This document shows, piece after piece, positions 1 to 64,000 of a DNA stretch of 64,000 nt. Location of the stretch: positions 1 to 64,000 of IMG/VR virus record IMGVR_UViG_3300009285_001653. One strand, given 5' to 3'. Positions within the stretch are counted from its first letter, which is position 1, and the number at the start of each line of letters is the position of its first letter. The notes under the pieces were generated by a model. The model made no database searches. It had not been told where the DNA came from and saw only the letters and a list, made by a program, of their open reading frames with translations. The translations under genes were made by a program, and so were the position numbers. The DNA comes from a virus.

Positions 1-26
1 CCACAGGTCCACGCGTAGCCCCCGCC
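1..26. repeat. 26-bp imperfect repeat, left copy
   Basis: This GC-rich segment matches 63899-63924 in the same orientation with three mismatches; both contain CGCGTAGCCCCCGCC. The right copy lies in the leader of the rightward gene that starts at 63951. The left copy lies about 80 bp upstream of a promoter-like element and the gene at 184. It may be a repeated regulatory or leader element, or mark a genome permutation point. The first 600 bases are visibly richer in GC than the rest of the early region. Confidence 0.6.
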
Positions 27-105
27 CGCGTCAGGCCACCCCCCTCCCCCGTGCTCGTGCCTGGTGCGCGTGTGTGGCTCTCAGAAAATCAGCACAAAAG
101 TTCTG

Positions 106-114
106 TGGTATGAT
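106..114 (+). promoter_or_regulatory. Extended -10 promoter candidate
   Basis: TGGTATGAT fits an extended -10 element (TGn followed by TATGAT at 109-114). No convincing -35 hexamer is present 17 bp upstream. It lies 70 bp before the first rightward gene at 184. Confidence 0.4.
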
Positions 115-183
115 GGCTGTGGTCGGTTCGGACGGCACTGACCCGTCGAAATCACACAGCCGATCGAGGAGAGGAGCACAGTC

Positions 184-591
184 ATGGCACAGCACGCGGT
201 AGACCAGAGCAAGTGGCTACAGGATGCGATCAATGCTCAGATCGAGCACCAGAAGGAGCATCCTTCCTACACGACCCAGCGCAAAGGAGAGGCCCCGGTC
301 GAGCACACTATCCCAGAGGAGAAGCGTACTCGGGTAGTGAACGCCCCCTACGTCGGGCTGTTGGGCAGCAATGCCAGCTTAGCAGCCTGCTTTCGCAGCG
401 CGTTTGCAGGGGCGGACTTCCAGACAGCGCTTGAGGCCGCACATTCTGCAGGCATGGTGACATTCCTGGGAGCCGCAAAAAGTCCCTGGAGGTCACTGAG
501 TACGCCTCAGTACGCTGATAGCGCAGACGGCGAGGTCAGAGTAACTATGCCCAGCGAGCTGGTTACGAAAATAGCTGGCTGGGGTCGCTAG
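184..591 (+). CDS. Hypothetical protein, 135 aa
   Basis: The gene is not recognised. The ATG follows a strong purine-rich Shine-Dalgarno (GAGGAGAGGAG at about 165-176). The protein is soluble; residues 1-45 are charged and likely helical, and the middle is Ala/Ser-rich (about residues 58-100). No catalytic or metal-binding motif is visible. It is the first rightward gene after the promoter candidate at 106-114, so it is probably expressed early. Its GC content is higher than that of the genes downstream. Confidence 0.6.
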   Translation: MAQHAVDQSKWLQDAINAQIEHQKEHPSYTTQRKGEAPVEHTIPEEKRTRVVNAPYVGLLGSNASLAACFRSAFAGADFQTALEAAHSAGMVTFLGAAKSPWRSLSTPQYADSADGEVRVTMPSELVTKIAGWGR

Positions 592-682
592 CACGTCAGG
601 ACACCTAGTGGGCCCGAGATCGCATCAAAGGCCCGCCAATCCCCCACAAGTATCAGACAGAGACAGGAGAAGGGGGAAGAAG

Positions 683-949
683 ATGCTAACAGAGCAGGAA
701 ATCCACTTGACTGTTGTCACGGCAGAGAAAGAGCGCTACAACGCTAATATGAGAGCATGGCGGGCGCTCTACTTTGACACTACTATCTTGCCAGATGGGA
801 AACTCCTGGAGACAGTTCTCAAGGCCATACGGGAACTCTATAGGGCAAAGATAGACCAACAGCATGACCAGGCTGTCGAAGAGGAGTGGGAGCGCCACCA
901 TGTTGCTCTCACGGCAGAGAAAGAGCGCTACCAGGAAGGTGCATCGTGA
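683..949 (+). CDS. Hypothetical helical protein, 88 aa
   Basis: The start at 683 is chosen over an in-frame ATG at 608 because AGGAGAAGGGGGAAGA lies directly upstream. The protein is highly charged and predicted mostly helical. A short repeat is visible: TAEKERY occurs near residue 13 and again near residue 80. The stop overlaps the GTG start of the next gene (GTGA), so the two are probably translationally coupled. No function can be assigned. Confidence 0.6.
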   Translation: MLTEQEIHLTVVTAEKERYNANMRAWRALYFDTTILPDGKLLETVLKAIRELYRAKIDQQHDQAVEEEWERHHVALTAEKERYQEGAS

Positions 950-1095
950 AGTACCTCTACGTAACCGACAGATGGTTCACCAAGCTGCTATACGTGCCTA
1001 AACCATCTACCCAGGATCACGCCTGGAAGGTTTGCACATTTGTGGCGGCACAGTGCAAGTTGGGGAATGTGTTAAGCGTGAGCAAGTTCATATAA
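946..1095 (+). CDS. Hypothetical small protein, 49 aa, GTG start
   Basis: The GTG at 946 overlaps the previous stop (GTGA), with AGGAAGG about 8 bases upstream. The frame is open upstream, but the overlap and Shine-Dalgarno favour this start. The product is a small basic protein with two cysteines and aromatic residues near the N-terminus. No known motif is visible. Confidence 0.5.
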   Translation: MKYLYVTDRWFTKLLYVPKPSTQDHAWKVCTFVAAQCKLGNVLSVSKFI

Positions 1096-1157
1096 GAGGC
1101 ACTATGTACACAAAACACTCCGTCCGAGTCAATCGTATAGCAAAGGAGCAAAAAGGC

Positions 1158-1325
1158 GTGAAATTACCTATATGGTTCCTGAGAATGTGGGCTATAGGGG
1201 TGACAATTATCTTATTAGCTATCCTCTATATGCTACTACCGGGACATATCACACATGGCGGAGTAGGCTTTGGTGTGTATGCCACAGAAGGCAGAGGCAT
1301 ATTGACTGTTACTATGCTGCCATAA
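1158..1325 (+). CDS. Small membrane protein, 55 aa
   Basis: The GTG at 1158 has a good AAAGGAG 9 bases upstream. An alternative in-frame ATG at 1104 (with AGAGG) would add 18 residues. The N-terminus is one hydrophobic segment (about residues 4-24), a membrane anchor or signal peptide, followed by a short Gly-rich tail without lysine. The product is probably an inner-membrane or exported small phage protein of unknown role. Confidence 0.5.
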   Translation: MKLPIWFLRMWAIGVTIILLAILYMLLPGHITHGGVGFGVYATEGRGILTVTMLP

Positions 1326-1352
1326 CGTGTATGCTTGTACAGGAGAAGGAAT

Positions 1353-1547
1353 ATGTTACAATTATACATATACTGCGACATCGCATCTTGTAGTGGCAAA
1401 GCGTCTGGTAAAATACAAGGAAATGGTGACGCGTTGTGGCTTTGTGCAGAGCATCTGGAGGACTTTTCTCTTATTATTCCAACACATAAGGTCAAAAACG
1501 CGGGCGGCGCGGGGGATATTCAGGTCAAAAAACTGTGCTATAATTAG
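1353..1547 (+). CDS. Small cysteine-containing protein, 64 aa
   Basis: The start at 1353 is preceded by AGGAGAAGGA ending 2 bases upstream. The protein has Cys at about residues 8 and 13, then an LCAEH segment near residue 32, a spacing that suggests a small zinc-binding knuckle. A different frame over the same DNA (1327-1584) is also open, but it lacks a Shine-Dalgarno and looks less protein-like. Function is unknown. Confidence 0.5.
   Translation: MLQLYIYCDIASCSGKASGKIQGNGDALWLCAEHLEDFSLIIPTHKVKNAGGAGDIQVKKLCYN
1536..1544 (+). promoter_or_regulatory. Extended -10 promoter (TGC TATAAT)
   Basis: A perfect TATAAT at 1539-1544 is preceded by TGC, giving an extended -10. No clear -35 is visible at 17-18 bp. 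It sits 37 bp upstream of the gene at 1581 and inside the 3' end of the preceding gene. Confidence 0.5.
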
Positions 1548-1580
1548 AGCGGCCGGAAAAATCAGAGTGGTGGGGGGCAG

Positions 1581-2144
1581 ATGACATCATTTTACTGTAT
1601 CCACAAAATCATTGCGACGGAGTGTTCGAGGTGTAGAAGATCCCTCACCTTTCGTTGCCTTTTCTGCTTCCAGGAACAGTATGAAGCAACAGGTCCTAGC
1701 TTCAGGACTAAGTGCCGGATAAAGAAAGGGCCTCTGTTGTCGCTAGAGCATAAGTTCGAGAAGGACCCAAAACAAAGCGGAGCGTTAAGCCACACATCCT
1801 CTAAGTGTTTGTTGTGTGGCAAAGAGAAGTACGGGGGGAAGAGGGAAGAGACAGAATGTTTAGATGGCAGTACAAATCATAGCCTCCGTCCTTATCCGTT
1901 CAGATGTGAGGAGTGCCGTGGGCTTGTGTTCGTGCTGGGGGAGGGGGACATAAGGAAAAGTATCTGCGAGAGTACCTGGACAGGCCAACACATCCTACTG
2001 CTAAAGGGGATGGTGGGTGAAGAGGTGGTACGCAGATTGCCTACAGTGGATGTAAAGTCCCGAGCGCAGGTAGAAGCAATGCTACAGAAGATATCAAGGT
2101 CGCGGAAGACAAGAAGGAATGTATGGAGGAGTCCAAAGGCATAA
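1581..2144 (+). CDS. Cysteine-rich zinc-binding hypothetical protein, 187 aa
   Basis: The ATG follows a G-rich Shine-Dalgarno (GGGGGGCAG). Several paired cysteines suggest two or three zinc knuckles: CSRC at about residues 15-18, CLFC at 26-29, CLLC at about 76-79, and CEEC at about 109-112. The C-terminal 40 residues are basic (RSRKTRR). The pattern fits a nucleic-acid-binding zinc-ribbon protein, but no named family is recognised. An extended -10 promoter lies just upstream. Confidence 0.6.
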   Translation: MTSFYCIHKIIATECSRCRRSLTFRCLFCFQEQYEATGPSFRTKCRIKKGPLLSLEHKFEKDPKQSGALSHTSSKCLLCGKEKYGGKREETECLDGSTNHSLRPYPFRCEECRGLVFVLGEGDIRKSICESTWTGQHILLLKGMVGEEVVRRLPTVDVKSRAQVEAMLQKISRSRKTRRNVWRSPKA

Positions 2145-2187
2145 TCTATACTTAGCGTGGCAGAAAAAAGCAGAAAAAGGGGTCGTA

Positions 2188-2532
2188 ATGATTTTCGTGT
2201 TTGGTTCTAACAGGCAAGGGCGACATGGCAAGGGAGCCGCGCTAACTGCTGTGCAAAAATACGGCGCAATCTACGGACAAGCAGAGGGTATACAGGGTAG
2301 TTCCTATGCTATAGTCACAAAAGAGCTCAGACATAGTTATTTGCCGGTATCACTACAGGAGGTGGAATTGGGGGTGGAACGCTTCCTGAACTTCGCATTG
2401 CAGCACCCAGAACTCTCGTTCTATCTCACGCCTATAGGTTGTGGATTAGCGGGGTTCAAGCCAAGTCAAATATCTCCTATGTTCACCAATCACCCCGCTA
2501 ATGTACAACTACCAAAGGAGTTCGTTATGTAG
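2188..2532 (+). CDS. Macro-domain-like protein (FGSN family), 114 aa
   Basis: The start at 2188 is chosen because MIFVFGSN begins the conserved fold and AAAAGGGG precedes it; an in-frame ATG lies at 2119. The pattern FVFGSN, then GRHGKGAA, then TPIGCGLAGF and a final PMF matches a family of small phage and bacterial proteins that look like divergent macro domains. Members may bind or hydrolyse ADP-ribose-type ligands; that function is inferred from the fold. It could counter host ADP-ribosylation or act in nucleotide metabolism. Confidence 0.65.
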   Translation: MIFVFGSNRQGRHGKGAALTAVQKYGAIYGQAEGIQGSSYAIVTKELRHSYLPVSLQEVELGVERFLNFALQHPELSFYLTPIGCGLAGFKPSQISPMFTNHPANVQLPKEFVM

Positions 2533-2550
2533 CCTTCTCCTTAGCGTGAG

Positions 2551-2587
2551 ACTCTGCTCCGTAGCTAGCGGCGTAAGAAGGCAGAGT
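2551..2587. other. Intergenic hairpin
   Basis: ACTCTGC (2551-2557) and GCAGAGT (2581-2587) form a perfect 7-bp stem, with a possible inner CCG/CGG stem in the 23-base loop. There is no T tract, so it is not an intrinsic terminator. It lies in the leader of the gene at 2613 and could influence mRNA stability. Confidence 0.35.
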
Positions 2588-2612
2588 AAGGTGAGTAAAA
2601 GGAGATAAAACA

Positions 2613-2996
2613 ATGCTCAATAAAATACTTCCCATAAGAGAAGGAGATAAGTTTTTCACCCCTGACACCTATCCCCAAAGATTCAAGGCAGGCGATCTGG
2701 CACGGGTACGATTGTGCAAAGAGTCACTTGCACAAAAACCAGAAGTCCCTGATGACGAGTACCTAAAATATCCTCTACAGGACTACGAAGGGAAAGTTGT
2801 ACAGGTTGTATCCAGGGCGGAGGACGAAGACAATACTCGTACCACGTTTCCTGATAACGAAGGACTGGTAGAGTGCTACCTGCCTTTTTCCTTCTCCTAT
2901 ATCACAAAGTACGTGGATGACGCTGGTAGGATGCGCAAGAGGAAGCATACTAGCTTCAAACTTCCTATTCTGTACTCGTGTTTAGAGGAGATATGA
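2613..2996 (+). CDS. Hypothetical protein, 127 aa
   Basis: AAAAGGAGATA precedes the ATG at ideal spacing. The protein is soluble and acidic in the middle; it resembles small SH3-like folds with a VARVRL-type strand and a KVVQVVSRAED strand, but no family is recognised. Its stop overlaps the next start (TGATG). Confidence 0.6.
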   Translation: MLNKILPIREGDKFFTPDTYPQRFKAGDLARVRLCKESLAQKPEVPDDEYLKYPLQDYEGKVVQVVSRAEDEDNTRTTFPDNEGLVECYLPFSFSYITKYVDDAGRMRKRKHTSFKLPILYSCLEEI

Positions 2997-3307
2997 TGCC
3001 GCAGTTACCACAAATTGGTAGAAGAGGCACTAGGATAGCTACTACAACAGATGGGGTAGTCTCAGTCTATTACCACAACACGCCGATCGTTGTGATTTAC
3101 CCCAGTGGCAGGCTGATCCTAGATCATGGGGGATGGATGACACCTACCACCAAAACACATATGAATCAAGCAAGTAGGCAGTTCAACTTGGGATTCCATG
3201 TGTATCAAGAGGACTTTGTGTGGTACGTGTCAGTTGATGGACACAATATAGAGTTTGATCACACGCCACTCACAATACGCAATGGAGCATCATACTGGGG
3301 AGGGTAG
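2996..3307 (+). CDS. Hypothetical protein, 103 aa
   Basis: GAGGAG at 2985-2990 gives 5-base spacing to the ATG at 2996; the ATG at 2993 is an alternative one codon earlier. The product is rich in beta-branched and aromatic residues with alternating polarity, so it is probably a small beta-sheet protein. The first 30 residues are basic. No known motif is visible. It is coupled to the gene upstream. Confidence 0.55.
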   Translation: MPQLPQIGRRGTRIATTTDGVVSVYYHNTPIVVIYPSGRLILDHGGWMTPTTKTHMNQASRQFNLGFHVYQEDFVWYVSVDGHNIEFDHTPLTIRNGASYWGG

Positions 3308-3338
3308 CAATGGCAGATCGAATCAGGGAGGAAGTAGC

Positions 3339-3512
3339 ATGCCACAAGTAATACTAGAGATGCACACGCCAGATTATCCGAGAGACGGTATCCAGATCCT
3401 CAGGATTGACGTTTGGGCGATGTGGAGGTATGGGTACATATCACTAGAGCTGCTTGGCTTTGGTGCTACTTTGTCAGTTCGCTGGTATAGTGGAAGAGAT
3501 GAAGAAGCATAG
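3339..3512 (+). CDS. Hypothetical small protein, 57 aa
   Basis: GGGAGGAAG sits 5-13 bases before the ATG at 3339, which supports this start over the upstream in-frame ATG at 3255. The protein is beta-rich with three tryptophans. Its 3' end overlaps the next gene by 14 bases. Function is unknown. Confidence 0.5.
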   Translation: MPQVILEMHTPDYPRDGIQILRIDVWAMWRYGYISLELLGFGATLSVRWYSGRDEEA

Positions 3513-3684
3513 AGTACGCAAGGACCCTATCACCAAAGCTGAAGAGAGCAAGCATCCTTATCGTGTGTTTGATGCAGATGGGAATGAAGTCAGGGTGGAC
3601 GCGGAGAGCGATGAGGAAGCCAGGGTGTTGGCGAAAGCGTGGCCGTGGAAGGGCAAGGTCACGGTAGAGAGGGTAAAGGCGTGA
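3499..3684 (+). CDS. Hypothetical small protein, 61 aa
   Basis: The start at 3499 has GGAAGAG upstream. The sequence PYRVFDADGNEVRVDAESDEEA, split by a turn, looks like a compact beta-beta-alpha element in which the end of the helix is basic. An in-frame ATG at 3454 lies deeper in the previous gene. No family is recognised. Confidence 0.5.
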   Translation: MKKHRVRKDPITKAEESKHPYRVFDADGNEVRVDAESDEEARVLAKAWPWKGKVTVERVKA

Positions 3685-3749
3685 AAACACTGCACACCGC
3701 ACAAATATGGCCACGCTGGTGGGTAGCGGAGAATAGAGGAGGCGACGCC

Positions 3750-4082
3750 GTGAATAAGCAGACAGAGACAGCACTTGCAACACCGTGGGGGATAGCAGAT
3801 AATATCTCCCGTATCGGAGGAGAAGGCATCCTACAAGTAGAAACGCCTTCGCACGGTGGGTACTACGTGCCGGATGCATTACTAGGGCGAATGTCTAAAG
3901 ACGCACAGGCGTCTGCGGTAAAGTGGTCAGGATCAAAGAACTGGTATGAAGAAGATTGCAGCTGGGCATATGTGGCGCTGGCGTTTCCTGAGTTATTCCT
4001 GCCGGACGCGATAGAACACGCCAAGATCATGATCGAATGGCTGTCTCGCCCATGGCCGAAACCTGCTCCGGTGTGTCTGTAA
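3750..4082 (+). CDS. DUF7007-like protein, 110 aa
   Basis: The GTG at 3750 has AGAGGAGG 6 bases upstream. The pattern ATPWGIAD, then GI, then ETPSHGGYYV, then a central WYEEDCSWA and ALAFPELF matches small phage and plasmid proteins of the DUF7007 type, whose role is unknown to me. The conserved HGG and YEEDC segments suggest an active or metal site (inference). The codon environment is like its neighbours. Confidence 0.6.
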   Translation: MNKQTETALATPWGIADNISRIGGEGILQVETPSHGGYYVPDALLGRMSKDAQASAVKWSGSKNWYEEDCSWAYVALAFPELFLPDAIEHAKIMIEWLSRPWPKPAPVCL

Positions 4083-4140
4083 TAGGTGACCGCGTTGCAC
4101 TGATGCGGCAAGCTGCGAGATGGTATCAAAGAGGTATGAA

Positions 4141-4302
4141 ATGAAGCATATAATGACCGCGGCCAACGGGAACAGGGTTCTATGTAATAACAGAGAACAT
4201 TTTGATGAGGAGAGCTGTTATTACGGTATTGACATAGGTAGTGGATATTGTGAGATAAACCTAAAGTTTCTATATTTCAGCAAGCAAAGAGGTGAGCCAT
4301 GA
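4141..4302 (+). CDS. Hypothetical small protein, 53 aa
   Basis: AAAGAGG is 7 bases before the ATG at 4141; an in-frame ATG at 4120 is an alternative. The small soluble protein has three cysteines. The stop overlaps the next start (4299). No known motif is present. Confidence 0.45.
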   Translation: MKHIMTAANGNRVLCNNREHFDEESCYYGIDIGSGYCEINLKFLYFSKQRGEP

Positions 4303-4424
4303 CAACCAGGACAGAAATCCATCGAGAGGAAGCGGCGAAGCGTCGGAAATGGATGCATCATGATCAACAGGCATACGAAAAACTCGAAGCAGCCATCGCG
4401 CTCGCAGAGAAGGAGACACCATGA
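4299..4424 (+). CDS. Small helical protein, 41 aa
   Basis: This short gene starts with ATG at 4299, uses AAGAGGTGAG as Shine-Dalgarno, and ends in an ATGA overlap with the next gene. The product is one charged helix. Its 3' end, the Shine-Dalgarno and the following ATG closely match the junction at 4763-4797, so the two adjacent genes share similar C-termini (AIALAEKETP and AIALVQKETA). Confidence 0.5.
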   Translation: MTTRTEIHREEAAKRRKWMHHDQQAYEKLEAAIALAEKETP

Positions 4425-4795
4425 ACGATCTTTACGATGTAGCAGCCGTAAGCCTCGAAGCTGGAACCGTGCGACTTATAGAGACGAGAAAACCGCGACG
4501 GGAAGCAGAAGCTATCGTGACTATGGCTGTGATACGCCGCGGGATAGACCAAGAGTTTTTCGTGGAGGTAGCCGCGGGCAGCTATCAAGAAGGCGAGCGA
4601 TGGGTCGGCCAAAAGAAGAAGGGAGACAGCATGACACAACCCATCGTGACCAAGCAGGGGTACAGGCTGGAAAAGCATGAGGATGGCTGGTATCGCTTCT
4701 ATCACCACGGAGGCGGCAGATTAGCAGTCTTCAACGAGGAAGAACTCTGCAATCTGCACATCGCCATCGCGCTCGTTCAGAAGGAGACAGCATGA
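4421..4795 (+). CDS. Hypothetical protein, 124 aa, possibly two-part
   Basis: ATGA coupling and AAGGAGACACC precede the start. An internal in-frame ATG at 4631 with GGGAGACAGC could start a second product of about 55 residues, so the gene may make two proteins or be a fusion of two small ones. The C-terminal half is a compact beta-rich segment (GYRLEKHEDGWYRFYHHGGG) followed by a helix. The 3' end is part of the repeated junction described for 4299. Confidence 0.5.
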   Translation: MNDLYDVAAVSLEAGTVRLIETRKPRREAEAIVTMAVIRRGIDQEFFVEVAAGSYQEGERWVGQKKKGDSMTQPIVTKQGYRLEKHEDGWYRFYHHGGGRLAVFNEEELCNLHIAIALVQKETA

Positions 4796-5061
4796 ACGTC
4801 ACACAACCACGTCCCTGTTTGCCTGGCTATGACGGCCCCAATGAGGGAGTTATTGCCTTCGTGCATCACGATGTCCCCGCTGAATACTCATCCAATATCA
4901 TGGAGCGTGTAGAGTTCTACAATGACGGCGGAAAACCTGAGCATGAGTTGGAGACCCGCCGCCGGTGTATGGTCTGGCTCGACCCTACAAACCAGCCGTG
5001 GGCCGAGCTTGCGCGTCAGCGGGCCGAGCTTTACCGGCAGGAGGCCGCGCTTTCCCATTAG
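4792..5061 (+). CDS. Hypothetical protein, 89 aa
   Basis: The gene is ATGA-coupled to its upstream neighbour and preceded by AAGGAGACAGC. It has mixed alpha/beta composition, and its C-terminal helix is rich in Arg, Ala and Glu. No motif is recognised. Confidence 0.5.
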   Translation: MNVTQPRPCLPGYDGPNEGVIAFVHHDVPAEYSSNIMERVEFYNDGGKPEHELETRRRCMVWLDPTNQPWAELARQRAELYRQEAALSH

Positions 5062-5080
5062 TGTTCCCAAAGGAGACACC

Positions 5081-5293
5081 ATGAAAGTTGTCTGCTCTGG
5101 CAGAATAATGATGACTGATCGTGAACACGGTTTCTCCGAGGGCTATCTCCGAGCTCGTCTAGGACATATACTCTTTACGCTCTTTACGGAGTGGATATAC
5201 GGTCAAACAGTTGTACTAGATGACAACTTAGAAACAGTGTACTTCCCGCAGGACGTACAGAGATTCTTGGACGGAGGAAAGGTTCTTGACTAG
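5081..5293 (+). CDS. Hypothetical protein, 70 aa
   Basis: The ATG at 5081 follows AAAGGAGACACC, the same translation-start cassette seen at 4421 and 4792. The protein has an amphipathic middle and an acidic end. Function is unknown. Confidence 0.5.
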   Translation: MKVVCSGRIMMTDREHGFSEGYLRARLGHILFTLFTEWIYGQTVVLDDNLETVYFPQDVQRFLDGGKVLD

Positions 5294-5348
5294 GAGCGTA
5301 TTATACAGACGCTAGCTACTTGCAAAGTTGCTCAGGAAGGAGTAAAAT

Positions 5349-5612
5349 ATGATAGTAGGGATCGAACGAGATGACGAGGGGATCATTTTACACCTACGAG
5401 AGGATGATAATGATCCCATCATAGACGAGAAGGACTGGCTTGAGTTGGGGTTTAGTTTTGGTAGGGTGTCTGCTGAAAGTGGTATTCTAGCTATACAGTG
5501 GCACGAGTACGGAACAGATACCCACCGGTGTCCAGACACATTTATCATAAGCATAGAGGACCTCACACTAATGTTAAGCGGACAGTTGGCGTTTCCTTGG
5601 CTCCATGATTAA
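5349..5612 (+). CDS. Acidic hypothetical protein, 87 aa
   Basis: AGGAAGGAG precedes the ATG. The protein is strongly acidic (a run of E and D near residues 8-28) and beta-rich. Its stop lies inside the next small gene. Small acidic phage proteins sometimes mimic DNA or inhibit host enzymes, but nothing here proves that. Confidence 0.5.
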   Translation: MIVGIERDDEGIILHLREDDNDPIIDEKDWLELGFSFGRVSAESGILAIQWHEYGTDTHRCPDTFIISIEDLTLMLSGQLAFPWLHD

Positions 5613-5745
5613 AGCAGCGCTGCCCACGCTTCTAGCAGCTCTTGCAGGTAGTGTTGCTATAGCTTTGTTGCTTAACATATCTGCTGGTACTGGAACCTTA
5701 CTGTTCTGGTTAGTTGTTATAGCAATCGCGGGTATAAGAAAATGA
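5605..5745 (+). CDS. Two-segment small membrane protein, 46 aa
   Basis: ATG at 5605 to TGA at 5745. The start overlaps the previous gene by 8 bases and the stop overlaps the next start (ATGA). The translation has two hydrophobic stretches, about residues 5-24 and 31-44, separated by a short SAGTG turn, with lysines at both ends. It is a typical small hairpin membrane protein. Its role is unknown; it is far from the lysis genes at 34-35 kb. Confidence 0.55.
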   Translation: MIKAALPTLLAALAGSVAIALLLNISAGTGTLLFWLVVIAIAGIRK

Positions 5746-6053
5746 CAACAGCATTTAAGTATCTTCGACGTTTTGGACTGCCTCCTAGTACAGAACATCT
5801 TGGTTCTACAGAAATCTCTAATATACCATCAAACTCTGAGATAAAACGATGGTTAGAGAAGGGAGCCGTTTCGATAAACCATAAGACACCAAAACCCCAT
5901 GACGAGATTACTTTTCCTGTATTTGAACTAGTCTTCTTCAAGCATAGCAAAAGAGTATGTACAATGGTTCACGACAACTGGTGTTTCGATCTCGACCAGA
6001 TGATGTTAGGAGACTTCGGACACTACGACAATATGGTCAAGATATTAAGGTGA
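5742..6053 (+). CDS. S4-like domain protein, 103 aa
   Basis: The start is ATGA-coupled. The segment SNSEIKRWLEKGAVSIN (about residues 31-47) followed by a DEI strand matches the core helix-turn of S4 RNA-binding domains. The rest is short and carries two cysteines near residues 71-82. An RNA-binding role is inferred from this motif only. Confidence 0.5.
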   Translation: MTTAFKYLRRFGLPPSTEHLGSTEISNIPSNSEIKRWLEKGAVSINHKTPKPHDEITFPVFELVFFKHSKRVCTMVHDNWCFDLDQMMLGDFGHYDNMVKILR

Positions 6054-6057
6054 TATC

Positions 6058-6300
6058 ATGCCAGGTCTCTGCCTGATGGCAATAGAGGACAACGCGGATC
6101 GTGTAGGCGAGCTTAACTGCCGCTCGTACAAGCTACGTGATCTTGACTACTGCTTCTACCACGAGATGAAATGCTATGTAGAAGCGTTAGAGAGAGAGTT
6201 AGAGTGGGAGATCAAGATCAGGATAGTTGAAGCGGCTCCGTTTAGGGACCTTACCGATAGACCACGCCCGAGAAACTATACAGATGGGTATGATGGCTAG
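6058..6300 (+). CDS. Hypothetical protein, 80 aa
   Basis: The start follows the previous stop by 4 bases with AAGGTGATATC upstream. The N-terminal half has three cysteines and a histidine (CLMA, NCRSY, YCFYHEMKC), compatible with a small zinc site. The C-terminal half is a charged helix with a basic tail. Function is not recognised. Confidence 0.5.
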   Translation: MPGLCLMAIEDNADRVGELNCRSYKLRDLDYCFYHEMKCYVEALERELEWEIKIRIVEAAPFRDLTDRPRPRNYTDGYDG

Positions 6301-6309
6301 AAGGACAGA

Positions 6310-6852
6310 ATGATTAGTATCAACGGTAAAAGACTAGACTCTGTTACACCAGAACAGATTAAGAAGATCATTCTCGATAGTGCGATGGCGAATGGTAGAA
6401 AGTTATTCGTTGTAAGAATGAATGGAGAACCAATCTCTAGCAATCAGATCCCCGACCCGATACCGGACGGCACGACATTCTGGACATCATTCCCTGTCGT
6501 CAACGCGATTGTGTTAAATGTTGTACTCGCAAACCCACAAGAGTACAGACAGAAGAATAGTATTACTAGGACACTAGAGTTACCTAAAAGGATCCCTAGG
6601 ACTAGAGAACAGATCTTGGATATGCTTGGCAGGAAGTGTTGTAGATGTGGCTATGATGCTGATGTGCGCGCTTTACAAATAGATCACATAAACGGCGGTG
6701 GCCGTGGGGAGAGGAAAAAGCTCAGAGGCTATGATAGATATTATAAGCATATTTTAGCAAATCCAGCTGGGTATCAAATCCTCTGCGCGAACTGTAATTG
6801 TATCAAGATGTACGAAGAAGATGAGATCAGCCAACGTTATCAGGTGGAATAG
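6310..6852 (+). CDS. HNH endonuclease-like protein, 180 aa
   Basis: The C-terminal half carries an HNH-type fold: CxxC at about residues 110-113, the IDHINGGG motif with D125-H126, then LCANCN (C159 and C162) followed by lysine. These are the metal-binding and zinc-knuckle elements of phage HNH nucleases. The N-terminal 90 residues contain a compact alpha/beta segment of unknown role, so it may be a two-domain protein. It stands alone among small genes, as free-standing homing-type HNH genes often do. Confidence 0.75.
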   Translation: MISINGKRLDSVTPEQIKKIILDSAMANGRKLFVVRMNGEPISSNQIPDPIPDGTTFWTSFPVVNAIVLNVVLANPQEYRQKNSITRTLELPKRIPRTREQILDMLGRKCCRCGYDADVRALQIDHINGGGRGERKKLRGYDRYYKHILANPAGYQILCANCNCIKMYEEDEISQRYQVE

Positions 6853-7161
6853 CGTTGTAATACAGGGTCCAGTCATCGTCCGTTCCTGTTGTAGTACGTC
6901 ATTACGAGGTTTTAGTTGTAGTCTAGTAAGGTCAAAAAGAAAACAGCGAAAATGGACAGATTTGAACCGAGGATCTACTAGACGACGAGGATTTCTCTGT
7001 AATGATGTACTACATCAGACGTGGTTTGTGTCTAAGCCTTGTAGTACAAAGCAGATTGGAGCGGGGCTAGTTCTTATGGTCAAATGTCCTAAAGGAGGAA
7101 AGTGATGCTTATGGCGGTGATATAACTCTAGTAGAGCTTTGCAAGAAGGAGAACAGATAAC
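6853..7161 (+). other. 309-bp gap, possible decayed coding
   Basis: No intact gene is convincing. A short start at about 6953 (MDRFEPRIY) is followed, in the frame two bases on, by EDLLDDEDFSVMMYYIRRG, which reads like one protein broken by a frameshift. An open frame at 6821-7105 is Arg- and Cys-rich and lacks a normal composition. Confidence 0.35.
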
Positions 7162-7317
7162 ATGCCATCACACATCATAACATGTACCTGTGAACACGAG
7201 TTTCAGGACGAGCGGTACGGCAAGGGAAGGAGGCTCGCTAACGAGGTCAAGAAGAAAAGCCCGGGGGATCCGGTGTCGGCTCGCTGTACAGTCTGTTCTA
7301 CAGTGAGGGCAGTTTAG
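7162..7317 (+). CDS. Small zinc-ribbon protein, 51 aa
   Basis: ATG at 7162 follows AAGGAGA. The translation has CTCEHEFQDERYGKGRR then RCTVC near the end, a pattern I recognise from very common small phage zinc-ribbon proteins of about 45-55 residues (C-x-C-x-H-x-FQDx-x-YG, then RCTVC). Four ligands (C8, C10, C42, C45, with H12 nearby) would bind one zinc. The role is unknown; widespread conservation suggests a small nucleic-acid-binding or host-take-over protein. Confidence 0.75.
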   Translation: MPSHIITCTCEHEFQDERYGKGRRLANEVKKKSPGDPVSARCTVCSTVRAV

Positions 7318-7574
7318 CAATAGAAGACTAGAAGATTGGAAAGCCTGCGGAATATATGGACCTGCCAGTGAAGCGCGCTAGCTGGTGGAGTTGCTGATGC
7401 CAACTACTTTGGCTCGACTATCAGGATAATAGAGGTTATGCCTCCTGGTATGTCGAGTGCAGTACTCTGTTCACAAAGTAGTGTGAGTTGAGGCGGAGAA
7501 GGTTGAGTTTTATTCAGCCACGCAGGACAAGCAGCTATGGGGTGAGGCTGCAATAGTTTAATTGGGAGGGAAAG
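7318..7574 (+). pseudogene. 257-bp gap with broken coding fragments
   Basis: No intact gene spans this stretch. Peptide-like fragments in different frames (for example LAGGVADANYFGSTIRII near 7377-7430, and EAEKVEFYSATQDKQLWG near 7500-7550) are interrupted by stops and lack starts. The second fragment vaguely recalls terminase sequences, but it is too short to name. This is consistent with a decayed gene. Confidence 0.3.
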
Positions 7575-7862
7575 ATGGGTGTGTTTGATACCATAAAACT
7601 ACCAAATGGTGACGAGGCTCAGGTAAAGCTATGGGGCCGTTGCGCACATACCTACCATCTGGGTGATATTGTGCCTGCGTTACACACCTCTAACGCTACC
7701 ATGACCTACTTAATCGCGTTACGAGAAGGAGGCTTTGTAAATATCGTTAATGACGTGCTAGTGTCTTTTATTACTGAACTTCCCCCCATATTCGATAAGT
7801 GGGGCAGCGGGGACTGGCAAGATGAGGATTATTTGTTTAATGGGAAAGCCGTAGAAGGTTGA
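7575..7862 (+). CDS. Conserved phage hypothetical protein, 95 aa
   Basis: GGGAGGGAAAG precedes the ATG. The opening MGVFDTIKLPNGDEAQVKLWG followed (after a gap) by GDIVPA, GGFVNI and FDKWG matches a small beta-rich family found in many phages, especially those of Actinobacteria, with no known function. It ends in a TTGA overlap with the next gene. Confidence 0.6.
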   Translation: MGVFDTIKLPNGDEAQVKLWGRCAHTYHLGDIVPALHTSNATMTYLIALREGGFVNIVNDVLVSFITELPPIFDKWGSGDWQDEDYLFNGKAVEG

Positions 7863-8065
7863 TAGCAGACCAGCTCGAGGCCAATTATGACGCTGCGATA
7901 GTAACAACTGTAAGCAGTCATCTGGTCTGCTATGAGCCTTCTACCCGTAGGGTGCTGGTACGGGCGAGGTTCAAGTTATTCGGGTTAGCTAACCCAAACA
8001 ACAAAAGTCTAGTAGTGAGGAGGAAGCATGGCTGGTTGGAACACGAACGCGACTCTGAACGGTAA
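7859..8065 (+). CDS. Hypothetical protein, 68 aa, TTG start
   Basis: The TTG at 7859 overlaps the previous stop and has AGAAGG upstream. The product has a beta-rich centre and a basic end. The 3' end overlaps the Ubl gene by 38 bases in another frame, which weakens the call. Function is unknown. Confidence 0.4.
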   Translation: MIADQLEANYDAAIVTTVSSHLVCYEPSTRRVLVRARFKLFGLANPNNKSLVVRRKHGWLEHERDSER

Positions 8066-8264
8066 CGCGATTGAGCCGGGTGGCAACTTTCGTACAACCG
8101 TTACAGCAAAAGCAGCGCAGCTCGGGTACACAAACTTCCGAGTATTGCTCAATGGCTCTGAGTTAGATGTCGGCGGGGCACCAGAGCTGGTCAATGCCGG
8201 AGCGGTGATCGAAGTCCGGCCTTTCGATAAGGCTGGAAAGAAGGCTGGAAAGTCTAGCAGCTAG
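8028..8264 (+). CDS. Ubiquitin/ThiS-like beta-grasp protein (Ubl), 78 aa
   Basis: GTGAGGAGGAAGC precedes the ATG. The order strand (NATLNGNAIEP), helix (FRTTVTAKAAQLGY), strand (NFRVLLNGSEL), loop, final strand (GAVIEVRPF) fits the beta-grasp plan of ThiS, MoaD and ubiquitin-like proteins, and the length is right. The C-terminus is DKAGKKAGKSSS: there is no terminal Gly-Gly, so it would either be trimmed (perhaps after AG, by the JAMM protease at 10130) or conjugated unusually. It is followed by an E1-like and a JAMM gene, which is the main support for the call. Family assignment is by structure-order reasoning, not by search. Confidence 0.6.
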   Translation: MAGWNTNATLNGNAIEPGGNFRTTVTAKAAQLGYTNFRVLLNGSELDVGGAPELVNAGAVIEVRPFDKAGKKAGKSSS

Positions 8265-8277
8265 GACAAGGTACATA

Positions 8278-8298
8278 GGAGACGCTGCACCCGTCTCC
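8278..8298. other. Hairpin between Ubl and E1 genes
   Basis: GGAGACG (8278-8284) and CGTCTCC (8292-8298) form a perfect 7-bp stem with a 7-base loop. No T tract follows, so it is not a standard terminator. It may protect the Ubl mRNA 3' end or lower readthrough into the E1 gene, giving more Ubl than enzyme (inference). Confidence 0.5.
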
Positions 8299-8323
8299 AC
8301 TACCAACTCGAGGAGGAATTATT

Positions 8324-10108
8324 ATGGCTTTTATAGAAGTAGATCGGAGCAGAGTAGCTAAGTGGCCCGGAGAACCAGGTGGCTATGAGCATGATAGGTA
8401 TGGTCTACCTTTACCGGGCAGGTATATCTCCCTAGACGAGTGCTCTCAGACTGCGTCATATACTAGGATAGTTGGCGGGCCACTTGCCGGCAAGAGGGTG
8501 CTTACTGGCCGGTTATATGCAGCACGCGGGCCGAACACGCACGCGACATATAGCGTGTGTACGGATTGTGGTTGTATAAGAGGGACTCCACCGGGGTATT
8601 GTCATAGGACCCCCACAGAGATAGATGATGCTCATCTAGCTTGTCCTACCTGCAGTCACCATTTTTGTAGACACTGCTATATGCCATCAGAAAGACCCCT
8701 TTGTGCGGTATGTGAGCAACGACGCCATGAGTATAGGAGTTGGACTACACAAGGGCGTGACCAGAGACTAGCTAACATACAGAGGTTGGGAAGAAGTGCT
8801 TTTCCTACAATATCTCTATGGGAGAGAGACGGGGCTGCGTTACAAGAATCATTTCCCTTCGTATATGAGCCCAATCTTCTTATACTAAGAGGAGATCTGG
8901 AAGCGGATATTACAGAGGAGGCTCAAGCGCTGCTAAGAAGAGACCTGTGGTGTCACATTACAAATGGTGGAAGGAGTAGTAGGGTATACATCACGACTGA
9001 TATAGAAGGCACAGGTCTTTTTGAGCACTACCATGTAGGTTGTTGGGGTGATGTTCAACTTCCTGTGGGTGCTACTCCAGCACAAATAGCAGAAATAGCC
9101 CATGATGTGTTGACCGTAGTAAATGGAGCCTCGCCTGCACGAGAGCGTCCAATAGGACTACCTTATACCGTAGCTCACATACCACACGGGCCAACGAGAT
9201 CAACTCGTGGCTGGAATACAGAGAGGATACGTGTGCTAACCGAGCGAGAGAGACTACTGCAAGACATATTTAGTAGGCAGCAGGGGGTAGATCTGGCTGT
9301 ACCGGAATCTATAATGGTGGTGGGTTGCGGGGGGGTTGGGTGGTATGTCGCACTGCAAGCCGCTCTCATAGGAGTAAAGAGGATATTGTTAGTAGATTAT
9401 GATCATATAGATCTCACTAATATGAGTAGGCTACCTACGAGTATGGTGGATATGTTAAAAGCAACAGACCTGGCACACATGATAAATGGTAGTACATGGA
9501 GAGCTCTGGTAGGTACAGACACATATAACTGTGCTGTCTACGAGCGCCAAGTACAGGAGCTTTCGGAACATATAAACACGGGATTTTTTAGGACTAGCTT
9601 TGGGCCACATTATCCAATAGAGAACAGGCCTTTAGATGTTATATTAGATACTACAGATGACATAGCCACCCAGAGAAGTATCTACCGCATGGCTAGAAGG
9701 TGCGGGGCGAGGTATATTAGAGCGGGATACGATGGAGGCTGGCACGTTACTGTGAGTTCAAGAGAATCGCCGGAGTGGGAAGTAGAAGGAACAACTCCAG
9801 GTTATAGAGTAGCGGCGTGGGTTGGTGGAGCACAGTTCGCTGCTAGTATAGCTATTACGAAGATGTGCTATAAGCCTGAGTTGGAAATTAGCGCCGATAT
9901 TAGGCATATGCTAGTGCAGTTCCATCAGGAGGATTTAGTAGTAACTGAAGACATTTCTACCTGGGTGGAGGTACCGGAGGAGGAAGGAATACCAGTACTA
10001 GAGGTGGAGGAAGGAATACCTACAGTAGAAGAAATACCTGTAAACCGTATACCATTTCCGCCACCGCAAATGTGGACGGTGTATAGTGATACAGCATCTA
10101 CAGTTTAG
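8324..10108 (+). CDS. ThiF/E1-like activating enzyme with zinc cluster, 594 aa
   Basis: CGAGGAGGAATTATT precedes the ATG. Residues 79-130 hold four CxxC pairs (C79/C82, C107/C110, C115/C118, C127/C130), including CPTCSHHFCRHC, reminiscent of RING/IBR-type zinc folds. Residues about 175-290 contain FEHYHVGCWGDVQL (C240) followed by a long helix, which resembles the HPN...C region of E2 folds; this is tentative. Residues 329-515 are an E1/ThiF adenylation domain: nucleotide loop GCGGVG (334-339), LLVDYDHIDLTNMSR with acidic D358 and R369, then LDTTDD (441-446). The usual cysteine after the crossover loop is absent (nearest C460, C515). The C-terminal tail repeats EEGIP twice. It would activate the upstream Ubl. 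Confidence 0.8.
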   Translation: MAFIEVDRSRVAKWPGEPGGYEHDRYGLPLPGRYISLDECSQTASYTRIVGGPLAGKRVLTGRLYAARGPNTHATYSVCTDCGCIRGTPPGYCHRTPTEIDDAHLACPTCSHHFCRHCYMPSERPLCAVCEQRRHEYRSWTTQGRDQRLANIQRLGRSAFPTISLWERDGAALQESFPFVYEPNLLILRGDLEADITEEAQALLRRDLWCHITNGGRSSRVYITTDIEGTGLFEHYHVGCWGDVQLPVGATPAQIAEIAHDVLTVVNGASPARERPIGLPYTVAHIPHGPTRSTRGWNTERIRVLTERERLLQDIFSRQQGVDLAVPESIMVVGCGGVGWYVALQAALIGVKRILLVDYDHIDLTNMSRLPTSMVDMLKATDLAHMINGSTWRALVGTDTYNCAVYERQVQELSEHINTGFFRTSFGPHYPIENRPLDVILDTTDDIATQRSIYRMARRCGARYIRAGYDGGWHVTVSSRESPEWEVEGTTPGYRVAAWVGGAQFAASIAITKMCYKPELEISADIRHMLVQFHQEDLVVTEDISTWVEVPEEEGIPVLEVEEGIPTVEEIPVNRIPFPPPQMWTVYSDTASTV

Positions 10109-10129
10109 TAAGGAGGAGGAAAAGAGATA

Positions 10130-11050
10130 GTGTCAGGATATGACGATACTTTCGGTCATTATGCAGATCATAGCGAACCAGCACCATTTTTGCCGCAAGA
10201 CCAAGGCGGATGGACGACGGGGGATCAAGTACCTACTCACCATTCTTGTCCATATACGACGGGGACTATTTACTTAGCACCACTGGCTTATGCTAAGATT
10301 ACCGCTCTTATGGACAAGTTTAATAAAGAGTGGTTAGCATATATGCTAGGAAAGTGGGTAGATGAGAATGTCGTTGTAGACGACTTGTACATACCGGAAC
10401 AGGTATCGTCAGCAGCAACCGTGTCAAACGTGGAAGAATCTCCTCCCGAGGGGACTATTGGCGTAATGCACTCTCATGTACGGATGGGAGCGTTCTTTAG
10501 CGGAACTGATGACGAGTTCATCAATAGCAATCATAGGATAAGTATAGTAGTTAGTAGATCGCGGGGCAGCGAAGATTTGGTATTTAAGTCGAGCGTGAGG
10601 AAGCAGGTAGCTTGTGGCATAACAATGCTACTAGAAATGCCCGTAAGGATGGCTGTTGTTACGCCACAGATACGGGACTGGATAGAAGAGTGCTCACCAA
10701 GAGTTAAAGACTGGGTTTATAAAGCACCAGTCCAGAAAGCAAGTATTCTGAGTGTAGAGAAGAGGAGGATACCGTGGTGGGAGAAGAAGGCAGAGGTTAA
10801 TGATCCACTGTCTGCTCTACTAGAAAAAGTAGATGAGATGGCTTTGCTAACACCACAATTACTTACTTCATATAGTAATGCTTTTCCGCCCGGGGTAAGG
10901 GTGTTTGATGCTGTAAAAACAGTGGATAATAAGACACTACTAGAAGCGCTTACCTATATGGAGAGGTTCGGTCTTGACAAGCCGGGTCAGATACAGTATA
11001 ACAAGTATACAGTAGCATATAGAGAGATGTCAAAGAGGTTAAAGGAATGA
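10130..11050 (+). CDS. JAMM/MPN-domain metalloprotease, 306 aa
   Basis: The GTG at 10130 follows AAGGAGGAGGAAAAG. The zinc site is complete: E67 in KEWLAYMLG, H114 and H116 (MHSHVRMG), S124 and D127, matching E...HxH-x7-SxxD of Rpn11, AMSH and bacterial JAB proteases. Residues about 44-180 form the MPN domain; 180-306 is a helical extension of unknown fold. JAMM enzymes hydrolyse isopeptide bonds to ubiquitin-like proteins or trim their C-termini. Next to an E1-like and a Ubl gene it should process or remove the phage Ubl. An alternative role is removal of host conjugates, as in CBASS-type defence. Confidence 0.85.
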   Translation: MSGYDDTFGHYADHSEPAPFLPQDQGGWTTGDQVPTHHSCPYTTGTIYLAPLAYAKITALMDKFNKEWLAYMLGKWVDENVVVDDLYIPEQVSSAATVSNVEESPPEGTIGVMHSHVRMGAFFSGTDDEFINSNHRISIVVSRSRGSEDLVFKSSVRKQVACGITMLLEMPVRMAVVTPQIRDWIEECSPRVKDWVYKAPVQKASILSVEKRRIPWWEKKAEVNDPLSALLEKVDEMALLTPQLLTSYSNAFPPGVRVFDAVKTVDNKTLLEALTYMERFGLDKPGQIQYNKYTVAYREMSKRLKE

Positions 11051-11095
11051 TGAGGCAGACAACCACGATGAATCTAATGGGCCGGAGGAGTAGCC

Positions 11096-11332
11096 ATGAT
11101 GTTGACTAAAGCACAGGAACGTTGTTTAAGCTACGCCAGAAAGGTGCGGGTGGTATCGGCGTGGCCCGCCGACATCTCAGATGCAACTATCCGTGCGTGC
11201 CGAAAAGCTGGTTGGCTGGACGCTTATGAGCTTACTGGGATGATGGTAGGCGGACAAAGATTTGCGCCAGGGCCAAAAGAGCGTGACGAGTTGACTCCAA
11301 CGGGTCGGGCAGCGCTGGATGAGAAGCCATGA
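11096..11332 (+). CDS. Winged-helix-like hypothetical protein, 78 aa
   Basis: GGAGGAGTAGCC precedes the ATG. Helical N-terminus, then a segment ending ELTPTGRAALDE, which is typical of the last strand and wing of small winged-helix proteins; a similar ITPAGRAALEG ending occurs at 14190-14215. A regulatory DNA-binding role is inferred. It overlaps the next small gene (ATGA). Confidence 0.45.
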   Translation: MMLTKAQERCLSYARKVRVVSAWPADISDATIRACRKAGWLDAYELTGMMVGGQRFAPGPKERDELTPTGRAALDEKP

Positions 11333-11436
11333 TAACGAGAGCTCTTCTTACTATAGCTGCTGCTACCAACGGAGCATTGCTAGTTCTACAACTGATAGAG
11401 GTACATAGCATCTATTTACCAGGAGAGGAGCGGTAA
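11329..11436 (+). CDS. Small hydrophobic peptide, 35 aa
   Basis: The start at 11329 overlaps the previous stop (ATGA) and is preceded by GAGAAGCC. Residues 5-22 are hydrophobic, so this is a small membrane or exported peptide. Its last codons contain the AGGAGAGGAG that serves as the Shine-Dalgarno of the next gene. Function is unknown. Confidence 0.4.
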   Translation: MITRALLTIAAATNGALLVLQLIEVHSIYLPGEER

Positions 11437-11441
11437 GAGTC

Positions 11442-11753
11442 GTGAAGATTTATATAGCAGGCCCATACACCAACGGTGGGGTGGGTGAGAATGTGAGGCG
11501 GGCCGTCCTAGCAGGCGACCAGCTTAGTGAGTTGGGCCACACCCCCTATATACCCCACCTCACCCATCTGTGGCATCTGATGAGCCCACATGCCTATGAA
11601 TTCTGGTTGCGGTTGGATATGGAGTGGTTGATGGTGTGCGAGGCGGTACTGAGACTGCCTGGATACAGCCTAGGGGCTGATGGAGAGGTGGCGGTGGCAG
11701 AGGGGCTGGGGTTGCCCGTGTATTATGGAATAGAGGAGGTGCCACATGAATGA
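11442..11753 (+). CDS. DUF4406-like nucleotide-binding protein, 103 aa
   Basis: GTG start with AGGAGAGGAG upstream. MKIYIAGPYT at the N-terminus, then PYIPHLTHLW and a final SLGADGEVAVAEGLGLPV match the DUF4406/nucleoside 2-deoxyribosyltransferase-like fold (Rossmann-like, nucleotide or nucleoside binding). The conserved acidic residues in EFWLRLDMEWL could be catalytic. A paralogue lies at 32871. The role is probably nucleotide salvage or modification (inference). Confidence 0.7.
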   Translation: MKIYIAGPYTNGGVGENVRRAVLAGDQLSELGHTPYIPHLTHLWHLMSPHAYEFWLRLDMEWLMVCEAVLRLPGYSLGADGEVAVAEGLGLPVYYGIEEVPHE

Positions 11754-11823
11754 GAATGAATTGGGTGGATTCGTAGCGGTTGCTGTAGCAGGGGAGAGGT
11801 GGCAAAGGGAGAAGGTGCTGTGA
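11746..11823 (+). CDS. Possible micro-gene, 25 aa
   Basis: ATG at 11746 overlaps the end of the DUF4406-like gene and has GAGGAGG 5-11 bases upstream. It encodes a short peptide with a hydrophobic centre and a basic end. It is called only for its strong Shine-Dalgarno and overlap; the coding evidence is weak. Confidence 0.3.
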   Translation: MNENELGGFVAVAVAGERWQREKVL

Positions 11824-11839
11824 GAGGGGAGGGGGAGAA

Positions 11840-11863
11840 ATGAGCGAGCTAAAAGTCCCGTGA
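11840..11863 (+). promoter_or_regulatory. 7-codon upstream ORF coupled to next gene
   Basis: GAGGGGAGGGGGAGAA precedes an ATG that encodes MSELKVP and stops within the GTG start of the next gene (GTGA). The downstream GTG has no Shine-Dalgarno of its own. Translation of this mini-ORF probably delivers ribosomes to 11860. A similar arrangement occurs at 32841. Confidence 0.5.
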
Positions 11864-12297
11864 GCTGGTATGACCGAGAGGCCAGTAAGGTGCGTCACTG
11901 GAAGGAAAAGGCAGAGGACTTAGAGAGACAGCTTAAGGAGGGGAGTCTTAGAGTGAAAGGAAAAACCACGACAGCAGAACACAAACAGGGAAAATACACA
12001 GGGTACGAAGTTGACAGCAACACGTATACACTAGCCCCCGTGTATCAAGCCGAGTGGGAGGAATTACGAACACAGCAAGAAGGCCTAGACATGACACTAC
12101 AAACGATTCAAGCCCATGCCGACAAAGAAAATGCTCGCCTCGCTAAAGTCCGGCATAGCCTCTGGGTAAGGATTAGTGAGGATTTAGGTGTGCCGTTCAT
12201 GCAACTTAACGCTTACTACAATCCTAGCAAGGGAGAGATCATAGTAATACCATCCCCAGAGCCAGAAGAAAGCGATCCGAAAGAGGAGAAGCCATAA
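11860..12297 (+). CDS. Coiled-coil hypothetical protein, 145 aa
   Basis: The GTG start at 11860 is coupled to the mini-ORF just upstream. Residues 4-30 and 60-100 are charged heptad-like helices, so a coiled coil is likely. The C-terminal end is acidic and proline-rich (PSPEPEESDPKEEK). The stop overlaps the next start (TAATG). Function is unknown. Confidence 0.55.
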   Translation: MSWYDREASKVRHWKEKAEDLERQLKEGSLRVKGKTTTAEHKQGKYTGYEVDSNTYTLAPVYQAEWEELRTQQEGLDMTLQTIQAHADKENARLAKVRHSLWVRISEDLGVPFMQLNAYYNPSKGEIIVIPSPEPEESDPKEEKP

Positions 12298-12839
12298 TGG
12301 AAGGAATCACAAGCAAAGAGCAGTCTTGGGAGATTGACGGTCTGGCTCGACGGGTAGTAAAGCCCTGTCCGAGCGACAAAACCCGTGAGGGCAGTGGAGA
12401 GTGCCCTGAGGGTATCTGTGAGGGGTCGGGGGAAATCAAGCCTTATGCCAAGACGGGCATAGGCGGCTGGTTAGCTGAGAGACCGTGCGAAGGATGCGGG
12501 GGAACTGGGCAACCACTCGACATTATTTCGCGTAAAGAGGTTTGTCGTGGTTGTGATGGTTCAGGCAGGGCAGGCGTGTGGCCTAGCCTAGTATGGGCCG
12601 ACTTTTCAGGTCGGCATGAACTGTGTCTGGCTAGCGACGAACAAACAGTGTTTCCGTATGTCCATGCTCTCCCTTACACGCTCGCCTTAGAGTTTCTGGA
12701 AGTGTGCTACGGGTGGCAACGGCAGAGACAACCGAGGTTGGGCTACATGGCGTGGAGGAATCCAGGTTGGCCCATAGAGGATTGCGCTAGGGAGTCCGAG
12801 CTGCTGGACAGTATGTTGGCATTAATGGGGGTGAAATGA
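12297..12839 (+). CDS. DnaJ-type zinc-finger protein, 180 aa
   Basis: CxxCxGxG-type motifs are visible: CPEGICEGSG, CEGCGGTG and CRGCDGSG (residues about 36-93), as in the cysteine-rich domain of DnaJ and phage relatives. The C-terminal half has Trp- and Cys-containing segments of unknown fold. No J domain is present, so it is not a full DnaJ. It could bind unfolded protein or nucleic acid. It overlaps both neighbours (TAATG and ATGA). Confidence 0.6.
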   Translation: MEGITSKEQSWEIDGLARRVVKPCPSDKTREGSGECPEGICEGSGEIKPYAKTGIGGWLAERPCEGCGGTGQPLDIISRKEVCRGCDGSGRAGVWPSLVWADFSGRHELCLASDEQTVFPYVHALPYTLALEFLEVCYGWQRQRQPRLGYMAWRNPGWPIEDCARESELLDSMLALMGVK

Positions 12840-13315
12840 GCAAGCCTTTGAAGTCTGATAGTAAAGTCGTCTGGCGGCAGGACGGGGATTATTACAAGCC
12901 TTCCGTTTCTATTCACGGTGAGGATGGTATCGGTATCCAGTTTCGCGGTACCGTCATAGTCAAAAAAGCGGAGCAATGGCAGGACTTGGAGCGTCAAGTT
13001 GGTAGCTACATTCTGCTTCACACTACTGAGGGCGAGAGGCGATTAGAACTTGATGACTTTCAACGTCAAGACGAGCAAATAACTCAGGCGGAGCGCCAAC
13101 TTGCCATCCTTGACGCTGACCGAGAGGCCGAGCGGCACAAGCGGATAGAGGCTGAGGCGAAGCTGGCAACAGCGATGGACTTGCTCTCCTTAGTGCACGG
13201 TCTTAACTGCCGCTTCTGCGGGAAGCTGATACGACTCGGCCATGCGGATGACTGCGAGTATGCCGCCTTCCTTACCGACTCCTCGCAGGCCACGGCGCAG
13301 AAAGGACAATCCTAA
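12836..13315 (+). CDS. Coiled-coil protein with zinc knuckle, 159 aa
   Basis: The start is ATGA-coupled. Residues about 68-118 form a long charged helix (QITQAERQLAILDADREAE), then LNCRFCGKL and HADDCEY near residues 123-140 form a likely zinc knuckle (C124, C127, H135, C139). The N-terminal part is beta-rich. GC content and codon use here and in the next two genes are higher than around them, which suggests separate acquisition. Confidence 0.55.
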   Translation: MSKPLKSDSKVVWRQDGDYYKPSVSIHGEDGIGIQFRGTVIVKKAEQWQDLERQVGSYILLHTTEGERRLELDDFQRQDEQITQAERQLAILDADREAERHKRIEAEAKLATAMDLLSLVHGLNCRFCGKLIRLGHADDCEYAAFLTDSSQATAQKGQS

Positions 13316-13680
13316 TGACACCTGAAGAAGCAAGAAGTCGTCTTGTTACTGCCAGAGTTGACTTAGAGTTACTGGCTGAATGGCTTACCAAAACCGACCG
13401 CCCAGGCGCAGACGATGAAGTTCAGCGTGACTTGTTCAGTATCGTGGACGCTATTACTGTAGTCCTGGCGCAGTACCGTGAGGCGCTGGCGATCAAGGAG
13501 CGGGTTGTGGCATGGCTAGATAACAAGTACGTGTTTTCGAGTGGGGGAACTGATAAGCAGCCTGCAAATGACTATGATAGTGGTCTTACGGCAGGCTATG
13601 CTACGGCTCAACATGCGCTAGAAGCCGTGCTCACGCTGGCTGAGAATATGCCTCAGGAGGAGCACGATGATAACTCATGA
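13315..13680 (+). CDS. Hypothetical protein with GLTAGYATAQH motif, 121 aa
   Basis: TAATG overlap with the previous gene. The protein is helical. The segment NDYDSGLTAGYATAQHALEA is nearly repeated in the next protein (NEYNCGLTAGYATAQHELKA), so the two are paralogues in that domain. Overlaps the next gene by 14 bases. Function is not recognised. Confidence 0.55.
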   Translation: MTPEEARSRLVTARVDLELLAEWLTKTDRPGADDEVQRDLFSIVDAITVVLAQYREALAIKERVVAWLDNKYVFSSGGTDKQPANDYDSGLTAGYATAQHALEAVLTLAENMPQEEHDDNS

Positions 13681-14257
13681 ACAAGCTGAACGGTGCGTAA
13701 CCCACCATCATGCCTGTGACTGTCGAGAATATCAGTTTCAAGATGCGCTGGCGGTCGGGGCGCGGATAGAGAACTGGCTGGCTGAAATTATTACCTTTAG
13801 TCTTGGGACGAACCAGCCTCCTCGAAATGAGTATAACTGTGGCTTAACAGCAGGCTATGCGACGGCCCAACACGAACTGAAAGCCCTGCTGACACCGAGC
13901 GGTGATGCGCCTGTTGAGGGCGCGGTTTCTGAGCATCTTCCTCCCCCTAAGCCTGAACAGCCCTTGCCACCTGATTACACAAAGCGGGGTACGTCGGCCA
14001 TGAGATTAACAGATGCGCAAAGAAACGCTTTGGAGATTCTCGTTGATAGTCCACCTTATGCTCCGTGGAAATTGACACATCGTATCTATCCATTTGGGGG
14101 TGCGTTATTAGAGCGGCTAGAACAGCGTGGTCTTGTAGAACATACTGAAGGTCTTGATATTGGCGTATCCGAGTTCCGTTGGCGTATTACTCCTGCGGGG
14201 CGTGCAGCGCTTGAGGGTCGCCCAGGCACAGACTCGCCGCGCGGGGAGTTTGGATAG
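13667..14257 (+). CDS. Paralogue plus winged-helix domain, 196 aa
   Basis: AGGAGGAGCACG precedes the ATG. Residues 1-75 are homologous to the previous protein (GLTAGYATAQH). After a proline-rich linker (PPPKPEQPLPPD), residues about 111-185 look like a winged helix (LTDAQRNALEILVDS ... ITPAGRAALEG). The last 18 residues lie in a 76-bp repeat (14200-14275) that also ends the next gene. A DNA-binding role is inferred. Confidence 0.55.
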   Translation: MITHEQAERCVTHHHACDCREYQFQDALAVGARIENWLAEIITFSLGTNQPPRNEYNCGLTAGYATAQHELKALLTPSGDAPVEGAVSEHLPPPKPEQPLPPDYTKRGTSAMRLTDAQRNALEILVDSPPYAPWKLTHRIYPFGGALLERLEQRGLVEHTEGLDIGVSEFRWRITPAGRAALEGRPGTDSPRGEFG

Positions 14258-14275
14258 GAGAAGCCATGAGCATAT
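14200..14275 (+). repeat. 76-bp perfect direct repeat, copy 1
   Basis: Identical to 14430-14505. It covers the last 18 codons of one gene, its stop, the Shine-Dalgarno AGGAGAAGCC, the next ATG and its first codons. Confidence 0.9.
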
Positions 14276-14487
14276 CTTTTTATTATGAGACTGACGTTAC
14301 CCCTGAAAATGTTGAGCAACTTCTTCTGCTTCGTTTAGAAGCAGTGCGTAATGTTATCCAGCATTGTGGTGCTATGAGTCCCTTCACTGGCATGGCTATT
14401 GCAACACTACAGGAGCAATACAACCGCTCGCGTGCAGCGCTTGAGGGTCGCCCAGGCACAGACTCGCCGCGCGGGGAGTTTGGATAG
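14266..14487 (+). CDS. Hypothetical protein with duplicated tail, 73 aa
   Basis: AGGAGAAGCC precedes the ATG. Residues 1-54 are unique and helical; the last 18 residues (RAALEGRPGTDSPRGEFG) are identical to the end of the upstream protein because of the 76-bp repeat. The tail is therefore borrowed and the original 3' end of this gene was probably replaced. Function is unknown. Confidence 0.5.
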   Translation: MSISFYYETDVTPENVEQLLLLRLEAVRNVIQHCGAMSPFTGMAIATLQEQYNRSRAALEGRPGTDSPRGEFG

Positions 14488-14505
14488 GAGAAGCCATGAG
14501 CATAT
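14430..14505 (+). repeat. 76-bp perfect direct repeat, copy 2
   Basis: Identical to 14200-14275 at a 230-bp offset. Recombination between the copies would delete the gene at 14266-14487 cleanly and leave a functional junction. Confidence 0.9.
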
Positions 14506-14603
14506 TGTGGATACTTTGGCACGGTCTGGGTTATCACCTAGTAGATCAGGGAACTCACCGCTGTATTATCTGCGAAGCATACTTCGGAACGGCGAACCAA
14601 TGA
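14496..14603 (+). CDS. Small protein after repeat, 35 aa
   Basis: It starts inside repeat copy 2 (MSI), then diverges: LWILWHGLGYHLVDQGTHRC... with an HRCIIC segment that could bind metal. The start and Shine-Dalgarno are the duplicated ones. The stop overlaps an 11-codon ORF (14600). It is short and poorly supported. Confidence 0.35.
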   Translation: MSILWILWHGLGYHLVDQGTHRCIICEAYFGTANQ

Positions 14604-14723
14604 AGCGCACCTGGCCTCGTGCCGCATATTGTTGAGCATCGGGCCATAAGGCTCAGTGGACGCCAGGGCCAAGAATGGGGCCTTGCTGGCGCTATCCAGG
14701 GAGTCTTAGAATAAGGAGAAGCC

Positions 14724-14834
14724 ATGAATGGTGACGATTTTATGTATTTGTTTGGCGGGGTAGTCATAGTCCTTCTCGTCGTAATGATGCTTACTGATGT
14801 AACGAGAATAATTGCGCTGATTGGAGCAGGTTAG
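14724..14834 (+). CDS. Small single-span membrane protein, 36 aa
   Basis: ATG at 14724 follows AAGGAGAAGCC. Residues about 7-24 are strongly hydrophobic (LFGGVVIVLLVVMML), then a short amphipathic end. A one-span small membrane protein of unknown role. Confidence 0.55.
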   Translation: MNGDDFMYLFGGVVIVLLVVMMLTDVTRIIALIGAG

Positions 14835-14850
14835 CAGTAAGGAGACCAAC

Positions 14851-15201
14851 ATGAACAATGCTATCCTCCTATGTCCGTTCTGGGCAAGATTTGTCCAGCG
14901 TCCTGACGGTTATTGGATGGCCTATTGTTCTAAGGCGGCTTGCGATGAGATGGAGGAGAAGAGACCTGGTTTTCTGACTGCTGGTGATTTTCCTAGAAGC
15001 GATAAGTGTTTAGTGGGGTATGGAGAGTATAGCGCCGAGGTCATGCCCGTAATAATCAAGGGCATAGGAGATACAGTAGTTACATACTTCTCTGTTGAGC
15101 ACGTTGACGAGGCATACTGGGGAAGTCTGGTAGATGGGTTTATAGAGTGGGTGCCTGTTGTACCAGATATAGAAGAGATGTATGCAGCGTTTTCGGAATA
15201 A
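14851..15201 (+). CDS. Hypothetical protein, 116 aa
   Basis: AAGGAGACC precedes the ATG at 14851, preferred over the in-frame ATG at 14821 that lies in the previous gene. Four cysteines occur in the first 55 residues; the C-terminus is acidic and aromatic. Not recognised. Confidence 0.55.
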   Translation: MNNAILLCPFWARFVQRPDGYWMAYCSKAACDEMEEKRPGFLTAGDFPRSDKCLVGYGEYSAEVMPVIIKGIGDTVVTYFSVEHVDEAYWGSLVDGFIEWVPVVPDIEEMYAAFSE

Positions 15202-15213
15202 AGGAGGAAGAAG

Positions 15214-15414
15214 GTGGGTAACTTCAAACGTCCACAGGCAGTAAGTACTAGAGAAGTTGGTAAACCAGTGCTTGCTTGGGTATCAAAGAAGGGGATAGGT
15301 CCAAACAAACTAAAGGCCTCACCAAAGAATCTACACATGAGTAGAGCCAGGAGAGCAAAGATTGAAGTGTCTCGTTTTATGGCTAAACTGTCTCGTAGAG
15401 CCAATAGAAGTTGA
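15214..15414 (+). CDS. Small basic protein, 66 aa
   Basis: GTG start with AAAGGAGGAAGAAG upstream. It is very rich in Lys, Arg and Ser, so probably binds nucleic acid. Its stop lies within the -35 element of the next gene's promoter. Confidence 0.55.
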   Translation: MGNFKRPQAVSTREVGKPVLAWVSKKGIGPNKLKASPKNLHMSRARRAKIEVSRFMAKLSRRANRS

Positions 15415-15439
15415 CAGGATTGAGCAAACGGAGTAGAAT
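15411..15439 (+). promoter_or_regulatory. Strong sigma-70-type promoter, leaderless gene
   Basis: TTGACA (15411-15416), a 17-bp spacer, and TAGAAT (15434-15439). The ATG of the next gene is only 6 bases past the -10 element, so transcription would start at or next to the start codon. No Shine-Dalgarno is present. Confidence 0.8.
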
Positions 15440-15445
15440 AATAAT

Positions 15446-16030
15446 ATGCCCTCTAAGAAACTAGAAGAGCCGCTGTGGGAGCTGACCGATAAACCCTACG
15501 GCACGGCTGATGAAGACGATCCCAAGTCTGGCTCTGTTCAATTCCGCATACAAGGGCAGTGGTTGGGGCTCGCCACAGAACTTCGAGAAGATGTAGAAGG
15601 AGAGTTCTACCGCATATATCCTAGTCCATCAGCTATGTACCGAGATATTTTGATCAAAGGGCTTTTGGCTATGGCCGAGTATAACAAGAATACTCGCAGT
15701 AGGGCTAGAGAGCTGAGGCTTAGAGAAGCGTCCTTGAACCGCCTTGTACATAACAAGTCAAGGCGTCACCGAGTAGAAGAGTTAGTAGAGCCTCTGATAA
15801 AATCTATGCGTGAGGACGTAGAAGCTGATGATGTAGATAGTGCAGTAGATTTATTAGATCACTATCTCTCTGAAGTAGCAAAGATGGATGAGGGAGAGGA
15901 CGGCAGAGGGGCCTATGCTAAAGGCTTGTTAAGCCATCCTGAGTTCAAGCGTTTAAGGAATCATAGAGGAGTGAGGAATAAAAGTGGGTTGTTAGGGGCG
16001 TTTGAGCAGGAATATGGAGGAGAGGTGTAA
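15446..16030 (+). CDS. Hypothetical protein, likely leaderless, 194 aa
   Basis: The mRNA should begin at the ATG (see the promoter at 15411-15439). Residues about 29-70 (VQFRIQGQWL, then YPSPSAMYRDILIKGLLAMA) recall a ribbon-helix-helix DNA-binding unit. The rest is helical and charged. Having a dedicated promoter and leaderless start suggests an early regulator that can be expressed without full initiation machinery (inference). Alternative: a structural coiled-coil protein. Confidence 0.6.
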   Translation: MPSKKLEEPLWELTDKPYGTADEDDPKSGSVQFRIQGQWLGLATELREDVEGEFYRIYPSPSAMYRDILIKGLLAMAEYNKNTRSRARELRLREASLNRLVHNKSRRHRVEELVEPLIKSMREDVEADDVDSAVDLLDHYLSEVAKMDEGEDGRGAYAKGLLSHPEFKRLRNHRGVRNKSGLLGAFEQEYGGEV

Positions 16031-16033
16031 GAG

Positions 16034-16228
16034 ATGGCTAGTCCAGATTGTGTGGCCCATAGGATCAAGAAGCGTAATACTATCCCCTGGTGTGCCCTCT
16101 GCTGGGAGTTCTGGGATATAGAGCATGAGTATATGGAGGAGCTAGTAGAATTACGATCTGAGAAAGCTGAGTTAATTGGAAGAATAGTAGAAGCACTAGA
16201 AGGAAAAAGGTATGACAGATTGGACTAA
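16034..16228 (+). CDS. Small zinc-knuckle/coiled-coil protein, 64 aa
   Basis: GGAGAGGTGTAAGAG precedes the ATG. CVAHRIKK, then WCALCWEFW give a possible Cys3His site; the C-terminal half is a charged helix. It overlaps the ribonucleotide reductase gene by 17 bases. Function is unknown. Confidence 0.55.
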   Translation: MASPDCVAHRIKKRNTIPWCALCWEFWDIEHEYMEELVELRSEKAELIGRIVEALEGKRYDRLD

Positions 16229-18389
16229 ACAAGCTCTTACTATCTTAGAGGCACGTTATCTCCTGCGGGACGATTCTGGAAAGATAGTAGAAACCCCTGA
16301 CGAGATGCTATGGCGTGTAGCTAACCATGTTTCTAAAGCCGAGCTACAGTTTGGGGATAGAGACGCTGTTTATTGGGCTAAGAAGTTTTATAACATCATG
16401 GCTAATCTGGAGTTTCTACCTAACTCCCCATGCCTGGCCAACGCTGGTAAACCCAACGGCCAACTTTCAGCGTGTTTTGTCTTGCCCATAGAGGACTCTA
16501 TGGAGGGCATATTTGATGCAGTAAAGAACGCTGCATTGATTCATAAGACAGGTGGTGGAACAGGATTTGATTTTAGTAGGTTGAGGCCAAAGGGATCAGT
16601 GGTTAAAAGTACCGGGCAGACGGCGTCAGGTCCGGTCGCGTTTATGGGCGTGTTTGACGCGGCTACGAGAGCTATTAAGCAGGGCGGGATGAGACGTGGC
16701 GCAAACATGGGTATTTTACGGGTAGATCACCCCGATGTTATAGAGTTTATCAATAGCAAGAGGGGTGATGGGGGTATAGGTAATTTTAATATCTCCGTGG
16801 CGATCACAGACGATTTCATGGGTGCTCTAAACGGAGATATAGCCACTATTGCTACTAGCGAAGCGTGCTATATCTGGAAAGAGATATGTCAAGCGGCTTG
16901 GGAGACGGGAGATCCGGGAGTTGTATTTATAGATAGGATCAATCAAGGCAGGTCTAATCCGATTCCGGACAAGTTTGTGATAGAAAGCACAAATCCATGC
17001 GGGGAGCAGCCACTCTATCCTTACGAGAGCTGTATATTGGGGAGTATAAACCTAGCTAAGTTTATTGGGCCATCATTGGCAGATAAAAACCCAATAGGCG
17101 GAGTTATAGACTGGCTAAGGCTCGAAGAAGTAGTACATACAGCCGTCCGCTTTTTGGATGACGTGATTGACACCAACCACTATCCTCTGCCAGAGATCGA
17201 GAAAATGACAAAGGACATAAGACGTATTGGTTTAGGGGTCATGGGCTGGGCTGATATGCTCCTCATGCTTAACATAGCTTATGACTCTGAGGAAGCACTA
17301 GACCTGGCCCGGAGGGTGATGGGGTTTATTCAGCACGTGGCCGAATACGCTAGCGAGAAACTCGCAAAAGAACGCAGGACATTTCCTCTGTACTTATGCA
17401 GCATATACAAGAGTTTGTCTAGGAGAAATGCGACCTTGACAACCATTGCACCAACTGGTACAATTAGCCTTATAGCAGGGTGTAGTTCGGGCATAGAGCC
17501 AGTGTTCGCGTGGAAATTAACGCATCACGGGCTAGAAGGTAAGTTAGAAGATGAGGAGATGGTGCATCCGTTGTTTGCTGCTGCTTTAGCAAGGCGTGAT
17601 CCGAGTATGGCCACAGTGTACAAGACAGCACACCAGATCAGCCCAGAGTGGCATATTAGGATGCAAGCAGCATTTCAGCTGCATATAGATAACGCAGTAA
17701 GCAAAACGATTAACTTGCCTAGTTCTGCTACGATAACAGATGTGGACAGAGCATATAGACAGGCGTGGGACATGGGATGTAAGGGGGTAACTGCATATAG
17801 AGACGGATCGAAGCAAGGTCAAGTTCTCACGAGTAGTAAAGGAGAGCAAGATGACAGACACATACCTATTGTGGGGAGCCGAGTTAGCAGTGGTGATATT
17901 TCTGGTTCTGATCTTAAGCAGGCCATCAGGCCCAACAGGCTCCCGTCCGTAACCATCAAGCAGCATACGCCATTTGGTAATGCTTACATAACTATAAGTG
18001 AAATTGCAGAAAGCCAGCCGTTCGAGGTGTTTATTACTATTGGTAAGGCTGGAAGTGATGTTCAAGCGATGAGCGAGGCGTTGGGTAGAGTAATAAGCCA
18101 GACGCTCAGACATTCTAGCAGCAGAAGGAGTACACTTGTACAGATATGTGGACAGTTGAATGGGATTGGCGGGAGTATGAGCGACGGTCTAGGGGAAGAT
18201 AAGGTGAAGAGTGTGCCAGACGCAATATCCAAAGCATTAGGAGAATATATCATTTCTACTTCACCAATACCAATACGAGTAGACAAGTCTGAAATATCGT
18301 ATAGCTTTTGTCCTGACTGTGGTCAGATAAGCGTCATACACCAAGCAGGATGTGAAGAGTGTGTAGAGTGCGGGTATTCTAGGTGTTGA
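16212..18389 (+). CDS. nrdJ: Adenosylcobalamin-dependent (class II) ribonucleotide reductase, 725 aa
   Basis: Reduces ribonucleotides to deoxyribonucleotides using coenzyme B12. Visible features: PNSPCLANAG (N-terminal redox cysteine), the GGGTGFDFSRLRP loop, STNPCGEQPL with the active-site Cys and Glu, TIAPTGTISLIAG, KGVTAYRDGSKQGQ, and a C-terminal TSCPD-type region ending CPDCG...CEECVECGYSRC. Length (725) is typical of stand-alone NrdJ. No class I beta subunit or class III activase is nearby, consistent with class II. It supplies dNTPs for phage DNA synthesis. Confidence 0.93.
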   Translation: MTDWTKQALTILEARYLLRDDSGKIVETPDEMLWRVANHVSKAELQFGDRDAVYWAKKFYNIMANLEFLPNSPCLANAGKPNGQLSACFVLPIEDSMEGIFDAVKNAALIHKTGGGTGFDFSRLRPKGSVVKSTGQTASGPVAFMGVFDAATRAIKQGGMRRGANMGILRVDHPDVIEFINSKRGDGGIGNFNISVAITDDFMGALNGDIATIATSEACYIWKEICQAAWETGDPGVVFIDRINQGRSNPIPDKFVIESTNPCGEQPLYPYESCILGSINLAKFIGPSLADKNPIGGVIDWLRLEEVVHTAVRFLDDVIDTNHYPLPEIEKMTKDIRRIGLGVMGWADMLLMLNIAYDSEEALDLARRVMGFIQHVAEYASEKLAKERRTFPLYLCSIYKSLSRRNATLTTIAPTGTISLIAGCSSGIEPVFAWKLTHHGLEGKLEDEEMVHPLFAAALARRDPSMATVYKTAHQISPEWHIRMQAAFQLHIDNAVSKTINLPSSATITDVDRAYRQAWDMGCKGVTAYRDGSKQGQVLTSSKGEQDDRHIPIVGSRVSSGDISGSDLKQAIRPNRLPSVTIKQHTPFGNAYITISEIAESQPFEVFITIGKAGSDVQAMSEALGRVISQTLRHSSSRRSTLVQICGQLNGIGGSMSDGLGEDKVKSVPDAISKALGEYIISTSPIPIRVDKSEISYSFCPDCGQISVIHQAGCEECVECGYSRC

Positions 18390-18437
18390 GTTACACTTGA
18401 AGGTAGGCCAAAGGCATACCAAGTAGGAGAGTAGAGT

Positions 18438-18674
18438 ATGAGGGGAATTAGAGGCTGTAATTATCTTCTAAGATCAGAGTGTAAGAAGGGGCCTATGGAC
18501 ATAATGCCATATATCCATCAGCGTTATTGCTCGTTGGATAAGAAGCATGGGGGGAACCATCGCGTCACTATACAATGTGGAGGAGTACATAGAGCGTTAG
18601 GAGAAGGGTTCGAGGTACTAGATGAGCAGACAGAAGATCAGAAGGATAGGGAGGGCAAGGAGGATTTGCTATGA
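18438..18674 (+). CDS. Hypothetical protein, 78 aa
   Basis: AGGAGAGTAGAGT precedes the ATG. C7, C15, C31 with H26, and C47/H51, spaced like a small zinc site; acidic C-terminus. Ends overlapping the next start (ATGATG). Not recognised. Confidence 0.5.
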   Translation: MRGIRGCNYLLRSECKKGPMDIMPYIHQRYCSLDKKHGGNHRVTIQCGGVHRALGEGFEVLDEQTEDQKDREGKEDLL

Positions 18675-19474
18675 TGAACTATCCAGAAAGAGAGCTCTCG
18701 CCACAGGAGATCGAGAAGATTGTTGCGGAGACAGCCCAGATACGCATAGAGACCAGCTTAGCAGTAAGGAAGGTAGAGGCAGAGATAGCATTACTAACCG
18801 CCCAGAAATTAAGTGAGGAAACATCTGCGGCTAAAACAGCTATAGATGTACGATACGGGATTGCTGTGGCAGAAACGCAGGAACAAAATGTAAGGATGGG
18901 TCGGAAACAGGAACAAGAGATAGATGCGTCTGATCGCTACCATCATATCTACCGTTTCACGGAAGAGATCAGTCCACAAAGCACCCGTCTTTGTATGGAG
19001 AGGCTGGCTTACTGGGATAGAACATATCCAGGATGTGATATAGAGATTAGCTTCTCCTCTTCTGGCGGAGGAGTCATAGAAGGATTAGCACTATTTGACT
19101 ACATACTCTATATTAGGAGCCTGGGCCATAGGGTAACTACCTCTGCTTTGGGTGTTGCGGCCTCTATGGCTGGGATCTTGTTACAAGCAGGCGATGTACG
19201 AGTTATGCACAAGGAGGCCTGGGTAGCGATACATGAGATCAGCTTCGGAGCTACGGGGACCCCTGGACAAGTAGAAGACACAACAGAATGGATCAAGAAA
19301 ATACAAAATAGGACTGTCAAGATATTCGTAGACAGGTCGGTGGGAGCGAAGGAAGCGGGTACTGCCAAGACAGCCTTAACCGCTGCTTATGTAAAGAGTC
19401 ATTGGTCAAGGAAAGATTGGTGGTTGAGCTCGGACGAGTGTTTATCTCTTGGGATAGTTGATATAGTAAGGTAA
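18671..19474 (+). CDS. ClpP-like serine protease, 267 aa
   Basis: Residues 1-85 are a helical extension; 90-267 is a ClpP/crotonase-fold protease. The triad is complete: S165 in GVAASMAG, H188 in VAIHE, D249 in RKDWWLSSDE. The strand SFSSSGGGVIEGLALFDYI matches the NSPGG substrate-binding region. Head-maturation ClpP-like proteases normally sit beside portal and coat genes; this one lies in the metabolic region, so it may have another substrate, or act with a host Clp ATPase. The N-terminal helix is longer than in usual ClpP. Confidence 0.85.
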   Translation: MMNYPERELSPQEIEKIVAETAQIRIETSLAVRKVEAEIALLTAQKLSEETSAAKTAIDVRYGIAVAETQEQNVRMGRKQEQEIDASDRYHHIYRFTEEISPQSTRLCMERLAYWDRTYPGCDIEISFSSSGGGVIEGLALFDYILYIRSLGHRVTTSALGVAASMAGILLQAGDVRVMHKEAWVAIHEISFGATGTPGQVEDTTEWIKKIQNRTVKIFVDRSVGAKEAGTAKTALTAAYVKSHWSRKDWWLSSDECLSLGIVDIVR

Positions 19475-19487
19475 TAGGAGGAGAGTC

Positions 19488-20417
19488 ATGAATAGTTGGC
19501 ACAGTTACCCAGAGGTGTTTGCTTTAGGACATAGGGCTGTAGAGGGTTTGTTAGGCGTGGATTTACTCATGGAAGAGAAGGTAGATGGGAGCCAGTTCAG
19601 CTTCGGCTACGATGATGAGAAAGCGGTTCTGAGGTTCAGGTCCAAAAACCAAGAAATCCATCAAGAAGATCCACCAAATATGTTTGCGAAAGCAGTAGAT
19701 TTCGTGAAGAGTATACAGGATCAGCTGCATCCTGGGTGGACATATAGAGGAGAATGTTTAGACGAGCCTAAGCACAACGCTTTACAGTATAGTAGGGTTC
19801 CTGTGGGCAATGTGATTTTGTTTGATGTAAGCATTGGGAACAATTACTATCTCCCGTACCAGGAAAAACAAGAAGAGGCAGCGCGTCTTGGATTAGATTG
19901 GGTGCCGGCTTTGGGCGTCTGGGAACCCTCTGAGGGCAGAGACGTTCTGTTAGAGAGAATTAAAGGTCTGCTCGACAGAGAATCTGTTTTAGGGGGGACT
20001 AAGATAGAAGGCGTGGTACTAAAGCCGCTCGGCTATAATCTGTTCGGAAGAGATAAGAAGGTGCTGATGGGCAAGTTCGTCTCGGAGGCATATAAAGAAG
20101 TACATAGATCAGCGTGGGGGGAGGCTAATCCAGGTGGTAAGGATATTGTTCGTACTCTGATTACGATGTACAAGACAGAGGCGAGGTGGCAGAAAGCTAT
20201 ACAGCACATGGAGGAGGCTGGTATATTACAACACGCTCCCCAGGACATCGGGCCTCTGCTAGAAGAGATTACTCTGGATGTGAAAAAGGAAGAAGAGGGA
20301 GAGATTAAGCAAGTGCTATTCTCGTGGGCCTGGCCACAGATACATCGAGCAATTACAGCGGGGTTTCCTCAGTGGTATAAGGAGCGGATAATGAAGGAAC
20401 AGCTAGAGGAGATATAA
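19488..20417 (+). CDS. RNA ligase (T4 Rnl2-like nucleotidyltransferase), 309 aa
   Basis: GGAGGAGAGTC precedes the ATG. Motif I EEKVDGSQ (nucleotidyl lysine K31), FRSKNQ (motif Ia), YRGECLDEPKHN (motif III), KIEGVVLKP (motif IV) and LMGKFV (motif V) are all present, so the adenylyltransferase core looks active. The final 100 residues are helical, as in Rnl2-type enzymes. A likely role is sealing nicked RNA, such as tRNA cut by host defence nucleases (inference). Confidence 0.85.
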   Translation: MNSWHSYPEVFALGHRAVEGLLGVDLLMEEKVDGSQFSFGYDDEKAVLRFRSKNQEIHQEDPPNMFAKAVDFVKSIQDQLHPGWTYRGECLDEPKHNALQYSRVPVGNVILFDVSIGNNYYLPYQEKQEEAARLGLDWVPALGVWEPSEGRDVLLERIKGLLDRESVLGGTKIEGVVLKPLGYNLFGRDKKVLMGKFVSEAYKEVHRSAWGEANPGGKDIVRTLITMYKTEARWQKAIQHMEEAGILQHAPQDIGPLLEEITLDVKKEEEGEIKQVLFSWAWPQIHRAITAGFPQWYKERIMKEQLEEI

Positions 20418-20446
20418 GGCTATAAATGGTTTAAGGTGGTATCACA

Positions 20447-22732
20447 TTGGGAATAATAACTCCTAGATCGCTCGGCCTCAAACACGATTCCTGGCGTCCC
20501 GGTCAGTGGGAAACTATACAGCAGATCGAGCAGGCACAAGAACCGGTCATAATTATAGAAGCCCCTACAGGGTCAGGAAAGAGCGAGATCGCTCTTGGTA
20601 CTGCTAGACATAGCCTAGACCGAACTATGACTCTCACCCATACCAAGTCTCTGCAAGACCAATATATGAGTGAGGGAGGGGATCTTATAGTAAAGATGAT
20701 GGGCAGGGCCAACTATCCCTGTGTCAATCGAATAGGAGATGCTGAAGAAAGAGAGCTGGCAGAGTTACTGGGTGAGATAGAGTGTGGTTGTACGAGTAGG
20801 GATGACTGTCCCTATCAGCAAGCAAAAAAGAGGGCTATGGAACGCCCACTCGTGTCGCTTAACTATGCATACTGGTTGCCAGAAGCGTCATACGTTGGTG
20901 GGTTCAAGGGCGCGGATTATTTGTTCGCTGATGAGGGACACCTACTTGATAATGTTCTAGTGGACTTTGCTTCCCTATCCATTAGTAAAAGAATGTCTGC
21001 TATGATCGAGAAGTTGGGAGTGAACATGCCTCGTGACCTCGATAACATACAGAGGTGGATAGAGTACGGGGTAAAGGCTAGAGAGAAGGCGGCGGATGCG
21101 GTTAGCGAGACTAGCGGACATGCTCAGGAAGTATGGAAGAAGAGAGTTAAGTTCCTCACCAAGATAGCCCAGTTGGACCCAGGACATGAGAGATGGATAG
21201 TTGAAGAAGATGGTGGTGGGATGAGTATAGGGCCGGTTTGGGCACCTAGTATACAACAGACTATACTGACAAAGACTAAAAAACTTGTCATAATGAGTGC
21301 GACTATCTTGGATCACAAGTTCTTTGCTCAGTTGATGGGGTTAGATGGAAATGAGTACCGGTTCATAAAGCTGCCGTGGACGTTCCCTGTAGATAGTAGG
21401 CCAATTTACTACAGGCCAGTAGCAGAGGTGACTAGAGAGACACAGGCGGACGCTGCTCCATCACTAGCTGCCGCTTGTGATTATGTCCTAGAAAAGAGAA
21501 CTACAGATAAAGGTGTAATACATACTAGATCATTCACACTAGGCAACCTCGTCTATCCTCATATCAAGAACAAGGACAGGATATTGTTTCATACTAGGGG
21601 CGTGGATAGGGGAGAGATCATCAAGAGGTTCAAGGAAGATAGGACTAATTTGTGGTTGATGAGTCCTAGCGTAAGCCACGGAGAGGACTTCGCCCATGAT
21701 ATTGCCAGAGTTCAGATACTATTGAAGATGCCTCTACCTGATAGGAGCAATAGGAGAGTGAGAATTAGGTCGAAGCAGAGACCATACTGGTACTATTATG
21801 CAGCGGCTCAAGACCTAATACAGACATTGGGGCGGGTAACAAGAGATAGTCAAGACTATGGAGAATGTGTGGTGGTGGGGACAAAAGTTCTGACTGCTGA
21901 TCTAAGATGGCTAAGTGTCGAAGAGTTAGTGGTGGGGGATAAGGTACTATCCTTCGACGATCATACTGGAGGACGAGGCACAGCAAGACGGTGGCGTGTT
22001 GGAACTGTAGAACAAGCGGCTAAGATAGTACGTCCTTGCTACACAACTATATTAGAGGATGGTACAGAGTTGACAGCCAGTACATCTCATAAATGGCTGA
22101 CACGTGGCTATAACAATGTAACAGGCTGGAGAAGAGCGGATGAGTTACTTGGACAAGGTAGAGGAAACATACGTGTATTTAAGTACCTTAACGTATGGGA
22201 GGAAGGCCTTGACTATAAACACGGCTGGCTGGGAGGGTTTTTCGATGGAGAAGGCACTATAAGCCTAGACCAAGGCCTAAGAAATCCTAAAGTGATGGTC
22301 ATAAGTGCGGCGCAGCGCGTTTCTCCTACAGCAGATAGGGCACTTAACTATCTATCAGACACAAGGTTTACCTATACTACTAGGCTACTCGTACATGGAG
22401 GTTTGGGGAAACATAAGCTACTATCTATGAGAATCACTGGAGGATTTAGAGAAGGACTTAGGTTCTTAGGACAGTGTAGACCAGGCAGATTGATAGATAA
22501 GCTAGTAAGTAGTGGTTATGGTAACAGAATGTCTGCGTACAAAGCACTGAGAGTAAAAGATATAGTTGATGCCGGAGATCGAGAAGTGGTATCATTGAAG
22601 GTAGATGTCGGTACTTATGTAGCAGAGGGGTTTGGATCACATAACTCATGGATCTTTGATGGTAAGATGGAGATGTTCTTGGGTAGATATAGGCAGCTAA
22701 TGCCCAAAGAGATTTTGGAGGCTATGGTATGA
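20447..22732 (+). CDS. DinG/XPD-type DNA helicase with intein, 761 aa
   Basis: TTG start with AAGGTGG upstream. Walker A EAPTGSGKS (38-46), cysteines C92, C113, C115, C121 for a likely iron-sulfur cluster, DEGH box (162-165), and motif VI QTLGRVTR near residue 463: the DinG/XPD 5'-3' helicase plan. A 260-residue intein (residues 474-733) interrupts it right after motif VI; the mature helicase would be about 501 residues. It probably unwinds DNA or R-loops during phage replication and recombination. The upstream neighbour is RNA ligase. Confidence 0.85.
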   Translation: MGIITPRSLGLKHDSWRPGQWETIQQIEQAQEPVIIIEAPTGSGKSEIALGTARHSLDRTMTLTHTKSLQDQYMSEGGDLIVKMMGRANYPCVNRIGDAEERELAELLGEIECGCTSRDDCPYQQAKKRAMERPLVSLNYAYWLPEASYVGGFKGADYLFADEGHLLDNVLVDFASLSISKRMSAMIEKLGVNMPRDLDNIQRWIEYGVKAREKAADAVSETSGHAQEVWKKRVKFLTKIAQLDPGHERWIVEEDGGGMSIGPVWAPSIQQTILTKTKKLVIMSATILDHKFFAQLMGLDGNEYRFIKLPWTFPVDSRPIYYRPVAEVTRETQADAAPSLAAACDYVLEKRTTDKGVIHTRSFTLGNLVYPHIKNKDRILFHTRGVDRGEIIKRFKEDRTNLWLMSPSVSHGEDFAHDIARVQILLKMPLPDRSNRRVRIRSKQRPYWYYYAAAQDLIQTLGRVTRDSQDYGECVVVGTKVLTADLRWLSVEELVVGDKVLSFDDHTGGRGTARRWRVGTVEQAAKIVRPCYTTILEDGTELTASTSHKWLTRGYNNVTGWRRADELLGQGRGNIRVFKYLNVWEEGLDYKHGWLGGFFDGEGTISLDQGLRNPKVMVISAAQRVSPTADRALNYLSDTRFTYTTRLLVHGGLGKHKLLSMRITGGFREGLRFLGQCRPGRLIDKLVSSGYGNRMSAYKALRVKDIVDAGDREVVSLKVDVGTYVAEGFGSHNSWIFDGKMEMFLGRYRQLMPKEILEAMV
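21866..22645 (+). other. Intein with LAGLIDADG-type endonuclease motif, 260 aa
   Basis: Begins with Cys1 (CVVVGTKVLT), has a block B-like TASTSHKWLT (Thr and His), and ends GSHN followed by Ser+1 (SWIFDG), so all splicing residues are in place. WLGGFFDGEGTISL near the middle is a LAGLIDADG motif. A second motif is degenerate, so homing activity is uncertain. Insertion is next to helicase motif VI. Confidence 0.9.
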
Positions 22733-23097
22733 GTAAAACTATGAAATATATGAAAGAAATAGTGGTGCTATTCTTAGTCCCATTGGTGGTTATAGTGGGT
22801 ATTGCAGGTGCGGCTATACGCACCTATAACAACAGTGGTGTAAAGCTGTCGTGCGAGCCTGGCATAGTTCTTGGCTACATTTCCACGTCTCAGGCAGCAA
22901 TCTACGATGCGTATAAGGGCTATCAAGGAGCGTTTGGCCCATATAACAAGTCTTATGTAGTAGTGAGGGGGGAAAGCGGCACAGAGAAGCTGTATGAAGT
23001 GGGTTGGAAGAATGGTTGGAGTGGGCCCGAAACTATAAGTACAGCCTGGTTATGCGTCAACGACGCAACTAACCCGTTAAACCAGAAGGGTGTGTAG
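22729..23097 (+). CDS. Membrane-anchored hypothetical protein, 122 aa
   Basis: Start overlaps the helicase stop (ATGA). Residues about 9-30 are a hydrophobic helix (VVLFLVPLVVIVGIAGAA), a signal peptide or anchor; the rest is a beta-rich domain with two cysteines (residues about 42 and 109) that could form a disulfide outside the membrane. Role unknown; it may act at the host envelope. Confidence 0.55.
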   Translation: MSKTMKYMKEIVVLFLVPLVVIVGIAGAAIRTYNNSGVKLSCEPGIVLGYISTSQAAIYDAYKGYQGAFGPYNKSYVVVRGESGTEKLYEVGWKNGWSGPETISTAWLCVNDATNPLNQKGV

Positions 23098-23103
23098 CCA
23101 ATT

Positions 23104-23352
23104 ATGACTATTAGAGAACTTCTGGAGCAATATAAGTGGATGTTTGGAGACTGGAGAGATATGGATGACCAGGAGTTCTTCGAGTTAGTCCAAGAGCTTA
23201 TAAACAAACACTTCTGGATAATTGAAGAGGATAGCCCAGAATCCTCTAGGTACTATAGTCTAAGAGAGGCGAGTGATGCAGGATATGGTATAAGGGATTT
23301 CCACAAACCAGGAGGATGTTTAGGTAGACAATCAGGAGGGAGTATGGTATAA
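23104..23352 (+). CDS. Hypothetical protein, 82 aa
   Basis: Starts 6 bases after the previous stop; Shine-Dalgarno is weak. Acidic helical N-terminus, Gly-rich end. The next gene's promoter overlaps its 3' end. Not recognised. Confidence 0.5.
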   Translation: MTIRELLEQYKWMFGDWRDMDDQEFFELVQELINKHFWIIEEDSPESSRYYSLREASDAGYGIRDFHKPGGCLGRQSGGSMV

Positions 23353-23353
23353 T
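23325..23353 (+). promoter_or_regulatory. Promoter upstream of recombination module
   Basis: TAGACA (23325-23330), 17-bp spacer, TATAAT (23348-23353) with an extended TGG before the -10. It would drive the gene at 23402 and those following. Confidence 0.7.
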
Positions 23354-23401
23354 TAGGGATACAACGGACGGGTTTAGTAGTTTCCTAAGAGGAGGAAAAG
23401 G

Positions 23402-24247
23402 ATGACACAACTGAATAACTATGATGAAGAGTTTGGCCTAATTGGACAGACTCCTCGGCTAGCACCCAGCGCGTTCGACGATTTCTGGGCGACTATCACA
23501 GACATGGCTCATGTAACAGGCGAGGACGAGGAGAGGCATGAGTTCTACCGTCAGATCGAGTTTACTCTCCGCTTCGATAGTCCCATCGGTGATGTAGCCG
23601 ATACGCCAGAACGGTTCAACATGCCGACGGATCGTAAGACTGGTGGGTCTCTGGTAGACGAGACAGGGAAACCTGTACTGCCTAGCGAAACAGGCAAGTG
23701 GGGTAGGTTCTATGCCGTACTAGATACTCTTGGCGTGCCGTGGGAGCATAAGCCTAGTAGACTACTTGGTCTCCACGCCCACTTCCAGCGCAAAGGCACA
23801 AGAGTGACCAGGGAAGATATAGCAGCTGGTAAGAGAGCTGCTAGAGGTGAGCTGCCTTATGGACGGTACGTGGTAGAGTGGGACGGGTACGATAATGCCT
23901 TTAGGCAGAGCCGCGGGTTGAGTTCTATCACGGAGACGGCTGCTGCTACTACACCGCCTGCAAGTAATCCTGCAAGTGATATAGCTCCTGGTGTGGTTCA
24001 CGTTGGTACTGTCCAAGAAGCTCCTGTGCTAACAGCTTCGTCTGAGGATCCGCTAGAGGTCCAAGCAGCCATCCTCGCTGCTGGTAAGGACTTCTTCAAG
24101 GTCCTGGGAGCGATTAGAACCAGTCATAAGCATCTAGCGCCGTATGCAAATAAGGGCGCGTTGGACAAACTTGTGGATGATGGGCTACTAGCGAAAGAGA
24201 CCGTTGATGGGAAAGAGGTCTATAAGCTGGGGCCTGCATTAGCTTAG
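23402..24247 (+). CDS. Putative ssDNA-binding/recombination protein, 281 aa
   Basis: AGAGGAGGAAAAGG precedes the ATG. The N-terminal 165 residues have an OB-like beta-rich layout (IEFTLRFDSPIGD ... GRYVVEWDGYDNAF). After a Pro/Ala/Thr linker, residues about 215-280 look like a small helical wing (YANKGALDKLVDDGLLAKE...VYKLG). Its place directly before a Cas4/RecB-like nuclease and a RecA/Sak4-like ATPase suggests a single-strand binding partner. The family is not named with confidence. Confidence 0.5.
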   Translation: MTQLNNYDEEFGLIGQTPRLAPSAFDDFWATITDMAHVTGEDEERHEFYRQIEFTLRFDSPIGDVADTPERFNMPTDRKTGGSLVDETGKPVLPSETGKWGRFYAVLDTLGVPWEHKPSRLLGLHAHFQRKGTRVTREDIAAGKRAARGELPYGRYVVEWDGYDNAFRQSRGLSSITETAAATTPPASNPASDIAPGVVHVGTVQEAPVLTASSEDPLEVQAAILAAGKDFFKVLGAIRTSHKHLAPYANKGALDKLVDDGLLAKETVDGKEVYKLGPALA

Positions 24248-24344
24248 GGTTTCAGTCTCCGAAGGTGTAAAGTGCATTGCAGCCTGGCTGTAGGGCAAGT
24301 GCGATTCTTGTAGGAGACAACCAATACTAAGAAGGGAGGAAGAT

Positions 24345-24596
24345 ATGGATTTTAGTCCAACACCAAAGCACCTGGCAGGTGTAAAGCAGGTCATGGATAT
24401 GCTGGTGCCAGACTATCTGGAAAGAATACCAGGCGAACACTTGCACGATTATGCAAGTATCTGTGCCCAAATCAATAACCTACATTGGCAGATGGATGCG
24501 GTGGATGTAGCACGAGAGGAACATGCTAAAGAGGACGCTGCATCCAAGGTTCAGAGTCCTCTGCTACAGTTGAGACGCGATAGCAATCCAGCCTAG
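24345..24596 (+). CDS. Hypothetical helical protein, 83 aa
   Basis: AAGGGAGGAAGAT precedes the ATG. All-helical and charged, no motif. Between the putative ssDNA-binding protein and the nuclease, so it may be an accessory to DNA processing. The 97-bp gap before it holds a GTCTCC/GGAGAC pair (24255-24260 and 24313-24318) that could close a leader structure. Confidence 0.5.
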   Translation: MDFSPTPKHLAGVKQVMDMLVPDYLERIPGEHLHDYASICAQINNLHWQMDAVDVAREEHAKEDAASKVQSPLLQLRRDSNPA

Positions 24597-24613
24597 AGAA
24601 GGAGGGTAGAAGA

Positions 24614-25756
24614 GTGGGTGAGACGCTTACGGATAAATACATAGGAGGGTTAAGATGTTCTGGTCTAGGTTATTGTCCTAAGCGTCTTGCTGCTCCGTTT
24701 CTACAAGACTGCGACGCGGGAGAATCTTCTAACACGCCGGCCGATAGTCCACGCTTCCGAGATGGTCATTGGCACGAGTACGATGTTAAGACTAGACTAC
24801 TACGGGATAATGTTCGCTTCGAGAGCGGTATCAAGACGGTTACGAAGGTCAACTTTCGTCTAAATAGCACTATACTCGTGCCAGGCCACTTGGACGGTGT
24901 TATTCAGGTTGATGGCACAAGCTCACTAGCACCCCCAGGACGGTGGCTGCTCGAGGCTAAGAGTATGAATGATGGGCTTTATTGGAAGTTGCTCAAACAG
25001 GGCTATCAAGAAGGGTTTCCTAGCTACTATGACCAGATACAAGCCTACTTGAGCGGAGAGTACCACGAGCAGATGCTTATGCCAAATGACGTTGACAATC
25101 CAGCCTCTCCACTATATGCGCTGCTTGACTACACTGAAGAAGAGACTATGCGCCAGTTGCCGGCTATGGGGCTGGTTGTGGCAAAGAACAAAGGCAGCGG
25201 ACAGTTGAAGGTCCTACCTATTATAACCGATGACAGCTATGCTGATGGGCTAAGGAGACGGTGGTTGGCAGCGATTGAATCAGTAGATCAACTAAGGTGG
25301 CCGGAACGCCTCTACGAATCTCCCGATAATTATGAGTGTAGAAGTTGCCCCATAGGAGAGGTGTGTTGGGGCGAGGTTGTGGGTGTACCTGCGATAGTAG
25401 TTCCCCCTACACCAGACCAAGAAGCCGCCGCAAAAATGTACCAGTTTGGCAAGACACTGGGTAAGTTTGCTGAACAGCTTCAGGACGCAAGCAGACCAGC
25501 CCTTGAACCTGATGATCCTGGAAAGTTGGTGATAGGGCCTATACGTCTCAACAAATATTCTTATAAGCGTGTGTTTTGGAACCATAGCCTAATAGAGAGA
25601 ATGTTAAGCCCAGAGCAAGTCCAGATGGTCAAGATAGAGAAGGATGGGGTTGCTACTAGGATTGATGTTAAGGAGATGCTCAAAGAGGAGTTTACAGAAG
25701 CGGTGAGAGTGTTGTTAGAAAGGCCAGAAGCAGTAAAGATGCTAGAGGAGGGATAA
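24614..25756 (+). CDS. PD-(D/E)XK exonuclease, Cas4/RecB-like, 380 aa
   Basis: GTG start after GAAGGAGGG. Nuclease residues: GHWHEYD (H52, E55), GHLDG (D94), LLEAKS (E114, K116), and YYDQIQAYL (Q141). Cysteines C21 (GYCPKR) and C242, C245, C251 (ECRSCPIGEVCWG) fit the iron-sulfur-binding Cas4/AddB-type arrangement. It probably makes 3' single-strand ends for recombination with the proteins encoded next to it. Confidence 0.8.
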   Translation: MGETLTDKYIGGLRCSGLGYCPKRLAAPFLQDCDAGESSNTPADSPRFRDGHWHEYDVKTRLLRDNVRFESGIKTVTKVNFRLNSTILVPGHLDGVIQVDGTSSLAPPGRWLLEAKSMNDGLYWKLLKQGYQEGFPSYYDQIQAYLSGEYHEQMLMPNDVDNPASPLYALLDYTEEETMRQLPAMGLVVAKNKGSGQLKVLPIITDDSYADGLRRRWLAAIESVDQLRWPERLYESPDNYECRSCPIGEVCWGEVVGVPAIVVPPTPDQEAAAKMYQFGKTLGKFAEQLQDASRPALEPDDPGKLVIGPIRLNKYSYKRVFWNHSLIERMLSPEQVQMVKIEKDGVATRIDVKEMLKEEFTEAVRVLLERPEAVKMLEEG

Positions 25757-25757
25757 G

Positions 25758-26594
25758 ATGAGTAGGGAACGGATTCTAGTAACAGGAGATACAGGTAGTG
25801 GGAAGACCAGACTGCTCTTTGAGATGGCGGTTGAGGCGCTAAAGAAAGGCCATAATGTATTCCTTCAGTCGTTTGATGGTGGACATCTACGCTTTTTAAG
25901 AAGGGTAAGGGGGTGGGAGGATAAGAGTTTCTTTGTATTTGACTGTCCTAATTGGTCGTCTGCAAGGCAGGCGTATAAGGACATGAAACCACTGTGGCAA
26001 CCCGGTGATTGGGTCATGCAGGACAGGGTAGACATGGTATGGGATTTTGTGCGAGAGTATTGGGCTACCGCAAAGTTTGGCGTAACTGATGACGAGCTAG
26101 ATGACTACTTCGCCCAAAAGAGGCTTAGAAATCTGGATGAGGCTAAGAAGCTCCCCACTCAAGAAGCGGACAAGATCAAAAACGCGCTCACTGTAGAAGA
26201 GCTCTCGACAATGGACTGGGATATTATTAAGGGATTGTTGAGGAGTATCGTGTTTGACCCGACTGGTGGGACTGATGCTCGTATGATGCAGGTAAACGTT
26301 ATAGCTACAGAGCTAGCGTTGCCTGGGATTAGCAGATTTACTACTAGAGATAGGGAAAGCGAGGCTAGCAAGAACGACCCTAGGAAAATTAGAGAGCACT
26401 CCTATACTATTCAGGGGGAGAAGAATGTTCAGAGCTGGTATGATACGGTACTGTTACTGAAGTATGGTATGAAGGGTTATACGGTTTCTACGCTCAAGGA
26501 CAGAGAGAGGCCAGGAATGTTCGAGGAAGTAGTGTCTGAGGAGCTGGGATTCTTGGGCACCTATCAAAGCGTTATTAGAGAGGAGATCGTATGA
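25758..26594 (+). CDS. P-loop ATPase, RecA/Sak4-like, 278 aa
   Basis: Walker A GDTGSGKT (10-17) and a hydrophobic Walker B-like WVMQD segment near residue 91. The size and its position after an exonuclease fit the Sak4/AAA_24 group of phage recombination ATPases. A charged helical insert (about 105-145) follows. It would load on single-stranded DNA. An alternative is a general RecA-fold ATPase. Overlaps the next gene (ATGA). Confidence 0.7.
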   Translation: MSRERILVTGDTGSGKTRLLFEMAVEALKKGHNVFLQSFDGGHLRFLRRVRGWEDKSFFVFDCPNWSSARQAYKDMKPLWQPGDWVMQDRVDMVWDFVREYWATAKFGVTDDELDDYFAQKRLRNLDEAKKLPTQEADKIKNALTVEELSTMDWDIIKGLLRSIVFDPTGGTDARMMQVNVIATELALPGISRFTTRDRESEASKNDPRKIREHSYTIQGEKNVQSWYDTVLLLKYGMKGYTVSTLKDRERPGMFEEVVSEELGFLGTYQSVIREEIV

Positions 26595-27235
26595 GTGGAG
26601 GGCTCAAAGTATGCTCCTACTGCCAGCATAAGGCAGTCATGCACGAGATGGTATCAAGCAAGACTAGCTGGTGTCAGGGGCTCTATCCAAGCTTCCAATT
26701 TTGTTACTGTCCGAGAACACCAACCGAGATTTTTAGTCAGGAGGAGAATAAGGTGAAAGTTTACCACAAAACAGGCGGGTGTGCTGTATGTCAGGAAACT
26801 AGACCACACTGGCACGAGACGGATCCTAGACCCATAGATATGGGCTATGCTCAAGCGCCAGTAGATGTAGAGGGACTAAGAGCGTATGTATGGCAGAAGT
26901 CTAGCCCGGAAGCGCGAGACGCGTATATCGTGAATGGTGGAACTATGCCGCCAGAAATAGAAAAGTTATCAGAACCTGCTCCCATCTTTCAGATAGGCAC
27001 ATCGCACGTTGTCTGGCCTACGCTTTATACCTATATAAAAAAGCGAGTAGAGCGAGGGCTGGAAAAGTATGCACAACATCTGTCTACCCATGATGGAAGA
27101 GATGGGATGCATGATGCATTGGACGAAGCGATTGACCTGTGCTTTTATTTGACTAAGGTGGTAATGGAAGAACAAGATAAGCGAATAAATGCCTCTGAGA
27201 TTAGGAGAGAAGTAGAGAATGATTGCCAAACATAG
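26591..27235 (+). CDS. Zinc-finger plus MazG-like protein, 214 aa
   Basis: The first 80 residues hold many cysteines (CSYCQH, CQG, CYCPR, CAVCQ), at least one zinc site. Residues about 145-200 read VERGLEKYAQHL, DGRDGMHDALDEAIDLCFYL: the helix pair with acidic DEAID typical of MazG-like nucleotide pyrophosphohydrolases in phages. It would hydrolyse a noncanonical or alarmone nucleotide. No PurZ-type gene accompanies it, so base Z synthesis is not suggested. Confidence 0.6.
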   Translation: MSGGLKVCSYCQHKAVMHEMVSSKTSWCQGLYPSFQFCYCPRTPTEIFSQEENKVKVYHKTGGCAVCQETRPHWHETDPRPIDMGYAQAPVDVEGLRAYVWQKSSPEARDAYIVNGGTMPPEIEKLSEPAPIFQIGTSHVVWPTLYTYIKKRVERGLEKYAQHLSTHDGRDGMHDALDEAIDLCFYLTKVVMEEQDKRINASEIRREVENDCQT

Positions 27236-27452
27236 AGTAGTATTTGACAGTTATGGTGGCTATGATCGTATGACAGGCGCGTATAGTATAGTGCCTCTAT
27301 GTTTGCCACACTATACGATAGTAGCAGACGTAGAGACCGGACATGAAGAAGTTCCAGAACTCAGAGACCTTATGGAACAGCTGAGTAAGTTCTTGGATGC
27401 TGCGTGGGATGCTAGACTAGAGTATCCTTATGAAATCTCGATACGCTTATGA
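27219..27452 (+). CDS. Hypothetical protein, 77 aa
   Basis: Overlaps both neighbours (17 and 4 bases); GGAGAGAAGTAGAG precedes the ATG. Beta-rich start, acidic helical end. Not recognised. Confidence 0.5.
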   Translation: MIAKHRVVFDSYGGYDRMTGAYSIVPLCLPHYTIVADVETGHEEVPELRDLMEQLSKFLDAAWDARLEYPYEISIRL

Positions 27453-28234
27453 TAAAACAACTTGATGCTACTCCTATAACCCTTGATAGCCGCGAAGATC
27501 AACTGACGGCATCTTCCTTGTCTGACTATGCACCAGTAGAGTATAACAAGGAGCTATTAGAGGCTGGCGATATATGGTGGGGGACTGAAGAAGTTACCTA
27601 TGGTGGCGAGATGAAGTCCTGTTCGGATTTTCTCTCTTCCTTATGGAGTCATGATCGTGGAGAGAGGTTAGAGTGGCAGTTAAACAGGCTGAGGGAGTTT
27701 GTAGATGTCCCATTCTTAGCCATACACGGAATCCTAGTCCAGCCAGGAAACTCAAGACATCTGTTTGTGGCATCTGGGCCACAGATGAAAATCAATACTC
27801 ACACAGGACATGAGTATTTAGAGTTTAATGTGGACACAGAAACAAAGTGGAGATTGGATGCGCTAGCGGGATTTTTATGGAGCATACAGAATCCCAGGGA
27901 TGGTGGGCCACCAGTCAGATTACTCGTCCAACCTACAAAACATATGCTACTTGAGAATATCGCAGAGGTATACTGGTGGAGTAGGAAGCAAGAACATACT
28001 ACGTTTATTCGCTACAGCGCGCCACATACCAGAGCTAGAGGTAAGATAAGTTCGTGTATGAAAATGCTTATGGCAATTGACGGTGTGGGCGAGGATACAG
28101 CGAGGGCGCTGGCGGAGCATTGTGGAGATAGTATTGTGCAGTTGATTAGTAAAGAGGAGAAGGAGCTGCTAAAGATTAAGGGCATAGGGAAGAGGACAAT
28201 GAAGAAGATATGGGAGGCGTTAGGTGGGACTTAA
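27449..28234 (+). CDS. ERCC4/XPF-type nuclease with helix-hairpin-helix, 261 aa
   Basis: LDSRED (D13, E16), LEAGD (residue 41) and GGEMKSCSDFLSSL (E54, K56, D60) reproduce the GDx(n)ERKx3D signature of XPF/Mus81 nucleases, with ERK altered to EMK. Residues about 208-258 hold two helix-hairpin-helix units (AIDGVGEDTA; LKIKGIGKRTM). The architecture is that of structure-specific nucleases more usual in archaea and eukaryotes. It could resolve branched recombination intermediates. Confidence 0.8.
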   Translation: MIKQLDATPITLDSREDQLTASSLSDYAPVEYNKELLEAGDIWWGTEEVTYGGEMKSCSDFLSSLWSHDRGERLEWQLNRLREFVDVPFLAIHGILVQPGNSRHLFVASGPQMKINTHTGHEYLEFNVDTETKWRLDALAGFLWSIQNPRDGGPPVRLLVQPTKHMLLENIAEVYWWSRKQEHTTFIRYSAPHTRARGKISSCMKMLMAIDGVGEDTARALAEHCGDSIVQLISKEEKELLKIKGIGKRTMKKIWEALGGT

Positions 28235-28544
28235 AGATGCTAGTTATGATTTCAAGGTAGAAGCTAGGAAAACACTATCACAACCGTCGCTTCTAGCAGC
28301 ATCATGGGAAGCCTATGAGTGGCACTGGGAAGGTATAGGTGTTCCAAAACCGTGGCGTAGACTAATGAATAAATGGTGTAATAGGTTTGGTCATAGAGCA
28401 GTAGTAGTAGACTGGGGAGAGGATCAAGCATTGTCTTTGTGGTGTAAGATCTGTGACCAAGAGAAGGATTTGATTACGCCTTTTACTATAAAAATACCTA
28501 CCTGGTCATCTCCAGATCAGGCAGTATACACCGGGAGGGTTTGA
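28224..28544 (+). CDS. Hypothetical protein, 106 aa
   Basis: GTG start overlapping the previous gene by 11 bases. Two cysteine pairs (WCNRFGH, LWCKICDQ) suggest a zinc site; several tryptophans. Ends in TGATG overlap with the methyltransferase. Not recognised. Confidence 0.5.
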   Translation: MGLKDASYDFKVEARKTLSQPSLLAASWEAYEWHWEGIGVPKPWRRLMNKWCNRFGHRAVVVDWGEDQALSLWCKICDQEKDLITPFTIKIPTWSSPDQAVYTGRV

Positions 28545-30325
28545 TGGAAGTTGAGCAGGTTTACGGACTATATGGTAAGAGCTGGAAAGGGCTAGTGGTT
28601 CCAGAGGCTATGTCCCATCCGGCAAAGTTCAGCCGCAAGCTAGTGTATTGGATTATTACTACTGGGCTGGAGCGCGGTTGGTGGGAACAGGGAGATTTGA
28701 TTCTGGATCCGTTTGGTGGTGTGGGACTAGGTGGGATAGCAGCAGCCGACTACTATCTGAACTGGCTAGGTGTGGAATTAGAACCGAAGTTCGTTAATCT
28801 AGCAGAGGAGAACTTTGCGCTGAATATGCAGAGATGGGAGAAGGATGGGTGTCCGCTGCCTGATATAGTACAAGGCGATTCTAGGAACTTAGTTGATATA
28901 GTACATGGTATAATTAGTGGTTCTATTACCAGTCCTCCGTTTATGACTAGTTCTCTCACCACAGATAAGAAGTTTATCGCAGCAGTAGAAAGAGATAAAA
29001 GGAACGGTTCTCGTCTACAGGGAGGTTTTGTTGGAGGTGAAGATTCTGGGTATGGTACGACACCTGGACAAGTAGGTGTAATGCCGGAGGGCTCCCTAGC
29101 TGCCATAACCTCTCCACCTTACGCTAACAGCATCCACACTGGCGAGCAAACAGACAAAGCCAGACAGAGGAAGGCAGAGAGGTTTGAGCGCGGAGAGTTT
29201 ACCACAACTCGTCCTGATATTTTTACATCGCAGAAGAACATAGGAGCGAGGGCGATGTATATTAGTGACTATGGCGAAGAAGAGGGACAAATTGGGGCGA
29301 TGAAGGAAGGTCGGCTTGCGACAGTAACTTCTCCACCGTGGGAAGCACAATCTGTTATGGCGGGGGATCAATTACGGCACCCCGGTTTTAGAGATAAGAC
29401 GCAGAATGTCCGAGGTTATAGAGGCGATAAGGACGTGTTGGAGTACCGTGATCCTGGCCCCATCGGATTTAGCAGCATAACCTCGCCCCCGTTTTCCCAA
29501 CCAGAGACAAGAGATCGTTATGCTGTACAAGACGGGTCTATTTCAGATGTCATGACGAGAAATGCGACAGTAGACAGACAGGGATCATCTATAGAAAATA
29601 TAGCTAGGTTGGCTGGTATCACTTCTCCGCCCTACGGTAACAGACAAGGAAATGAAGAGACCGCCGGTAGTGTCAAAGAGGGGATAAATGACACGTATGG
29701 AGTAAGTCCTGGGCAAATAGCGGGGTTGACAAGTCCGCCCTACGAAGGCCAGATTGTGAGAGAACGGTCAAGCCATTTGGAACTGGAACGCATGGAGAGA
29801 AAGGGTATTTCAGGAGCTTCTTACGGTATGCGTGGAAATAGGCTGCTGTTCGATTCCTATTCCAACCTGGGATCCGTCACATCACCACCTTACGAGAAAT
29901 CTCTCGAAGGTGGTAGTAGACACAGTACCGATAGTGGCATCAATAAGCGGTTCAAGGAGGAGGGCAGGAAACCTATAGAGGGCGGGTATAGTGAGGCTGC
30001 AAACAATCTAGGCAATCAGAGGGGCGAGACGTACTGGGAAGCAGTGGCACAAGTTTACCAGCAGATGTATGATCTTTTCCAGCCTGGTTCTCACGCCGCG
30101 ATTGTAGTCAAGAGCTTTGTCAGGAAGAAGAAGATTGTGGACTTGCCACAGATGACGCTTGACCTGCTAATGCATATTGGGTTTGAGCCTGTGAGCTGGA
30201 TTGAGACTATGTTAGTGAGTGAGGACGGGAAGAAGGGGTATAAAAGCTTCTTCCGAAGATTGGCCGAATCTAAGGGTAGTCCGAGGATTGATAACGAAGT
30301 CGTTTTGGTAGTAAAGAAACCATAG
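28544..30325 (+). CDS. DNA methyltransferase with seven TSPP motifs, 593 aa
   Basis: The start at 28544 overlaps the previous stop (TGATG), with GGGAGGG upstream. SAM-binding motif LDPFGGVGLGG near residues 53-64 and the catalytic SPP(F/Y/W) motif identify an N4-cytosine or N6-adenine methyltransferase. The TSPP motif occurs seven times (about residues 129, 189, 262, 313, 360, 396, 446), each in a degenerate unit with YG-x-x-PGQ and a glycine loop. The C-terminus (GETYWEAVAQVYQ ... HAAIVVKSFVRK) resumes the methylase fold. It may modify phage DNA against restriction. Confidence 0.85.
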   Translation: MEVEQVYGLYGKSWKGLVVPEAMSHPAKFSRKLVYWIITTGLERGWWEQGDLILDPFGGVGLGGIAAADYYLNWLGVELEPKFVNLAEENFALNMQRWEKDGCPLPDIVQGDSRNLVDIVHGIISGSITSPPFMTSSLTTDKKFIAAVERDKRNGSRLQGGFVGGEDSGYGTTPGQVGVMPEGSLAAITSPPYANSIHTGEQTDKARQRKAERFERGEFTTTRPDIFTSQKNIGARAMYISDYGEEEGQIGAMKEGRLATVTSPPWEAQSVMAGDQLRHPGFRDKTQNVRGYRGDKDVLEYRDPGPIGFSSITSPPFSQPETRDRYAVQDGSISDVMTRNATVDRQGSSIENIARLAGITSPPYGNRQGNEETAGSVKEGINDTYGVSPGQIAGLTSPPYEGQIVRERSSHLELERMERKGISGASYGMRGNRLLFDSYSNLGSVTSPPYEKSLEGGSRHSTDSGINKRFKEEGRKPIEGGYSEAANNLGNQRGETYWEAVAQVYQQMYDLFQPGSHAAIVVKSFVRKKKIVDLPQMTLDLLMHIGFEPVSWIETMLVSEDGKKGYKSFFRRLAESKGSPRIDNEVVLVVKKP

Positions 30326-30333
30326 GAGGAGAG

Positions 30334-30528
30334 ATGTTTTCAGCTAACGAACAGATTATCCTGGAGGAACTACGCCGAAGCGGCTCTGATTACGAGACAC
30401 GCATTGAACTAGTAATGAGGCTTGCTAAGGCAATAGATGAGTACTGTCCTAATGATGAAATGTGCAGGTGCTGGAAAGCTGGTTATGAGAAGGCGCTAGA
30501 AGCAGAGAGGGAGCCGTTAGGAATATGA
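30334..30528 (+). CDS. Hypothetical helical protein, 64 aa
   Basis: GGAGGAGAG precedes the ATG; overlaps the polymerase gene by 4 bases. Helical, with CPNDEMCRCW near residue 40. No function recognised; the position suggests a replication accessory. Confidence 0.5.
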   Translation: MFSANEQIILEELRRSGSDYETRIELVMRLAKAIDEYCPNDEMCRCWKAGYEKALEAEREPLGI

Positions 30529-32831
30529 GCCTTAACCTCATACCAGGTCTAGTAGACTGTAAAAACTGCGATCTATACCAGAACGGTTTTGTTGTGCCTG
30601 GGCGCGGACCTGTTCCCGCTCAGACAATGTTCGTAGGAGAGGCTCCTGGTCGCGAAGAGAACAATACTGGTGTACCATTTATCGGCGCAGCTGGTAAGTT
30701 GTTGACTAAGTTGATAGAGTTAGCAGGAATTGACCCAGCAGGCGCATATTTTACAAACGTTGTCAAGCATTGGCCTGGGGAAGGTAATCCTACTCCTAAG
30801 ATAAAGTACATGAGGGCCTGTGGTGCTTGGCTTAACACGGAGATAGAACAAGTTGATCCGTACATCATTGTAATGCTAGGCAAGACTGCTATATCTCGTC
30901 TAGCGCCGGACCTGAAACTCAAGCTGCATCATGGGCAGAAGTTTACAAGGGAGATGAACGGTAGAAACCGAACACTCATCCCGATGTACCATCCTGCTGC
31001 TATGTTACATCAACGAGCATTGAAACCAATTATAGAGTATGACTTTAGACAGCTATTGGAAGATAATCTCATTCCTCCACCAGTCAAATCAATCCCAGAA
31101 GAACCGCCATTTCAGACTGTTCCTATCGAACTACCAGGAGTAGATCAGCCCACCGTCCTAGCTATAGACCTAGAGACTACTGGCCTTGACCCAGAGACAG
31201 ATAACATTGTATGCGTGTCCTGGGCTTGGGAGAAGAATGAGGGCCACGTTACCTATTATGTTGCAGAGTTCATGGACTGGATAAAAGGGTGGAGAGGTCC
31301 AGTAGTCTTTCATAATGCTCAGTTTGATATGGCGTTCATGGCTAAGTACGGTGTGTATTTTCCTCCTGAGAAAATCTGGGATACGATGCTGAGTGGCTAT
31401 GTATTGGGAAAAGAGAGGTTGAGTCTCAAAGGCCGAGCGATGTTAGAGCTCGGATATGAGATGGAAACGTTTGAGGCGCTCGCGGGGGAAAAGCCAAAGG
31501 ATGCTAGTCTAATACCCCCAGAGGAACTCGTTCCGTATGCTGCTGCCGATGCTGTTGTAACAAGGATCTTCTACCAAAGAGATAGAACAGAAATAGCTAT
31601 GAATCATGCGGGCCCTATACTTGATATACAGCATCAACTTATACCTGTGTTGGACAATATGCGGCGAAGGGGCATATTGGTAGATCGGGAAAAGTTACAG
31701 GCCTTGAAGGTCGAGGCTACTAGGGAGAAGATAGACGCTACTGTTAAGGTGTGGGAGACAGTAGGGCATGATTTCAACATGGACTCTCTACCGCAACTAC
31801 GACACGTTTTGTTTGATGAGTTGGGACTAAGGCCACTAAAGAGGACAAAGAGTAGGGCGGCTTGGAGCACCGATAGCGAATCTCTAAAGATCCTTTCATC
31901 ACAACATCCCATAGTACCAGCTCTACTTGACTATCGAGAAATAGGCAAAATGCGAGGAACGTATATCGAGCCAGTAGAGAAGCATCTAGGGAAAGATGGT
32001 CGTGTTCATCCGACCTGGCTGCAAATAGGGACGAGGTCCAGCAGGCTCAGTTGTGAAAATCCCAACGCACAGAACCAGCCTTCTCGGAGCGAGGTATGGA
32101 AGAAGAAGATACGAGGGTTGTATGTGGCGGCTCCTAATAACATTCTGCTCTCTGCGGACTACTCGCAGGTTGAGCTCAGGGTCGCGGCCGCGTTAAGCAG
32201 TGATGTGAGGATGAGAGAGATTTACGAAAGTGGTGGTAATATACATCTCTATACACTACATAACATACTAAGGTTGCCTGGGGCTGATTCTCAGTCCCAT
32301 CCTGCTGAGTACAAATTAAGTAAGAACATCAACTTTGGCATGATTTACAGGTTGAGTGACAAGGGGCTACAAAGATACCTATGGACTATGGCAGGCATAC
32401 GTGTAAGTTTGGAAGAGTCCCACAAAATCAGAACACAATTCCTGAATGAGTTTCCGGGTCTTATGGCATGGGAAGATACTGTGGTCAAACAGGTTATGAA
32501 TTACGGTTGGACAGAGACACTTTTGCACCACAGGCGCTACTTCCCAGAACTTGACCCACAGGATCCAGAAGAGACGCTTAAGGCCGCTATAAACCACCCA
32601 GTACAAGGCACAGCTGGAGGAGACATAATGAGGACAGCTATGGTTAGATTAGGGCATCTTCCCCTCATCCTCAACATACACGACGAGTTGGTGTTTGAGC
32701 TGCCAGAAAGTGAGGTAGGCGAGATAAAAAACGAGGTTTGTGGTATAATGATAGAGACAGCAGAGAGTCTGCTAGGCTTCCCGGTCGAGGTTGATGTGGC
32801 AGTTGGAAAGAATTGGGGAGAGCTGGATTAA
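30525..32831 (+). CDS. Uracil-DNA glycosylase fused to family A DNA polymerase, 768 aa
   Basis: Residues 1-185: family 4/5-type uracil-DNA glycosylase (GEAPGREEN 38-46; YHPAAM 155-160). Cluster ligands C12, C15 and C99 are present, but the expected fourth Cys is H82 in VKHWPG. Residues 210-350: 3'-5' exonuclease (DLETTG D214/E216, HNAQFD D268, YAAADA D342). Residues 370-768: polymerase A (SADYSQVELR D545, KNINFGMIYR 600-609, NIHDELVFE D720). All key residues are present, except Tyr-Gly of motif B is Tyr-Arg. It could remove uracil while copying the genome. Confidence 0.93.
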   Translation: MSLNLIPGLVDCKNCDLYQNGFVVPGRGPVPAQTMFVGEAPGREENNTGVPFIGAAGKLLTKLIELAGIDPAGAYFTNVVKHWPGEGNPTPKIKYMRACGAWLNTEIEQVDPYIIVMLGKTAISRLAPDLKLKLHHGQKFTREMNGRNRTLIPMYHPAAMLHQRALKPIIEYDFRQLLEDNLIPPPVKSIPEEPPFQTVPIELPGVDQPTVLAIDLETTGLDPETDNIVCVSWAWEKNEGHVTYYVAEFMDWIKGWRGPVVFHNAQFDMAFMAKYGVYFPPEKIWDTMLSGYVLGKERLSLKGRAMLELGYEMETFEALAGEKPKDASLIPPEELVPYAAADAVVTRIFYQRDRTEIAMNHAGPILDIQHQLIPVLDNMRRRGILVDREKLQALKVEATREKIDATVKVWETVGHDFNMDSLPQLRHVLFDELGLRPLKRTKSRAAWSTDSESLKILSSQHPIVPALLDYREIGKMRGTYIEPVEKHLGKDGRVHPTWLQIGTRSSRLSCENPNAQNQPSRSEVWKKKIRGLYVAAPNNILLSADYSQVELRVAAALSSDVRMREIYESGGNIHLYTLHNILRLPGADSQSHPAEYKLSKNINFGMIYRLSDKGLQRYLWTMAGIRVSLEESHKIRTQFLNEFPGLMAWEDTVVKQVMNYGWTETLLHHRRYFPELDPQDPEETLKAAINHPVQGTAGGDIMRTAMVRLGHLPLILNIHDELVFELPESEVGEIKNEVCGIMIETAESLLGFPVEVDVAVGKNWGELD

Positions 32832-32840
32832 GAGGAGGAG

Positions 32841-32867
32841 ATGTGTCAGGTAACATTCTGGTGGTAG
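32841..32867 (+). promoter_or_regulatory. 8-codon upstream ORF in frame with next gene
   Basis: AGAGGAGG precedes ATG encoding MCQVTFWW then TAG; after one codon (AAT) the next gene's ATG follows in the same frame. The true start at 32871 has no Shine-Dalgarno of its own, so reinitiation after this mini-ORF is likely. A TAGAAT immediately before the ATG could alternatively be a -10, but no -35 fits. Confidence 0.45.
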
Positions 32868-32870
32868 AAT

Positions 32871-33236
32871 ATGAAGCCTAAGATATACATAGCCGGCCCC
32901 ATCAGTTTGGGGGACTGGGGTAATAACGTACATAAGGCATTAGAAGCGGCAGAACACATAGTAAGAATAGGAGGGGTGCCTTTCGTACCGCACCTGTCTC
33001 TATTGTGGCAAGTATACCACCCACATGACCATACTTGGTGGCTGGAGCAGGATTTGGTTTGGTTGGACAGTTGTGATGCTTTGTATAGAATACGCGGAGA
33101 ATCAGATGGGGCAGATAGAGAGGTAGGCCATGCGTTGGCAATGCCTATTCCGGTGTTTCTAGGAGAGCCTATAGGGCTTGGACAGCTACTAGAGTGGATT
33201 AGAGAAAGGAATAGAGATGGAAATGAGACCAGTTAG
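32871..33236 (+). CDS. DUF4406-like protein, 121 aa (second paralogue)
   Basis: MKPKIYIAGPISLGD, then VPFVPHLSLLW and SDGADREVGHALAMPIPV match the DUF4406/2-deoxyribosyltransferase-like family; it is a paralogue of the gene at 11442 with the same order of motifs. The start depends on the mini-ORF upstream (32841). Overlaps the phosphoesterase gene by 20 bases. Nucleotide-linked function is inferred. Confidence 0.7.
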   Translation: MKPKIYIAGPISLGDWGNNVHKALEAAEHIVRIGGVPFVPHLSLLWQVYHPHDHTWWLEQDLVWLDSCDALYRIRGESDGADREVGHALAMPIPVFLGEPIGLGQLLEWIRERNRDGNETS

Positions 33237-34050
33237 GATCGTCGTATGGTCGGACGTACAGTATCCATATCATGACACGGAAACAGACCGCGCATTTAAC
33301 CGGTTCCTAGCAGACTTCCAGCCCGACTTTGCTGTGTTGAACGGCGACGGGCTAGACTTTCCTACTATCAGCCGCTTTGATCGTAATCCAGTTAATCCCA
33401 CATCAATACGCGCAGAGGTCGAGGGGTTTAAGGCGTATCTGAGAGAGAAGAGCCGGATACTGGGGCCAAACTGCCACAAACATTTCAACGAAGGCAATCA
33501 CGAAGACAGACTAAGAAAATATCTGTGGAGGCAAGCCCCAGCACTTTCGGACCTGGGAGGCTTATCCTTACAAAGTCTGTTGGATCTGGGCGATTGGTCA
33601 TACACCCCATACTATGATCCCATGAACGTTGCCAACGGCTCGCCTGACGCGTCCCCCGGTATAGACATTAGCGGGTTGTTAGTGATACATGGATGGGAAG
33701 CTAGGAAGTGGTCGGGTATGACAGCCAGAGAGTGCTATAACCAATTTGGCGGTAGTGGCATAACTGGCCACACACATCGTCTCGCGGCCTTCTATCATAC
33801 AAAGTTTGACGGTGGGGGAGATGATGGGATAAGGGAACTGGCGACCTATGTGTGGTTAGAGGGCGGCTGTATGTGTAGTCTCACACCACCATACGCACCA
33901 GCACCAGACTGGCAACAGGGCTTTGTGGCTGGTTATTTGTTACCCGATGGAGGGGCCAGTGTTAGATTCGATATACGTCAGGTGCCCATTATACATAATA
34001 AGTTCATGTGGAATGGGCAGCTATATACACCACAAAGCAGGGGTAGATGA
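33217..34050 (+). CDS. Calcineurin-like metallophosphoesterase, 277 aa
   Basis: Metal-binding motifs in order: SDVQYPYHD (the usual DxH is DxQ here), LNGDGLDF, EGNHEDR, VIHGW and GHTH. This is the phage-type calcineurin-fold phosphoesterase. The substrate is unknown: RNA ends, nucleotides or second messengers are all possible. Overlaps the next gene by 4 bases. Confidence 0.85.
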   Translation: MEMRPVRIVVWSDVQYPYHDTETDRAFNRFLADFQPDFAVLNGDGLDFPTISRFDRNPVNPTSIRAEVEGFKAYLREKSRILGPNCHKHFNEGNHEDRLRKYLWRQAPALSDLGGLSLQSLLDLGDWSYTPYYDPMNVANGSPDASPGIDISGLLVIHGWEARKWSGMTARECYNQFGGSGITGHTHRLAAFYHTKFDGGGDDGIRELATYVWLEGGCMCSLTPPYAPAPDWQQGFVAGYLLPDGGASVRFDIRQVPIIHNKFMWNGQLYTPQSRGR

Positions 34051-34238
34051 AAGGAACTAGATGGTTGCTTAAGTCCTGTCCTAAGTGTAGAGGCGATCTG
34101 GCATTAGTGAATGAGCTAGATGGTTGGGAGTGGCTTTGTAATAATTGTAGCAGGAGATTCCAACCTAGACCAGCCCCAACTCCTCCTTCAGAAGCACAAC
34201 AGCATCACGTAATTGCTGGCTTGCCTCTTTCGCAGTAA
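34047..34238 (+). CDS. Zinc-ribbon protein, 63 aa
   Basis: Two knuckles, CPKC and CNNC (residues about 11-14 and 31-34), form a simple zinc ribbon; the tail is Pro/Gln-rich. The last 74 bases overlap the endopeptidase gene on the other strand, so the tail codons serve both. Confidence 0.6.
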   Translation: MKGTRWLLKSCPKCRGDLALVNELDGWEWLCNNCSRRFQPRPAPTPPSEAQQHHVIAGLPLSQ

Positions 34239-34713
34239 TTTCGTCTAGCTTCACCGCCCAGCCCCAGATTACATTTAGGGCAAATATAATCCTGTCGAGA
34301 TCCATAGTATCCTCCAGATGTGTATTTAGATATGCTTCTGGTTTTACTCTTTCTTGATCTACCCATATAACCAGATGAAGATGGGGTCCTGTAGACTGGC
34401 CTGTGCTGCCAACCGTACCAAGCACCTCTTCTCTTACAACCTTTTGGCCTGGGCCAACATAGATGCTGTTGAGGTGGCAGTAGCGAACACGAATAGGTAC
34501 GCCATAGTACCAGAACTCGTAGTCAATGTGTAGGCCACAGTCGCCCATCCAGCCAGTAGATAGAATAGTAGCGGCGTGAATAGGGTAGAGATCGGTGCCA
34601 AATGGATAAGAGATGTCTACAGCAAAACCGCCCCCTCTAGCTACATGGTCGCTAGAATCAGAGCTATAGAGCGGAGTTGGTTGTTCAGTTGTGCTTGGAA
34701 GAGGGAAGTACAT
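34165..34713 (-). CDS. M23-family endopeptidase (endolysin), 182 aa
   Basis: Last gene of the leftward lysis cassette. The M23 core is visible: AVDISYPFG (D33), YCHLNSI (H80), GTVGSTGQSTGPHLHLVIW (H111, H113). The first zinc histidine expected four residues before D33 is G29; H23 may substitute. No signal peptide, so export would need the holin. The C-terminal 45 residues are helical and may bind cell wall. It cuts peptidoglycan cross-bridges. The 3' end overlaps the convergent rightward gene. Confidence 0.75.
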   Translation of the reverse strand: MYFPLPSTTEQPTPLYSSDSSDHVARGGGFAVDISYPFGTDLYPIHAATILSTGWMGDCGLHIDYEFWYYGVPIRVRYCHLNSIYVGPGQKVVREEVLGTVGSTGQSTGPHLHLVIWVDQERVKPEAYLNTHLEDTMDLDRIIFALNVIWGWAVKLDEITAKEASQQLRDAVVLLKEELGLV

Positions 34714-34715
34714 AG

Positions 34716-34970
34716 CTATAACCTCGCTATAACAGTTGCTACAAGTGAAGAGGCTGTTAAAGATAAGGGAACTATCCAGCGTAGCAGGTTACGCTCACCT
34801 CGTTGTTCATTTGCTCCCTGTTCTAATCTATCAACGCGTCTGGCTAGGCCGTCCGTACCGTTACCTATAACATAGCTCTTTAGTACAGCTACATCGCTTT
34901 TAACTTCTCCCATATCCTCACTAAGTTTAACGAGAATAGCTTTCACTTCTTGTATTTGTGATGTATACAT
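34716..34970 (-). CDS. XhlA-like holin/lysis protein, 84 aa
   Basis: Coiled-coil N-terminus (IQEVKAILVKLSEDMGEVKSD and on) and one C-terminal hydrophobic segment (WIVPLSLTASSLVATVIA, about 65-82): the XhlA/hemolysin-type holin layout. It ends 2 bases before the endopeptidase gene. It would permeabilise the membrane or support a holin. Confidence 0.65.
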   Translation of the reverse strand: MYTSQIQEVKAILVKLSEDMGEVKSDVAVLKSYVIGNGTDGLARRVDRLEQGANEQRGERNLLRWIVPLSLTASSLVATVIARL

Positions 34971-34977
34971 AGCACTC

Positions 34978-35361
34978 CTATGGCAAAATGCCTAAACTGA
35001 GACGCCCTGGATGTTCATACCAATAATACTTCCAATACATTCGAGCGGCCCATATTTGCAAGTAAAGTGGAGAGTTGATCTTTCTAAATGTATGTAGCTC
35101 ATATCTGTAAGCCATAGCCTCACGATTGTAAGGGCAACTATCGCTAAGATGTTTAGCCTCGTGTGCTAATGTACCAGCTGTATCGTATGCATTATGGTGT
35201 TGATCTATGACGATAACAATCGTCTTTGACTTACAAAGAGCGTATCCACCATAGCTACGTTTGCCTTCCTCTACCTGGATCTGGTATTGTTGTACAAGCG
35301 TATATTCCTCTGGCGCGAGGCTTTGCAGCAATAGTAGGGCTGCTACAATAAGAGGATGCAC
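34978..35361 (-). CDS. Secreted HExxH metallopeptidase-like protein, 127 aa
   Basis: N-terminal signal peptide (MHPLIVAALLLLQSLA). HEAKH at residues 67-71 is an HExxH zinc motif, with E81 a possible third ligand and C43/C76 able to form a disulfide. It is next to the holin and endopeptidase, so it may act outside the membrane during lysis. The substrate is unknown; the family is not named. Confidence 0.65.
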   Translation of the reverse strand: MHPLIVAALLLLQSLAPEEYTLVQQYQIQVEEGKRSYGGYALCKSKTIVIVIDQHHNAYDTAGTLAHEAKHLSDSCPYNREAMAYRYELHTFRKINSPLYLQIWAARMYWKYYWYEHPGRLSLGILP

Positions 35362-35398
35362 TAATTACTGCTCCTTATTTCTACTAAAGGGACAACTA

Positions 35399-35677
35399 TC
35401 ATACCTTTACCACCATGTATTTCGTTAGCTGCTTCAGGAACGTCCTGAGTTTTGCTAGGCTGGTTATCCCGTCAATGTAGGCGTCTATCTGGGCTGGCGT
35501 GTAGTACTCAGGCGACCAAACAGGCGAAACAAACTTCTGCCCGTCCCATGTGTCTCCAGGACTGCCTTGCTCAGACTGAAGAAGTTGAACACCTTCTGGC
35601 GGTTGCCACTTCGAGGTGTCGCCATCCCAGTCAATAGCATTTACCACTAAGTTATTCTTCAGGATAAGATAGCGCAT
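35399..35677 (-). CDS. Tail-fibre-associated small protein, 92 aa
   Basis: Starts in a TAATG overlap with the fibre gene; MRYLILKNNLVVNAIDWDGD then PEGVQLLQSE and GDTWDGQKFV look like small phage proteins that follow fibre genes (tail assembly or fibre chaperone). An in-frame ATG at 35701 is less likely. Helical C-terminus. Confidence 0.55.
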   Translation of the reverse strand: MRYLILKNNLVVNAIDWDGDTSKWQPPEGVQLLQSEQGSPGDTWDGQKFVSPVWSPEYYTPAQIDAYIDGITSLAKLRTFLKQLTKYMVVKV

Positions 35678-37443
35678 TATAGCCACTCTGTCACAATACA
35701 TTCTCCGCGGACGCCAGTGCCGCCAGCACCACCAACAGTCGTACCACCGCCGCCGCCACCACCTCCGCCTCCAGGGGTGCCGCCATCGCCTCCAGTTCCC
35801 CCAGTACCTCCGCTATTAGCACCACCACCACCACCACCATCCCCGGATTTCCCGGTTCCTGTGCGAGATGTCCCTGCTGTTCCAGCGCCACCGCCTACTG
35901 CCCCTGCTGCTCCACCACCACCAACTGAGGTGCTATTAAAAGCTCCACCAGCAGCAGCAGCGTGTTGTGTATTGCCTACACTAACCCCACCACCAGCGCC
36001 ACCACCACCAGCACCGTGCAGAGAACTGCCCCCCGGAAAAGAATCCCCACTTGGTGCGCTGTCATTTCGTCCACCACCACCTCCACCTAGCACAGAGTTG
36101 CCGGCAGCAATATCACTAGCGTTTCCACCACTGCCTCCCCCAAAAGTCTCATTATTTCCTGTGATGAACTGTGGCACGCCACCTGTTGATCCGCTTCCTG
36201 CTCCTGCAAGACCGCCTCCACCACCAGCATTAAGAGAATCGCTTCCTTCTGCCCCTGCTGCACCATGCGCCGTCAAGTGGCTACCAAATGTGGTATTACC
36301 TCCGCTGGTAGCAGTACCACTATGGGCCGATGATCCCCCTGCACTTCCTGCGCCACCACTACCAATAGTAACTAACTCGGTAGCCCCAAGAACACTGGGA
36401 TCATAGAACTTCTCAGCATAAGCCCCAGCACCCCCGCCGTTACCGCCTTGCCTGGCTGTATCTGCCGCTCCACCACGCCCACCACTCCCACCTCCCCCCG
36501 CTCCCCATAGTTCGACCTGTACCATTTTAGTGCCCGCGTTCTTTGTCCAAGTGCCAGACGATGTAAAGACTGTTACTACAGACGGTGTTGGCATCCCGTG
36601 AACATGGTTGAGGTCCGCACCAGTTGTGCTGCCTCCTCCTGCTGCGGCATCACCAAAGGATTGCGTAGTCGGTGTGCCACCTACAGCCCTATCCGTGAGG
36701 TTCTGGCCCTCCGCGGCTCCGAAGTCGGCAGCATTGTTACCAGCTAGGTCCTGAATTGGCGTTGCACCTGCCGTGTATGCCACGGTAAAGGTGTCGGAGG
36801 AAATAAGCGCCGTACTGATAGTGAACCTTACAATATGCCCTTCCACCACAGGGCTGCTTTCTGTCACTGCGCCGCTGTTCACCAGCACCGCAAAGGCTGT
36901 GATCGTGGGTGAGTTCTCGGTAAGTTGTTCGTCGTAGTCGAGAACAATCTGTGTGCCAGAACCATATATCTTAGAGAGCCGGGGGGCCTGGGTGTCGGGA
37001 ACCACCACAGGATCGGTGAAGTTCTCCACGCTCTGAGCTACCAGGTTTGCTGCGTCATTCCCCGCGATGTCCTGTATTGGGCTGGCCCCCGCTGTGTAGG
37101 AGACCGTTACTACCTGTCCTTCCGTCGCAGCGGTCGTCAGCGTGAGCTTAACCGCGCTGCCATTGACAGCCACGACTGTCACTACATCCGCGCCGCCTGC
37201 CACGACCACCGCAAAGTCCCCCACCGCTGGAACGCTCCCCGTGTCCAGCGCCTCATCGTAGAGCAGCCAAAGTGAGCTTCCGTCCACAAAAGCTAAAAAG
37301 AGACGTGGGACTGTAGTATCTACTCCAGCTTCCCAATACCCACCAGTGTTCCAAACCAGCTTATAGTTAGCACTAGAAGGTATGGTACTGCCTTTGACAT
37401 ATCTTCCAGCGATCTTAAACTTGTACATGCTGGAACCTGGCAT
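35677..37443 (-). CDS. Glycine-rich tail fibre/adhesin, 588 aa
   Basis: Residues about 45-145 and 150-250 are two SwmB-like Ig repeats (YTAG-x-x-PIQDIAGN in each). From about 290 (SSGTWTKNAGTK) it becomes an extended Gly-rich region with many poly-Gly runs, like polyglycine-II adhesin tips. The last residues (GECIVTEWL) close the strand. It is coupled to both neighbours. This is probably the receptor-binding distal fibre. Confidence 0.75.
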   Translation of the reverse strand: MPGSSMYKFKIAGRYVKGSTIPSSANYKLVWNTGGYWEAGVDTTVPRLFLAFVDGSSLWLLYDEALDTGSVPAVGDFAVVVAGGADVVTVVAVNGSAVKLTLTTAATEGQVVTVSYTAGASPIQDIAGNDAANLVAQSVENFTDPVVVPDTQAPRLSKIYGSGTQIVLDYDEQLTENSPTITAFAVLVNSGAVTESSPVVEGHIVRFTISTALISSDTFTVAYTAGATPIQDLAGNNAADFGAAEGQNLTDRAVGGTPTTQSFGDAAAGGGSTTGADLNHVHGMPTPSVVTVFTSSGTWTKNAGTKMVQVELWGAGGGGSGGRGGAADTARQGGNGGGAGAYAEKFYDPSVLGATELVTIGSGGAGSAGGSSAHSGTATSGGNTTFGSHLTAHGAAGAEGSDSLNAGGGGGLAGAGSGSTGGVPQFITGNNETFGGGSGGNASDIAAGNSVLGGGGGGRNDSAPSGDSFPGGSSLHGAGGGGAGGGVSVGNTQHAAAAGGAFNSTSVGGGGAAGAVGGGAGTAGTSRTGTGKSGDGGGGGGANSGGTGGTGGDGGTPGGGGGGGGGGTTVGGAGGTGVRGECIVTEWL

Positions 37444-39329
37444 TAGTTATTGCTCCTAATCTCTGCCAGATAGAACGCGTATGTGCCATGTTCGTCAGAG
37501 CCAGCCATCTCTACGCCTTGCGGCCTCTGAGGCTTAACTAGGTAAGAACGCCTCTGACCAGTATCATCTAAATAAGCAAATGTACCCATCGTATCAGTCT
37601 TCATCATTGTCCAAAGATTTTCTAACTGTTCACCGGCGCTCTTGTTAAAAAACATCCCGCTACAGATAATCTGCACAGTAAAGCCGCGGAGAACTTCCGG
37701 CAGTCTCATGTAATCAAAAGAGAATGATTCGAGTTTTGGAGCGTTAGTGGTGGTAGAACCACGAGCGAAAGCTAGGCGAAACTGAATAGACTTGAAGCTC
37801 ATCCCGACATTGTTTGTGCCAAACCATATAGTAGTTTCTCCGTTAGCTGCAATGGCCGAACCTAGTGTAGTAAAAGAACCTGTACTAAAATCGGTGCGAT
37901 AAGAGACGGTGATAGTCTCATTAGCACTCATTCCTAAACATTTTACCCTTACCCTTAAAGCTAGCTTATCCCTACTCTCCTCAAAGTTATCAAACCACGG
38001 CAGATCTACTTGTGCGCTTGCTGCATAGTTCACGGTGGCGAATTGAGACGGATCACGCTCTAAATCTAGCAACTCTATCCATCGTACAATATGGCCGTCT
38101 GCACTATTGTTATCGTGGTAGTAAAGCCTATGCCCCACGCTACTGGCGATGATCGCGGCTACGAGGGGCTGGGTGCTGTTGTCTGCCGTGTTGATGGAGA
38201 GAGGGTGCCACACGGGTACATCGTCATCATCATTGTAGACAAAAACACACCAGTTAATCCCTGAGATAGTAGAACTATCGCCAATAAGCACATAGAGATG
38301 GTGGTTATCAGCTACTATAGATGTAATCTCGCCAGCATAGGCAGACGGAAGGAAGTTGATGCCGGGAGTAACATTTTCCACCGTATAGGCGGTATTACTC
38401 ATCCTTGTCTTATAGAGCTGATGATCTGATCCCTTGACAAACAAAGCATCTCTACCATCAATACCCATACCACGTCCAGTAACAACTCTGTCAAACTCCG
38501 GGAATTGAAAGCGTGATTGAAACCACTTATCATTAATAGGATCATAAATCCAAGGGCCGAACGCTGTTAATGCCCAGATAGTAGGATCTCCCGCAGAATC
38601 GTCATAAACTACCAGGTCTATATCTGTAGTATTAGGGACAGGAAGATTTGCTAAACCAGTCCAGCTTGCTGCGTTACCTGTAGTGCTACTCCATAATCTT
38701 CCAGCAGTATCAATAGCGTAGAGCGTTTCGTCCCATACAGCAAAGGAATGAGCGGCAGGATCAGAAGCTCCTGCGGCCACATCTGTAGCAACTCCACCAG
38801 CCGTAGCTAGATAACTATAGCCAGAACTATCAAGCGCGAAAAAGATACGTGCATTAAACCAAATGTCATCTACAGGGGTCGCTGGCAATGTGTCTGTGCT
38901 TGCACTCCAGGTTGTAGGCGGCGTAAGATTATAGAGATCAGGGCCAAAAGCAACTATGATAGTACCACTCAACGCAGTAATCGCATTTACTGTAGCAGTC
39001 TCGCCTGAAGGCTTACTAGAGCTGTTGGCTAATAGACTGGGAGTGATTGAATGAGCGAATCGTGGGGCGAAGTTTATACCTGTAGCATAGCGGTTTAGGT
39101 CCTTTAAGTCTCTGTACCTAAACAACCCCATACCACCACGTAGATCATTAACTGTTATAGTAGAGATGAGGGGACTATCACCAGCAGGTACACCAGGAGA
39201 GAGACTCATCTTCTCTGGTGATACAGTAGCCATGTCAACGCGTACCGGGCCTGCTATCTGATAGTAGTTCCCGTAGAGCAGGATAGTATCGCGGCTCTCT
39301 ATTTCAGGCGCGGAAACAAAATCAGCCAT
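37443..39329 (-). CDS. Virion/tail protein, beta-propeller-like, 628 aa
   Basis: Repeated blade-like segments (for example YAIDTAGRLWSS, ALFVKGSDHQLYKT, HLYVLIGD) suggest a beta-propeller in the first 400 residues; the C-terminal 200 contain a beta sandwich. It lies between fibre genes, so it is probably a baseplate/tail or fibre component. No enzymatic motif. Confidence 0.6.
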   Translation of the reverse strand: MADFVSAPEIESRDTILLYGNYYQIAGPVRVDMATVSPEKMSLSPGVPAGDSPLISTITVNDLRGGMGLFRYRDLKDLNRYATGINFAPRFAHSITPSLLANSSSKPSGETATVNAITALSGTIIVAFGPDLYNLTPPTTWSASTDTLPATPVDDIWFNARIFFALDSSGYSYLATAGGVATDVAAGASDPAAHSFAVWDETLYAIDTAGRLWSSTTGNAASWTGLANLPVPNTTDIDLVVYDDSAGDPTIWALTAFGPWIYDPINDKWFQSRFQFPEFDRVVTGRGMGIDGRDALFVKGSDHQLYKTRMSNTAYTVENVTPGINFLPSAYAGEITSIVADNHHLYVLIGDSSTISGINWCVFVYNDDDDVPVWHPLSINTADNSTQPLVAAIIASSVGHRLYYHDNNSADGHIVRWIELLDLERDPSQFATVNYAASAQVDLPWFDNFEESRDKLALRVRVKCLGMSANETITVSYRTDFSTGSFTTLGSAIAANGETTIWFGTNNVGMSFKSIQFRLAFARGSTTTNAPKLESFSFDYMRLPEVLRGFTVQIICSGMFFNKSAGEQLENLWTMMKTDTMGTFAYLDDTGQRRSYLVKPQRPQGVEMAGSDEHGTYAFYLAEIRSNN

Positions 39330-39338
39330 ACTCTCCTC

Positions 39339-40682
39339 CTAAGCAAAGACTTGAATAGCATTTGGAGGAAGATGACGGATGGGGCGCGGAGTGGACTTCA
39401 TAACATGCTGTGCCCAAGCACTAGCCTGTGCTGCGCTATCCCTACTACCACGGCGACCTGACGCGTTCGCTAATAGCTCTTGTATAGCATAAGCAACCAC
39501 ATATTCCGAGCGTACAGGGATGTTATCGGTTTCGGCAGAAGGTTCAGCTATAGCCGCCCCACCACGAATACGGATAGGAGTACCTTCACGCGGTAGGTGT
39601 GGTAGATAGATAAAGTCGGAGCCAACCCTTTTATACTCCCAGCCGCTCTTATGCCGTAACGGTATCCATAACGTAGAAGCGGCAAATATAGCAAAGCCGA
39701 TGTCAGAGCCGCTCACAGCAGTCCAGGTAGAATTATCAAAGGTAGATAAGGTGCCGTCGCCGTAGACATTACCAGTGTCCTCAGCAAGACGATAGTAGTT
39801 TACTGAGTCAGCCGCGCCAGTCCTGTCTACAACTAGATGGTATGTCGTGTTAGCAGCTAAATATACGGGGGGGTCAAAGCGGAAGACTACATAGCGTAGG
39901 CGCTCGTCGAGTGTACTACCAGTAACCGTACCAGAGGTCCCATCGGTAAGCACTGTGCCGCTTGGTACACCACTAGAGTTTGTCTGTATAGCTACTGTTA
40001 GGTTATCTGTGGGACTAGCAACTTTGTTCATCGCCACACTTACCCACTCGTACATACCGGCCTCGTAGACCTTAAACCCCTGAGCTAATGAGGTACGGGC
40101 TGTAGCATCTCCCAACGCCCTATGCGTATCCATATAGGCAACTGGGTGGAAGGTTCGTGGCGGAGACGCTAGATAATCTACGCCGAAGATATAGTTGAAA
40201 CCAGACGGCATGGGGTACTCGAAGCGCGGCCAGCCAGGAGCGCCTTGTGGGTCAGCGTGTTTCTCTACGCCGAAGTAGACGTTATAGGTATCTGTGTAAT
40301 AGGCATCTGCTAAAGAATCTACAGCGTTCTTTATGGCGTTGTCATACTGTTCCTTCTCCCAACCTATACCGCCGATGTCGTGTATTTCATAGGTAGTGGT
40401 GGTATCGGGAGCTGTCCAAGTGGAGACAGTTAAAGTGACTGTACCACCAGTCTTAGCATGGGTAGTAATTCGACGTGTTTGGCCGCTACCAGTATTTTCT
40501 ATGGTGCTAAGTTCTGCGCCGAGGAGGTACTGTGGAGTAGTGGGGAAGCGATCAATATCACCAGTGTCGGTAAGCGTAGATGCACTACCCCCACTAGCTG
40601 TACCATAGATATTATCACCAAGCGTAGCAGCGGTACGCCGTCTGACTACTTGGAATGTGTTTGCGATTGTTGGAGCTGCCAT
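39339..40682 (-). CDS. Virion protein with beta-sandwich domain, 447 aa
   Basis: The middle (about 190-330) has a sugar-binding-like sandwich (DERLRYVVFRFDPPVYLAAN, TYHLVVDRTG) of the type found in choice-of-anchor domains. N-terminus is Thr/Gly-rich; C-terminus basic. Likely a tail or neck component. Confidence 0.55.
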   Translation of the reverse strand: MAAPTIANTFQVVRRRTAATLGDNIYGTASGGSASTLTDTGDIDRFPTTPQYLLGAELSTIENTGSGQTRRITTHAKTGGTVTLTVSTWTAPDTTTTYEIHDIGGIGWEKEQYDNAIKNAVDSLADAYYTDTYNVYFGVEKHADPQGAPGWPRFEYPMPSGFNYIFGVDYLASPPRTFHPVAYMDTHRALGDATARTSLAQGFKVYEAGMYEWVSVAMNKVASPTDNLTVAIQTNSSGVPSGTVLTDGTSGTVTGSTLDERLRYVVFRFDPPVYLAANTTYHLVVDRTGAADSVNYYRLAEDTGNVYGDGTLSTFDNSTWTAVSGSDIGFAIFAASTLWIPLRHKSGWEYKRVGSDFIYLPHLPREGTPIRIRGGAAIAEPSAETDNIPVRSEYVVAYAIQELLANASGRRGSRDSAAQASAWAQHVMKSTPRPIRHLPPNAIQVFA

Positions 40683-40764
40683 GAATTACTCCTATAATGA
40701 AAAAGCTGGGCAGCCTACCCCTGGAGGAGGAACAGAGGTTACTTACCCAGCCAAGATAATAGGA

Positions 40765-41046
40765 CTACGCTCCTTCTGTAGGCTGCGCGAGCTCAGGCAC
40801 ACCTTCCTCCGCATTTTCATCTACCGTAATCACGCCCGTATCAAGCTTCACACCCACCACCTTACCTTCAATACCCATAGCATCAAAGGTTAATTGGAGA
40901 GCGGCGTCGAACTGCTGGTTTATTGACTCCCTCTGCTGGAACGCTGCAAAGAGCTTCTCGCGTGCCTTCTCAGGCATCTGTACTTCCATGGTTCCTCCTG
41001 TTGGTTCTACCAAATGTAATCTCCGTCGTTGTGTGTTCTTACCCAT
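40765..41046 (-). CDS. Hypothetical protein, 93 aa
   Basis: GTAGGAGGATGAA precedes the ATG, and an extended -10 promoter sits about 20 bases upstream. Basic start (GKNTQRRRLH), helical core, acidic end. No recognised function; it is in the tail gene cluster. Confidence 0.5.
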   Translation of the reverse strand: MGKNTQRRRLHLVEPTGGTMEVQMPEKAREKLFAAFQQRESINQQFDAALQLTFDAMGIEGKVVGVKLDTGVITVDENAEEGVPELAQPTEGA

Positions 41047-41063
41047 TTCATCCTCCTACTTCT

Positions 41064-41072
41064 ATTATACCA
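41064..41072 (-). promoter_or_regulatory. Extended -10 promoter, leftward
   Basis: On the minus strand TGGTATAAT (TATAAT at 41064-41069) lies 18 bases upstream of the gene starting at 41046. No -35 at 17-18 bp. Confidence 0.55.
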
Positions 41073-41082
41073 TATGTAGTGT

Positions 41083-41109
41083 TGAGGTGCGATTGCGGCT
41101 CACACCTCA
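41083..41109. other. Inverted repeat between tail genes
   Basis: TGAGGTG (41083-41089) pairs with CACCTCA (41103-41109), a 7-bp stem with a 13-base loop. There is no T tract. It lies between the lysine-rich gene and the promoter at 41064 and may separate transcripts. Confidence 0.4.
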
Positions 41110-41124
41110 GGGCCATCTATTCTG

Positions 41125-41226
41125 TTACTTACTGACTACTTTCTTGCCGGTTTTCTTAGCTTCTTTCTTAGCAGCTTTTCGACCAGTTTTATCGTAGCTA
41201 AAGTGCTTCTGACCTACTTTCGGCGT
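41125..41226 (-). CDS. Lysine-rich small protein, ACG start, 33 aa
   Basis: The frame from 41226 reads (ACG)-PKVGQKHFSYDKTGRKAA then KKEAKKTGKKVVSK and stop. This is a recognisable type of small phage protein (usually starting MPKVGKKHFPYT). No ATG, GTG or TTG exists in frame; ACG overlaps the upstream stop as TAACG, exactly where TAATG would be expected, and AAGGAG is 6 bases upstream. So it is an ACG-start gene or a single-base loss of the ATG. Confidence 0.6.
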   Translation of the reverse strand, partial: TPKVGQKHFSYDKTGRKAAKKEAKKTGKKVVSK

Positions 41227-42995
41227 TACTTACTCCTTGCTAGCTCGGACTTCAATCCAGCTATCTCCACCGCCTGAGCTTCCAGATCCTCATAGAGAGC
41301 CTGGATAGCAGCCCTGGCATAACCCAAAGCGTTAATGTTGCTGAAAGCAATACCAGACCTGCGCCCCTCCCTCTTACCATGCATAGCCCAGGGTGCTTCC
41401 TCTGCAAACACACCCGTCATACGATCGGGCGGTGCCCATATACCAGGAGGCATAACCTCTGGCTTATAGGTGAAGATGTGGGTCGGAGACTCCACAACTG
41501 CCCTCAACGCTTCGTGTGGGTCAAGTATACCGAGGTCATTCTTCCACTCTCCTAGAGAAGCTGCTGCCCAAGAGGTGACACCATCGCCAGCAGCATCAGT
41601 AAGCTGGAATCCGCCTGTGCCCGCCACACCAGTGGGTAGGGTCATCGTCCAAGCGCCAGCCGCAGCCGCAACCGTGAGGTTGACAGTCCCGGAGGTAGTT
41701 CCGTCTATGCCTATAATGCCCGTGGTGGTGCCACTGACTCCAACGTCAATCCGAGTGTTGCCCTGGATACTGCCCGTAAAGGTCGCAAGGCCAGCGTTGC
41801 TGATAGTCAGACGGGTTGTTATACTCTGTGTTCCGTCAGCAGCAGTTCCGAACAATAGCGCCCCGCCAATTTGGTTTGCGGCCATTGTGCCACTAGCAGT
41901 AGCCCAGATTGCTGCCGCGTCTGATTGCATGTCAGTGCCATCATCTGCAGTCCACAAAACGCGTCCTATTTCATCACCGTTCTGCACAATTCCTGCGGTT
42001 CCGACTGAGCCTCCACGGGATTTGCCGAATATGAATCTTGGTATAGATGTATCATCTGACCAATGGCTTAATCCAATGGCAACAGCATTATTGCTAATTC
42101 CATGACCTGATATGGCAGGAGAGATAACACTCTGTCCCATAGCAACGGAGTTGTTCTGAGTCATCCTGAGACCGCCTGAAGCTACTACAAGCCCTGATGC
42201 TACCGTCACCAACTGAGCCGCACTTATGGTTAGGGCTGTAGTCAGAACTGAGGGGGCTGCATCGGTAGCCGTCTGGAAGGTGATTACACCAGGGCCACGA
42301 GTAGTAGCAATAGTACCCGTCATCTCAAACAGGATGCGGGCCGCCTGCACGTACTCACCTGCCGCTACAGCACCGTAAGCGTCAATGCTGAATAGATCAT
42401 CACCAGTGGTTACAACGGTGGGGGCAGCAATAGTGCCACGAGCTTTATAAACCCTGACTCGTGGGCCGGTGGTCACAGCACCAACACCAAACACGGCAAT
42501 GGTCGGGTCAACTACGCCGTTGAACAGTCCTAGGTCAACGCTCTCAATACTCTGGCCGATAGCTAGAACAGGTACATCTACAGCACCACCAGCAGGCATC
42601 TGCAAGAGCAATTCGTTGGCGTTGGCATCAGTAGTATCCCAGGAAAAGCGGGCCGTATTACCTGTACCAATACCTAACAATACGTCATCGTTATAAGTAA
42701 GAGCAGTACCAGTGAACGTTATACCGGATGTCGTAAGCTGTATCTGGCTCACACCTCGGATTAGAAGATCCACCGTGCTTGCTGAGACATCAGCGAACAA
42801 AAACGCTTCAGAGTTCCCACCCCTATTACCAGCTATCAGAATATCGCCTGATGCTGTCTTATTGCTGAAAATCAGCGAATCGGCTGCAAGAGCCGGAACA
42901 ACGGGAGTACCGACAAGCGCACCAGCTACAGCTGTATTAGCATTTGTAGCCGATACCTTTCTTAGCAACCCATACTTTGCGAATAAACCTTTCAT
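41226..42995 (-). CDS. Tail fibre with S74 intramolecular chaperone, 589 aa
   Basis: Long repetitive Ala/Thr/Gly-rich shaft. The C-terminal 110 residues (SLGEWKNDLGILDPHEALRA ... GVFAEEAPWAM ... NALGYARAAIQALYEDLEAQ) match the S74/endosialidase chaperone that trimerises fibres and then self-cleaves. It would be processed to release about 100 residues. Likely a side or tail fibre. Confidence 0.75.
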   Translation of the reverse strand: MKGLFAKYGLLRKVSATNANTAVAGALVGTPVVPALAADSLIFSNKTASGDILIAGNRGGNSEAFLFADVSASTVDLLIRGVSQIQLTTSGITFTGTALTYNDDVLLGIGTGNTARFSWDTTDANANELLLQMPAGGAVDVPVLAIGQSIESVDLGLFNGVVDPTIAVFGVGAVTTGPRVRVYKARGTIAAPTVVTTGDDLFSIDAYGAVAAGEYVQAARILFEMTGTIATTRGPGVITFQTATDAAPSVLTTALTISAAQLVTVASGLVVASGGLRMTQNNSVAMGQSVISPAISGHGISNNAVAIGLSHWSDDTSIPRFIFGKSRGGSVGTAGIVQNGDEIGRVLWTADDGTDMQSDAAAIWATASGTMAANQIGGALLFGTAADGTQSITTRLTISNAGLATFTGSIQGNTRIDVGVSGTTTGIIGIDGTTSGTVNLTVAAAAGAWTMTLPTGVAGTGGFQLTDAAGDGVTSWAAASLGEWKNDLGILDPHEALRAVVESPTHIFTYKPEVMPPGIWAPPDRMTGVFAEEAPWAMHGKREGRRSGIAFSNINALGYARAAIQALYEDLEAQAVEIAGLKSELARSK

Positions 42996-43056
42996 CGAAC
43001 TCTCCTACGTGCTAGGGCACGAAACCACTAGATTGTCCTCCACCCCAATCACGTAA

Positions 43057-43422
43057 CTATTTCTCATACCAAATATCTACTACTGCTGCATTTGTCAGCG
43101 CGTCACACTGAGCGAGCGCTACGTTGATAGTACCGTCTACTACGAAGTGATCGTATGAGTCGGTTATAGCAGCATTAGCACTATCAACCAGCGTTGCTCT
43201 AGGTTGTGCATACAGATCAGTCACAGAACTTGTTACTACCAGGATATTGTAGCTGAACGGCTGCGAACACGCGATAGTTGTATCTGTAGTAGCAGGTGCA
43301 GACGCGTGGAAGTTTATGGCAACAGCTAATATCCTGCCTCTTATGGCCTTACTATTCGCGTTGCCAGTAGCAGCGCCAGCCGTACCTGTAGTAGTAACAC
43401 TAACCCTTTCCTTATAGATCAT
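43057..43422 (-). CDS. Virion protein, 121 aa
   Basis: Beta-rich, Thr/Ala-rich (SVTTTGTAGAATGNAN ... RATLVDSANAAITDSYDHFVVDG). Starts directly after the previous gene. Looks like a small head or tail decoration protein, similar in style to the gene at 46867. No named family. Confidence 0.5.
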   Translation of the reverse strand: MIYKERVSVTTTGTAGAATGNANSKAIRGRILAVAINFHASAPATTDTTIACSQPFSYNILVVTSSVTDLYAQPRATLVDSANAAITDSYDHFVVDGTINVALAQCDALTNAAVVDIWYEK

Positions 43423-44118
43423 CTATACTACCTTTCTCGGTCTACCACGACCACGCTTTACCGCGTCTGGGTTAAAGGTTGATACTACTTGTGGCTCCAC
43501 CTGTTCCTGGGCCCCTTGTATACGAGTGAACAGCGGGTCTTTTGTGAACGCTGCTATTCTACCGTGCCTCACTCGGATGTGCTCGGCCAACTTAAACGTC
43601 ACATCATTGATAGATGCAGATAAATTGTCTTGCATACCAGGATATTGCTCCCTTAACAACCTCAGAGTCTCTTCGTCTAACTGTGCCTTAGCCGCATTAG
43701 CACTAATCTCCTGCTGTGTGGATGGGCGGAACTTCTTAAAGCAGTACCGACAGACGTTAGTGTTTGCTGGCAACTTCACAGGAGGGTTAGTAAACCATTG
43801 CACCTCGCCCTTCGCTCCACGCTTATTCAATAGCCTCTGTCTCTGAGAAATTGCAATCTCCCGCTCCTGTCCATCAGCACGATATAACTTTGTCTTAGTC
43901 AACCGCCGTCGTACAATCATTGGCCCCGACTGTGTAAGTACCACCTCTGGTTCTGTTACCATGCTAATAGGTGTACTGTCAAAGTTTACAGGTACTTGCT
44001 GTATCATAGGTTGTCGCGTACTATTCAATTGCTGGATTTTATCCAGCGCCTCGGCTGGGAGTGTAAACAGCTGCTCAGGCGGCTGATCTCCTTGCGAGAC
44101 AAACTCTTCCTCTGCCAT
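43423..44118 (-). CDS. Zinc-finger, AT-hook-like protein, 231 aa
   Basis: AAGGAGAAGTAAC precedes the ATG. CRYCFKKF near residue 127 and HIRVRHGR near residue 188 resemble a stretched C2H2 site; the C-terminus GRGRPRKV is an AT-hook-like DNA-binding tail. It is unusual in a structural operon; it may bind packaged DNA. Confidence 0.55.
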   Translation of the reverse strand: MAEEEFVSQGDQPPEQLFTLPAEALDKIQQLNSTRQPMIQQVPVNFDSTPISMVTEPEVVLTQSGPMIVRRRLTKTKLYRADGQEREIAISQRQRLLNKRGAKGEVQWFTNPPVKLPANTNVCRYCFKKFRPSTQQEISANAAKAQLDEETLRLLREQYPGMQDNLSASINDVTFKLAEHIRVRHGRIAAFTKDPLFTRIQGAQEQVEPQVVSTFNPDAVKRGRGRPRKVV

Positions 44119-44119
44119 G

Positions 44120-44521
44120 TTACTTCTCCTTACTTATTGGGTTTGATTGTATATGGAACACTGTATGCCCCACAGCGTTTCTCCGTTGTTTATCAACTAT
44201 GGTATGTATTGTATCCATAGGACGTGGTTTGGGGTTGCGAGGTCCGTTGGGCAAGAACGGGCGCTCTGCTCTCTTCATAGCCATCTCCTTTAGCTCTTGT
44301 CGAAAATACTGCCCTCCACCAATTACGACAATCGGCCTATCTGCGTCATTATACACGTAGAGGTCTGGCTTCGTATCCTGGAGGCGCTTATCTGCGTCCT
44401 TAGCCAATTCTGCATCCCTTTTCGCTTTCGTCGCTAGAGCCATGTTGCGTTTAATACGCATCTCGGCCCAACGCTTCAAATCATCCATAGTACGAATAGG
44501 AACGTAAAGTTTAGTTGCCAT
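44120..44521 (-). CDS. Hypothetical protein, 133 aa
   Basis: The start at 44521 (MATKLYVP) is chosen because AGAGGAAC precedes it; an in-frame ATG at 44560 extends into the upstream gene. Helical, charged N-terminal two thirds, basic C-terminus. Overlaps the fusion gene by 11 bases. Not recognised. Confidence 0.5.
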   Translation of the reverse strand: MATKLYVPIRTMDDLKRWAEMRIKRNMALATKAKRDAELAKDADKRLQDTKPDLYVYNDADRPIVVIGGGQYFRQELKEMAMKRAERPFLPNGPRNPKPRPMDTIHTIVDKQRRNAVGHTVFHIQSNPISKEK

Positions 44522-46799
44522 AGTTCCTCTGTAGGTGTAAGATAGGACGTTGGCGATCACTTAGCCCCAACACTCTAGCCGCCCAACCCTTCCTTCTAAA
44601 GGAAACTATCCAGTCTTCTGTAGTAGTTGTGCTACCATACTGTCCCACAGTAGGAGGCTCGAAATACACTTCCTCCGCCTGGTGCTTATCTATCAGTTCC
44701 CATAGATGCTCTGGATGCTTGAGGTGCATCACTACGGAAAGGGCGAAGACTATATCAACGTTACCAAACAGCGCCTTAGTTGTTGCGTCAGGAGTATCTA
44801 TATCAATGGCAAGAAACCGTCCAAGCTGTACTAATTCTCTAGCTGCTCGAATTATCGCTTCGTCTTTATCTATACCTATTGCAGAAAGCGCTCCTTCTTC
44901 TAACGCCTTCCTCACAAACCACCCGGCATTACACCCTATATCCAAAACCTTCTTGTCTCTGACACTAGGCTTCATAATGTCCCAGCGCACCTGATTGTCG
45001 CGCTCAAACTCCATACCCAGTCCCATATCAGCATAGCTTTTTACAGAACCAGTGCTAGAGCTTAACGCCAAGTCCTTGCGTACATCGTCTTCTGGTATGA
45101 GCTCTTGAAGCAAGATACGAAGACCTGTAGGAGCTGAGTCGGGAGCTATCTTAGTCTCTGTGCTATCAGCAGTCATCCAATAGCCGTCCTTGTCTTCAAT
45201 CGCCCAACCATAATCCACTAGCGACGCCTTACCATAGCCATCTACCACCACATTCTCGAACTTAATATCTCTATGTGCTATATTATGTTGGTGAAGGTAG
45301 TCAACAATCTTGACAACCTGGTTATAAATGTCCCAACGAGTTTCGAGAGGCAGGTTCATGTCTACAGGCTCTCCTCTATACTCTTGGACTAAACAAGTTC
45401 TGCCAAACTCATTCCCAAAGTGTGCAATAACCTTTGGTATGCCAGGATGATCTAACTTATCCATGATAGCAATACGGTCATCGAATCTCTTTCCACCATG
45501 ACCGCCATCTATGCTAATTACTACATCCTGTTCCTCATACCGCGCCTTATACACACTGGACGAAGTATTGCCGCTAAGCTTCTCACCAAACTCTACACCT
45601 TGACCACTAATTGTAGCTGGGGCAGGTGTCTCAAGCTCTGACTTTACCCTTGCCAGAAACGGCTGCCACAGTTCAGCGTACAGATGATCCCAATCGTAGT
45701 TCTTTGCAAACGTACTAACTATTCTACGCCACGGGTAGCCATCGCAGGTTCCAGCATGACAATCACAAGGCTTACTTAGCTGGTCATAGGCTTTAATCAT
45801 AGCCTCGGTAAGTTTATCAGGATCCACGTCCCACTGTGCCGCATATCCTACGCCAATGTACTTCTTACCAGGCACCAAAATCCTCATATCTTCTTGCGTA
45901 AGCTCTGGCATTGAGGTACAATCTGTGGCTATCACGGGTACTCCGCAAGCCTGAGCTTCTAGTACCGGTATACCAAATCCCTCTCCCTGAGTCGGTAGTA
46001 CAAAGCAGTCAAAGCTGTTGTACATAGCTCTCATATTAGCTTCGTCATAGCCCAAAAAGAGCGGATAAGGGTCGCTAAACATATACGCGTCCTTGTCCAA
46101 ACCTATTACCTCGGCTATTCGGTTGAGGTCGAAATGAGGGTCGCTAGTAGCAGTAGAAGTAGTATGCAGATAAAGTAGGGTGTTTGGTCGTTCATCACGC
46201 ACTGTCTTGTACGCTTCTAGCAGTCTATCAAACCCTTTTCTACTAGGCCAGTAGGCATTAAGCCCCACTATGCCGTACACAAACACGTCTTTACCTATTC
46301 CAAATGCTTCCCGCCATGCCTTTCGACCACCATCGTCCTGGTAGTAGTTCTTACTAATGCCGATGGGGATAAGCTCATTTTCTACGCCCGCCTCATCCAG
46401 TTGTTTCTTACCATGCTGGCTCATTGCGAGAACTTTCCATGTATACACTAATCTGTCTTTGTAGACATAGGAGAGTGGCTCATGGTCAATCGGCACCCAC
46501 GCAACCCACTTGAAACTCTCGCCGCCAAACCCGTCCGTATGCCACAAGTCCCATAAACTCATCACAAAATCAGGCTTCCAGAAGTCTATATGAGCAAGGA
46601 TGACATCGGCTTGGGATATGAACTGGCCTTCGGGAAAAACTGGTATCCCCTCCCAGTCCGTCTGTCCACCTTTGAGACCGAACACCGCGGCAATCGCCAC
46701 CTCGTGTCCGTCCTTTTTTAAGCTACGCGCAAGTCTGGCTGTTACAGTGCCATAACCGCTAGCGCACCACGGCGCTACACTAACTAACATGATCCGCAT
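44511..46799 (-). CDS. Glycosyltransferase-kinase-methyltransferase fusion, 762 aa
   Basis: Three domains in one frame. Residues 1-390: GT4-type glycosyltransferase (GYGTVTARLA near 15; EGFGIPVLE, E273/E281, then ACGVPVIATDCTSMPEL). Residues about 398-570: protein-kinase fold with HRDIKFEN (H509, D511, K513, N516) and DYG (529-531); the beta-3 lysine position is Ser in VVISID, so ATP use is uncertain. Residues 595-762: class I SAM methyltransferase (VLDIGCNAG 618-626, GIDKD 642-646). It lies in the virion operon and may glycosylate and cap a virion or host surface polymer. Confidence 0.85.
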   Translation of the reverse strand: MRIMLVSVAPWCASGYGTVTARLARSLKKDGHEVAIAAVFGLKGGQTDWEGIPVFPEGQFISQADVILAHIDFWKPDFVMSLWDLWHTDGFGGESFKWVAWVPIDHEPLSYVYKDRLVYTWKVLAMSQHGKKQLDEAGVENELIPIGISKNYYQDDGGRKAWREAFGIGKDVFVYGIVGLNAYWPSRKGFDRLLEAYKTVRDERPNTLLYLHTTSTATSDPHFDLNRIAEVIGLDKDAYMFSDPYPLFLGYDEANMRAMYNSFDCFVLPTQGEGFGIPVLEAQACGVPVIATDCTSMPELTQEDMRILVPGKKYIGVGYAAQWDVDPDKLTEAMIKAYDQLSKPCDCHAGTCDGYPWRRIVSTFAKNYDWDHLYAELWQPFLARVKSELETPAPATISGQGVEFGEKLSGNTSSSVYKARYEEQDVVISIDGGHGGKRFDDRIAIMDKLDHPGIPKVIAHFGNEFGRTCLVQEYRGEPVDMNLPLETRWDIYNQVVKIVDYLHQHNIAHRDIKFENVVVDGYGKASLVDYGWAIEDKDGYWMTADSTETKIAPDSAPTGLRILLQELIPEDDVRKDLALSSSTGSVKSYADMGLGMEFERDNQVRWDIMKPSVRDKKVLDIGCNAGWFVRKALEEGALSAIGIDKDEAIIRAARELVQLGRFLAIDIDTPDATTKALFGNVDIVFALSVVMHLKHPEHLWELIDKHQAEEVYFEPPTVGQYGSTTTTEDWIVSFRRKGWAARVLGLSDRQRPILHLQRNYGN

Positions 46800-46829
46800 A
46801 ACTCCTCCTCAACCTAAGCTTGGTATGGA

Positions 46830-46845
46830 GGGTGGTTTCCCACCC
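46830..46845 (-). other. GNRA-type hairpin before the fusion gene
   Basis: On the minus strand GGGTGG-GAAA-CCACCC forms a 6-bp stem closed by a GAAA tetraloop, extended by GG/CC after one mismatch. It is in the 67-bp gap upstream of the fusion gene. No T tract follows, so it is more likely an mRNA stability or processing element. Confidence 0.5.
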
Positions 46846-46866
46846 CCTCTACACCCTTCTAACTAA

Positions 46867-47280
46867 CTAAGCACTGTCCTCATACGCGCCTACGATATAG
46901 TCCATTTGTACCGTAGCCCGAGTCCAAGTACCAGTACCAGTCTCGTCATACTCTACAGCCAACCACGTACCAGAAGTGGTAATGCGCTGGTTAGCAGCAG
47001 TAAGCGCACCAGTACGGGGCGTATCCGCTGCCCATGTAGATGTAGATACAAAGTTCGCGATGGTAGAAGCAGCATCAGTACCGCTTGTACCTCTGCTTAC
47101 TAAAGCCAACCGCAACGTGTTAGTTGCCGTAGCAATAGCCGCATCATTGACCGCGTACACCGCCAGAACTTTACCTTGAGACGGCATACGGAAAACGTTG
47201 AACGTAACATCACCAGCCGGATCAGCAGCAAAGTTCCACGACTGACTGTACGGATGTAATCTCGGATTAAAACCACCCAT
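46867..47280 (-). CDS. Small virion (decoration-like) protein, 137 aa
   Basis: Beta-rich with Ala/Thr-rich strands (NTLRLALVSRGTSGTDAAST). It lies next to the coat gene, where head decoration or neck proteins are usual. No family named. Confidence 0.5.
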   Translation of the reverse strand: MGGFNPRLHPYSQSWNFAADPAGDVTFNVFRMPSQGKVLAVYAVNDAAIATATNTLRLALVSRGTSGTDAASTIANFVSTSTWAADTPRTGALTAANQRITTSGTWLAVEYDETGTGTWTRATVQMDYIVGAYEDSA

Positions 47281-47300
47281 TTTAACTCTCCTTGTGGCTC

Positions 47301-47531
47301 TTACCAGTCAGTTTCCTGGCCGACTTTCACCACTTTTACCTCCTCGACTTCTTGCTCTTTCTTCCTACTATTCTGACTAGCCCATTCATGTGGTTCTAGT
47401 TCTCCGCCAGCCTCAGGATTTTCTGAGCGCCTGAAGTAGCTGAAATGATCCGTAGAACAGAACAGCTTCCCTTTGTAGAACTGGCGGTGCTTCTTCGCCT
47501 CGCCACTACACCAATCGCAATACTTAGCCAT
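47301..47531 (-). CDS. Small zinc-binding protein, 76 aa
   Basis: CDWCSG (residues 4-7) and FCSTDHF near residue 25 form a treble-clef-like CxxC...CxxxH zinc site; charged tail. Between coat and decoration-like genes. Function is unknown. Confidence 0.55.
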   Translation of the reverse strand: MAKYCDWCSGEAKKHRQFYKGKLFCSTDHFSYFRRSENPEAGGELEPHEWASQNSRKKEQEVEEVKVVKVGQETDW

Positions 47532-47550
47532 ACCCTCCTCCTAGTTCCTC

Positions 47551-48435
47551 TTATTGGGTGGGAGAGGCCATATCAAAAGTTCCGGTAAAGCCCCAAGCAT
47601 CCAAGTACTCGCCATACCCATAGGTGGCGACCATGTTCACTTCCCAGCCCCGCAGAGCGCTATCGTAGTCGTCCTCAATATCCTCTTCCTCGTAGGGAAC
47701 GTAGATGAGAGTGTTTTTGGCAAAGATGCCGGCACTACCATCATCTGAGCCGTCGGCTGCAATGAGAGGATCCGACCAGACCTTTACGCCGACCACATCG
47801 AACACGTCATAGTTCTTCACGATGTCGTCCTGGATGCTGCCCACCGGTGGAGACACGTTACCGAAACTCCCAGCTACCATAGAAAGGAAGTCTTCGTAAA
47901 GAGCATGAAGCATGTAGGGATGAAACACACCCTGAATAGCTGACTCCAGAGGCCTCGCACCGGACTGTAGACGTACCTTAGCGGCCATAATATGACCCAA
48001 CGCCAACGACGTACCAGCCGAACCAATCGTGTTGGTTGTGAAGCCCGCTAGGAGGGTGATGAGATCATCATCGCGTTTATTTTCTACAGCATTAGCCATA
48101 GACGCAGCGGCCTTCCGCATCATATCTTCCCGCATAGCGTTCATAGCCAGTTTGGTCAAGATCACCTGTACACCAGCGTTCTCGGCCACTGTGATAGCCA
48201 CGTTAGCGTCCGAAAGCTGCTGCGCCTGAGCCATCCTAACACCTTCGGTCAAGGTGTAGGCAGTAGGCTGTGTCCAGGTGGGAATATTCAGCGTCAAGCC
48301 AGCTTCCTTTTTGAGAGGAATAGTCTCAACCGCTTGTTTCATCACACCTACCTGACTTAGTGTGAGCCTAGCTTCCTCGATAAACTTGGGAAGCGTGTTC
48401 GTAAATTGTGCTGAACCAGAAGTTCCAGCCGGCAT
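47551..48435 (-). CDS. Major capsid protein, 294 aa
   Basis: The coat-protein call rests on position (directly after a scaffold-like gene and near the portal), length, and composition: an N-arm (AGTSGSAQFTNTLPKFIEEARL), a helical spine (MRKAAASMANAVENKRDDDLITLLAGF), and an alpha/beta C-terminus ending with VNMVATYGYGEYLDAWG. It looks like HK97-fold coat proteins of podoviruses (N4-gp56-type). No N-terminal scaffold domain is attached. Confidence 0.8.
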   Translation of the reverse strand: MPAGTSGSAQFTNTLPKFIEEARLTLSQVGVMKQAVETIPLKKEAGLTLNIPTWTQPTAYTLTEGVRMAQAQQLSDANVAITVAENAGVQVILTKLAMNAMREDMMRKAAASMANAVENKRDDDLITLLAGFTTNTIGSAGTSLALGHIMAAKVRLQSGARPLESAIQGVFHPYMLHALYEDFLSMVAGSFGNVSPPVGSIQDDIVKNYDVFDVVGVKVWSDPLIAADGSDDGSAGIFAKNTLIYVPYEEEDIEDDYDSALRGWEVNMVATYGYGEYLDAWGFTGTFDMASPTQ

Positions 48436-48449
48436 CTCTTACCCCTTTC

Positions 48450-49211
48450 TTACCAACCAGCGACTCCGGGAAGCCCAGCTGCCCTTCGTCCCTCATTGTA
48501 ACGTCTCTTCTCGGCGGGAGTTAGTGATTTAACTCCATACCTAGGATCTGCTATCCTGCGCCCGATAGTTTCCCAATCTTGCAAATTACCACCTGTCACC
48601 ACGGCGGACGGCGCATTGTCCACACCAGACTGGGCTCTTGCCTCAGCAGCGGCTTGTGATGCAGCTGTCTGGCTCGTGCTTCTAGTATTACTGAGGATTT
48701 TAACATGAGCATCCATGAGGCGGGCATCACCGTACTTTGCCAGTTCTCCACCCAGACTCATAAGCTCTTTGACTACAGCGGCTTTAACAGGATCAGCCAT
48801 TAAATGTTGTGCTGCATAATAAATAGCGCTGGCTGCTACTCGCTCCTGAGCCACATTACCCATCTCCTGCTCATATTTCACACCGTTTTCGAGCAGTGTT
48901 TTAAGCCTACCTCGTTGCTCGGTACTCAGTGGTTCGTCGGAAGCTTCAGAGGCCTTCTCTATAGACTCAGCAATCTGAGTAGCTTGGGCCAGCTCTTCCG
49001 CCGCCAAGCGATCAGCATCTGCTCTCCGACTTTCCTGCCATTGCTGAAGCATCGGAGCTAGTTGCTCCTGCTCAGCCTTACGAGCAGCCTCTAGCTTTTC
49101 ATATTCAGCCTTATAATCTACTTCAGGCGCGGTTTCTACAACAGCTTCCTGTAATTCAGGAGCCTCTGTACTCTGTTCCGGCTCCACAGCCGCGATGGTT
49201 TCTTCTGCCAT
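48450..49211 (-). CDS. Scaffold-like protein, 253 aa
   Basis: Acidic, all-helical N-terminal half (rich in Glu, Ala, Gln) and a short basic C-terminal end (PAEKRRYNEGRRAA). It lies immediately upstream of the coat gene and after the strong promoter at 49246-49275. These are the features of phage scaffolding proteins. Confidence 0.7.
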   Translation of the reverse strand: MAEETIAAVEPEQSTEAPELQEAVVETAPEVDYKAEYEKLEAARKAEQEQLAPMLQQWQESRRADADRLAAEELAQATQIAESIEKASEASDEPLSTEQRGRLKTLLENGVKYEQEMGNVAQERVAASAIYYAAQHLMADPVKAAVVKELMSLGGELAKYGDARLMDAHVKILSNTRSTSQTAASQAAAEARAQSGVDNAPSAVVTGGNLQDWETIGRRIADPRYGVKSLTPAEKRRYNEGRRAAGLPGVAGW

Positions 49212-49245
49212 GACCTACTCCTCGTGTTATTTCTCTACTATTCTT

Positions 49246-49275
49246 ATTATACACATACTTTACCTATTTTGTCAA
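49246..49275 (-). promoter_or_regulatory. Strong leftward promoter for scaffold and coat
   Basis: Minus strand TTGACA (49270-49275), an 18-bp spacer, and TATAAT (49246-49251), both perfect hexamers. Located between the metallopeptidase gene and the scaffold gene, so it gives the coat genes their own transcript. Confidence 0.85.
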
Positions 49276-49289
49276 CTATTACCAGGGAA

Positions 49290-50228
49290 TTACTCTGTGG
49301 CACCATTAGGCACTGACAAGATCTTTCTGCCCCGCCTCCGTAACAGGGACGATAACCTACCAGCGGGTAATATCCCTTCATAGAACCGACGTAACGGCAG
49401 AGGAATCTCTGCCATAGTTAGTCCTAAATCTATTGCGGCAGTAAAGATGTGTGCCATGTCCCCCAAATTGGGTACGGTATTGGTAATGTACGAGCTCTCT
49501 ATGGGATATTGTTGTAAGGATTGGGCGACTGCTTCCTTAAACTCTTTGGTGCTGGAAATGCCTTTTTGTTGCCAGTCGTAAGCATGTATAGCTTCATGGT
49601 ATGCCGGCTGTAAAGTATCAGCGTCAGAAGAGTCGGGAGAGTTTAATAGATTGCTTAGTATTATGCCGCCCGGCATCTGACCACCCCGCAGGTCTCTTCT
49701 CGGATAGTACCCATATCCCTCCCACTGACCTGGCCCCTTCCCGAAGTGGACAGGTAATCTCTCGTATTGGCTAGACACCGGCTCTGCTCCGCCAGCAGCC
49801 TTGATGAAATTGGCTAAACCTCTAGCCGGAGGAGTACCCGGTTGTGCGTTAGAACCGAAAGCTCCTCCGCGTACTACAGCAAACGCAGGATTAACGGCCC
49901 TCCGATTCCTATCAGGAGAAGGTTGTACTGTGTTTCGCCTCTTTAGATAATCTTGGTAACGTCTCTCGCTTTCTCGCCAATCCGCAGATAACCGAAAACC
50001 ACTCCTATCAAACGGCACCCTAGGATCATCCTCTTCTAACGTAGTATAATCTAGCTCACTACGTTGAGTTTGATTCCTGGACGAAACCAGTGGTTTTATA
50101 AGATCTGGGATGGATGGGGCGGGGGAGAGACGATTTAAGGTCACGTCATAGCCTGGAGGTTTTGGCCCCCAAGGATCATCTGGATCTTTCTCAAACCTCT
50201 TCAGTAGATCACCAAGCCAATTTATCAT
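49290..50228 (-). CDS. HExxH metallopeptidase-like virion protein, 312 aa
   Basis: HEAIH (211-215) is an HExxH zinc motif followed by AYDWQ; basic, Pro-rich N-terminal 140 residues. The domain is surrounded by Tyr/Gly segments. It lies between the M23 virion protein and the scaffold. It may be a virion-associated peptidase (maturation or entry), but no family is named. Confidence 0.6.
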   Translation of the reverse strand: MINWLGDLLKRFEKDPDDPWGPKPPGYDVTLNRLSPAPSIPDLIKPLVSSRNQTQRSELDYTTLEEDDPRVPFDRSGFRLSADWRESERRYQDYLKRRNTVQPSPDRNRRAVNPAFAVVRGGAFGSNAQPGTPPARGLANFIKAAGGAEPVSSQYERLPVHFGKGPGQWEGYGYYPRRDLRGGQMPGGIILSNLLNSPDSSDADTLQPAYHEAIHAYDWQQKGISSTKEFKEAVAQSLQQYPIESSYITNTVPNLGDMAHIFTAAIDLGLTMAEIPLPLRRFYEGILPAGRLSSLLRRRGRKILSVPNGATE

Positions 50229-50239
50229 TTTCTGCCTCT

Positions 50240-51559
50240 CTATTGTAGGTATTTTCTTACAAACTCCAACATCCCCTGATTCTCTAGCTCAGGTGCGCGG
50301 TTCATAAACCTCTCTTGAGATTGAAGGTAGGCTTGACGAGATGCTTTTTCAAGTCTACTGGGTAAGTTCTGGCTACTCCTAATTAGTTCGTAGCCAAATG
50401 CTGGATCATTTGCTAGCAACGCGGCTAACGATTGCTGCGGCTCGTTTAGTCCCTCAGTAGTCTCTAGTCTCTGTAAGCCTGATATTAAATCAGCCCTAGA
50501 CATTGGAGCAGCTCTCCCCTGTTGTAGTGCATCTGTAATGTCTTGCGCTATCTGCCTCTGATTGGTAGTCTCGCCCCTCATCCATCGTGTAGCTAGTGCT
50601 TGTGGCGCTTGACGCTGGATATTTTTTTCTAAGAAAGCAGTGTAAGGATTGCCGATATCAGGATTCATACCCATAGCGCGAAGAATATTGCGTGACGCTC
50701 TGGACTCTCCACCTAATGATGGCTCAAAGAAGGGTAACTGGTACTCAGACTCAATATCACTTACATCACCAAATCCCTGGAACCCGGATAGTAAATCTGT
50801 GAGAGCACGACCCCTCTCAGGTGTTTTGGAGAATAGTCCGCTGGATGGTATCTTGCTACGCTGAGCCATTGGCAACGCCCCACTAAGTATGTCTGTTTCG
50901 TAGTCTTCTAGCTCGTTGCTATAGATGCCAGGCGCTCCGCCCATACGACTTCTCACGCTCGATGGCCCAACGGCTTGTATACCAGCCGGCCCCAGATCTT
51001 TTAGGTATTGGAAAAAACCACCAGCCTTTAGTATCTGGCTAATTGGAGACCCAGAAGCACCGCCCGCCGTGGGGAACTCTCCAGTATCATCAGGCCCTTC
51101 AGGTGGTTCTTCTTCCTCGTCGCCACCAAAAAAGTCACCGGTTTCATCATAAGAAGGACCCAAACCACCCCCAAAACGTTTGATGAGAGGGGCTGGATCA
51201 ACATAACTACCAGTAGAGTTTTGCAGGCGGAACTCGGTATGAGGTCCAGTTGAAGCACCAGTAGACCCGCTCGACATCAATACTGTATTCACTCCAACCT
51301 CATCACCTATCTTCACCCTAAGTCTGCTGCCATGAAGATAAGTAGTAGTACCCCAACTATGCTGCACACGCACAAAGTTCCCAAGCTGGGGGTCAAACCC
51401 GGCCTGAATCACCTTGCCACGATCAACAGGAGTAATAGAAGTACCTTTAGGCGTAAGAATATCTACTCCCTTATGTGGCCCTGTTCTTCTTCCACCTACT
51501 GTATCAGGATCACCAAACACAGAACTTATAGGATAAGTTGTCCAATGTGGCCCTGCCAT
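50240..51559 (-). CDS. Virion-associated M23 endopeptidase, 439 aa
   Basis: Residues about 10-130 are an M23 lysostaphin-like domain: GPHKGVDI (H29, D33), TTYLHGSRL (H76), STGPHTEFRL (H107). The last ligand of the HxH pair is E109. The rest (140-439) is a helical virion part; residues about 290-310 (SRNILRAMGMNPDIGNPYTA) resemble the virion gene at 56875. It probably opens peptidoglycan during DNA entry. Confidence 0.75.
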   Translation of the reverse strand: MAGPHWTTYPISSVFGDPDTVGGRRTGPHKGVDILTPKGTSITPVDRGKVIQAGFDPQLGNFVRVQHSWGTTTYLHGSRLRVKIGDEVGVNTVLMSSGSTGASTGPHTEFRLQNSTGSYVDPAPLIKRFGGGLGPSYDETGDFFGGDEEEEPPEGPDDTGEFPTAGGASGSPISQILKAGGFFQYLKDLGPAGIQAVGPSSVRSRMGGAPGIYSNELEDYETDILSGALPMAQRSKIPSSGLFSKTPERGRALTDLLSGFQGFGDVSDIESEYQLPFFEPSLGGESRASRNILRAMGMNPDIGNPYTAFLEKNIQRQAPQALATRWMRGETTNQRQIAQDITDALQQGRAAPMSRADLISGLQRLETTEGLNEPQQSLAALLANDPAFGYELIRSSQNLPSRLEKASRQAYLQSQERFMNRAPELENQGMLEFVRKYLQ

Positions 51560-51563
51560 GTTT

Positions 51564-54500
51564 TCACCTCAATAGCGGTTTCTTAAGCCCGCCAGTTTCT
51601 TTATCTACTGCCTCACGCACTATATCCTTATCATCTCCAGGTAATTCTCGCCACTCAGTATACCCCTTCTTATTATACATCTGTATCGTCTTTGTGTTAA
51701 GCTTATCCATGTAAGCAGCTATTCGCAGCCTACCAGCAGGAGGCAGTTCGCCCCAAACAGTAATATTGTCAGGCCCGGAGAACTCTTTATCTATTTCCCA
51801 TTGCTTAGCAAAACCATCAGCTAGATAGTCCTGTACTGTCTCCACACTCCAGTTGTTACCGGTGCGGGGTTTTGGATGAACTTCGCTTCTCTTAGCTTGC
51901 TCTTTGGATGCATCAAACGTATCCAGCTCGTCTTTATAGCTTTGTAGATAGGTATTAAGTTCAGGACTATCAGCCCTCAGATATTTTCGTAGCCGCTTGT
52001 ATTCGCTAATCGCCACTTTTGCGTAGAGTGGAGAATCTTTTATGAACTTTTTCCAAAGAGCTTCTTCTCCTGGAGTTCTGTTCCGGTCAGCTACATCCGC
52101 CTCCAAAAAGAGCTTTATACGCTTAGCCTTGTCTGTAGAACCTTCAGCCAAAGCTTCGGCTGTTACTCCGGCAGCGTTCCTATATTTTCTAAGTACCTCG
52201 CCCTGACCAACATCTTCCATCATATCACTAGCGTTCACAGCTGATCCTTTAATGCCAAACACACTAGGTATCGAGCCGGCTGCTTGTTCAGCCTCGGACG
52301 CCCCTGTAAAACGATCCTGTGGAGTTCCCAAAGAGAATGGCTTAAACGTCTCTCCGAGTAACCTAGCCCAATCTATCGGGTTGTTGGGATCATAAATAGT
52401 CCCCCACATATCCTTACCGTCACGGAATATGGATTCTATATTGCCTGCGAGGGAAGGAACAGCAGCTAGTAGTGGCTTTACTACATCTTTAGCGCGTCTA
52501 GCCTTCCCCCTAGTATCTTTCGCTGTAGGAAGAGTAGCTGCGTTGATGATCAAACCTAAGATACTATCATAAGGCCCCAACAACTTCCAGTCCTGACCAA
52601 GTGCTCTCAACGCTAGGAAGTTTGAGTTGTAACGCCAAGATCCGTCAGCGTTCTGTATCACGGGGGCAAAATCCGTCTTTCTACCTTGTACAGCGTTACC
52701 AGCTACCGTAAGCGCTGTCGCTACTCCAAAAAGCTTTACCAATGAATCTCTTGCTTGTATCTGCTCCGCCGATGCCCCAGGCCTAAATCCCCCTATACCA
52801 TTTATCAGGGTTTCTACTCTAGCCTGAAAGAATCTGGGCGCGTACAAAGCCAAGTCACCAAGACCGCCAAACGCTCGATCCTGGCTCCATCCAGTCATAC
52901 GATTAACTGAATCGGCCATCCTGCGTAATTCACCAGAGGATTCTAGCTGTGCTAGAGGTATTCCTTTTTTGATCTCGGCAAGAACCAGATCTCTATACCA
53001 TGATGCTCGTATAGTATCAGAGTATGAAGTAAACATCCGGTTGATTTGTTTTATGCCTGGAGCTTTCTCTAATAACTTTGCTGCTTGTCCAAGCCCGGTC
53101 TCACCCGCTATAGTACCAGTAGTACCAGCAATATGAAGACCATTCCTGGTTGCTTGCACTAAGGTAGGAGTTCCTTCTGCTTTGGCTCTAATGTCATAAT
53201 TCTTGAAAAAATGCCCTAGCGCCTTCGGATCTATAATAGACTTTACATGTACTTTTACTGCAATAGGCACTGCTTTAGGATCTGCTGCTGCTGCAAGCAA
53301 TCCCTGAATACCTATGGCAGAATCGTCGCCGGTTGCTGTACTCAACCGTTGTAGAGAGTTGATGTTCATAATTACATTTTCGAGCATCCCAGACGGCAAC
53401 CTCTCTTGTTGCAAAGCATGATTAGCTGCATTTGCCATCGCTGTGGGTAAGTCTACTCCCGCCATAGAAGGTACATCTACTGTGGCACGACCATGTCCCA
53501 CTCCTTCTGGGGGAGTCTTCTTTAACACCAATTCGCCGTTTTGCTTGGCCTTAGCAAACTGGTTGGCCATGTGCTTGCGATTTATGTCTCGTCCTATCCA
53601 CAATATGTATGAGTGTACAGATTCTTCTGGACTAACATACTCATAACCTTTCTCTATGCCCTCGGCTTCGGAACCAAACTTAGCAGGCTTTTTATATGGA
53701 GAGGTTCCCTGTCCCCTCGAAGGGCGCATCCTTACCGGCTCGTCATAGCCCAAAAGCGAAGCGCTCCCTCGTGGAATGTAAAAACCGCCCTGCCTCGGAT
53801 CTATTCCAACTCTGCTGCCATATTCTATACCAACCTCATTAGCTAGCTTAGCATATGGAGCTACCAGTTGCCTAATTTTTTCGACAGCAGCCTTTTGTTC
53901 TGCATTTAGATTGAAAGATGCCGGAGCGTCTGTAACATCACGGAGACCTGGGCCCCTAGGAAACTCATCATTAGCCAACGAAGGTATAAGTCCCGACTTA
54001 TCTACATTGAACACCTCCATCTCTGCCTGGATCCTATCCGATATAAAAGCCCCCTGAGAAGATATAATATGACTTTTATTCTTATACTGATCCATGATAG
54101 CAGTAGCCGTTTCTTCATACTTATTTGCCATACCTGGCACAACCCTACGAAATTGATCTTCAATAATCTGGGCTGGCGTCAGAGGCTTAGAAGTAAAATC
54201 TTGTAGGCCAAGAACGTTCTCTTCTAGCGGTGGTTTGCCTCTAGGTGGTGGTAGGCCTTCAATACTTTTAGTGGCCTCTCTAGCACCGGCTTCATAAGGA
54301 GTACCACCAAGCTGATCGCCGGGAGGAAATCTACCAGACGGCTCTTCAGGCCGTCTGCCCCTAGGAGGCTGTCCACCACCAGGAGGCGGTTTTTGCGGCG
54401 GAATCGTCGGGCCAGGAGCTTCTTCTCTTAGCCTCTTTGACTCAGCGGCCTGCTCCTCTAAATCAGCCAAATACTTCTCTCTTGCTGCTCTTTGCTGTAC

Positions 54501-56564
54501 TGTTTCACCAATAGAGACTTCGGGCGTGATAGGCTCTTCCGGCAGTCCACTAGCGGGAGGCGTTGGCTCCGCAACCTCTCCTATCCTAGTAACAGGCTGT
54601 GCATCTACAAACTTACTGTGAAGATCAGCGATAGCATTTCTAACTCCTACACCCCGACCCTCTATCTCTCCCCCGCCAGGTACAGTAGCTTTAGCGGTAT
54701 ACACTCCACCTTCCAACTGTCCTGTTTTGAGAAGGACACCAGGATGTTTTGCTTTCCAGGTTCCGTGGCTATAAGGAAAGTTCCCCTCAAGTATTTCAGC
54801 TTGTGTGAAGTTTAGCTCGCCTGGCGGCTGTGTTTCGAGAGTAGGAGGTTCTACACCCTTTCTTCTGCCCCTTACTCTCACACCAACCCCAGTAGGAGGT
54901 GCTTCTTGTACAGTCGGAAGTTGGCCACCACGGAGCTTCGGAGTAACCTCCATAGCAGGTTGTTCTTTTAACGCCTGTTGTATATCTGGGTAGTCAGTTA
55001 CGGCTTCTGGAAGAATACTTGCTCTACGCTCTAAAAGCTCATCAAACATCGCAGCAGGAACCCGAACAGCTTCTCCGGGCAACACCTCTCTACCATATAC
55101 TGCCTCAGTAACAAGTACGCGATGCCGTTGTAATGCATCTTCGTAGTATGTTATGGCTGTTTCCTTAGTAGGTTTGTGTAAGGCAGCCTGTATCGCAGCC
55201 CACTGATGTCTAGGAGTACGTAGAGCATCTAAAAGACCCTGAGACTCGACCTGCTTTCTTAATTTTGATACATCTTTAGACTGTTTAAGGATATAGTCAG
55301 TAAGAGTTCCTGGAGACAATTCCTCTGGTAATGCAAGTGCTGTCGGCTCTTTGTCTCGTCCGAACTTAATCTCAGGCTCCCCCGCTCTCCGTTGTTTCTC
55401 TATAAGCACCTCTGCTGGTTTCGGTTCGGTTTTAAGAAACTCGGTTACTGGTACTGGCTTATACGCGCCAGGCCCCTCTTGCAACCTATTTATAATAGCC
55501 TGTCTGACATCATCAACCTTTTCATCGAATATCTTTTTGTACGCGTCAGCCTCCTCCAGCTCTCCCCGCGCCAAAGCATTAGCCCTACCACGAGATGCTT
55601 GTAGGATCTTGGCCAGATTATTCGCATTATCCTTCATCCCAAGCTGTCTTACATAACGTGGTAGAGCGTCGGCGGGAAGACCCATAATATCAGCTACGGT
55701 TATGCCCTCTGGTATGCTTTCTTCTGATGGAAATATTCTGCCACTACCACGCTCCTCTTGAAGCCAGCGGCGGATTTGCGGAGAGATGTCTTCAGGAACT
55801 GTACTAGGCTTAACACCACGAACCACCTCTCTACCAGGAGTCAACCATCCTTCATTAGCAGCTTTAATAATAGCCTCTACTGCCGGTCTCGCCGCCCGCC
55901 CCGCTAACTTAATTCCACCCTGGACTAGTGGATCCACGAATGGAGCCGGCGCAAACTGTGCTATATCTACAGCAGTTCTTCCTAATCTCTGTTCAGTTGG
56001 TAAGAACGGGTTAGGATCAGTTGACGGAAAGAGCTCTTGCATAAACCCTTGCCGACGTGCTTCGCCTGTTCTTGGCCCAATAGTGGGGGGACCTGGTTGT
56101 ACTCGAGGAAATCTGTCTGGTTCTTCTGGCCCCGGAGGCGGATAGGCTCGCGAGAAGTCACTAACACGTTCTTCAAGAGAGCGTCCTGGAGGATCACCGG
56201 TAGCAGGTGCTCCTAAAATGTTTAGCAAAGCACCGAGAATAGGGATTTTTGTGACATCAGGCCCGCCATATTCGTCGGGCCTCTGTCCGATTGTTTGGCC
56301 ACGAAACTTAGCTAGTTCACCCGGATAGTAGTCAACGAGAGGCCGAGGAGGTCCTACTGCCTGGCCGCGAAACCGCTCTATTCCAGCATAGGGATCAGCG
56401 GGCCCATCTACTGGCCCCGGGACTTCTGGCCCTCCGCCATACCCCTCCGCAATCATCCTGAGCCGATTGAACAGCTCCAGCTCATCCTCGTCCTCTAGTG
56501 GTGAACGCGGACCTATATCTGGCGCTAAAAACCGCCTAAAGCTGTGGGGAGAAGCTATTGGCAT
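51564..56564 (-). CDS. Giant internal virion/ejection protein, 1666 aa
   Basis: The largest gene, in the podovirus position of internal core or ejection proteins. N-terminal 330 residues Pro/Gly-rich, a proline-rich segment near 700-760, then a conserved-looking core (residues about 860-1300; for example IDPRQGGFYIPRG and VSPEESVHSYILWIGRD) and a helical C-terminus. No known enzyme motif found by eye. Its stop abuts the M23 gene. Confidence 0.7.
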   Translation of the reverse strand: MPIASPHSFRRFLAPDIGPRSPLEDEDELELFNRLRMIAEGYGGGPEVPGPVDGPADPYAGIERFRGQAVGPPRPLVDYYPGELAKFRGQTIGQRPDEYGGPDVTKIPILGALLNILGAPATGDPPGRSLEERVSDFSRAYPPPGPEEPDRFPRVQPGPPTIGPRTGEARRQGFMQELFPSTDPNPFLPTEQRLGRTAVDIAQFAPAPFVDPLVQGGIKLAGRAARPAVEAIIKAANEGWLTPGREVVRGVKPSTVPEDISPQIRRWLQEERGSGRIFPSEESIPEGITVADIMGLPADALPRYVRQLGMKDNANNLAKILQASRGRANALARGELEEADAYKKIFDEKVDDVRQAIINRLQEGPGAYKPVPVTEFLKTEPKPAEVLIEKQRRAGEPEIKFGRDKEPTALALPEELSPGTLTDYILKQSKDVSKLRKQVESQGLLDALRTPRHQWAAIQAALHKPTKETAITYYEDALQRHRVLVTEAVYGREVLPGEAVRVPAAMFDELLERRASILPEAVTDYPDIQQALKEQPAMEVTPKLRGGQLPTVQEAPPTGVGVRVRGRRKGVEPPTLETQPPGELNFTQAEILEGNFPYSHGTWKAKHPGVLLKTGQLEGGVYTAKATVPGGGEIEGRGVGVRNAIADLHSKFVDAQPVTRIGEVAEPTPPASGLPEEPITPEVSIGETVQQRAAREKYLADLEEQAAESKRLREEAPGPTIPPQKPPPGGGQPPRGRRPEEPSGRFPPGDQLGGTPYEAGAREATKSIEGLPPPRGKPPLEENVLGLQDFTSKPLTPAQIIEDQFRRVVPGMANKYEETATAIMDQYKNKSHIISSQGAFISDRIQAEMEVFNVDKSGLIPSLANDEFPRGPGLRDVTDAPASFNLNAEQKAAVEKIRQLVAPYAKLANEVGIEYGSRVGIDPRQGGFYIPRGSASLLGYDEPVRMRPSRGQGTSPYKKPAKFGSEAEGIEKGYEYVSPEESVHSYILWIGRDINRKHMANQFAKAKQNGELVLKKTPPEGVGHGRATVDVPSMAGVDLPTAMANAANHALQQERLPSGMLENVIMNINSLQRLSTATGDDSAIGIQGLLAAAADPKAVPIAVKVHVKSIIDPKALGHFFKNYDIRAKAEGTPTLVQATRNGLHIAGTTGTIAGETGLGQAAKLLEKAPGIKQINRMFTSYSDTIRASWYRDLVLAEIKKGIPLAQLESSGELRRMADSVNRMTGWSQDRAFGGLGDLALYAPRFFQARVETLINGIGGFRPGASAEQIQARDSLVKLFGVATALTVAGNAVQGRKTDFAPVIQNADGSWRYNSNFLALRALGQDWKLLGPYDSILGLIINAATLPTAKDTRGKARRAKDVVKPLLAAVPSLAGNIESIFRDGKDMWGTIYDPNNPIDWARLLGETFKPFSLGTPQDRFTGASEAEQAAGSIPSVFGIKGSAVNASDMMEDVGQGEVLRKYRNAAGVTAEALAEGSTDKAKRIKLFLEADVADRNRTPGEEALWKKFIKDSPLYAKVAISEYKRLRKYLRADSPELNTYLQSYKDELDTFDASKEQAKRSEVHPKPRTGNNWSVETVQDYLADGFAKQWEIDKEFSGPDNITVWGELPPAGRLRIAAYMDKLNTKTIQMYNKKGYTEWRELPGDDKDIVREAVDKETGGLKKPLLR

Positions 56565-56872
56565 TAGTATGTCCTGTTGATGTAACGAACCCGGGGACTA
56601 AAGGCTCCTGGACGCTCGCCTCTCTGTGAGGGAGACATCCCAGCATACTCACCCCGAAGATCCAATCCACCAAGAAAGTCGCGGAAGCTGCGGTTGGGGT
56701 TTTGTGGAAGTTCGGCTAAATACTTGTTATAGGCACGGGTTTGGCTGCCACGCAAAAACTCTCCGTAAGGATTAGCTTTATAGGCTTTAGGAAAGACGCT
56801 ATAGAAGCCAGCAGATGGCTCACCGCCGTAAAACTCTTCGTTGAGTAGATCCGTCCAGTTGAACTCGGCCAT
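56564..56872 (-). CDS. Small virion protein with NPY-type domain, 102 aa
   Basis: KANPYGEFLRGSQTRAYNKYLAE resembles the GNPYxxFL region of the proteins at 50240 and 56875. It overlaps the giant gene by one base. Likely a paralogous piece of a structural family. Confidence 0.55.
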   Translation of the reverse strand: MAEFNWTDLLNEEFYGGEPSAGFYSVFPKAYKANPYGEFLRGSQTRAYNKYLAELPQNPNRSFRDFLGGLDLRGEYAGMSPSQRGERPGAFSPRVRYINRTY

Positions 56873-56874
56873 AA

Positions 56875-57972
56875 CTAGCCTCCATAAAGAAACCGCATGA
56901 ATGTTTTATTGCCGAGGCCAGGAGCCAGATTCCTATATCTTTCTTGCATAGTAGCCCCAGACCTTGATTGAGCACGGCGCAAAGCACTAGGCAAGTTGCT
57001 AGCCTCTTGGTAGAGATCGAGGGCTTCGTTAGGATCCATGTACCTCTGTGCTAAAATCCTCTCACCTTCAGATAGAGATTCCGGACTAGCAGCGTATTTG
57101 TCCTGGAGATTGGCTATATTCCCTATCATACCCAATCCAGGACCTCCACCACCCTGCTTTAACGCGCCTGCCACACCCCCAGGCAATCTTTCTCTAAGTG
57201 TTTCTACAGCACCACCGCCAAGTAAATCTTGTGCTGTAAACGTTTCAGACATGCCTGGTATACGACCTTGTAGGTAGGCATTGTAAGGATTGCCCACATC
57301 CATATTCATACCCAAACCACGCAATAAGTTACGCGCTGCAAAATTACCTTCCTCTTCGCCTTCTAAGAATGGAAAGTAGTAGGGGATGTCAGAAGGAGCC
57401 GTACCGCCTATGTCCAATCCTCCAGCAATCAAGTCCGCGGCTGTACCTGTACGCGGTTTAGGGGCAAAAACGGTGCCCGGTTTGTAGTCCTTGCCGGGAG
57501 CGCCTGGGATCTCACCTGGTTTTGGAGCTGTAGGAGGCGCGGCTGAAGGGCCAGCGGGAGGTATGGCTGAAGGGCCAGCAGTCTTTCCACCACCAGCCGT
57601 AGATGGCACTCCAGGATCCGGAGCGCCAATACCTTTCAAATGTTGTCTAAACGCGTCCATATCCATGTAGTCCTGGGGGGGAACAGCCGCCATCCTCTCC
57701 AACCGCCACTCCCTATACTGTTCTTCTACATTGGGATTGATCATAAAATAGCCTGGGAAGGTGAGGCTGATGTTAGGGCCCATTGAGGGGCCGGCAGAAG
57801 GACCCGCTGAAAGATTCGATCGAGCCCCCGCGAGTATTTCAGCAACGGTCTCGTCAAGACCTTGCTGATACGATGGAGGAGGTCCCCCTCCTGGCAGTCC
57901 ATATTCACCACTCGCACTTACATAGGTTGGGGGTGGAGGCGGCACATAATAAGAACCTGGTTGGTATGGCAT
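56875..57972 (-). CDS. Virion protein, 365 aa
   Basis: Pro/Gly/Ser-rich first 170 residues, then a helical C-terminal region containing ARNLLRGLGMNMDVGNPYNAYL (split by one Gly) that parallels the virion M23 protein. An assembly-domain paralogue; probably a neck or internal protein. No catalytic motif. Confidence 0.6.
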   Translation of the reverse strand: MPYQPGSYYVPPPPPTYVSASGEYGLPGGGPPPSYQQGLDETVAEILAGARSNLSAGPSAGPSMGPNISLTFPGYFMINPNVEEQYREWRLERMAAVPPQDYMDMDAFRQHLKGIGAPDPGVPSTAGGGKTAGPSAIPPAGPSAAPPTAPKPGEIPGAPGKDYKPGTVFAPKPRTGTAADLIAGGLDIGGTAPSDIPYYFPFLEGEEEGNFAARNLLRGLGMNMDVGNPYNAYLQGRIPGMSETFTAQDLLGGGAVETLRERLPGGVAGALKQGGGGPGLGMIGNIANLQDKYAASPESLSEGERILAQRYMDPNEALDLYQEASNLPSALRRAQSRSGATMQERYRNLAPGLGNKTFMRFLYGG

Positions 57973-57980
57973 AATTCTAC

Positions 57981-58094
57981 CTACTTCTTTCTCTTCTGCA
58001 GAGTTCCATAAACATATCTATCCTGGCGCTTCTTATTGCCAGGAAACTTTTTCTGTGCTGCCTTCTTCAGAGCCTTTTCCATCGCTGCTGGCAT
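57981..58094 (-). CDS. Small basic phage protein, 37 aa
   Basis: ATG at 58094, preceded by AAAAAGGG. MPAAMEKALKKAAQKK then KRQDRYVYGTLQKRKK is a recognisable common small phage protein (typically MPKAMEKKLKK...YVYGTLRK). It is basic, so it probably binds DNA or the ribosome. It lies between virion genes. Confidence 0.7.
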   Translation of the reverse strand: MPAAMEKALKKAAQKKFPGNKKRQDRYVYGTLQKRKK

Positions 58095-58100
58095 AGCTAT

Positions 58101-58385
58101 TTACCCTTTTTCATCGGCATTTTCTCTGGGACCTGATGCTTCGACATTGCTGCTCACTACTTTCCTTGTTATTATGGAGCTCTTTGGAATCTGTAGAACC
58201 TCACTAATTCCATTGTGTTCGGTTAAACTTTGTGCTAGAACCACCTGCTCATCATTCTCAAAGAACAAATAACCCACAGAGAACGCCTTAGGCAATCCTT
58301 CTTCGAGTGTTTTCTTTAACCACTCAACAGAGTTCCAACCAGTGATAACATTGCTATCTACCCAAGTGATCTCTATAATATCCAT
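58101..58385 (-). CDS. Hypothetical protein, 94 aa
   Basis: GAGGAGAG precedes the ATG. Alpha/beta, acidic end (EASGPRENADE). Directly follows the promoter at 58406-58435. Function is not recognised. Confidence 0.55.
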   Translation of the reverse strand: MDIIEITWVDSNVITGWNSVEWLKKTLEEGLPKAFSVGYLFFENDEQVVLAQSLTEHNGISEVLQIPKSSIITRKVVSSNVEASGPRENADEKG

Positions 58386-58405
58386 CTCTCCTCTTTCCCT
58401 CCCTT

Positions 58406-58435
58406 ATTATAACAGTTCTTGACCTACTTTGTCTA
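58406..58435 (-). promoter_or_regulatory. Leftward promoter, 18-bp spacer
   Basis: Minus strand TAGACA (58430-58435), 18-bp spacer, TATAAT (58406-58411). In the 157-bp gap upstream of the gene ending at 58385; the rest of the gap shows no gene. Confidence 0.75.
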
Positions 58436-58542
58436 CTATCTAAATGATTCGCGAGGCGCGCTAATTCTATCCCGGCCCACAGAAACCAATGAGCCATGAA
58501 CCTAAGTAGCCACGCGATGAGCCGCTGCACCGATTGCCCTCT

Positions 58543-58743
58543 TTAGACATTTTTGAACCTGGCTAGACCAATTAACGCCGCCGCAGCAGCCGCTCTCACC
58601 AATCCCGCCCCTACTCCTACAATCCATACCTTCCAGTCAGTGATCTTCTCAGGATTAAGCTCGGCTAAGACCTGAAACAAAGCCGTAGCCACAGATACTC
58701 CAACCAGCCATAAAAACTCCTCTTTCTTCTTAAAGTCATACAT
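58543..58743 (-). CDS. Two-span membrane protein, holin-like, 66 aa
   Basis: Two hydrophobic segments (about residues 11-27 and 41-62) with lysines at the start: a small holin-like protein. It follows the portal gene in overlap and lies far from the other lysis genes, so it may instead act in entry. Confidence 0.55.
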   Translation of the reverse strand: MYDFKKKEEFLWLVGVSVATALFQVLAELNPEKITDWKVWIVGVGAGLVRAAAAAALIGLARFKNV

Positions 58744-60887
58744 TACCCTCTCCTTTGGTTAGTTCGTCTCCGTACTGTTTTGCCGCTTGGCATACTAGCC
58801 CCCGCACCAACGTTATTCTCAGCGCCTACAGCGTTCATCTGGTTTACGGCAGATTCGAGTGGGTTGGTGGCCGCTGGAGGTGATTCTGTAGCTGTTCTGC
58901 CCCTAGCTTGTCCGCCTCCGGGCTGTGGTATTGGATTCTTTCCAGATGCTTCTGCTGCCTGTAATTCCATTTGCTGCTGGATCATAAACTGCTCTTCTAT
59001 CTGAGCTGCAGTAATAGCTGCCTTCAACATTTCGTTCCCACTGGTCATACCCGCTAATCTAGCCAAGTGCTTCATTACAAGCGGATCCTCGAAGTTCTTA
59101 CCCTCGGCTAATCTCCTCATAGCCTGTCTGGGATCCTTCACACCAATCTGCTTCATAGCATCATAAATCGGCAGCAGTCCGGCCTGCATAGCTCCCACCA
59201 CTGTAGGTATCATCACCGCCTGATCCTTCGGCATCACCTCGTCGTAAGAGACCGTGACATTTACGCCATTTGCTCTAATATCTTCTACACTCAAAGACGC
59301 TCCTGACGAATACATCCTGTCCTGATTTCTGTCATAGAGTGGGAAGTTAAGCTGTGGCATCCACTGCGATGCCACACCAGCATACATCTCCAACATCCTG
59401 GTATATTTTAACTCTCTATAGAGCTTTATACCATTCAACAACGGCCTTACTACATCACTTGCTCCCTGGCTCAGCAAGTTAATAGCATAACCTGCTAAGG
59501 AAAACCCCGCCTGTCCATATAGCACTGCTGGAACCGATCCTCTCTGTACTCTATCACTGATTAATTGTAGGAATGGGCCTGTATCTGGTTTCATGGCCGT
59601 TGTATCCAGTACCTTTGCATCTTCTGCCTGAAAGACGAGATAGTTTTGCATACCCGCTCCAACGTTAATAGGCTCAGGCTTGTTATGACCATCATAGTAG
59701 ACCAACAGCGTGGGATTTACTCCCTTGCCTATCTCGGTGAACATCATTGATGCCAACTTCTCCAACGTTACTATCATATCTTTAATAGGATATAGTACGT
59801 CAAGACCAATAAACGCCACTAATCTGTCCTGATCCAATTTACTCTTAAACTTCCCTATTCGCCGCGTTGGTGACCCTCTGGGTGTAACAATCAGCCACGG
59901 ATTGATAGGCACTCCCTGCAAGTCCACATAACCATGCCTAGTGAGCGGTTGGAGGATGAACCTAGGCACAACTTGTCCTATTCCCCCGTTTAGTAGCGTC
60001 ATCCGGTAAATATCATCATAATAATCTACAACACTAATCTCTTCATCGTCCTGCCTATCATTTAGGAAGGTAGCCGCGCCAGGAAACTCACCCCTAGCCT
60101 CTAACCCCAACATCGTGTATTGGTGTGTTACCCTGGTCAGTCCGTTGCTATTGTAGCGAGGATAAACGAACAAGGGATCCTCGAGGATATAGCGCAAAGG
60201 CATATAGTTGCTCTTAGGATTAGGAAGAATCATGCCAGTAAGCCAACCACGCAACGCGGCATAGTGTATCTCGTCTCTATCAATAGTACCATGCAACGTT
60301 TGTCCGTGCTTCTTGTTCAGTTCCCGATCCATCCACCTCAAAGCGTCCTCTATATTTTGTGCTTTATCATCCATTTCTGGTGATTTTGGCTGAACATCAA
60401 AACCCCAACCAGCCGCCTCCACCATACTGGTGATCTTATCTACAGTCAAATAGCCGTCATTGAACTCTACCTGCTCTGATGGAGTCTCGTCTGGATCATT
60501 CTCTAAAGCTGCCCCTTCCTCTATAGCCCTTCTGGTCGAGTTCGCGTACCTGCTCCCTAACTCCCAGAAGCTCTGGCTGTCCATCATCCTATCATCTCTA
60601 GGCTTCCAGAACTTCTTATCATCCTCAGCCATTGTTACCACGTATGTTACGAGATCATCCATCTGGCTTTCGTCTAATTGTTCTGCAATCACGCCATAAT
60701 TCGCCATACTCCACATATCCAGTGGCGAGGTTAGTTCAGCGGTCTGTGGTGTCTGCATAATCGGCGCTACTCCGCCCATAAGGCCCTGCATAAGCTCCAT
60801 TAGCCCAGCTGACCCACCCATCTGTGGCATAACAGGCATATTATCACCCATACCTGGCAACATCGGCTGCTGCATCATACTTACCAT
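58743..60887 (-). CDS. Portal protein, 714 aa
   Basis: GGAGGCTATAG precedes the ATG, and it follows the terminase with a 7-base overlap. It has the size and alpha/beta layout of podovirus portals: a Met/Gly-rich N-terminal tail, a clip/stem region, and a Gln-rich end (EEQFMIQQQMELQAAEAS). It forms the DNA-entry ring at the head vertex. Confidence 0.8.
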   Translation of the reverse strand: MVSMMQQPMLPGMGDNMPVMPQMGGSAGLMELMQGLMGGVAPIMQTPQTAELTSPLDMWSMANYGVIAEQLDESQMDDLVTYVVTMAEDDKKFWKPRDDRMMDSQSFWELGSRYANSTRRAIEEGAALENDPDETPSEQVEFNDGYLTVDKITSMVEAAGWGFDVQPKSPEMDDKAQNIEDALRWMDRELNKKHGQTLHGTIDRDEIHYAALRGWLTGMILPNPKSNYMPLRYILEDPLFVYPRYNSNGLTRVTHQYTMLGLEARGEFPGAATFLNDRQDDEEISVVDYYDDIYRMTLLNGGIGQVVPRFILQPLTRHGYVDLQGVPINPWLIVTPRGSPTRRIGKFKSKLDQDRLVAFIGLDVLYPIKDMIVTLEKLASMMFTEIGKGVNPTLLVYYDGHNKPEPINVGAGMQNYLVFQAEDAKVLDTTAMKPDTGPFLQLISDRVQRGSVPAVLYGQAGFSLAGYAINLLSQGASDVVRPLLNGIKLYRELKYTRMLEMYAGVASQWMPQLNFPLYDRNQDRMYSSGASLSVEDIRANGVNVTVSYDEVMPKDQAVMIPTVVGAMQAGLLPIYDAMKQIGVKDPRQAMRRLAEGKNFEDPLVMKHLARLAGMTSGNEMLKAAITAAQIEEQFMIQQQMELQAAEASGKNPIPQPGGGQARGRTATESPPAATNPLESAVNQMNAVGAENNVGAGASMPSGKTVRRRTNQRRG

Positions 60888-62326
60888 CTATAGCCTCCTC
60901 TTACTGGTTGAAACCTCTCTATGCCTCTCTCATAAGCCATTTTGCGCCTTACTGGAATGATGTTCGAGAGTCGTGGCGTATCTCCCATCCCAAAGTGGTC
61001 AATTATGCCATAACAGATCGCCTTTGTGCTATGGTTATCAGCGTCAATAGGCGTTCCTTGCACCTCAGTACCATCATTTCTAGTATGCCTTCTGTACCCT
61101 TCCTCAAACTCCCATATCGTCTGTTCACACTTTGGTGAAAACACCATAAAAGGCTCGTTTGTGAGCGGATTCACAAGCAACTTATCATGTGTACGCTTGA
61201 TCCCGTCCAGCACCTTGATGTACTTCGACCTAATCCCCACTCCTCTGCCTCTAAACCCCGCTCTCCACGCCTCTGCCGCCGGATCCTGCGCACCGGCATG
61301 AGTATTTGCTGCTATATCAATCACAATCTTCTCTACAAACTGCGTCAGGGGATGGTTCAGCGTCAGATCCACCGCTTCTTTATTCACCACTTGATGAAGA
61401 TAGAGCTCATCTAGCACTCTGATTTGGTCATTGACCACCTGTACAAACAAAATCGCGTAGGCCGACGGCTGGTACCCTGGATCAACCCACAGTTCAACAG
61501 GATAACCAGGCGTGTGAGCAATGGTTTTGACGTGTAATGAGCGCCGAAACTCAGGAAAAACGACGCCGATGGGCGATCTCGGCTCACCAAGAAACCTCTC
61601 AGCGAACTCTTCCTCAGTCATTGTGGCTTTAGCAGCTAAAACCTTCGGATCCCGTGCTCCTTCGGGGTAAAGGATGGGGTTAGCATAGGTTGGTAGGCTC
61701 AGACTTACGCCATGATATTCGTTTTCACCCTGGCAAGCCCTCCAGAGGTCGGGAAACCACCTTCCGTGGTACAATTCGAAGGTCCCGGACACCAAAAACC
61801 AAGCACTTCGGTGCATAGCCCTAGTCCATAGCGTCTTGAACGCTTGAAATGTCTGTCTGCCAGCCTCAACCATCAATATCCCATCAGGAGATTCACCTTG
61901 AAGCGTAGACGCATCAGCCGAACTTAACGTCCTGACCCGTAAACCTGTCCTAAACAGAGCCCGTGAAGGAGATGGATTCTGGGATGACCATACACGCTCT
62001 GTTGCACCAACAGCCTCTCCATTAGCTACCAAATACTCGAACTCTTTCCTCGTATCCTCGTACCTCTCACCCACAATCCACACAAGCTTATCACGCCAGT
62101 GCATACCAAATACATGAGCGCTGCATGCGGTACTTTTTCCGGATTGCTCTCCTCCGGCCAAAACCACCAACGTAGGCAGTGGTCTCTCTAACTCATCATA
62201 GTGTGGAGTAACAAGTGCTTTATGTACTGGCTCGTGATACTGTGAACTCATCTGGTAGTCCTGTGCCTGATCCAGCCAGAACTTCACTAACCTATAGTCC
62301 ACAGCTTCCAAAGGATGCTTAGCCAT
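60881..62326 (-). CDS. terL: Terminase large subunit, 481 aa
   Basis: Start at 62326 (MAKHPLEAV) is chosen because AAGGACATT precedes it; the frame stays open upstream, but that part overlaps another gene. Walker A LAGGEQSGKST near residue 56, a Walker B-like GILMVEAGR, the nuclease-domain LWVDPGYQPSAYAI, IVIDIAANTHAG and PIDADNHSTKAICYG (acidic residues). It packages DNA with the portal. Confidence 0.9.
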   Translation of the reverse strand: MAKHPLEAVDYRLVKFWLDQAQDYQMSSQYHEPVHKALVTPHYDELERPLPTLVVLAGGEQSGKSTACSAHVFGMHWRDKLVWIVGERYEDTRKEFEYLVANGEAVGATERVWSSQNPSPSRALFRTGLRVRTLSSADASTLQGESPDGILMVEAGRQTFQAFKTLWTRAMHRSAWFLVSGTFELYHGRWFPDLWRACQGENEYHGVSLSLPTYANPILYPEGARDPKVLAAKATMTEEEFAERFLGEPRSPIGVVFPEFRRSLHVKTIAHTPGYPVELWVDPGYQPSAYAILFVQVVNDQIRVLDELYLHQVVNKEAVDLTLNHPLTQFVEKIVIDIAANTHAGAQDPAAEAWRAGFRGRGVGIRSKYIKVLDGIKRTHDKLLVNPLTNEPFMVFSPKCEQTIWEFEEGYRRHTRNDGTEVQGTPIDADNHSTKAICYGIIDHFGMGDTPRLSNIIPVRRKMAYERGIERFQPVRGGYRW

Positions 62327-62345
62327 AATGTCCTTACCTAGCTGT

Positions 62346-62708
62346 CTAATTGGGTGAACGTGGTTCAAATAATCTTCTATTGAGCTTGAAGTGCTGTAAC
62401 CATGTAGGCCATCCCAGCATCTCTTGTAGAGATGCCCGCCCATGAAACGGTACACTACTCCCACCAAGCTCACCAGCCGCCCTGTACATGCCAGGCGAGC
62501 TCCACGTCTCTCTTTCTGGCCATGGGAACGCTCTACGAGATGACATAGCAGACCAGTCTCCTCCAGGCATCCTACCAGGCCCGAAATCGGGTATGGGACC
62601 TCCACCTCCGCCCCACTGTATACCCTCTGGATCCTTATCGAAAGGATCAAGCTGCGGCTCACCATCTTCGGGGAAAAGGAGATTCCATAATCTAGGTCCG
62701 TATGCCAC
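62346..62708 (-). CDS. Pro/Gly-rich hypothetical protein, 120 aa
   Basis: GTG at 62708 with AGGATAGGTG upstream. Pro/Gly-rich (GGGGGPIPDFGPGRMPGG), Trp-rich. It sits between the small and large terminase genes, so it may be a packaging accessory. It overlaps the extended frame of the terminase. Confidence 0.5.
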   Translation of the reverse strand: MAYGPRLWNLLFPEDGEPQLDPFDKDPEGIQWGGGGGPIPDFGPGRMPGGDWSAMSSRRAFPWPERETWSSPGMYRAAGELGGSSVPFHGRASLQEMLGWPTWLQHFKLNRRLFEPRSPN

Positions 62709-62728
62709 TAATCACCTATCCTTCATCA

Positions 62729-62944
62729 TTAGCCATGCTTTGCTCCCCAAACATCCACATAGGGGAAAGTTAGCACAATACTTTCTCCTCTATGAATATG
62801 AAACATTTCATCTGGAGTAAATGTGAGCTCGTAAACCTTCCAGACAGGTTTACCAACCAGCTCCACGCGTCCTCTCACATCAATAGCCCTATCTTCTCCC
62901 ACCACCTGCACTATCGCATGAAACCTATCCTCCATCTTCGGCAT
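62729..62944 (-). CDS. Hypothetical beta-rich protein, 71 aa
   Basis: AAGGAGCGTTTCACG precedes the ATG. Compact beta protein (HAIVQVVGEDRAID ... ESIVLTFPYVDVW). Overlaps the terminase small-subunit-like gene by 20 bases. Not recognised. Confidence 0.5.
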   Translation of the reverse strand: MPKMEDRFHAIVQVVGEDRAIDVRGRVELVGKPVWKVYELTFTPDEMFHIHRGESIVLTFPYVDVWGAKHG

Positions 62945-63794
62945 CGTGAAACGCTCCTTCTACTACTTTCTCTTCTGTAATCTTCGCCATCAGCTTGCCG
63001 AACTGATCCATAACGGTGACATACTGAGTGTTCTGTACCACTCTTGGCTCAGTTCCCCACTCACCCAACCATCTGCTTGCGCCTTGTATGCCCTGGAACC
63101 GCGCATTATAATCAGGCTCTTCTTCTATAATCTCCTGTGCGCCGTCCTCTGTCTGTACTGTACGCCGCACCTTCCGCACCGCGTCAAGCTGCTCATCTAT
63201 CCTGTTCACCGTTTTCCAAGCCAACGAGTTCATTTTCTTCTGGCTAGCTTCCTTTGCTCGCTGCATCAACTCCTCATAAGCCCGAAGAAAATATACGGGC
63301 GGGCCATGTCTATTCCACTTTTCTGGAATTGACCACCGCCATGCATGAGGAGTACGAGGGGCCACACCCACCGCTCTAGCCGCGTCCGTATCAGTATTAA
63401 AGTTCAACCTCACCGCTAGAAAATTAGCCATGTTCTTCGTCAGGTGGTATTTTTCAGTAAGCTCTTCTACTATAGCTATGAGCGGAAAGTCTAAGGCTTC
63501 TTGAAGATCCGGCCTAATCGCCACCGAACGCGCCTGATGTGACTTCACGCGGTCTGCGTCGGTGAACGCGTGGTTGTTGCGGGTAGGCGCGCGTGGCTGT
63601 GCTACTGGGAGCTTTGGCGTCTCAGGTGCTTTCGGCGGTAAAACGCGCTTCATAAAAGCCCCCCTAGGCCCCATAAACACGCCGCCGCCCTGGGTCTTAA
63701 TCTTGACATAGCGAATAGCGCCCTCAGGCACATCCACGCCCTCTGGCACATCCTCAAACCCCTCCCTCCGCTCTATCGGCTTCTTCTTGCTCAT
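62925..63794 (-). CDS. Putative terminase small subunit, 289 aa
   Basis: First gene of the leftward virion operon, right after its promoter. Residues about 110-155 (LTEKYHLTKNMANFLAVRLN, then AARAVGVAPRTPHAWR) hold a helix-turn-helix, followed by a helical, charged C-terminus. This layout and the position just before terminase support DNA recognition for packaging. N-terminus is basic. Confidence 0.65.
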   Translation of the reverse strand: MSKKKPIERREGFEDVPEGVDVPEGAIRYVKIKTQGGGVFMGPRGAFMKRVLPPKAPETPKLPVAQPRAPTRNNHAFTDADRVKSHQARSVAIRPDLQEALDFPLIAIVEELTEKYHLTKNMANFLAVRLNFNTDTDAARAVGVAPRTPHAWRWSIPEKWNRHGPPVYFLRAYEELMQRAKEASQKKMNSLAWKTVNRIDEQLDAVRKVRRTVQTEDGAQEIIEEEPDYNARFQGIQGASRWLGEWGTEPRVVQNTQYVTVMDQFGKLMAKITEEKVVEGAFHDAEDGG

Positions 63795-63822
63795 GTCGCT
63801 TTAACTACTCCTTACCATTATC

Positions 63823-63852
63823 ATTATAACATAAGTCAAGTCATTAGGTCAA
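63823..63852 (-). promoter_or_regulatory. Leftward promoter for the virion operon
   Basis: Minus strand TTGACC (63847-63852), 18-bp spacer, TATAAT (63823-63828), 29 bases upstream of the first virion gene. Same 18-bp spacing as the promoters at 58406 and 49246. Confidence 0.8.
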
Positions 63853-63898
63853 CTTTTTGCGGGGTTTCGTAAAATGGGAATTATATACAGGATACCAC

Positions 63899-63924
63899 CC
63901 ACAGTACCGCGCGTAGCCCCCGCC
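63899..63924. repeat. 26-bp imperfect repeat, right copy
   Basis: Matches 1-26 with three mismatches. It lies in the rightward leader, after a TTATATAC -10-like element near 63881-63888 and before GAGGAGGAACC and the ATG at 63951. Confidence 0.6.
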
Positions 63925-63950
63925 GCTGCCCGCGAGGAGGAACCGAGAGA

Positions 63951-64000
63951 ATGATGCAGCGGAGAGCGATCCGTGGTGCTGACCTCAAGCCCAATACGAA
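63951..64000 (+). CDS. Partial rightward gene, cut by window edge
   Basis: GAGGAGGAACCGAGAGA precedes ATG ATG; the frame reads MMQRRAIRGADLKPNT and runs past the end. It diverges from the virion operon. Only 16 residues are visible, so nothing can be said about function. Confidence 0.5.
   Translation, partial: MMQRRAIRGADLKPNT

Follow-up and report, generated by a model that had tools for sequence, protein, structure and literature searches.

A predicted ubiquitin-like conjugation cassette in a tailed phage, with RING-like, E2-like and E1 domains in one polypeptide

The gene trio, its modifier and its protease

The window, meaning the whole 64,000-nucleotide stretch analyzed here, comes from a 64,042-base virus record that contains tailed-phage genes (capsid, terminase-like, and UDG-PolA). 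The three consecutive rightward genes described in an earlier note on this DNA were all recovered as ORFs at 8028–11050 on the + strand. They encode a 78-aa ubiquitin-like (Ubl) protein (8028–8264), a 594-aa fusion of RING-like, E2-like, and E1 domains recognized by Pfam, clade profiles, and regular expressions (8324–10108), and a predicted JAMM/JAB isopeptidase of 306 aa with a GTG start (10130–11050). The genes are tightly packed, with intergenic gaps of 59 and 21 bp, and every start is preceded by a strong Shine-Dalgarno sequence (GAGGAGG for the Ubl and E1-like genes and AAGGAGG for the JAMM gene). Clade profiles, built from relatives in which the modules are separate genes, were searched across 714 window frames and identified the Ubl (E = 5e-16), E2 (E = 1e-4), E1 (E = 7e-20), and JAB (E = 2e-29) modules. 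The phage Ubl/E1/JAMM cassette is real. Its flanks in the window are an HNH gene and hypotheticals; neither a clamp nor a primase is a neighbor there, and the window's AAA_24 and UDG-PolA genes lie about 15–20 kb downstream. A Ubl domain within the upstream HNH gene (6310–6852) was considered and ruled out (profile E = 1.9).

The 78-aa product, which the earlier note took to be beta-grasp-like, was modeled by AF2 (20 sequences) as a beta-beta-alpha-beta-beta-beta beta-grasp with a pLDDT of 77. Foldseek placed ThiS (probability 0.99) and SUMO (0.97) at the top, with a TM score of about 0.53 and E of about 0.03. The modeled fold is clear and agrees with the note's description; its statistics are modest because of that Foldseek E-value. 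No match was found in Pfam, PHROG, or NCBIfam, and the closest profile matches were ThiS (1.5e-4) and SAMP2 (0.002). A Ubl modifier is expected to carry a terminal glycine, either free or exposed by processing, and such a glycine is present in addition to the beta-grasp. The Ubl C-termini of relatives read ...YEVAG or ...YDVAG, some with 1–2 more residues, and tails in other families are VGG, TGG, TSG, and similar. The window protein ends in ...RPFDKAG followed by KKAGKSSS, that is, KAG plus eight residues. Read directly from the DNA, this tail holds two KAG sites because of a 12-nt tandem duplication (aaggctggaaag, two copies, 8229–8252, +) encoding KAGK-KAGK. The mature protein would thus end at Gly70, with removal of KKAGKSSS, or at Gly74, with removal of KSSS.

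The third gene matched PF14464 (Prok-JAB; E = 2.5e-7) in addition to the clade profile. Its JAMM motif, H114-S-H116-x7-S124-xx-D127 (10469–10510), lies downstream of E67 (10328), and all five residues are invariant in a seven-sequence alignment. The complete E...HxH-x7-SxxD site claimed in the earlier note is therefore present.

Domains of the fusion protein

The statement in the same note that no separate E2 or E3 gene exists is literally true but misleading: none is seen because both activities appear to be fused into the E1-like gene, as an E2-like and a RING-like domain. Residues 79–130 of the fusion protein (8558–8713) contain TCSHHFCRHC...PLCAVC and have the exact C3HC4 spacing of a cross-brace (C-x2-C-x27-C-x1-H-x2-C-x2-C-x8-C-x2-C). 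A regular expression for C3HC4 matched this segment and nothing else in 561,134 aa of ORFs. When the whole protein was shuffled 20,000 times, it never matched; when only the Cys-rich segment was shuffled, it matched 3 times in 20,000. Weak matches to IBR_1 (E = 0.003) and to the RING of NOT4/CNOT4 (E = 0.12 and 0.2, the sole two PDB matches by phmmer) point in the same direction. Judged by its spacing and these weak matches, the N-terminal domain is probably a RING-type E3 ligase. No other relative has a RING-like domain in this position; some (L103 and L141) carry a Cys-rich extension after E2.

Residues of about 160–295 (8801–9208) form the E2-like domain, with an active site of HYHVG-C240-WG (the C240 codon is 9041–9043). 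The fusion protein ranked best among the window frames searched with the clade E2 profile, and its E2-like domain is about 30–36% identical to relatives over aligned positions. The His...Cys arrangement of an E2 active site is present, and HYH...C240WG is conserved in the window clade; the short-loop motif HYHVGCWGD of the window recurs as HYHTGCWGD, adjoining E1, in one relative (L144). An invariant HPH...CxG is found in the equivalent protein of ten other families. A profile of these HPH-type families had only three PDB matches, all of them E2 ubiquitin-conjugating enzymes (best E = 0.02), and the protein in the E2 position of a further locus (L065) matched Prok-E2_D above the cut-off (2.3e-6). 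The order of secondary-structure elements in residues of about 160–295 fits UBC in a low-confidence AF2 model. The AF2 model of the full fusion, from an alignment (A7) that used trimmed E2 cores, was poor (mean pLDDT of 47) and was not used for E2 or RING claims. Because profile comparison ties the window-clade domain only weakly to E2s of the HPH type (hhalign P = 0.002, probability 13%), the E2 (UBC) fold of this segment is predicted only by inference.

The central region could alternatively be something other than an E2, leaving an E1, a Ubl, and a processing protease that together perform MccB-type peptide adenylation. The window-clade domain itself has no Pfam or PDB match, which is consistent with this possibility, as is the low AF2 confidence. 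However, of about 30 representative phage loci, most have the conserved H...CxG motif at this place in the cassette, and the E2-only PDB matches of the HPH-type profile and the Prok-E2_D match also argue for an E2, so we regard this alternative as very unlikely.

The ThiF/E1 adenylation assignment in the earlier note held. The domain spans residues of about 329–545 (9308–9958), matches PF00899 (ThiF; E = 1.7e-14 over residues 329–469) and UBA5 (7e-6) as well as the clade profile, contains the GxGGxG nucleotide motif of ThiF proteins, and has an AF2 core with a pLDDT of 75–86. A thioester-forming E1 also has a catalytic cysteine. At the column where we placed this putative residue, 21 of 26 representatives have Cys, and Gly replaces it in the window and in four relatives (L041, L066, L103, and L119); the change is confined to the window's clade. 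Together with the fusion to an E2-like domain, the glycine suggests direct transfer of Ubl from Ubl-AMP to the E2.

Some activators of sulfur carriers can likewise lack this cysteine, which raises the possibility of a small-molecule pathway resembling ThiS/ThiF/JAB, with a Ubl thiocarboxylate serving tRNA or metabolite thiolation. The proximity of the Ubl profile to ThiS and SAMP2 would suit such a pathway, and clusters of ThiS-like, JAB, and E1 genes for sulfur assimilation are known (PMC1779556). Against it are the conserved E2-like active site and the RING-like domain, the lack of any rhodanese when one was searched for in the record, and the fact that no sulfur or thiamine genes were noticed in the loci inspected. 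We give this pathway scant credence and favor protein conjugation.

Related cassettes in phages

Direct searches with the 594-aa protein in viral, phage, and genome collections found no relatives; the JAB motif provided the route to them instead. A single distant viral locus (L002) came from a search with the JAB protein. Its genes are arranged as Ubl, 546-aa protein, JAB, and E1, and three further loci (L003–L005) were found from it. Searching with the E1 of L002 brought in 77 phage records, almost all of them from crAss-like Bacteroides phages and Flavobacterium phages. In the records inspected, the block runs Ubl-like protein, putative E2, JAB, and ThiF. In crAss001, cr128_1, bajarodcaudo virus 1, and Dulem virus 41, it has primase on one side and uracil-DNA glycosylase on the other; in FpV4, the primase and the glycosylase are both to one side. 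Cultured phages with versions of the cassette include crAss001, DAC15, and FpV4, and database labels for the genes are thiamine biosynthesis, metalloprotease, or hypothetical. The crAss Ubl-like protein is less securely identified as a Ubl: its tail resembles K-x-S-G, the S-G being invariant, and pairwise profile comparison gave P = 0.002.

A degenerate DNA pattern for HSHxxMGAF[F/W]SGTD was then used to scan for the JAB. It matched at least 120 viral contigs, whereas genome contigs of bacteria and archaea totaling 257 billion bases gave 5 matches, one of them on a 27,887-base contig that is the same as a viral locus (L066). The JAB signature is thus common in viral contigs and close to absent from cellular genomes. 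Among the matches listed, a same-strand E1 was found within 2.5 kb of the JAB in all 41 viral loci whose flanks reach 2.5 kb or more in each direction, and no E1 was found beyond that distance in 447 kb across the loci. Many JAB loci also have, upstream, a short ORF that looks Ubl-like and has glycine in its tail.

A narrower pattern reached the window's clade (L041, L066, L081, L090, L119, and L132–L137). Where complete, these loci read Ubl, E2-like, E1, and JAB as separate genes, confirming that relatives of the E1-like gene sit beside Ubl and JAB in other genomes, an arrangement on which the earlier note had staked its reading. A scan for the Ubl motif found eight stretches, seven of them window-clade loci with the cassette and the eighth a Ubl ending a short contig. 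A scan for the short-loop E2 motif (HYHx[G/D/..]CWG) found five; in three of these, an E2-like gene precedes E1 and JAB, and the record also contains a Ubl. Three independent seeds (JAB, Ubl, and E2) therefore converge on the same cassette. The modules are present in a defined order, and their active-site residues and their linkage in phages are conserved. The RING-E2-E1 fusion is a singleton, the one example found. What the note had called a three-gene phage version is indeed a phage Ubl/E1/JAMM cassette, but as one local fusion of a widespread four-gene phage cassette. Related four-gene cassettes are common in phages, including cultured crAss-like gut phages.

Neighbors of the cassette in relatives include a clamp-like protein, primase, a Sak4-type ATPase (AAA_24), and uracil-DNA glycosylase. 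In window-clade relatives, the sliding-clamp-like protein is two genes upstream, an assignment read by eye with no Pfam support. The phage ClpP gene (18671–19474) was considered as a degradation partner; it occurs in only one of eight relatives' records and is therefore not part of the system.

These loci bear on the possibility of counter-defense, in which host conjugation of the Bil or CBASS type is imitated or sabotaged by the phage enzymes: the JAMM would strip Ubl or cGAS conjugates made by the host, and the writer would cap them or compete with them. According to PMC12660748 (citing Hor 2024) and PMC10097602, phages are restricted by host Ubl conjugation through Bil and CBASS Cap2/Cap3, and a deconjugase-only role has been proposed for the JAMMs of Borgs (PMC12660748). 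What is conserved here, however, is a full writer with its own modifier and not a lone protease, given the E1 at every JAB locus in the set of 41 and the Ubl-like ORF near the JAB in most complete loci; replication genes also surround the cassette in relatives. Counter-defense is accordingly an unlikely explanation of the cassette.

Proposed function and relation to known systems

We consider it probable that the cassette is a self-contained, reversible Ubl-conjugation system of a tailed phage. Its catalysis, the order of its steps, direct transfer, and the function of the RING-like domain can be proposed from the domains and motifs described above. The JAMM would trim the Ubl precursor to expose ...KAG, and the E1 domain would adenylate the exposed glycine. 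The Ubl would then pass from Ubl-AMP to Cys240 of the E2-like domain on the same polypeptide, probably directly because this E1 clade is without the usual catalytic cysteine. The N-terminal RING-like domain would promote discharge of the Ubl onto substrate lysines, and the JAMM may also remove the tag from substrates. Given the replication and recombination neighbors in relatives, the first candidate substrates are proteins of phage replication or host factors that these encounter, although this choice is speculative. The modification of PCNA by SUMO offers a parallel for tagging of replication machinery.

A broader proposal is possible but tentative. The window protein may be an E3 (RING)-E2-E1 on a single polypeptide that has dispensed with the E1 cysteine and passes Ubl from Ubl-AMP to the E2 cysteine in cis, and its four-gene ancestor may be an unrecognized, widespread phage system that modifies the DNA replication and recombination machinery. 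Such a protein would be a minimal ligase with every step on one chain and could inform work on the origin of E1-E2-E3 cascades. Bacterial Ubl conjugation is chiefly known as anti-phage defense; a phage-encoded writer and eraser would reverse this defense-only picture and poses the question of what phages tag. Operons of Ubl, E2, E1, and JAB, as well as E2-E1 fusions, have already been described in bacteria (PMC1779556, PMC10097602, PMC11354881). In the open-licence literature, we found no report of a phage-encoded Ubl conjugation system, and work on crAss-like and jumbo phages did not mention one.

The closest comparison in gene content is BilABCD, a bacterial operon of Ubl, E2, JAB, and E1 in which the JAMM processes the Ubl (PMC11354881). 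All four component classes are shared with the phage cassette, and this match in component set could favor superinfection exclusion, with a Bil-like system tagging the structural proteins of competing phages. BilD, however, combines an inactive and an active adenylation domain with a Cys domain (PMC11354881). The window E1 has one ThiF domain with neither the pseudodimer nor the Cys domain, and many families place the cassette beside the phage's own replication genes, making superinfection exclusion quite improbable. The cassette, read as a phage conjugation system, further differs from Bil in being phage-encoded, in fusing the RING-like, E2, and E1 domains, and in having a single-domain Ubl.

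CBASS Cap2/Cap3 and the 6A-MBL E2-E1(-JAB) systems likewise have an E2 N-terminal to E1 in one protein and a JAB domain, and PADLOC E1-E2 models matched the fusion protein at 2.7e-10, over the ThiF core only. In contrast to those systems, the window has a dedicated Ubl gene, an N-terminal RING-like domain, and a cysteine-less E1, and a search of the record for the SMODS nucleotidyltransferase (the CD-NTase of type II CBASS) gave no match. Similarity to Citrobacter Bub (BubCD) is confined to 50 residues of the ThiF core (E = 5e-4), and no membership is claimed. The JAMM motif matched PRTRC_A weakly (0.0028), far below the family cut-off for protein A of the PRTRC system, and no other PRTRC genes were seen. 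In phages lambda and T1, the tail proteins TAPI/TAPK (PMC1779556) also combine a Ubl and a JAB peptidase; they belong to tail assembly and have no accompanying E1 or E2, whereas the cassette described here has a writer and an eraser and lies outside the structural region. A eukaryotic-like E1, E2, and small-RING E3 cascade of an uncultured archaeon (PMC5654768) is likewise a prokaryotic set of E1, E2, and RING, but its components are separate archaeal proteins, whereas those of the phage are fused in one.

HNH endonuclease and ClpP-like protease

An HNH endonuclease is encoded at 6310-6852 of the window, and the resemblance of its N-terminal segment to the ubiquitin-like modifier (Ubl), noted by eye, was unsupported in the profile search (E=1.9). 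The gene for a ClpP-like protease (18671-19474; PF00574, 3.7e-19) is placed in the early region, apart from the structural genes; this protease was found in one of eight relatives' records.

DNA metabolism genes and a multi-region ORF

The window also encodes a DinG-like helicase (20447-22732), the C-terminal third of which resembles, by eye, an intein containing a homing-endonuclease region. In another protein (30525-32831), a uracil-DNA glycosylase forms the N-terminal part of a fusion with a family A DNA polymerase. Visual inspection further suggested a DNA methyltransferase-like ORF containing many TSPP repeats (28541-30325) and a single ORF in which glycosyltransferase, protein-kinase-like and methyltransferase regions are apparently fused (44511-46799).

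Related cassettes in other viruses

The E2-like proteins of two related viral loci, L103 (4974-5744) and L141 (7528-7998), carry Cys-rich C-terminal extensions, possibly another zinc E3-like module. A Ubl-like/E2-like/JAB/E1 block is present in cultured Bacteroides and Flavobacterium phages, namely crAss001 (2232-7454 of its locus), DAC15 and FpV4. Their Ubl-like proteins contain a K-x-S-G-like motif followed by a C-terminal extension, and existing annotations assign the block genes to thiamine biosynthesis, metalloprotease or hypothetical proteins.
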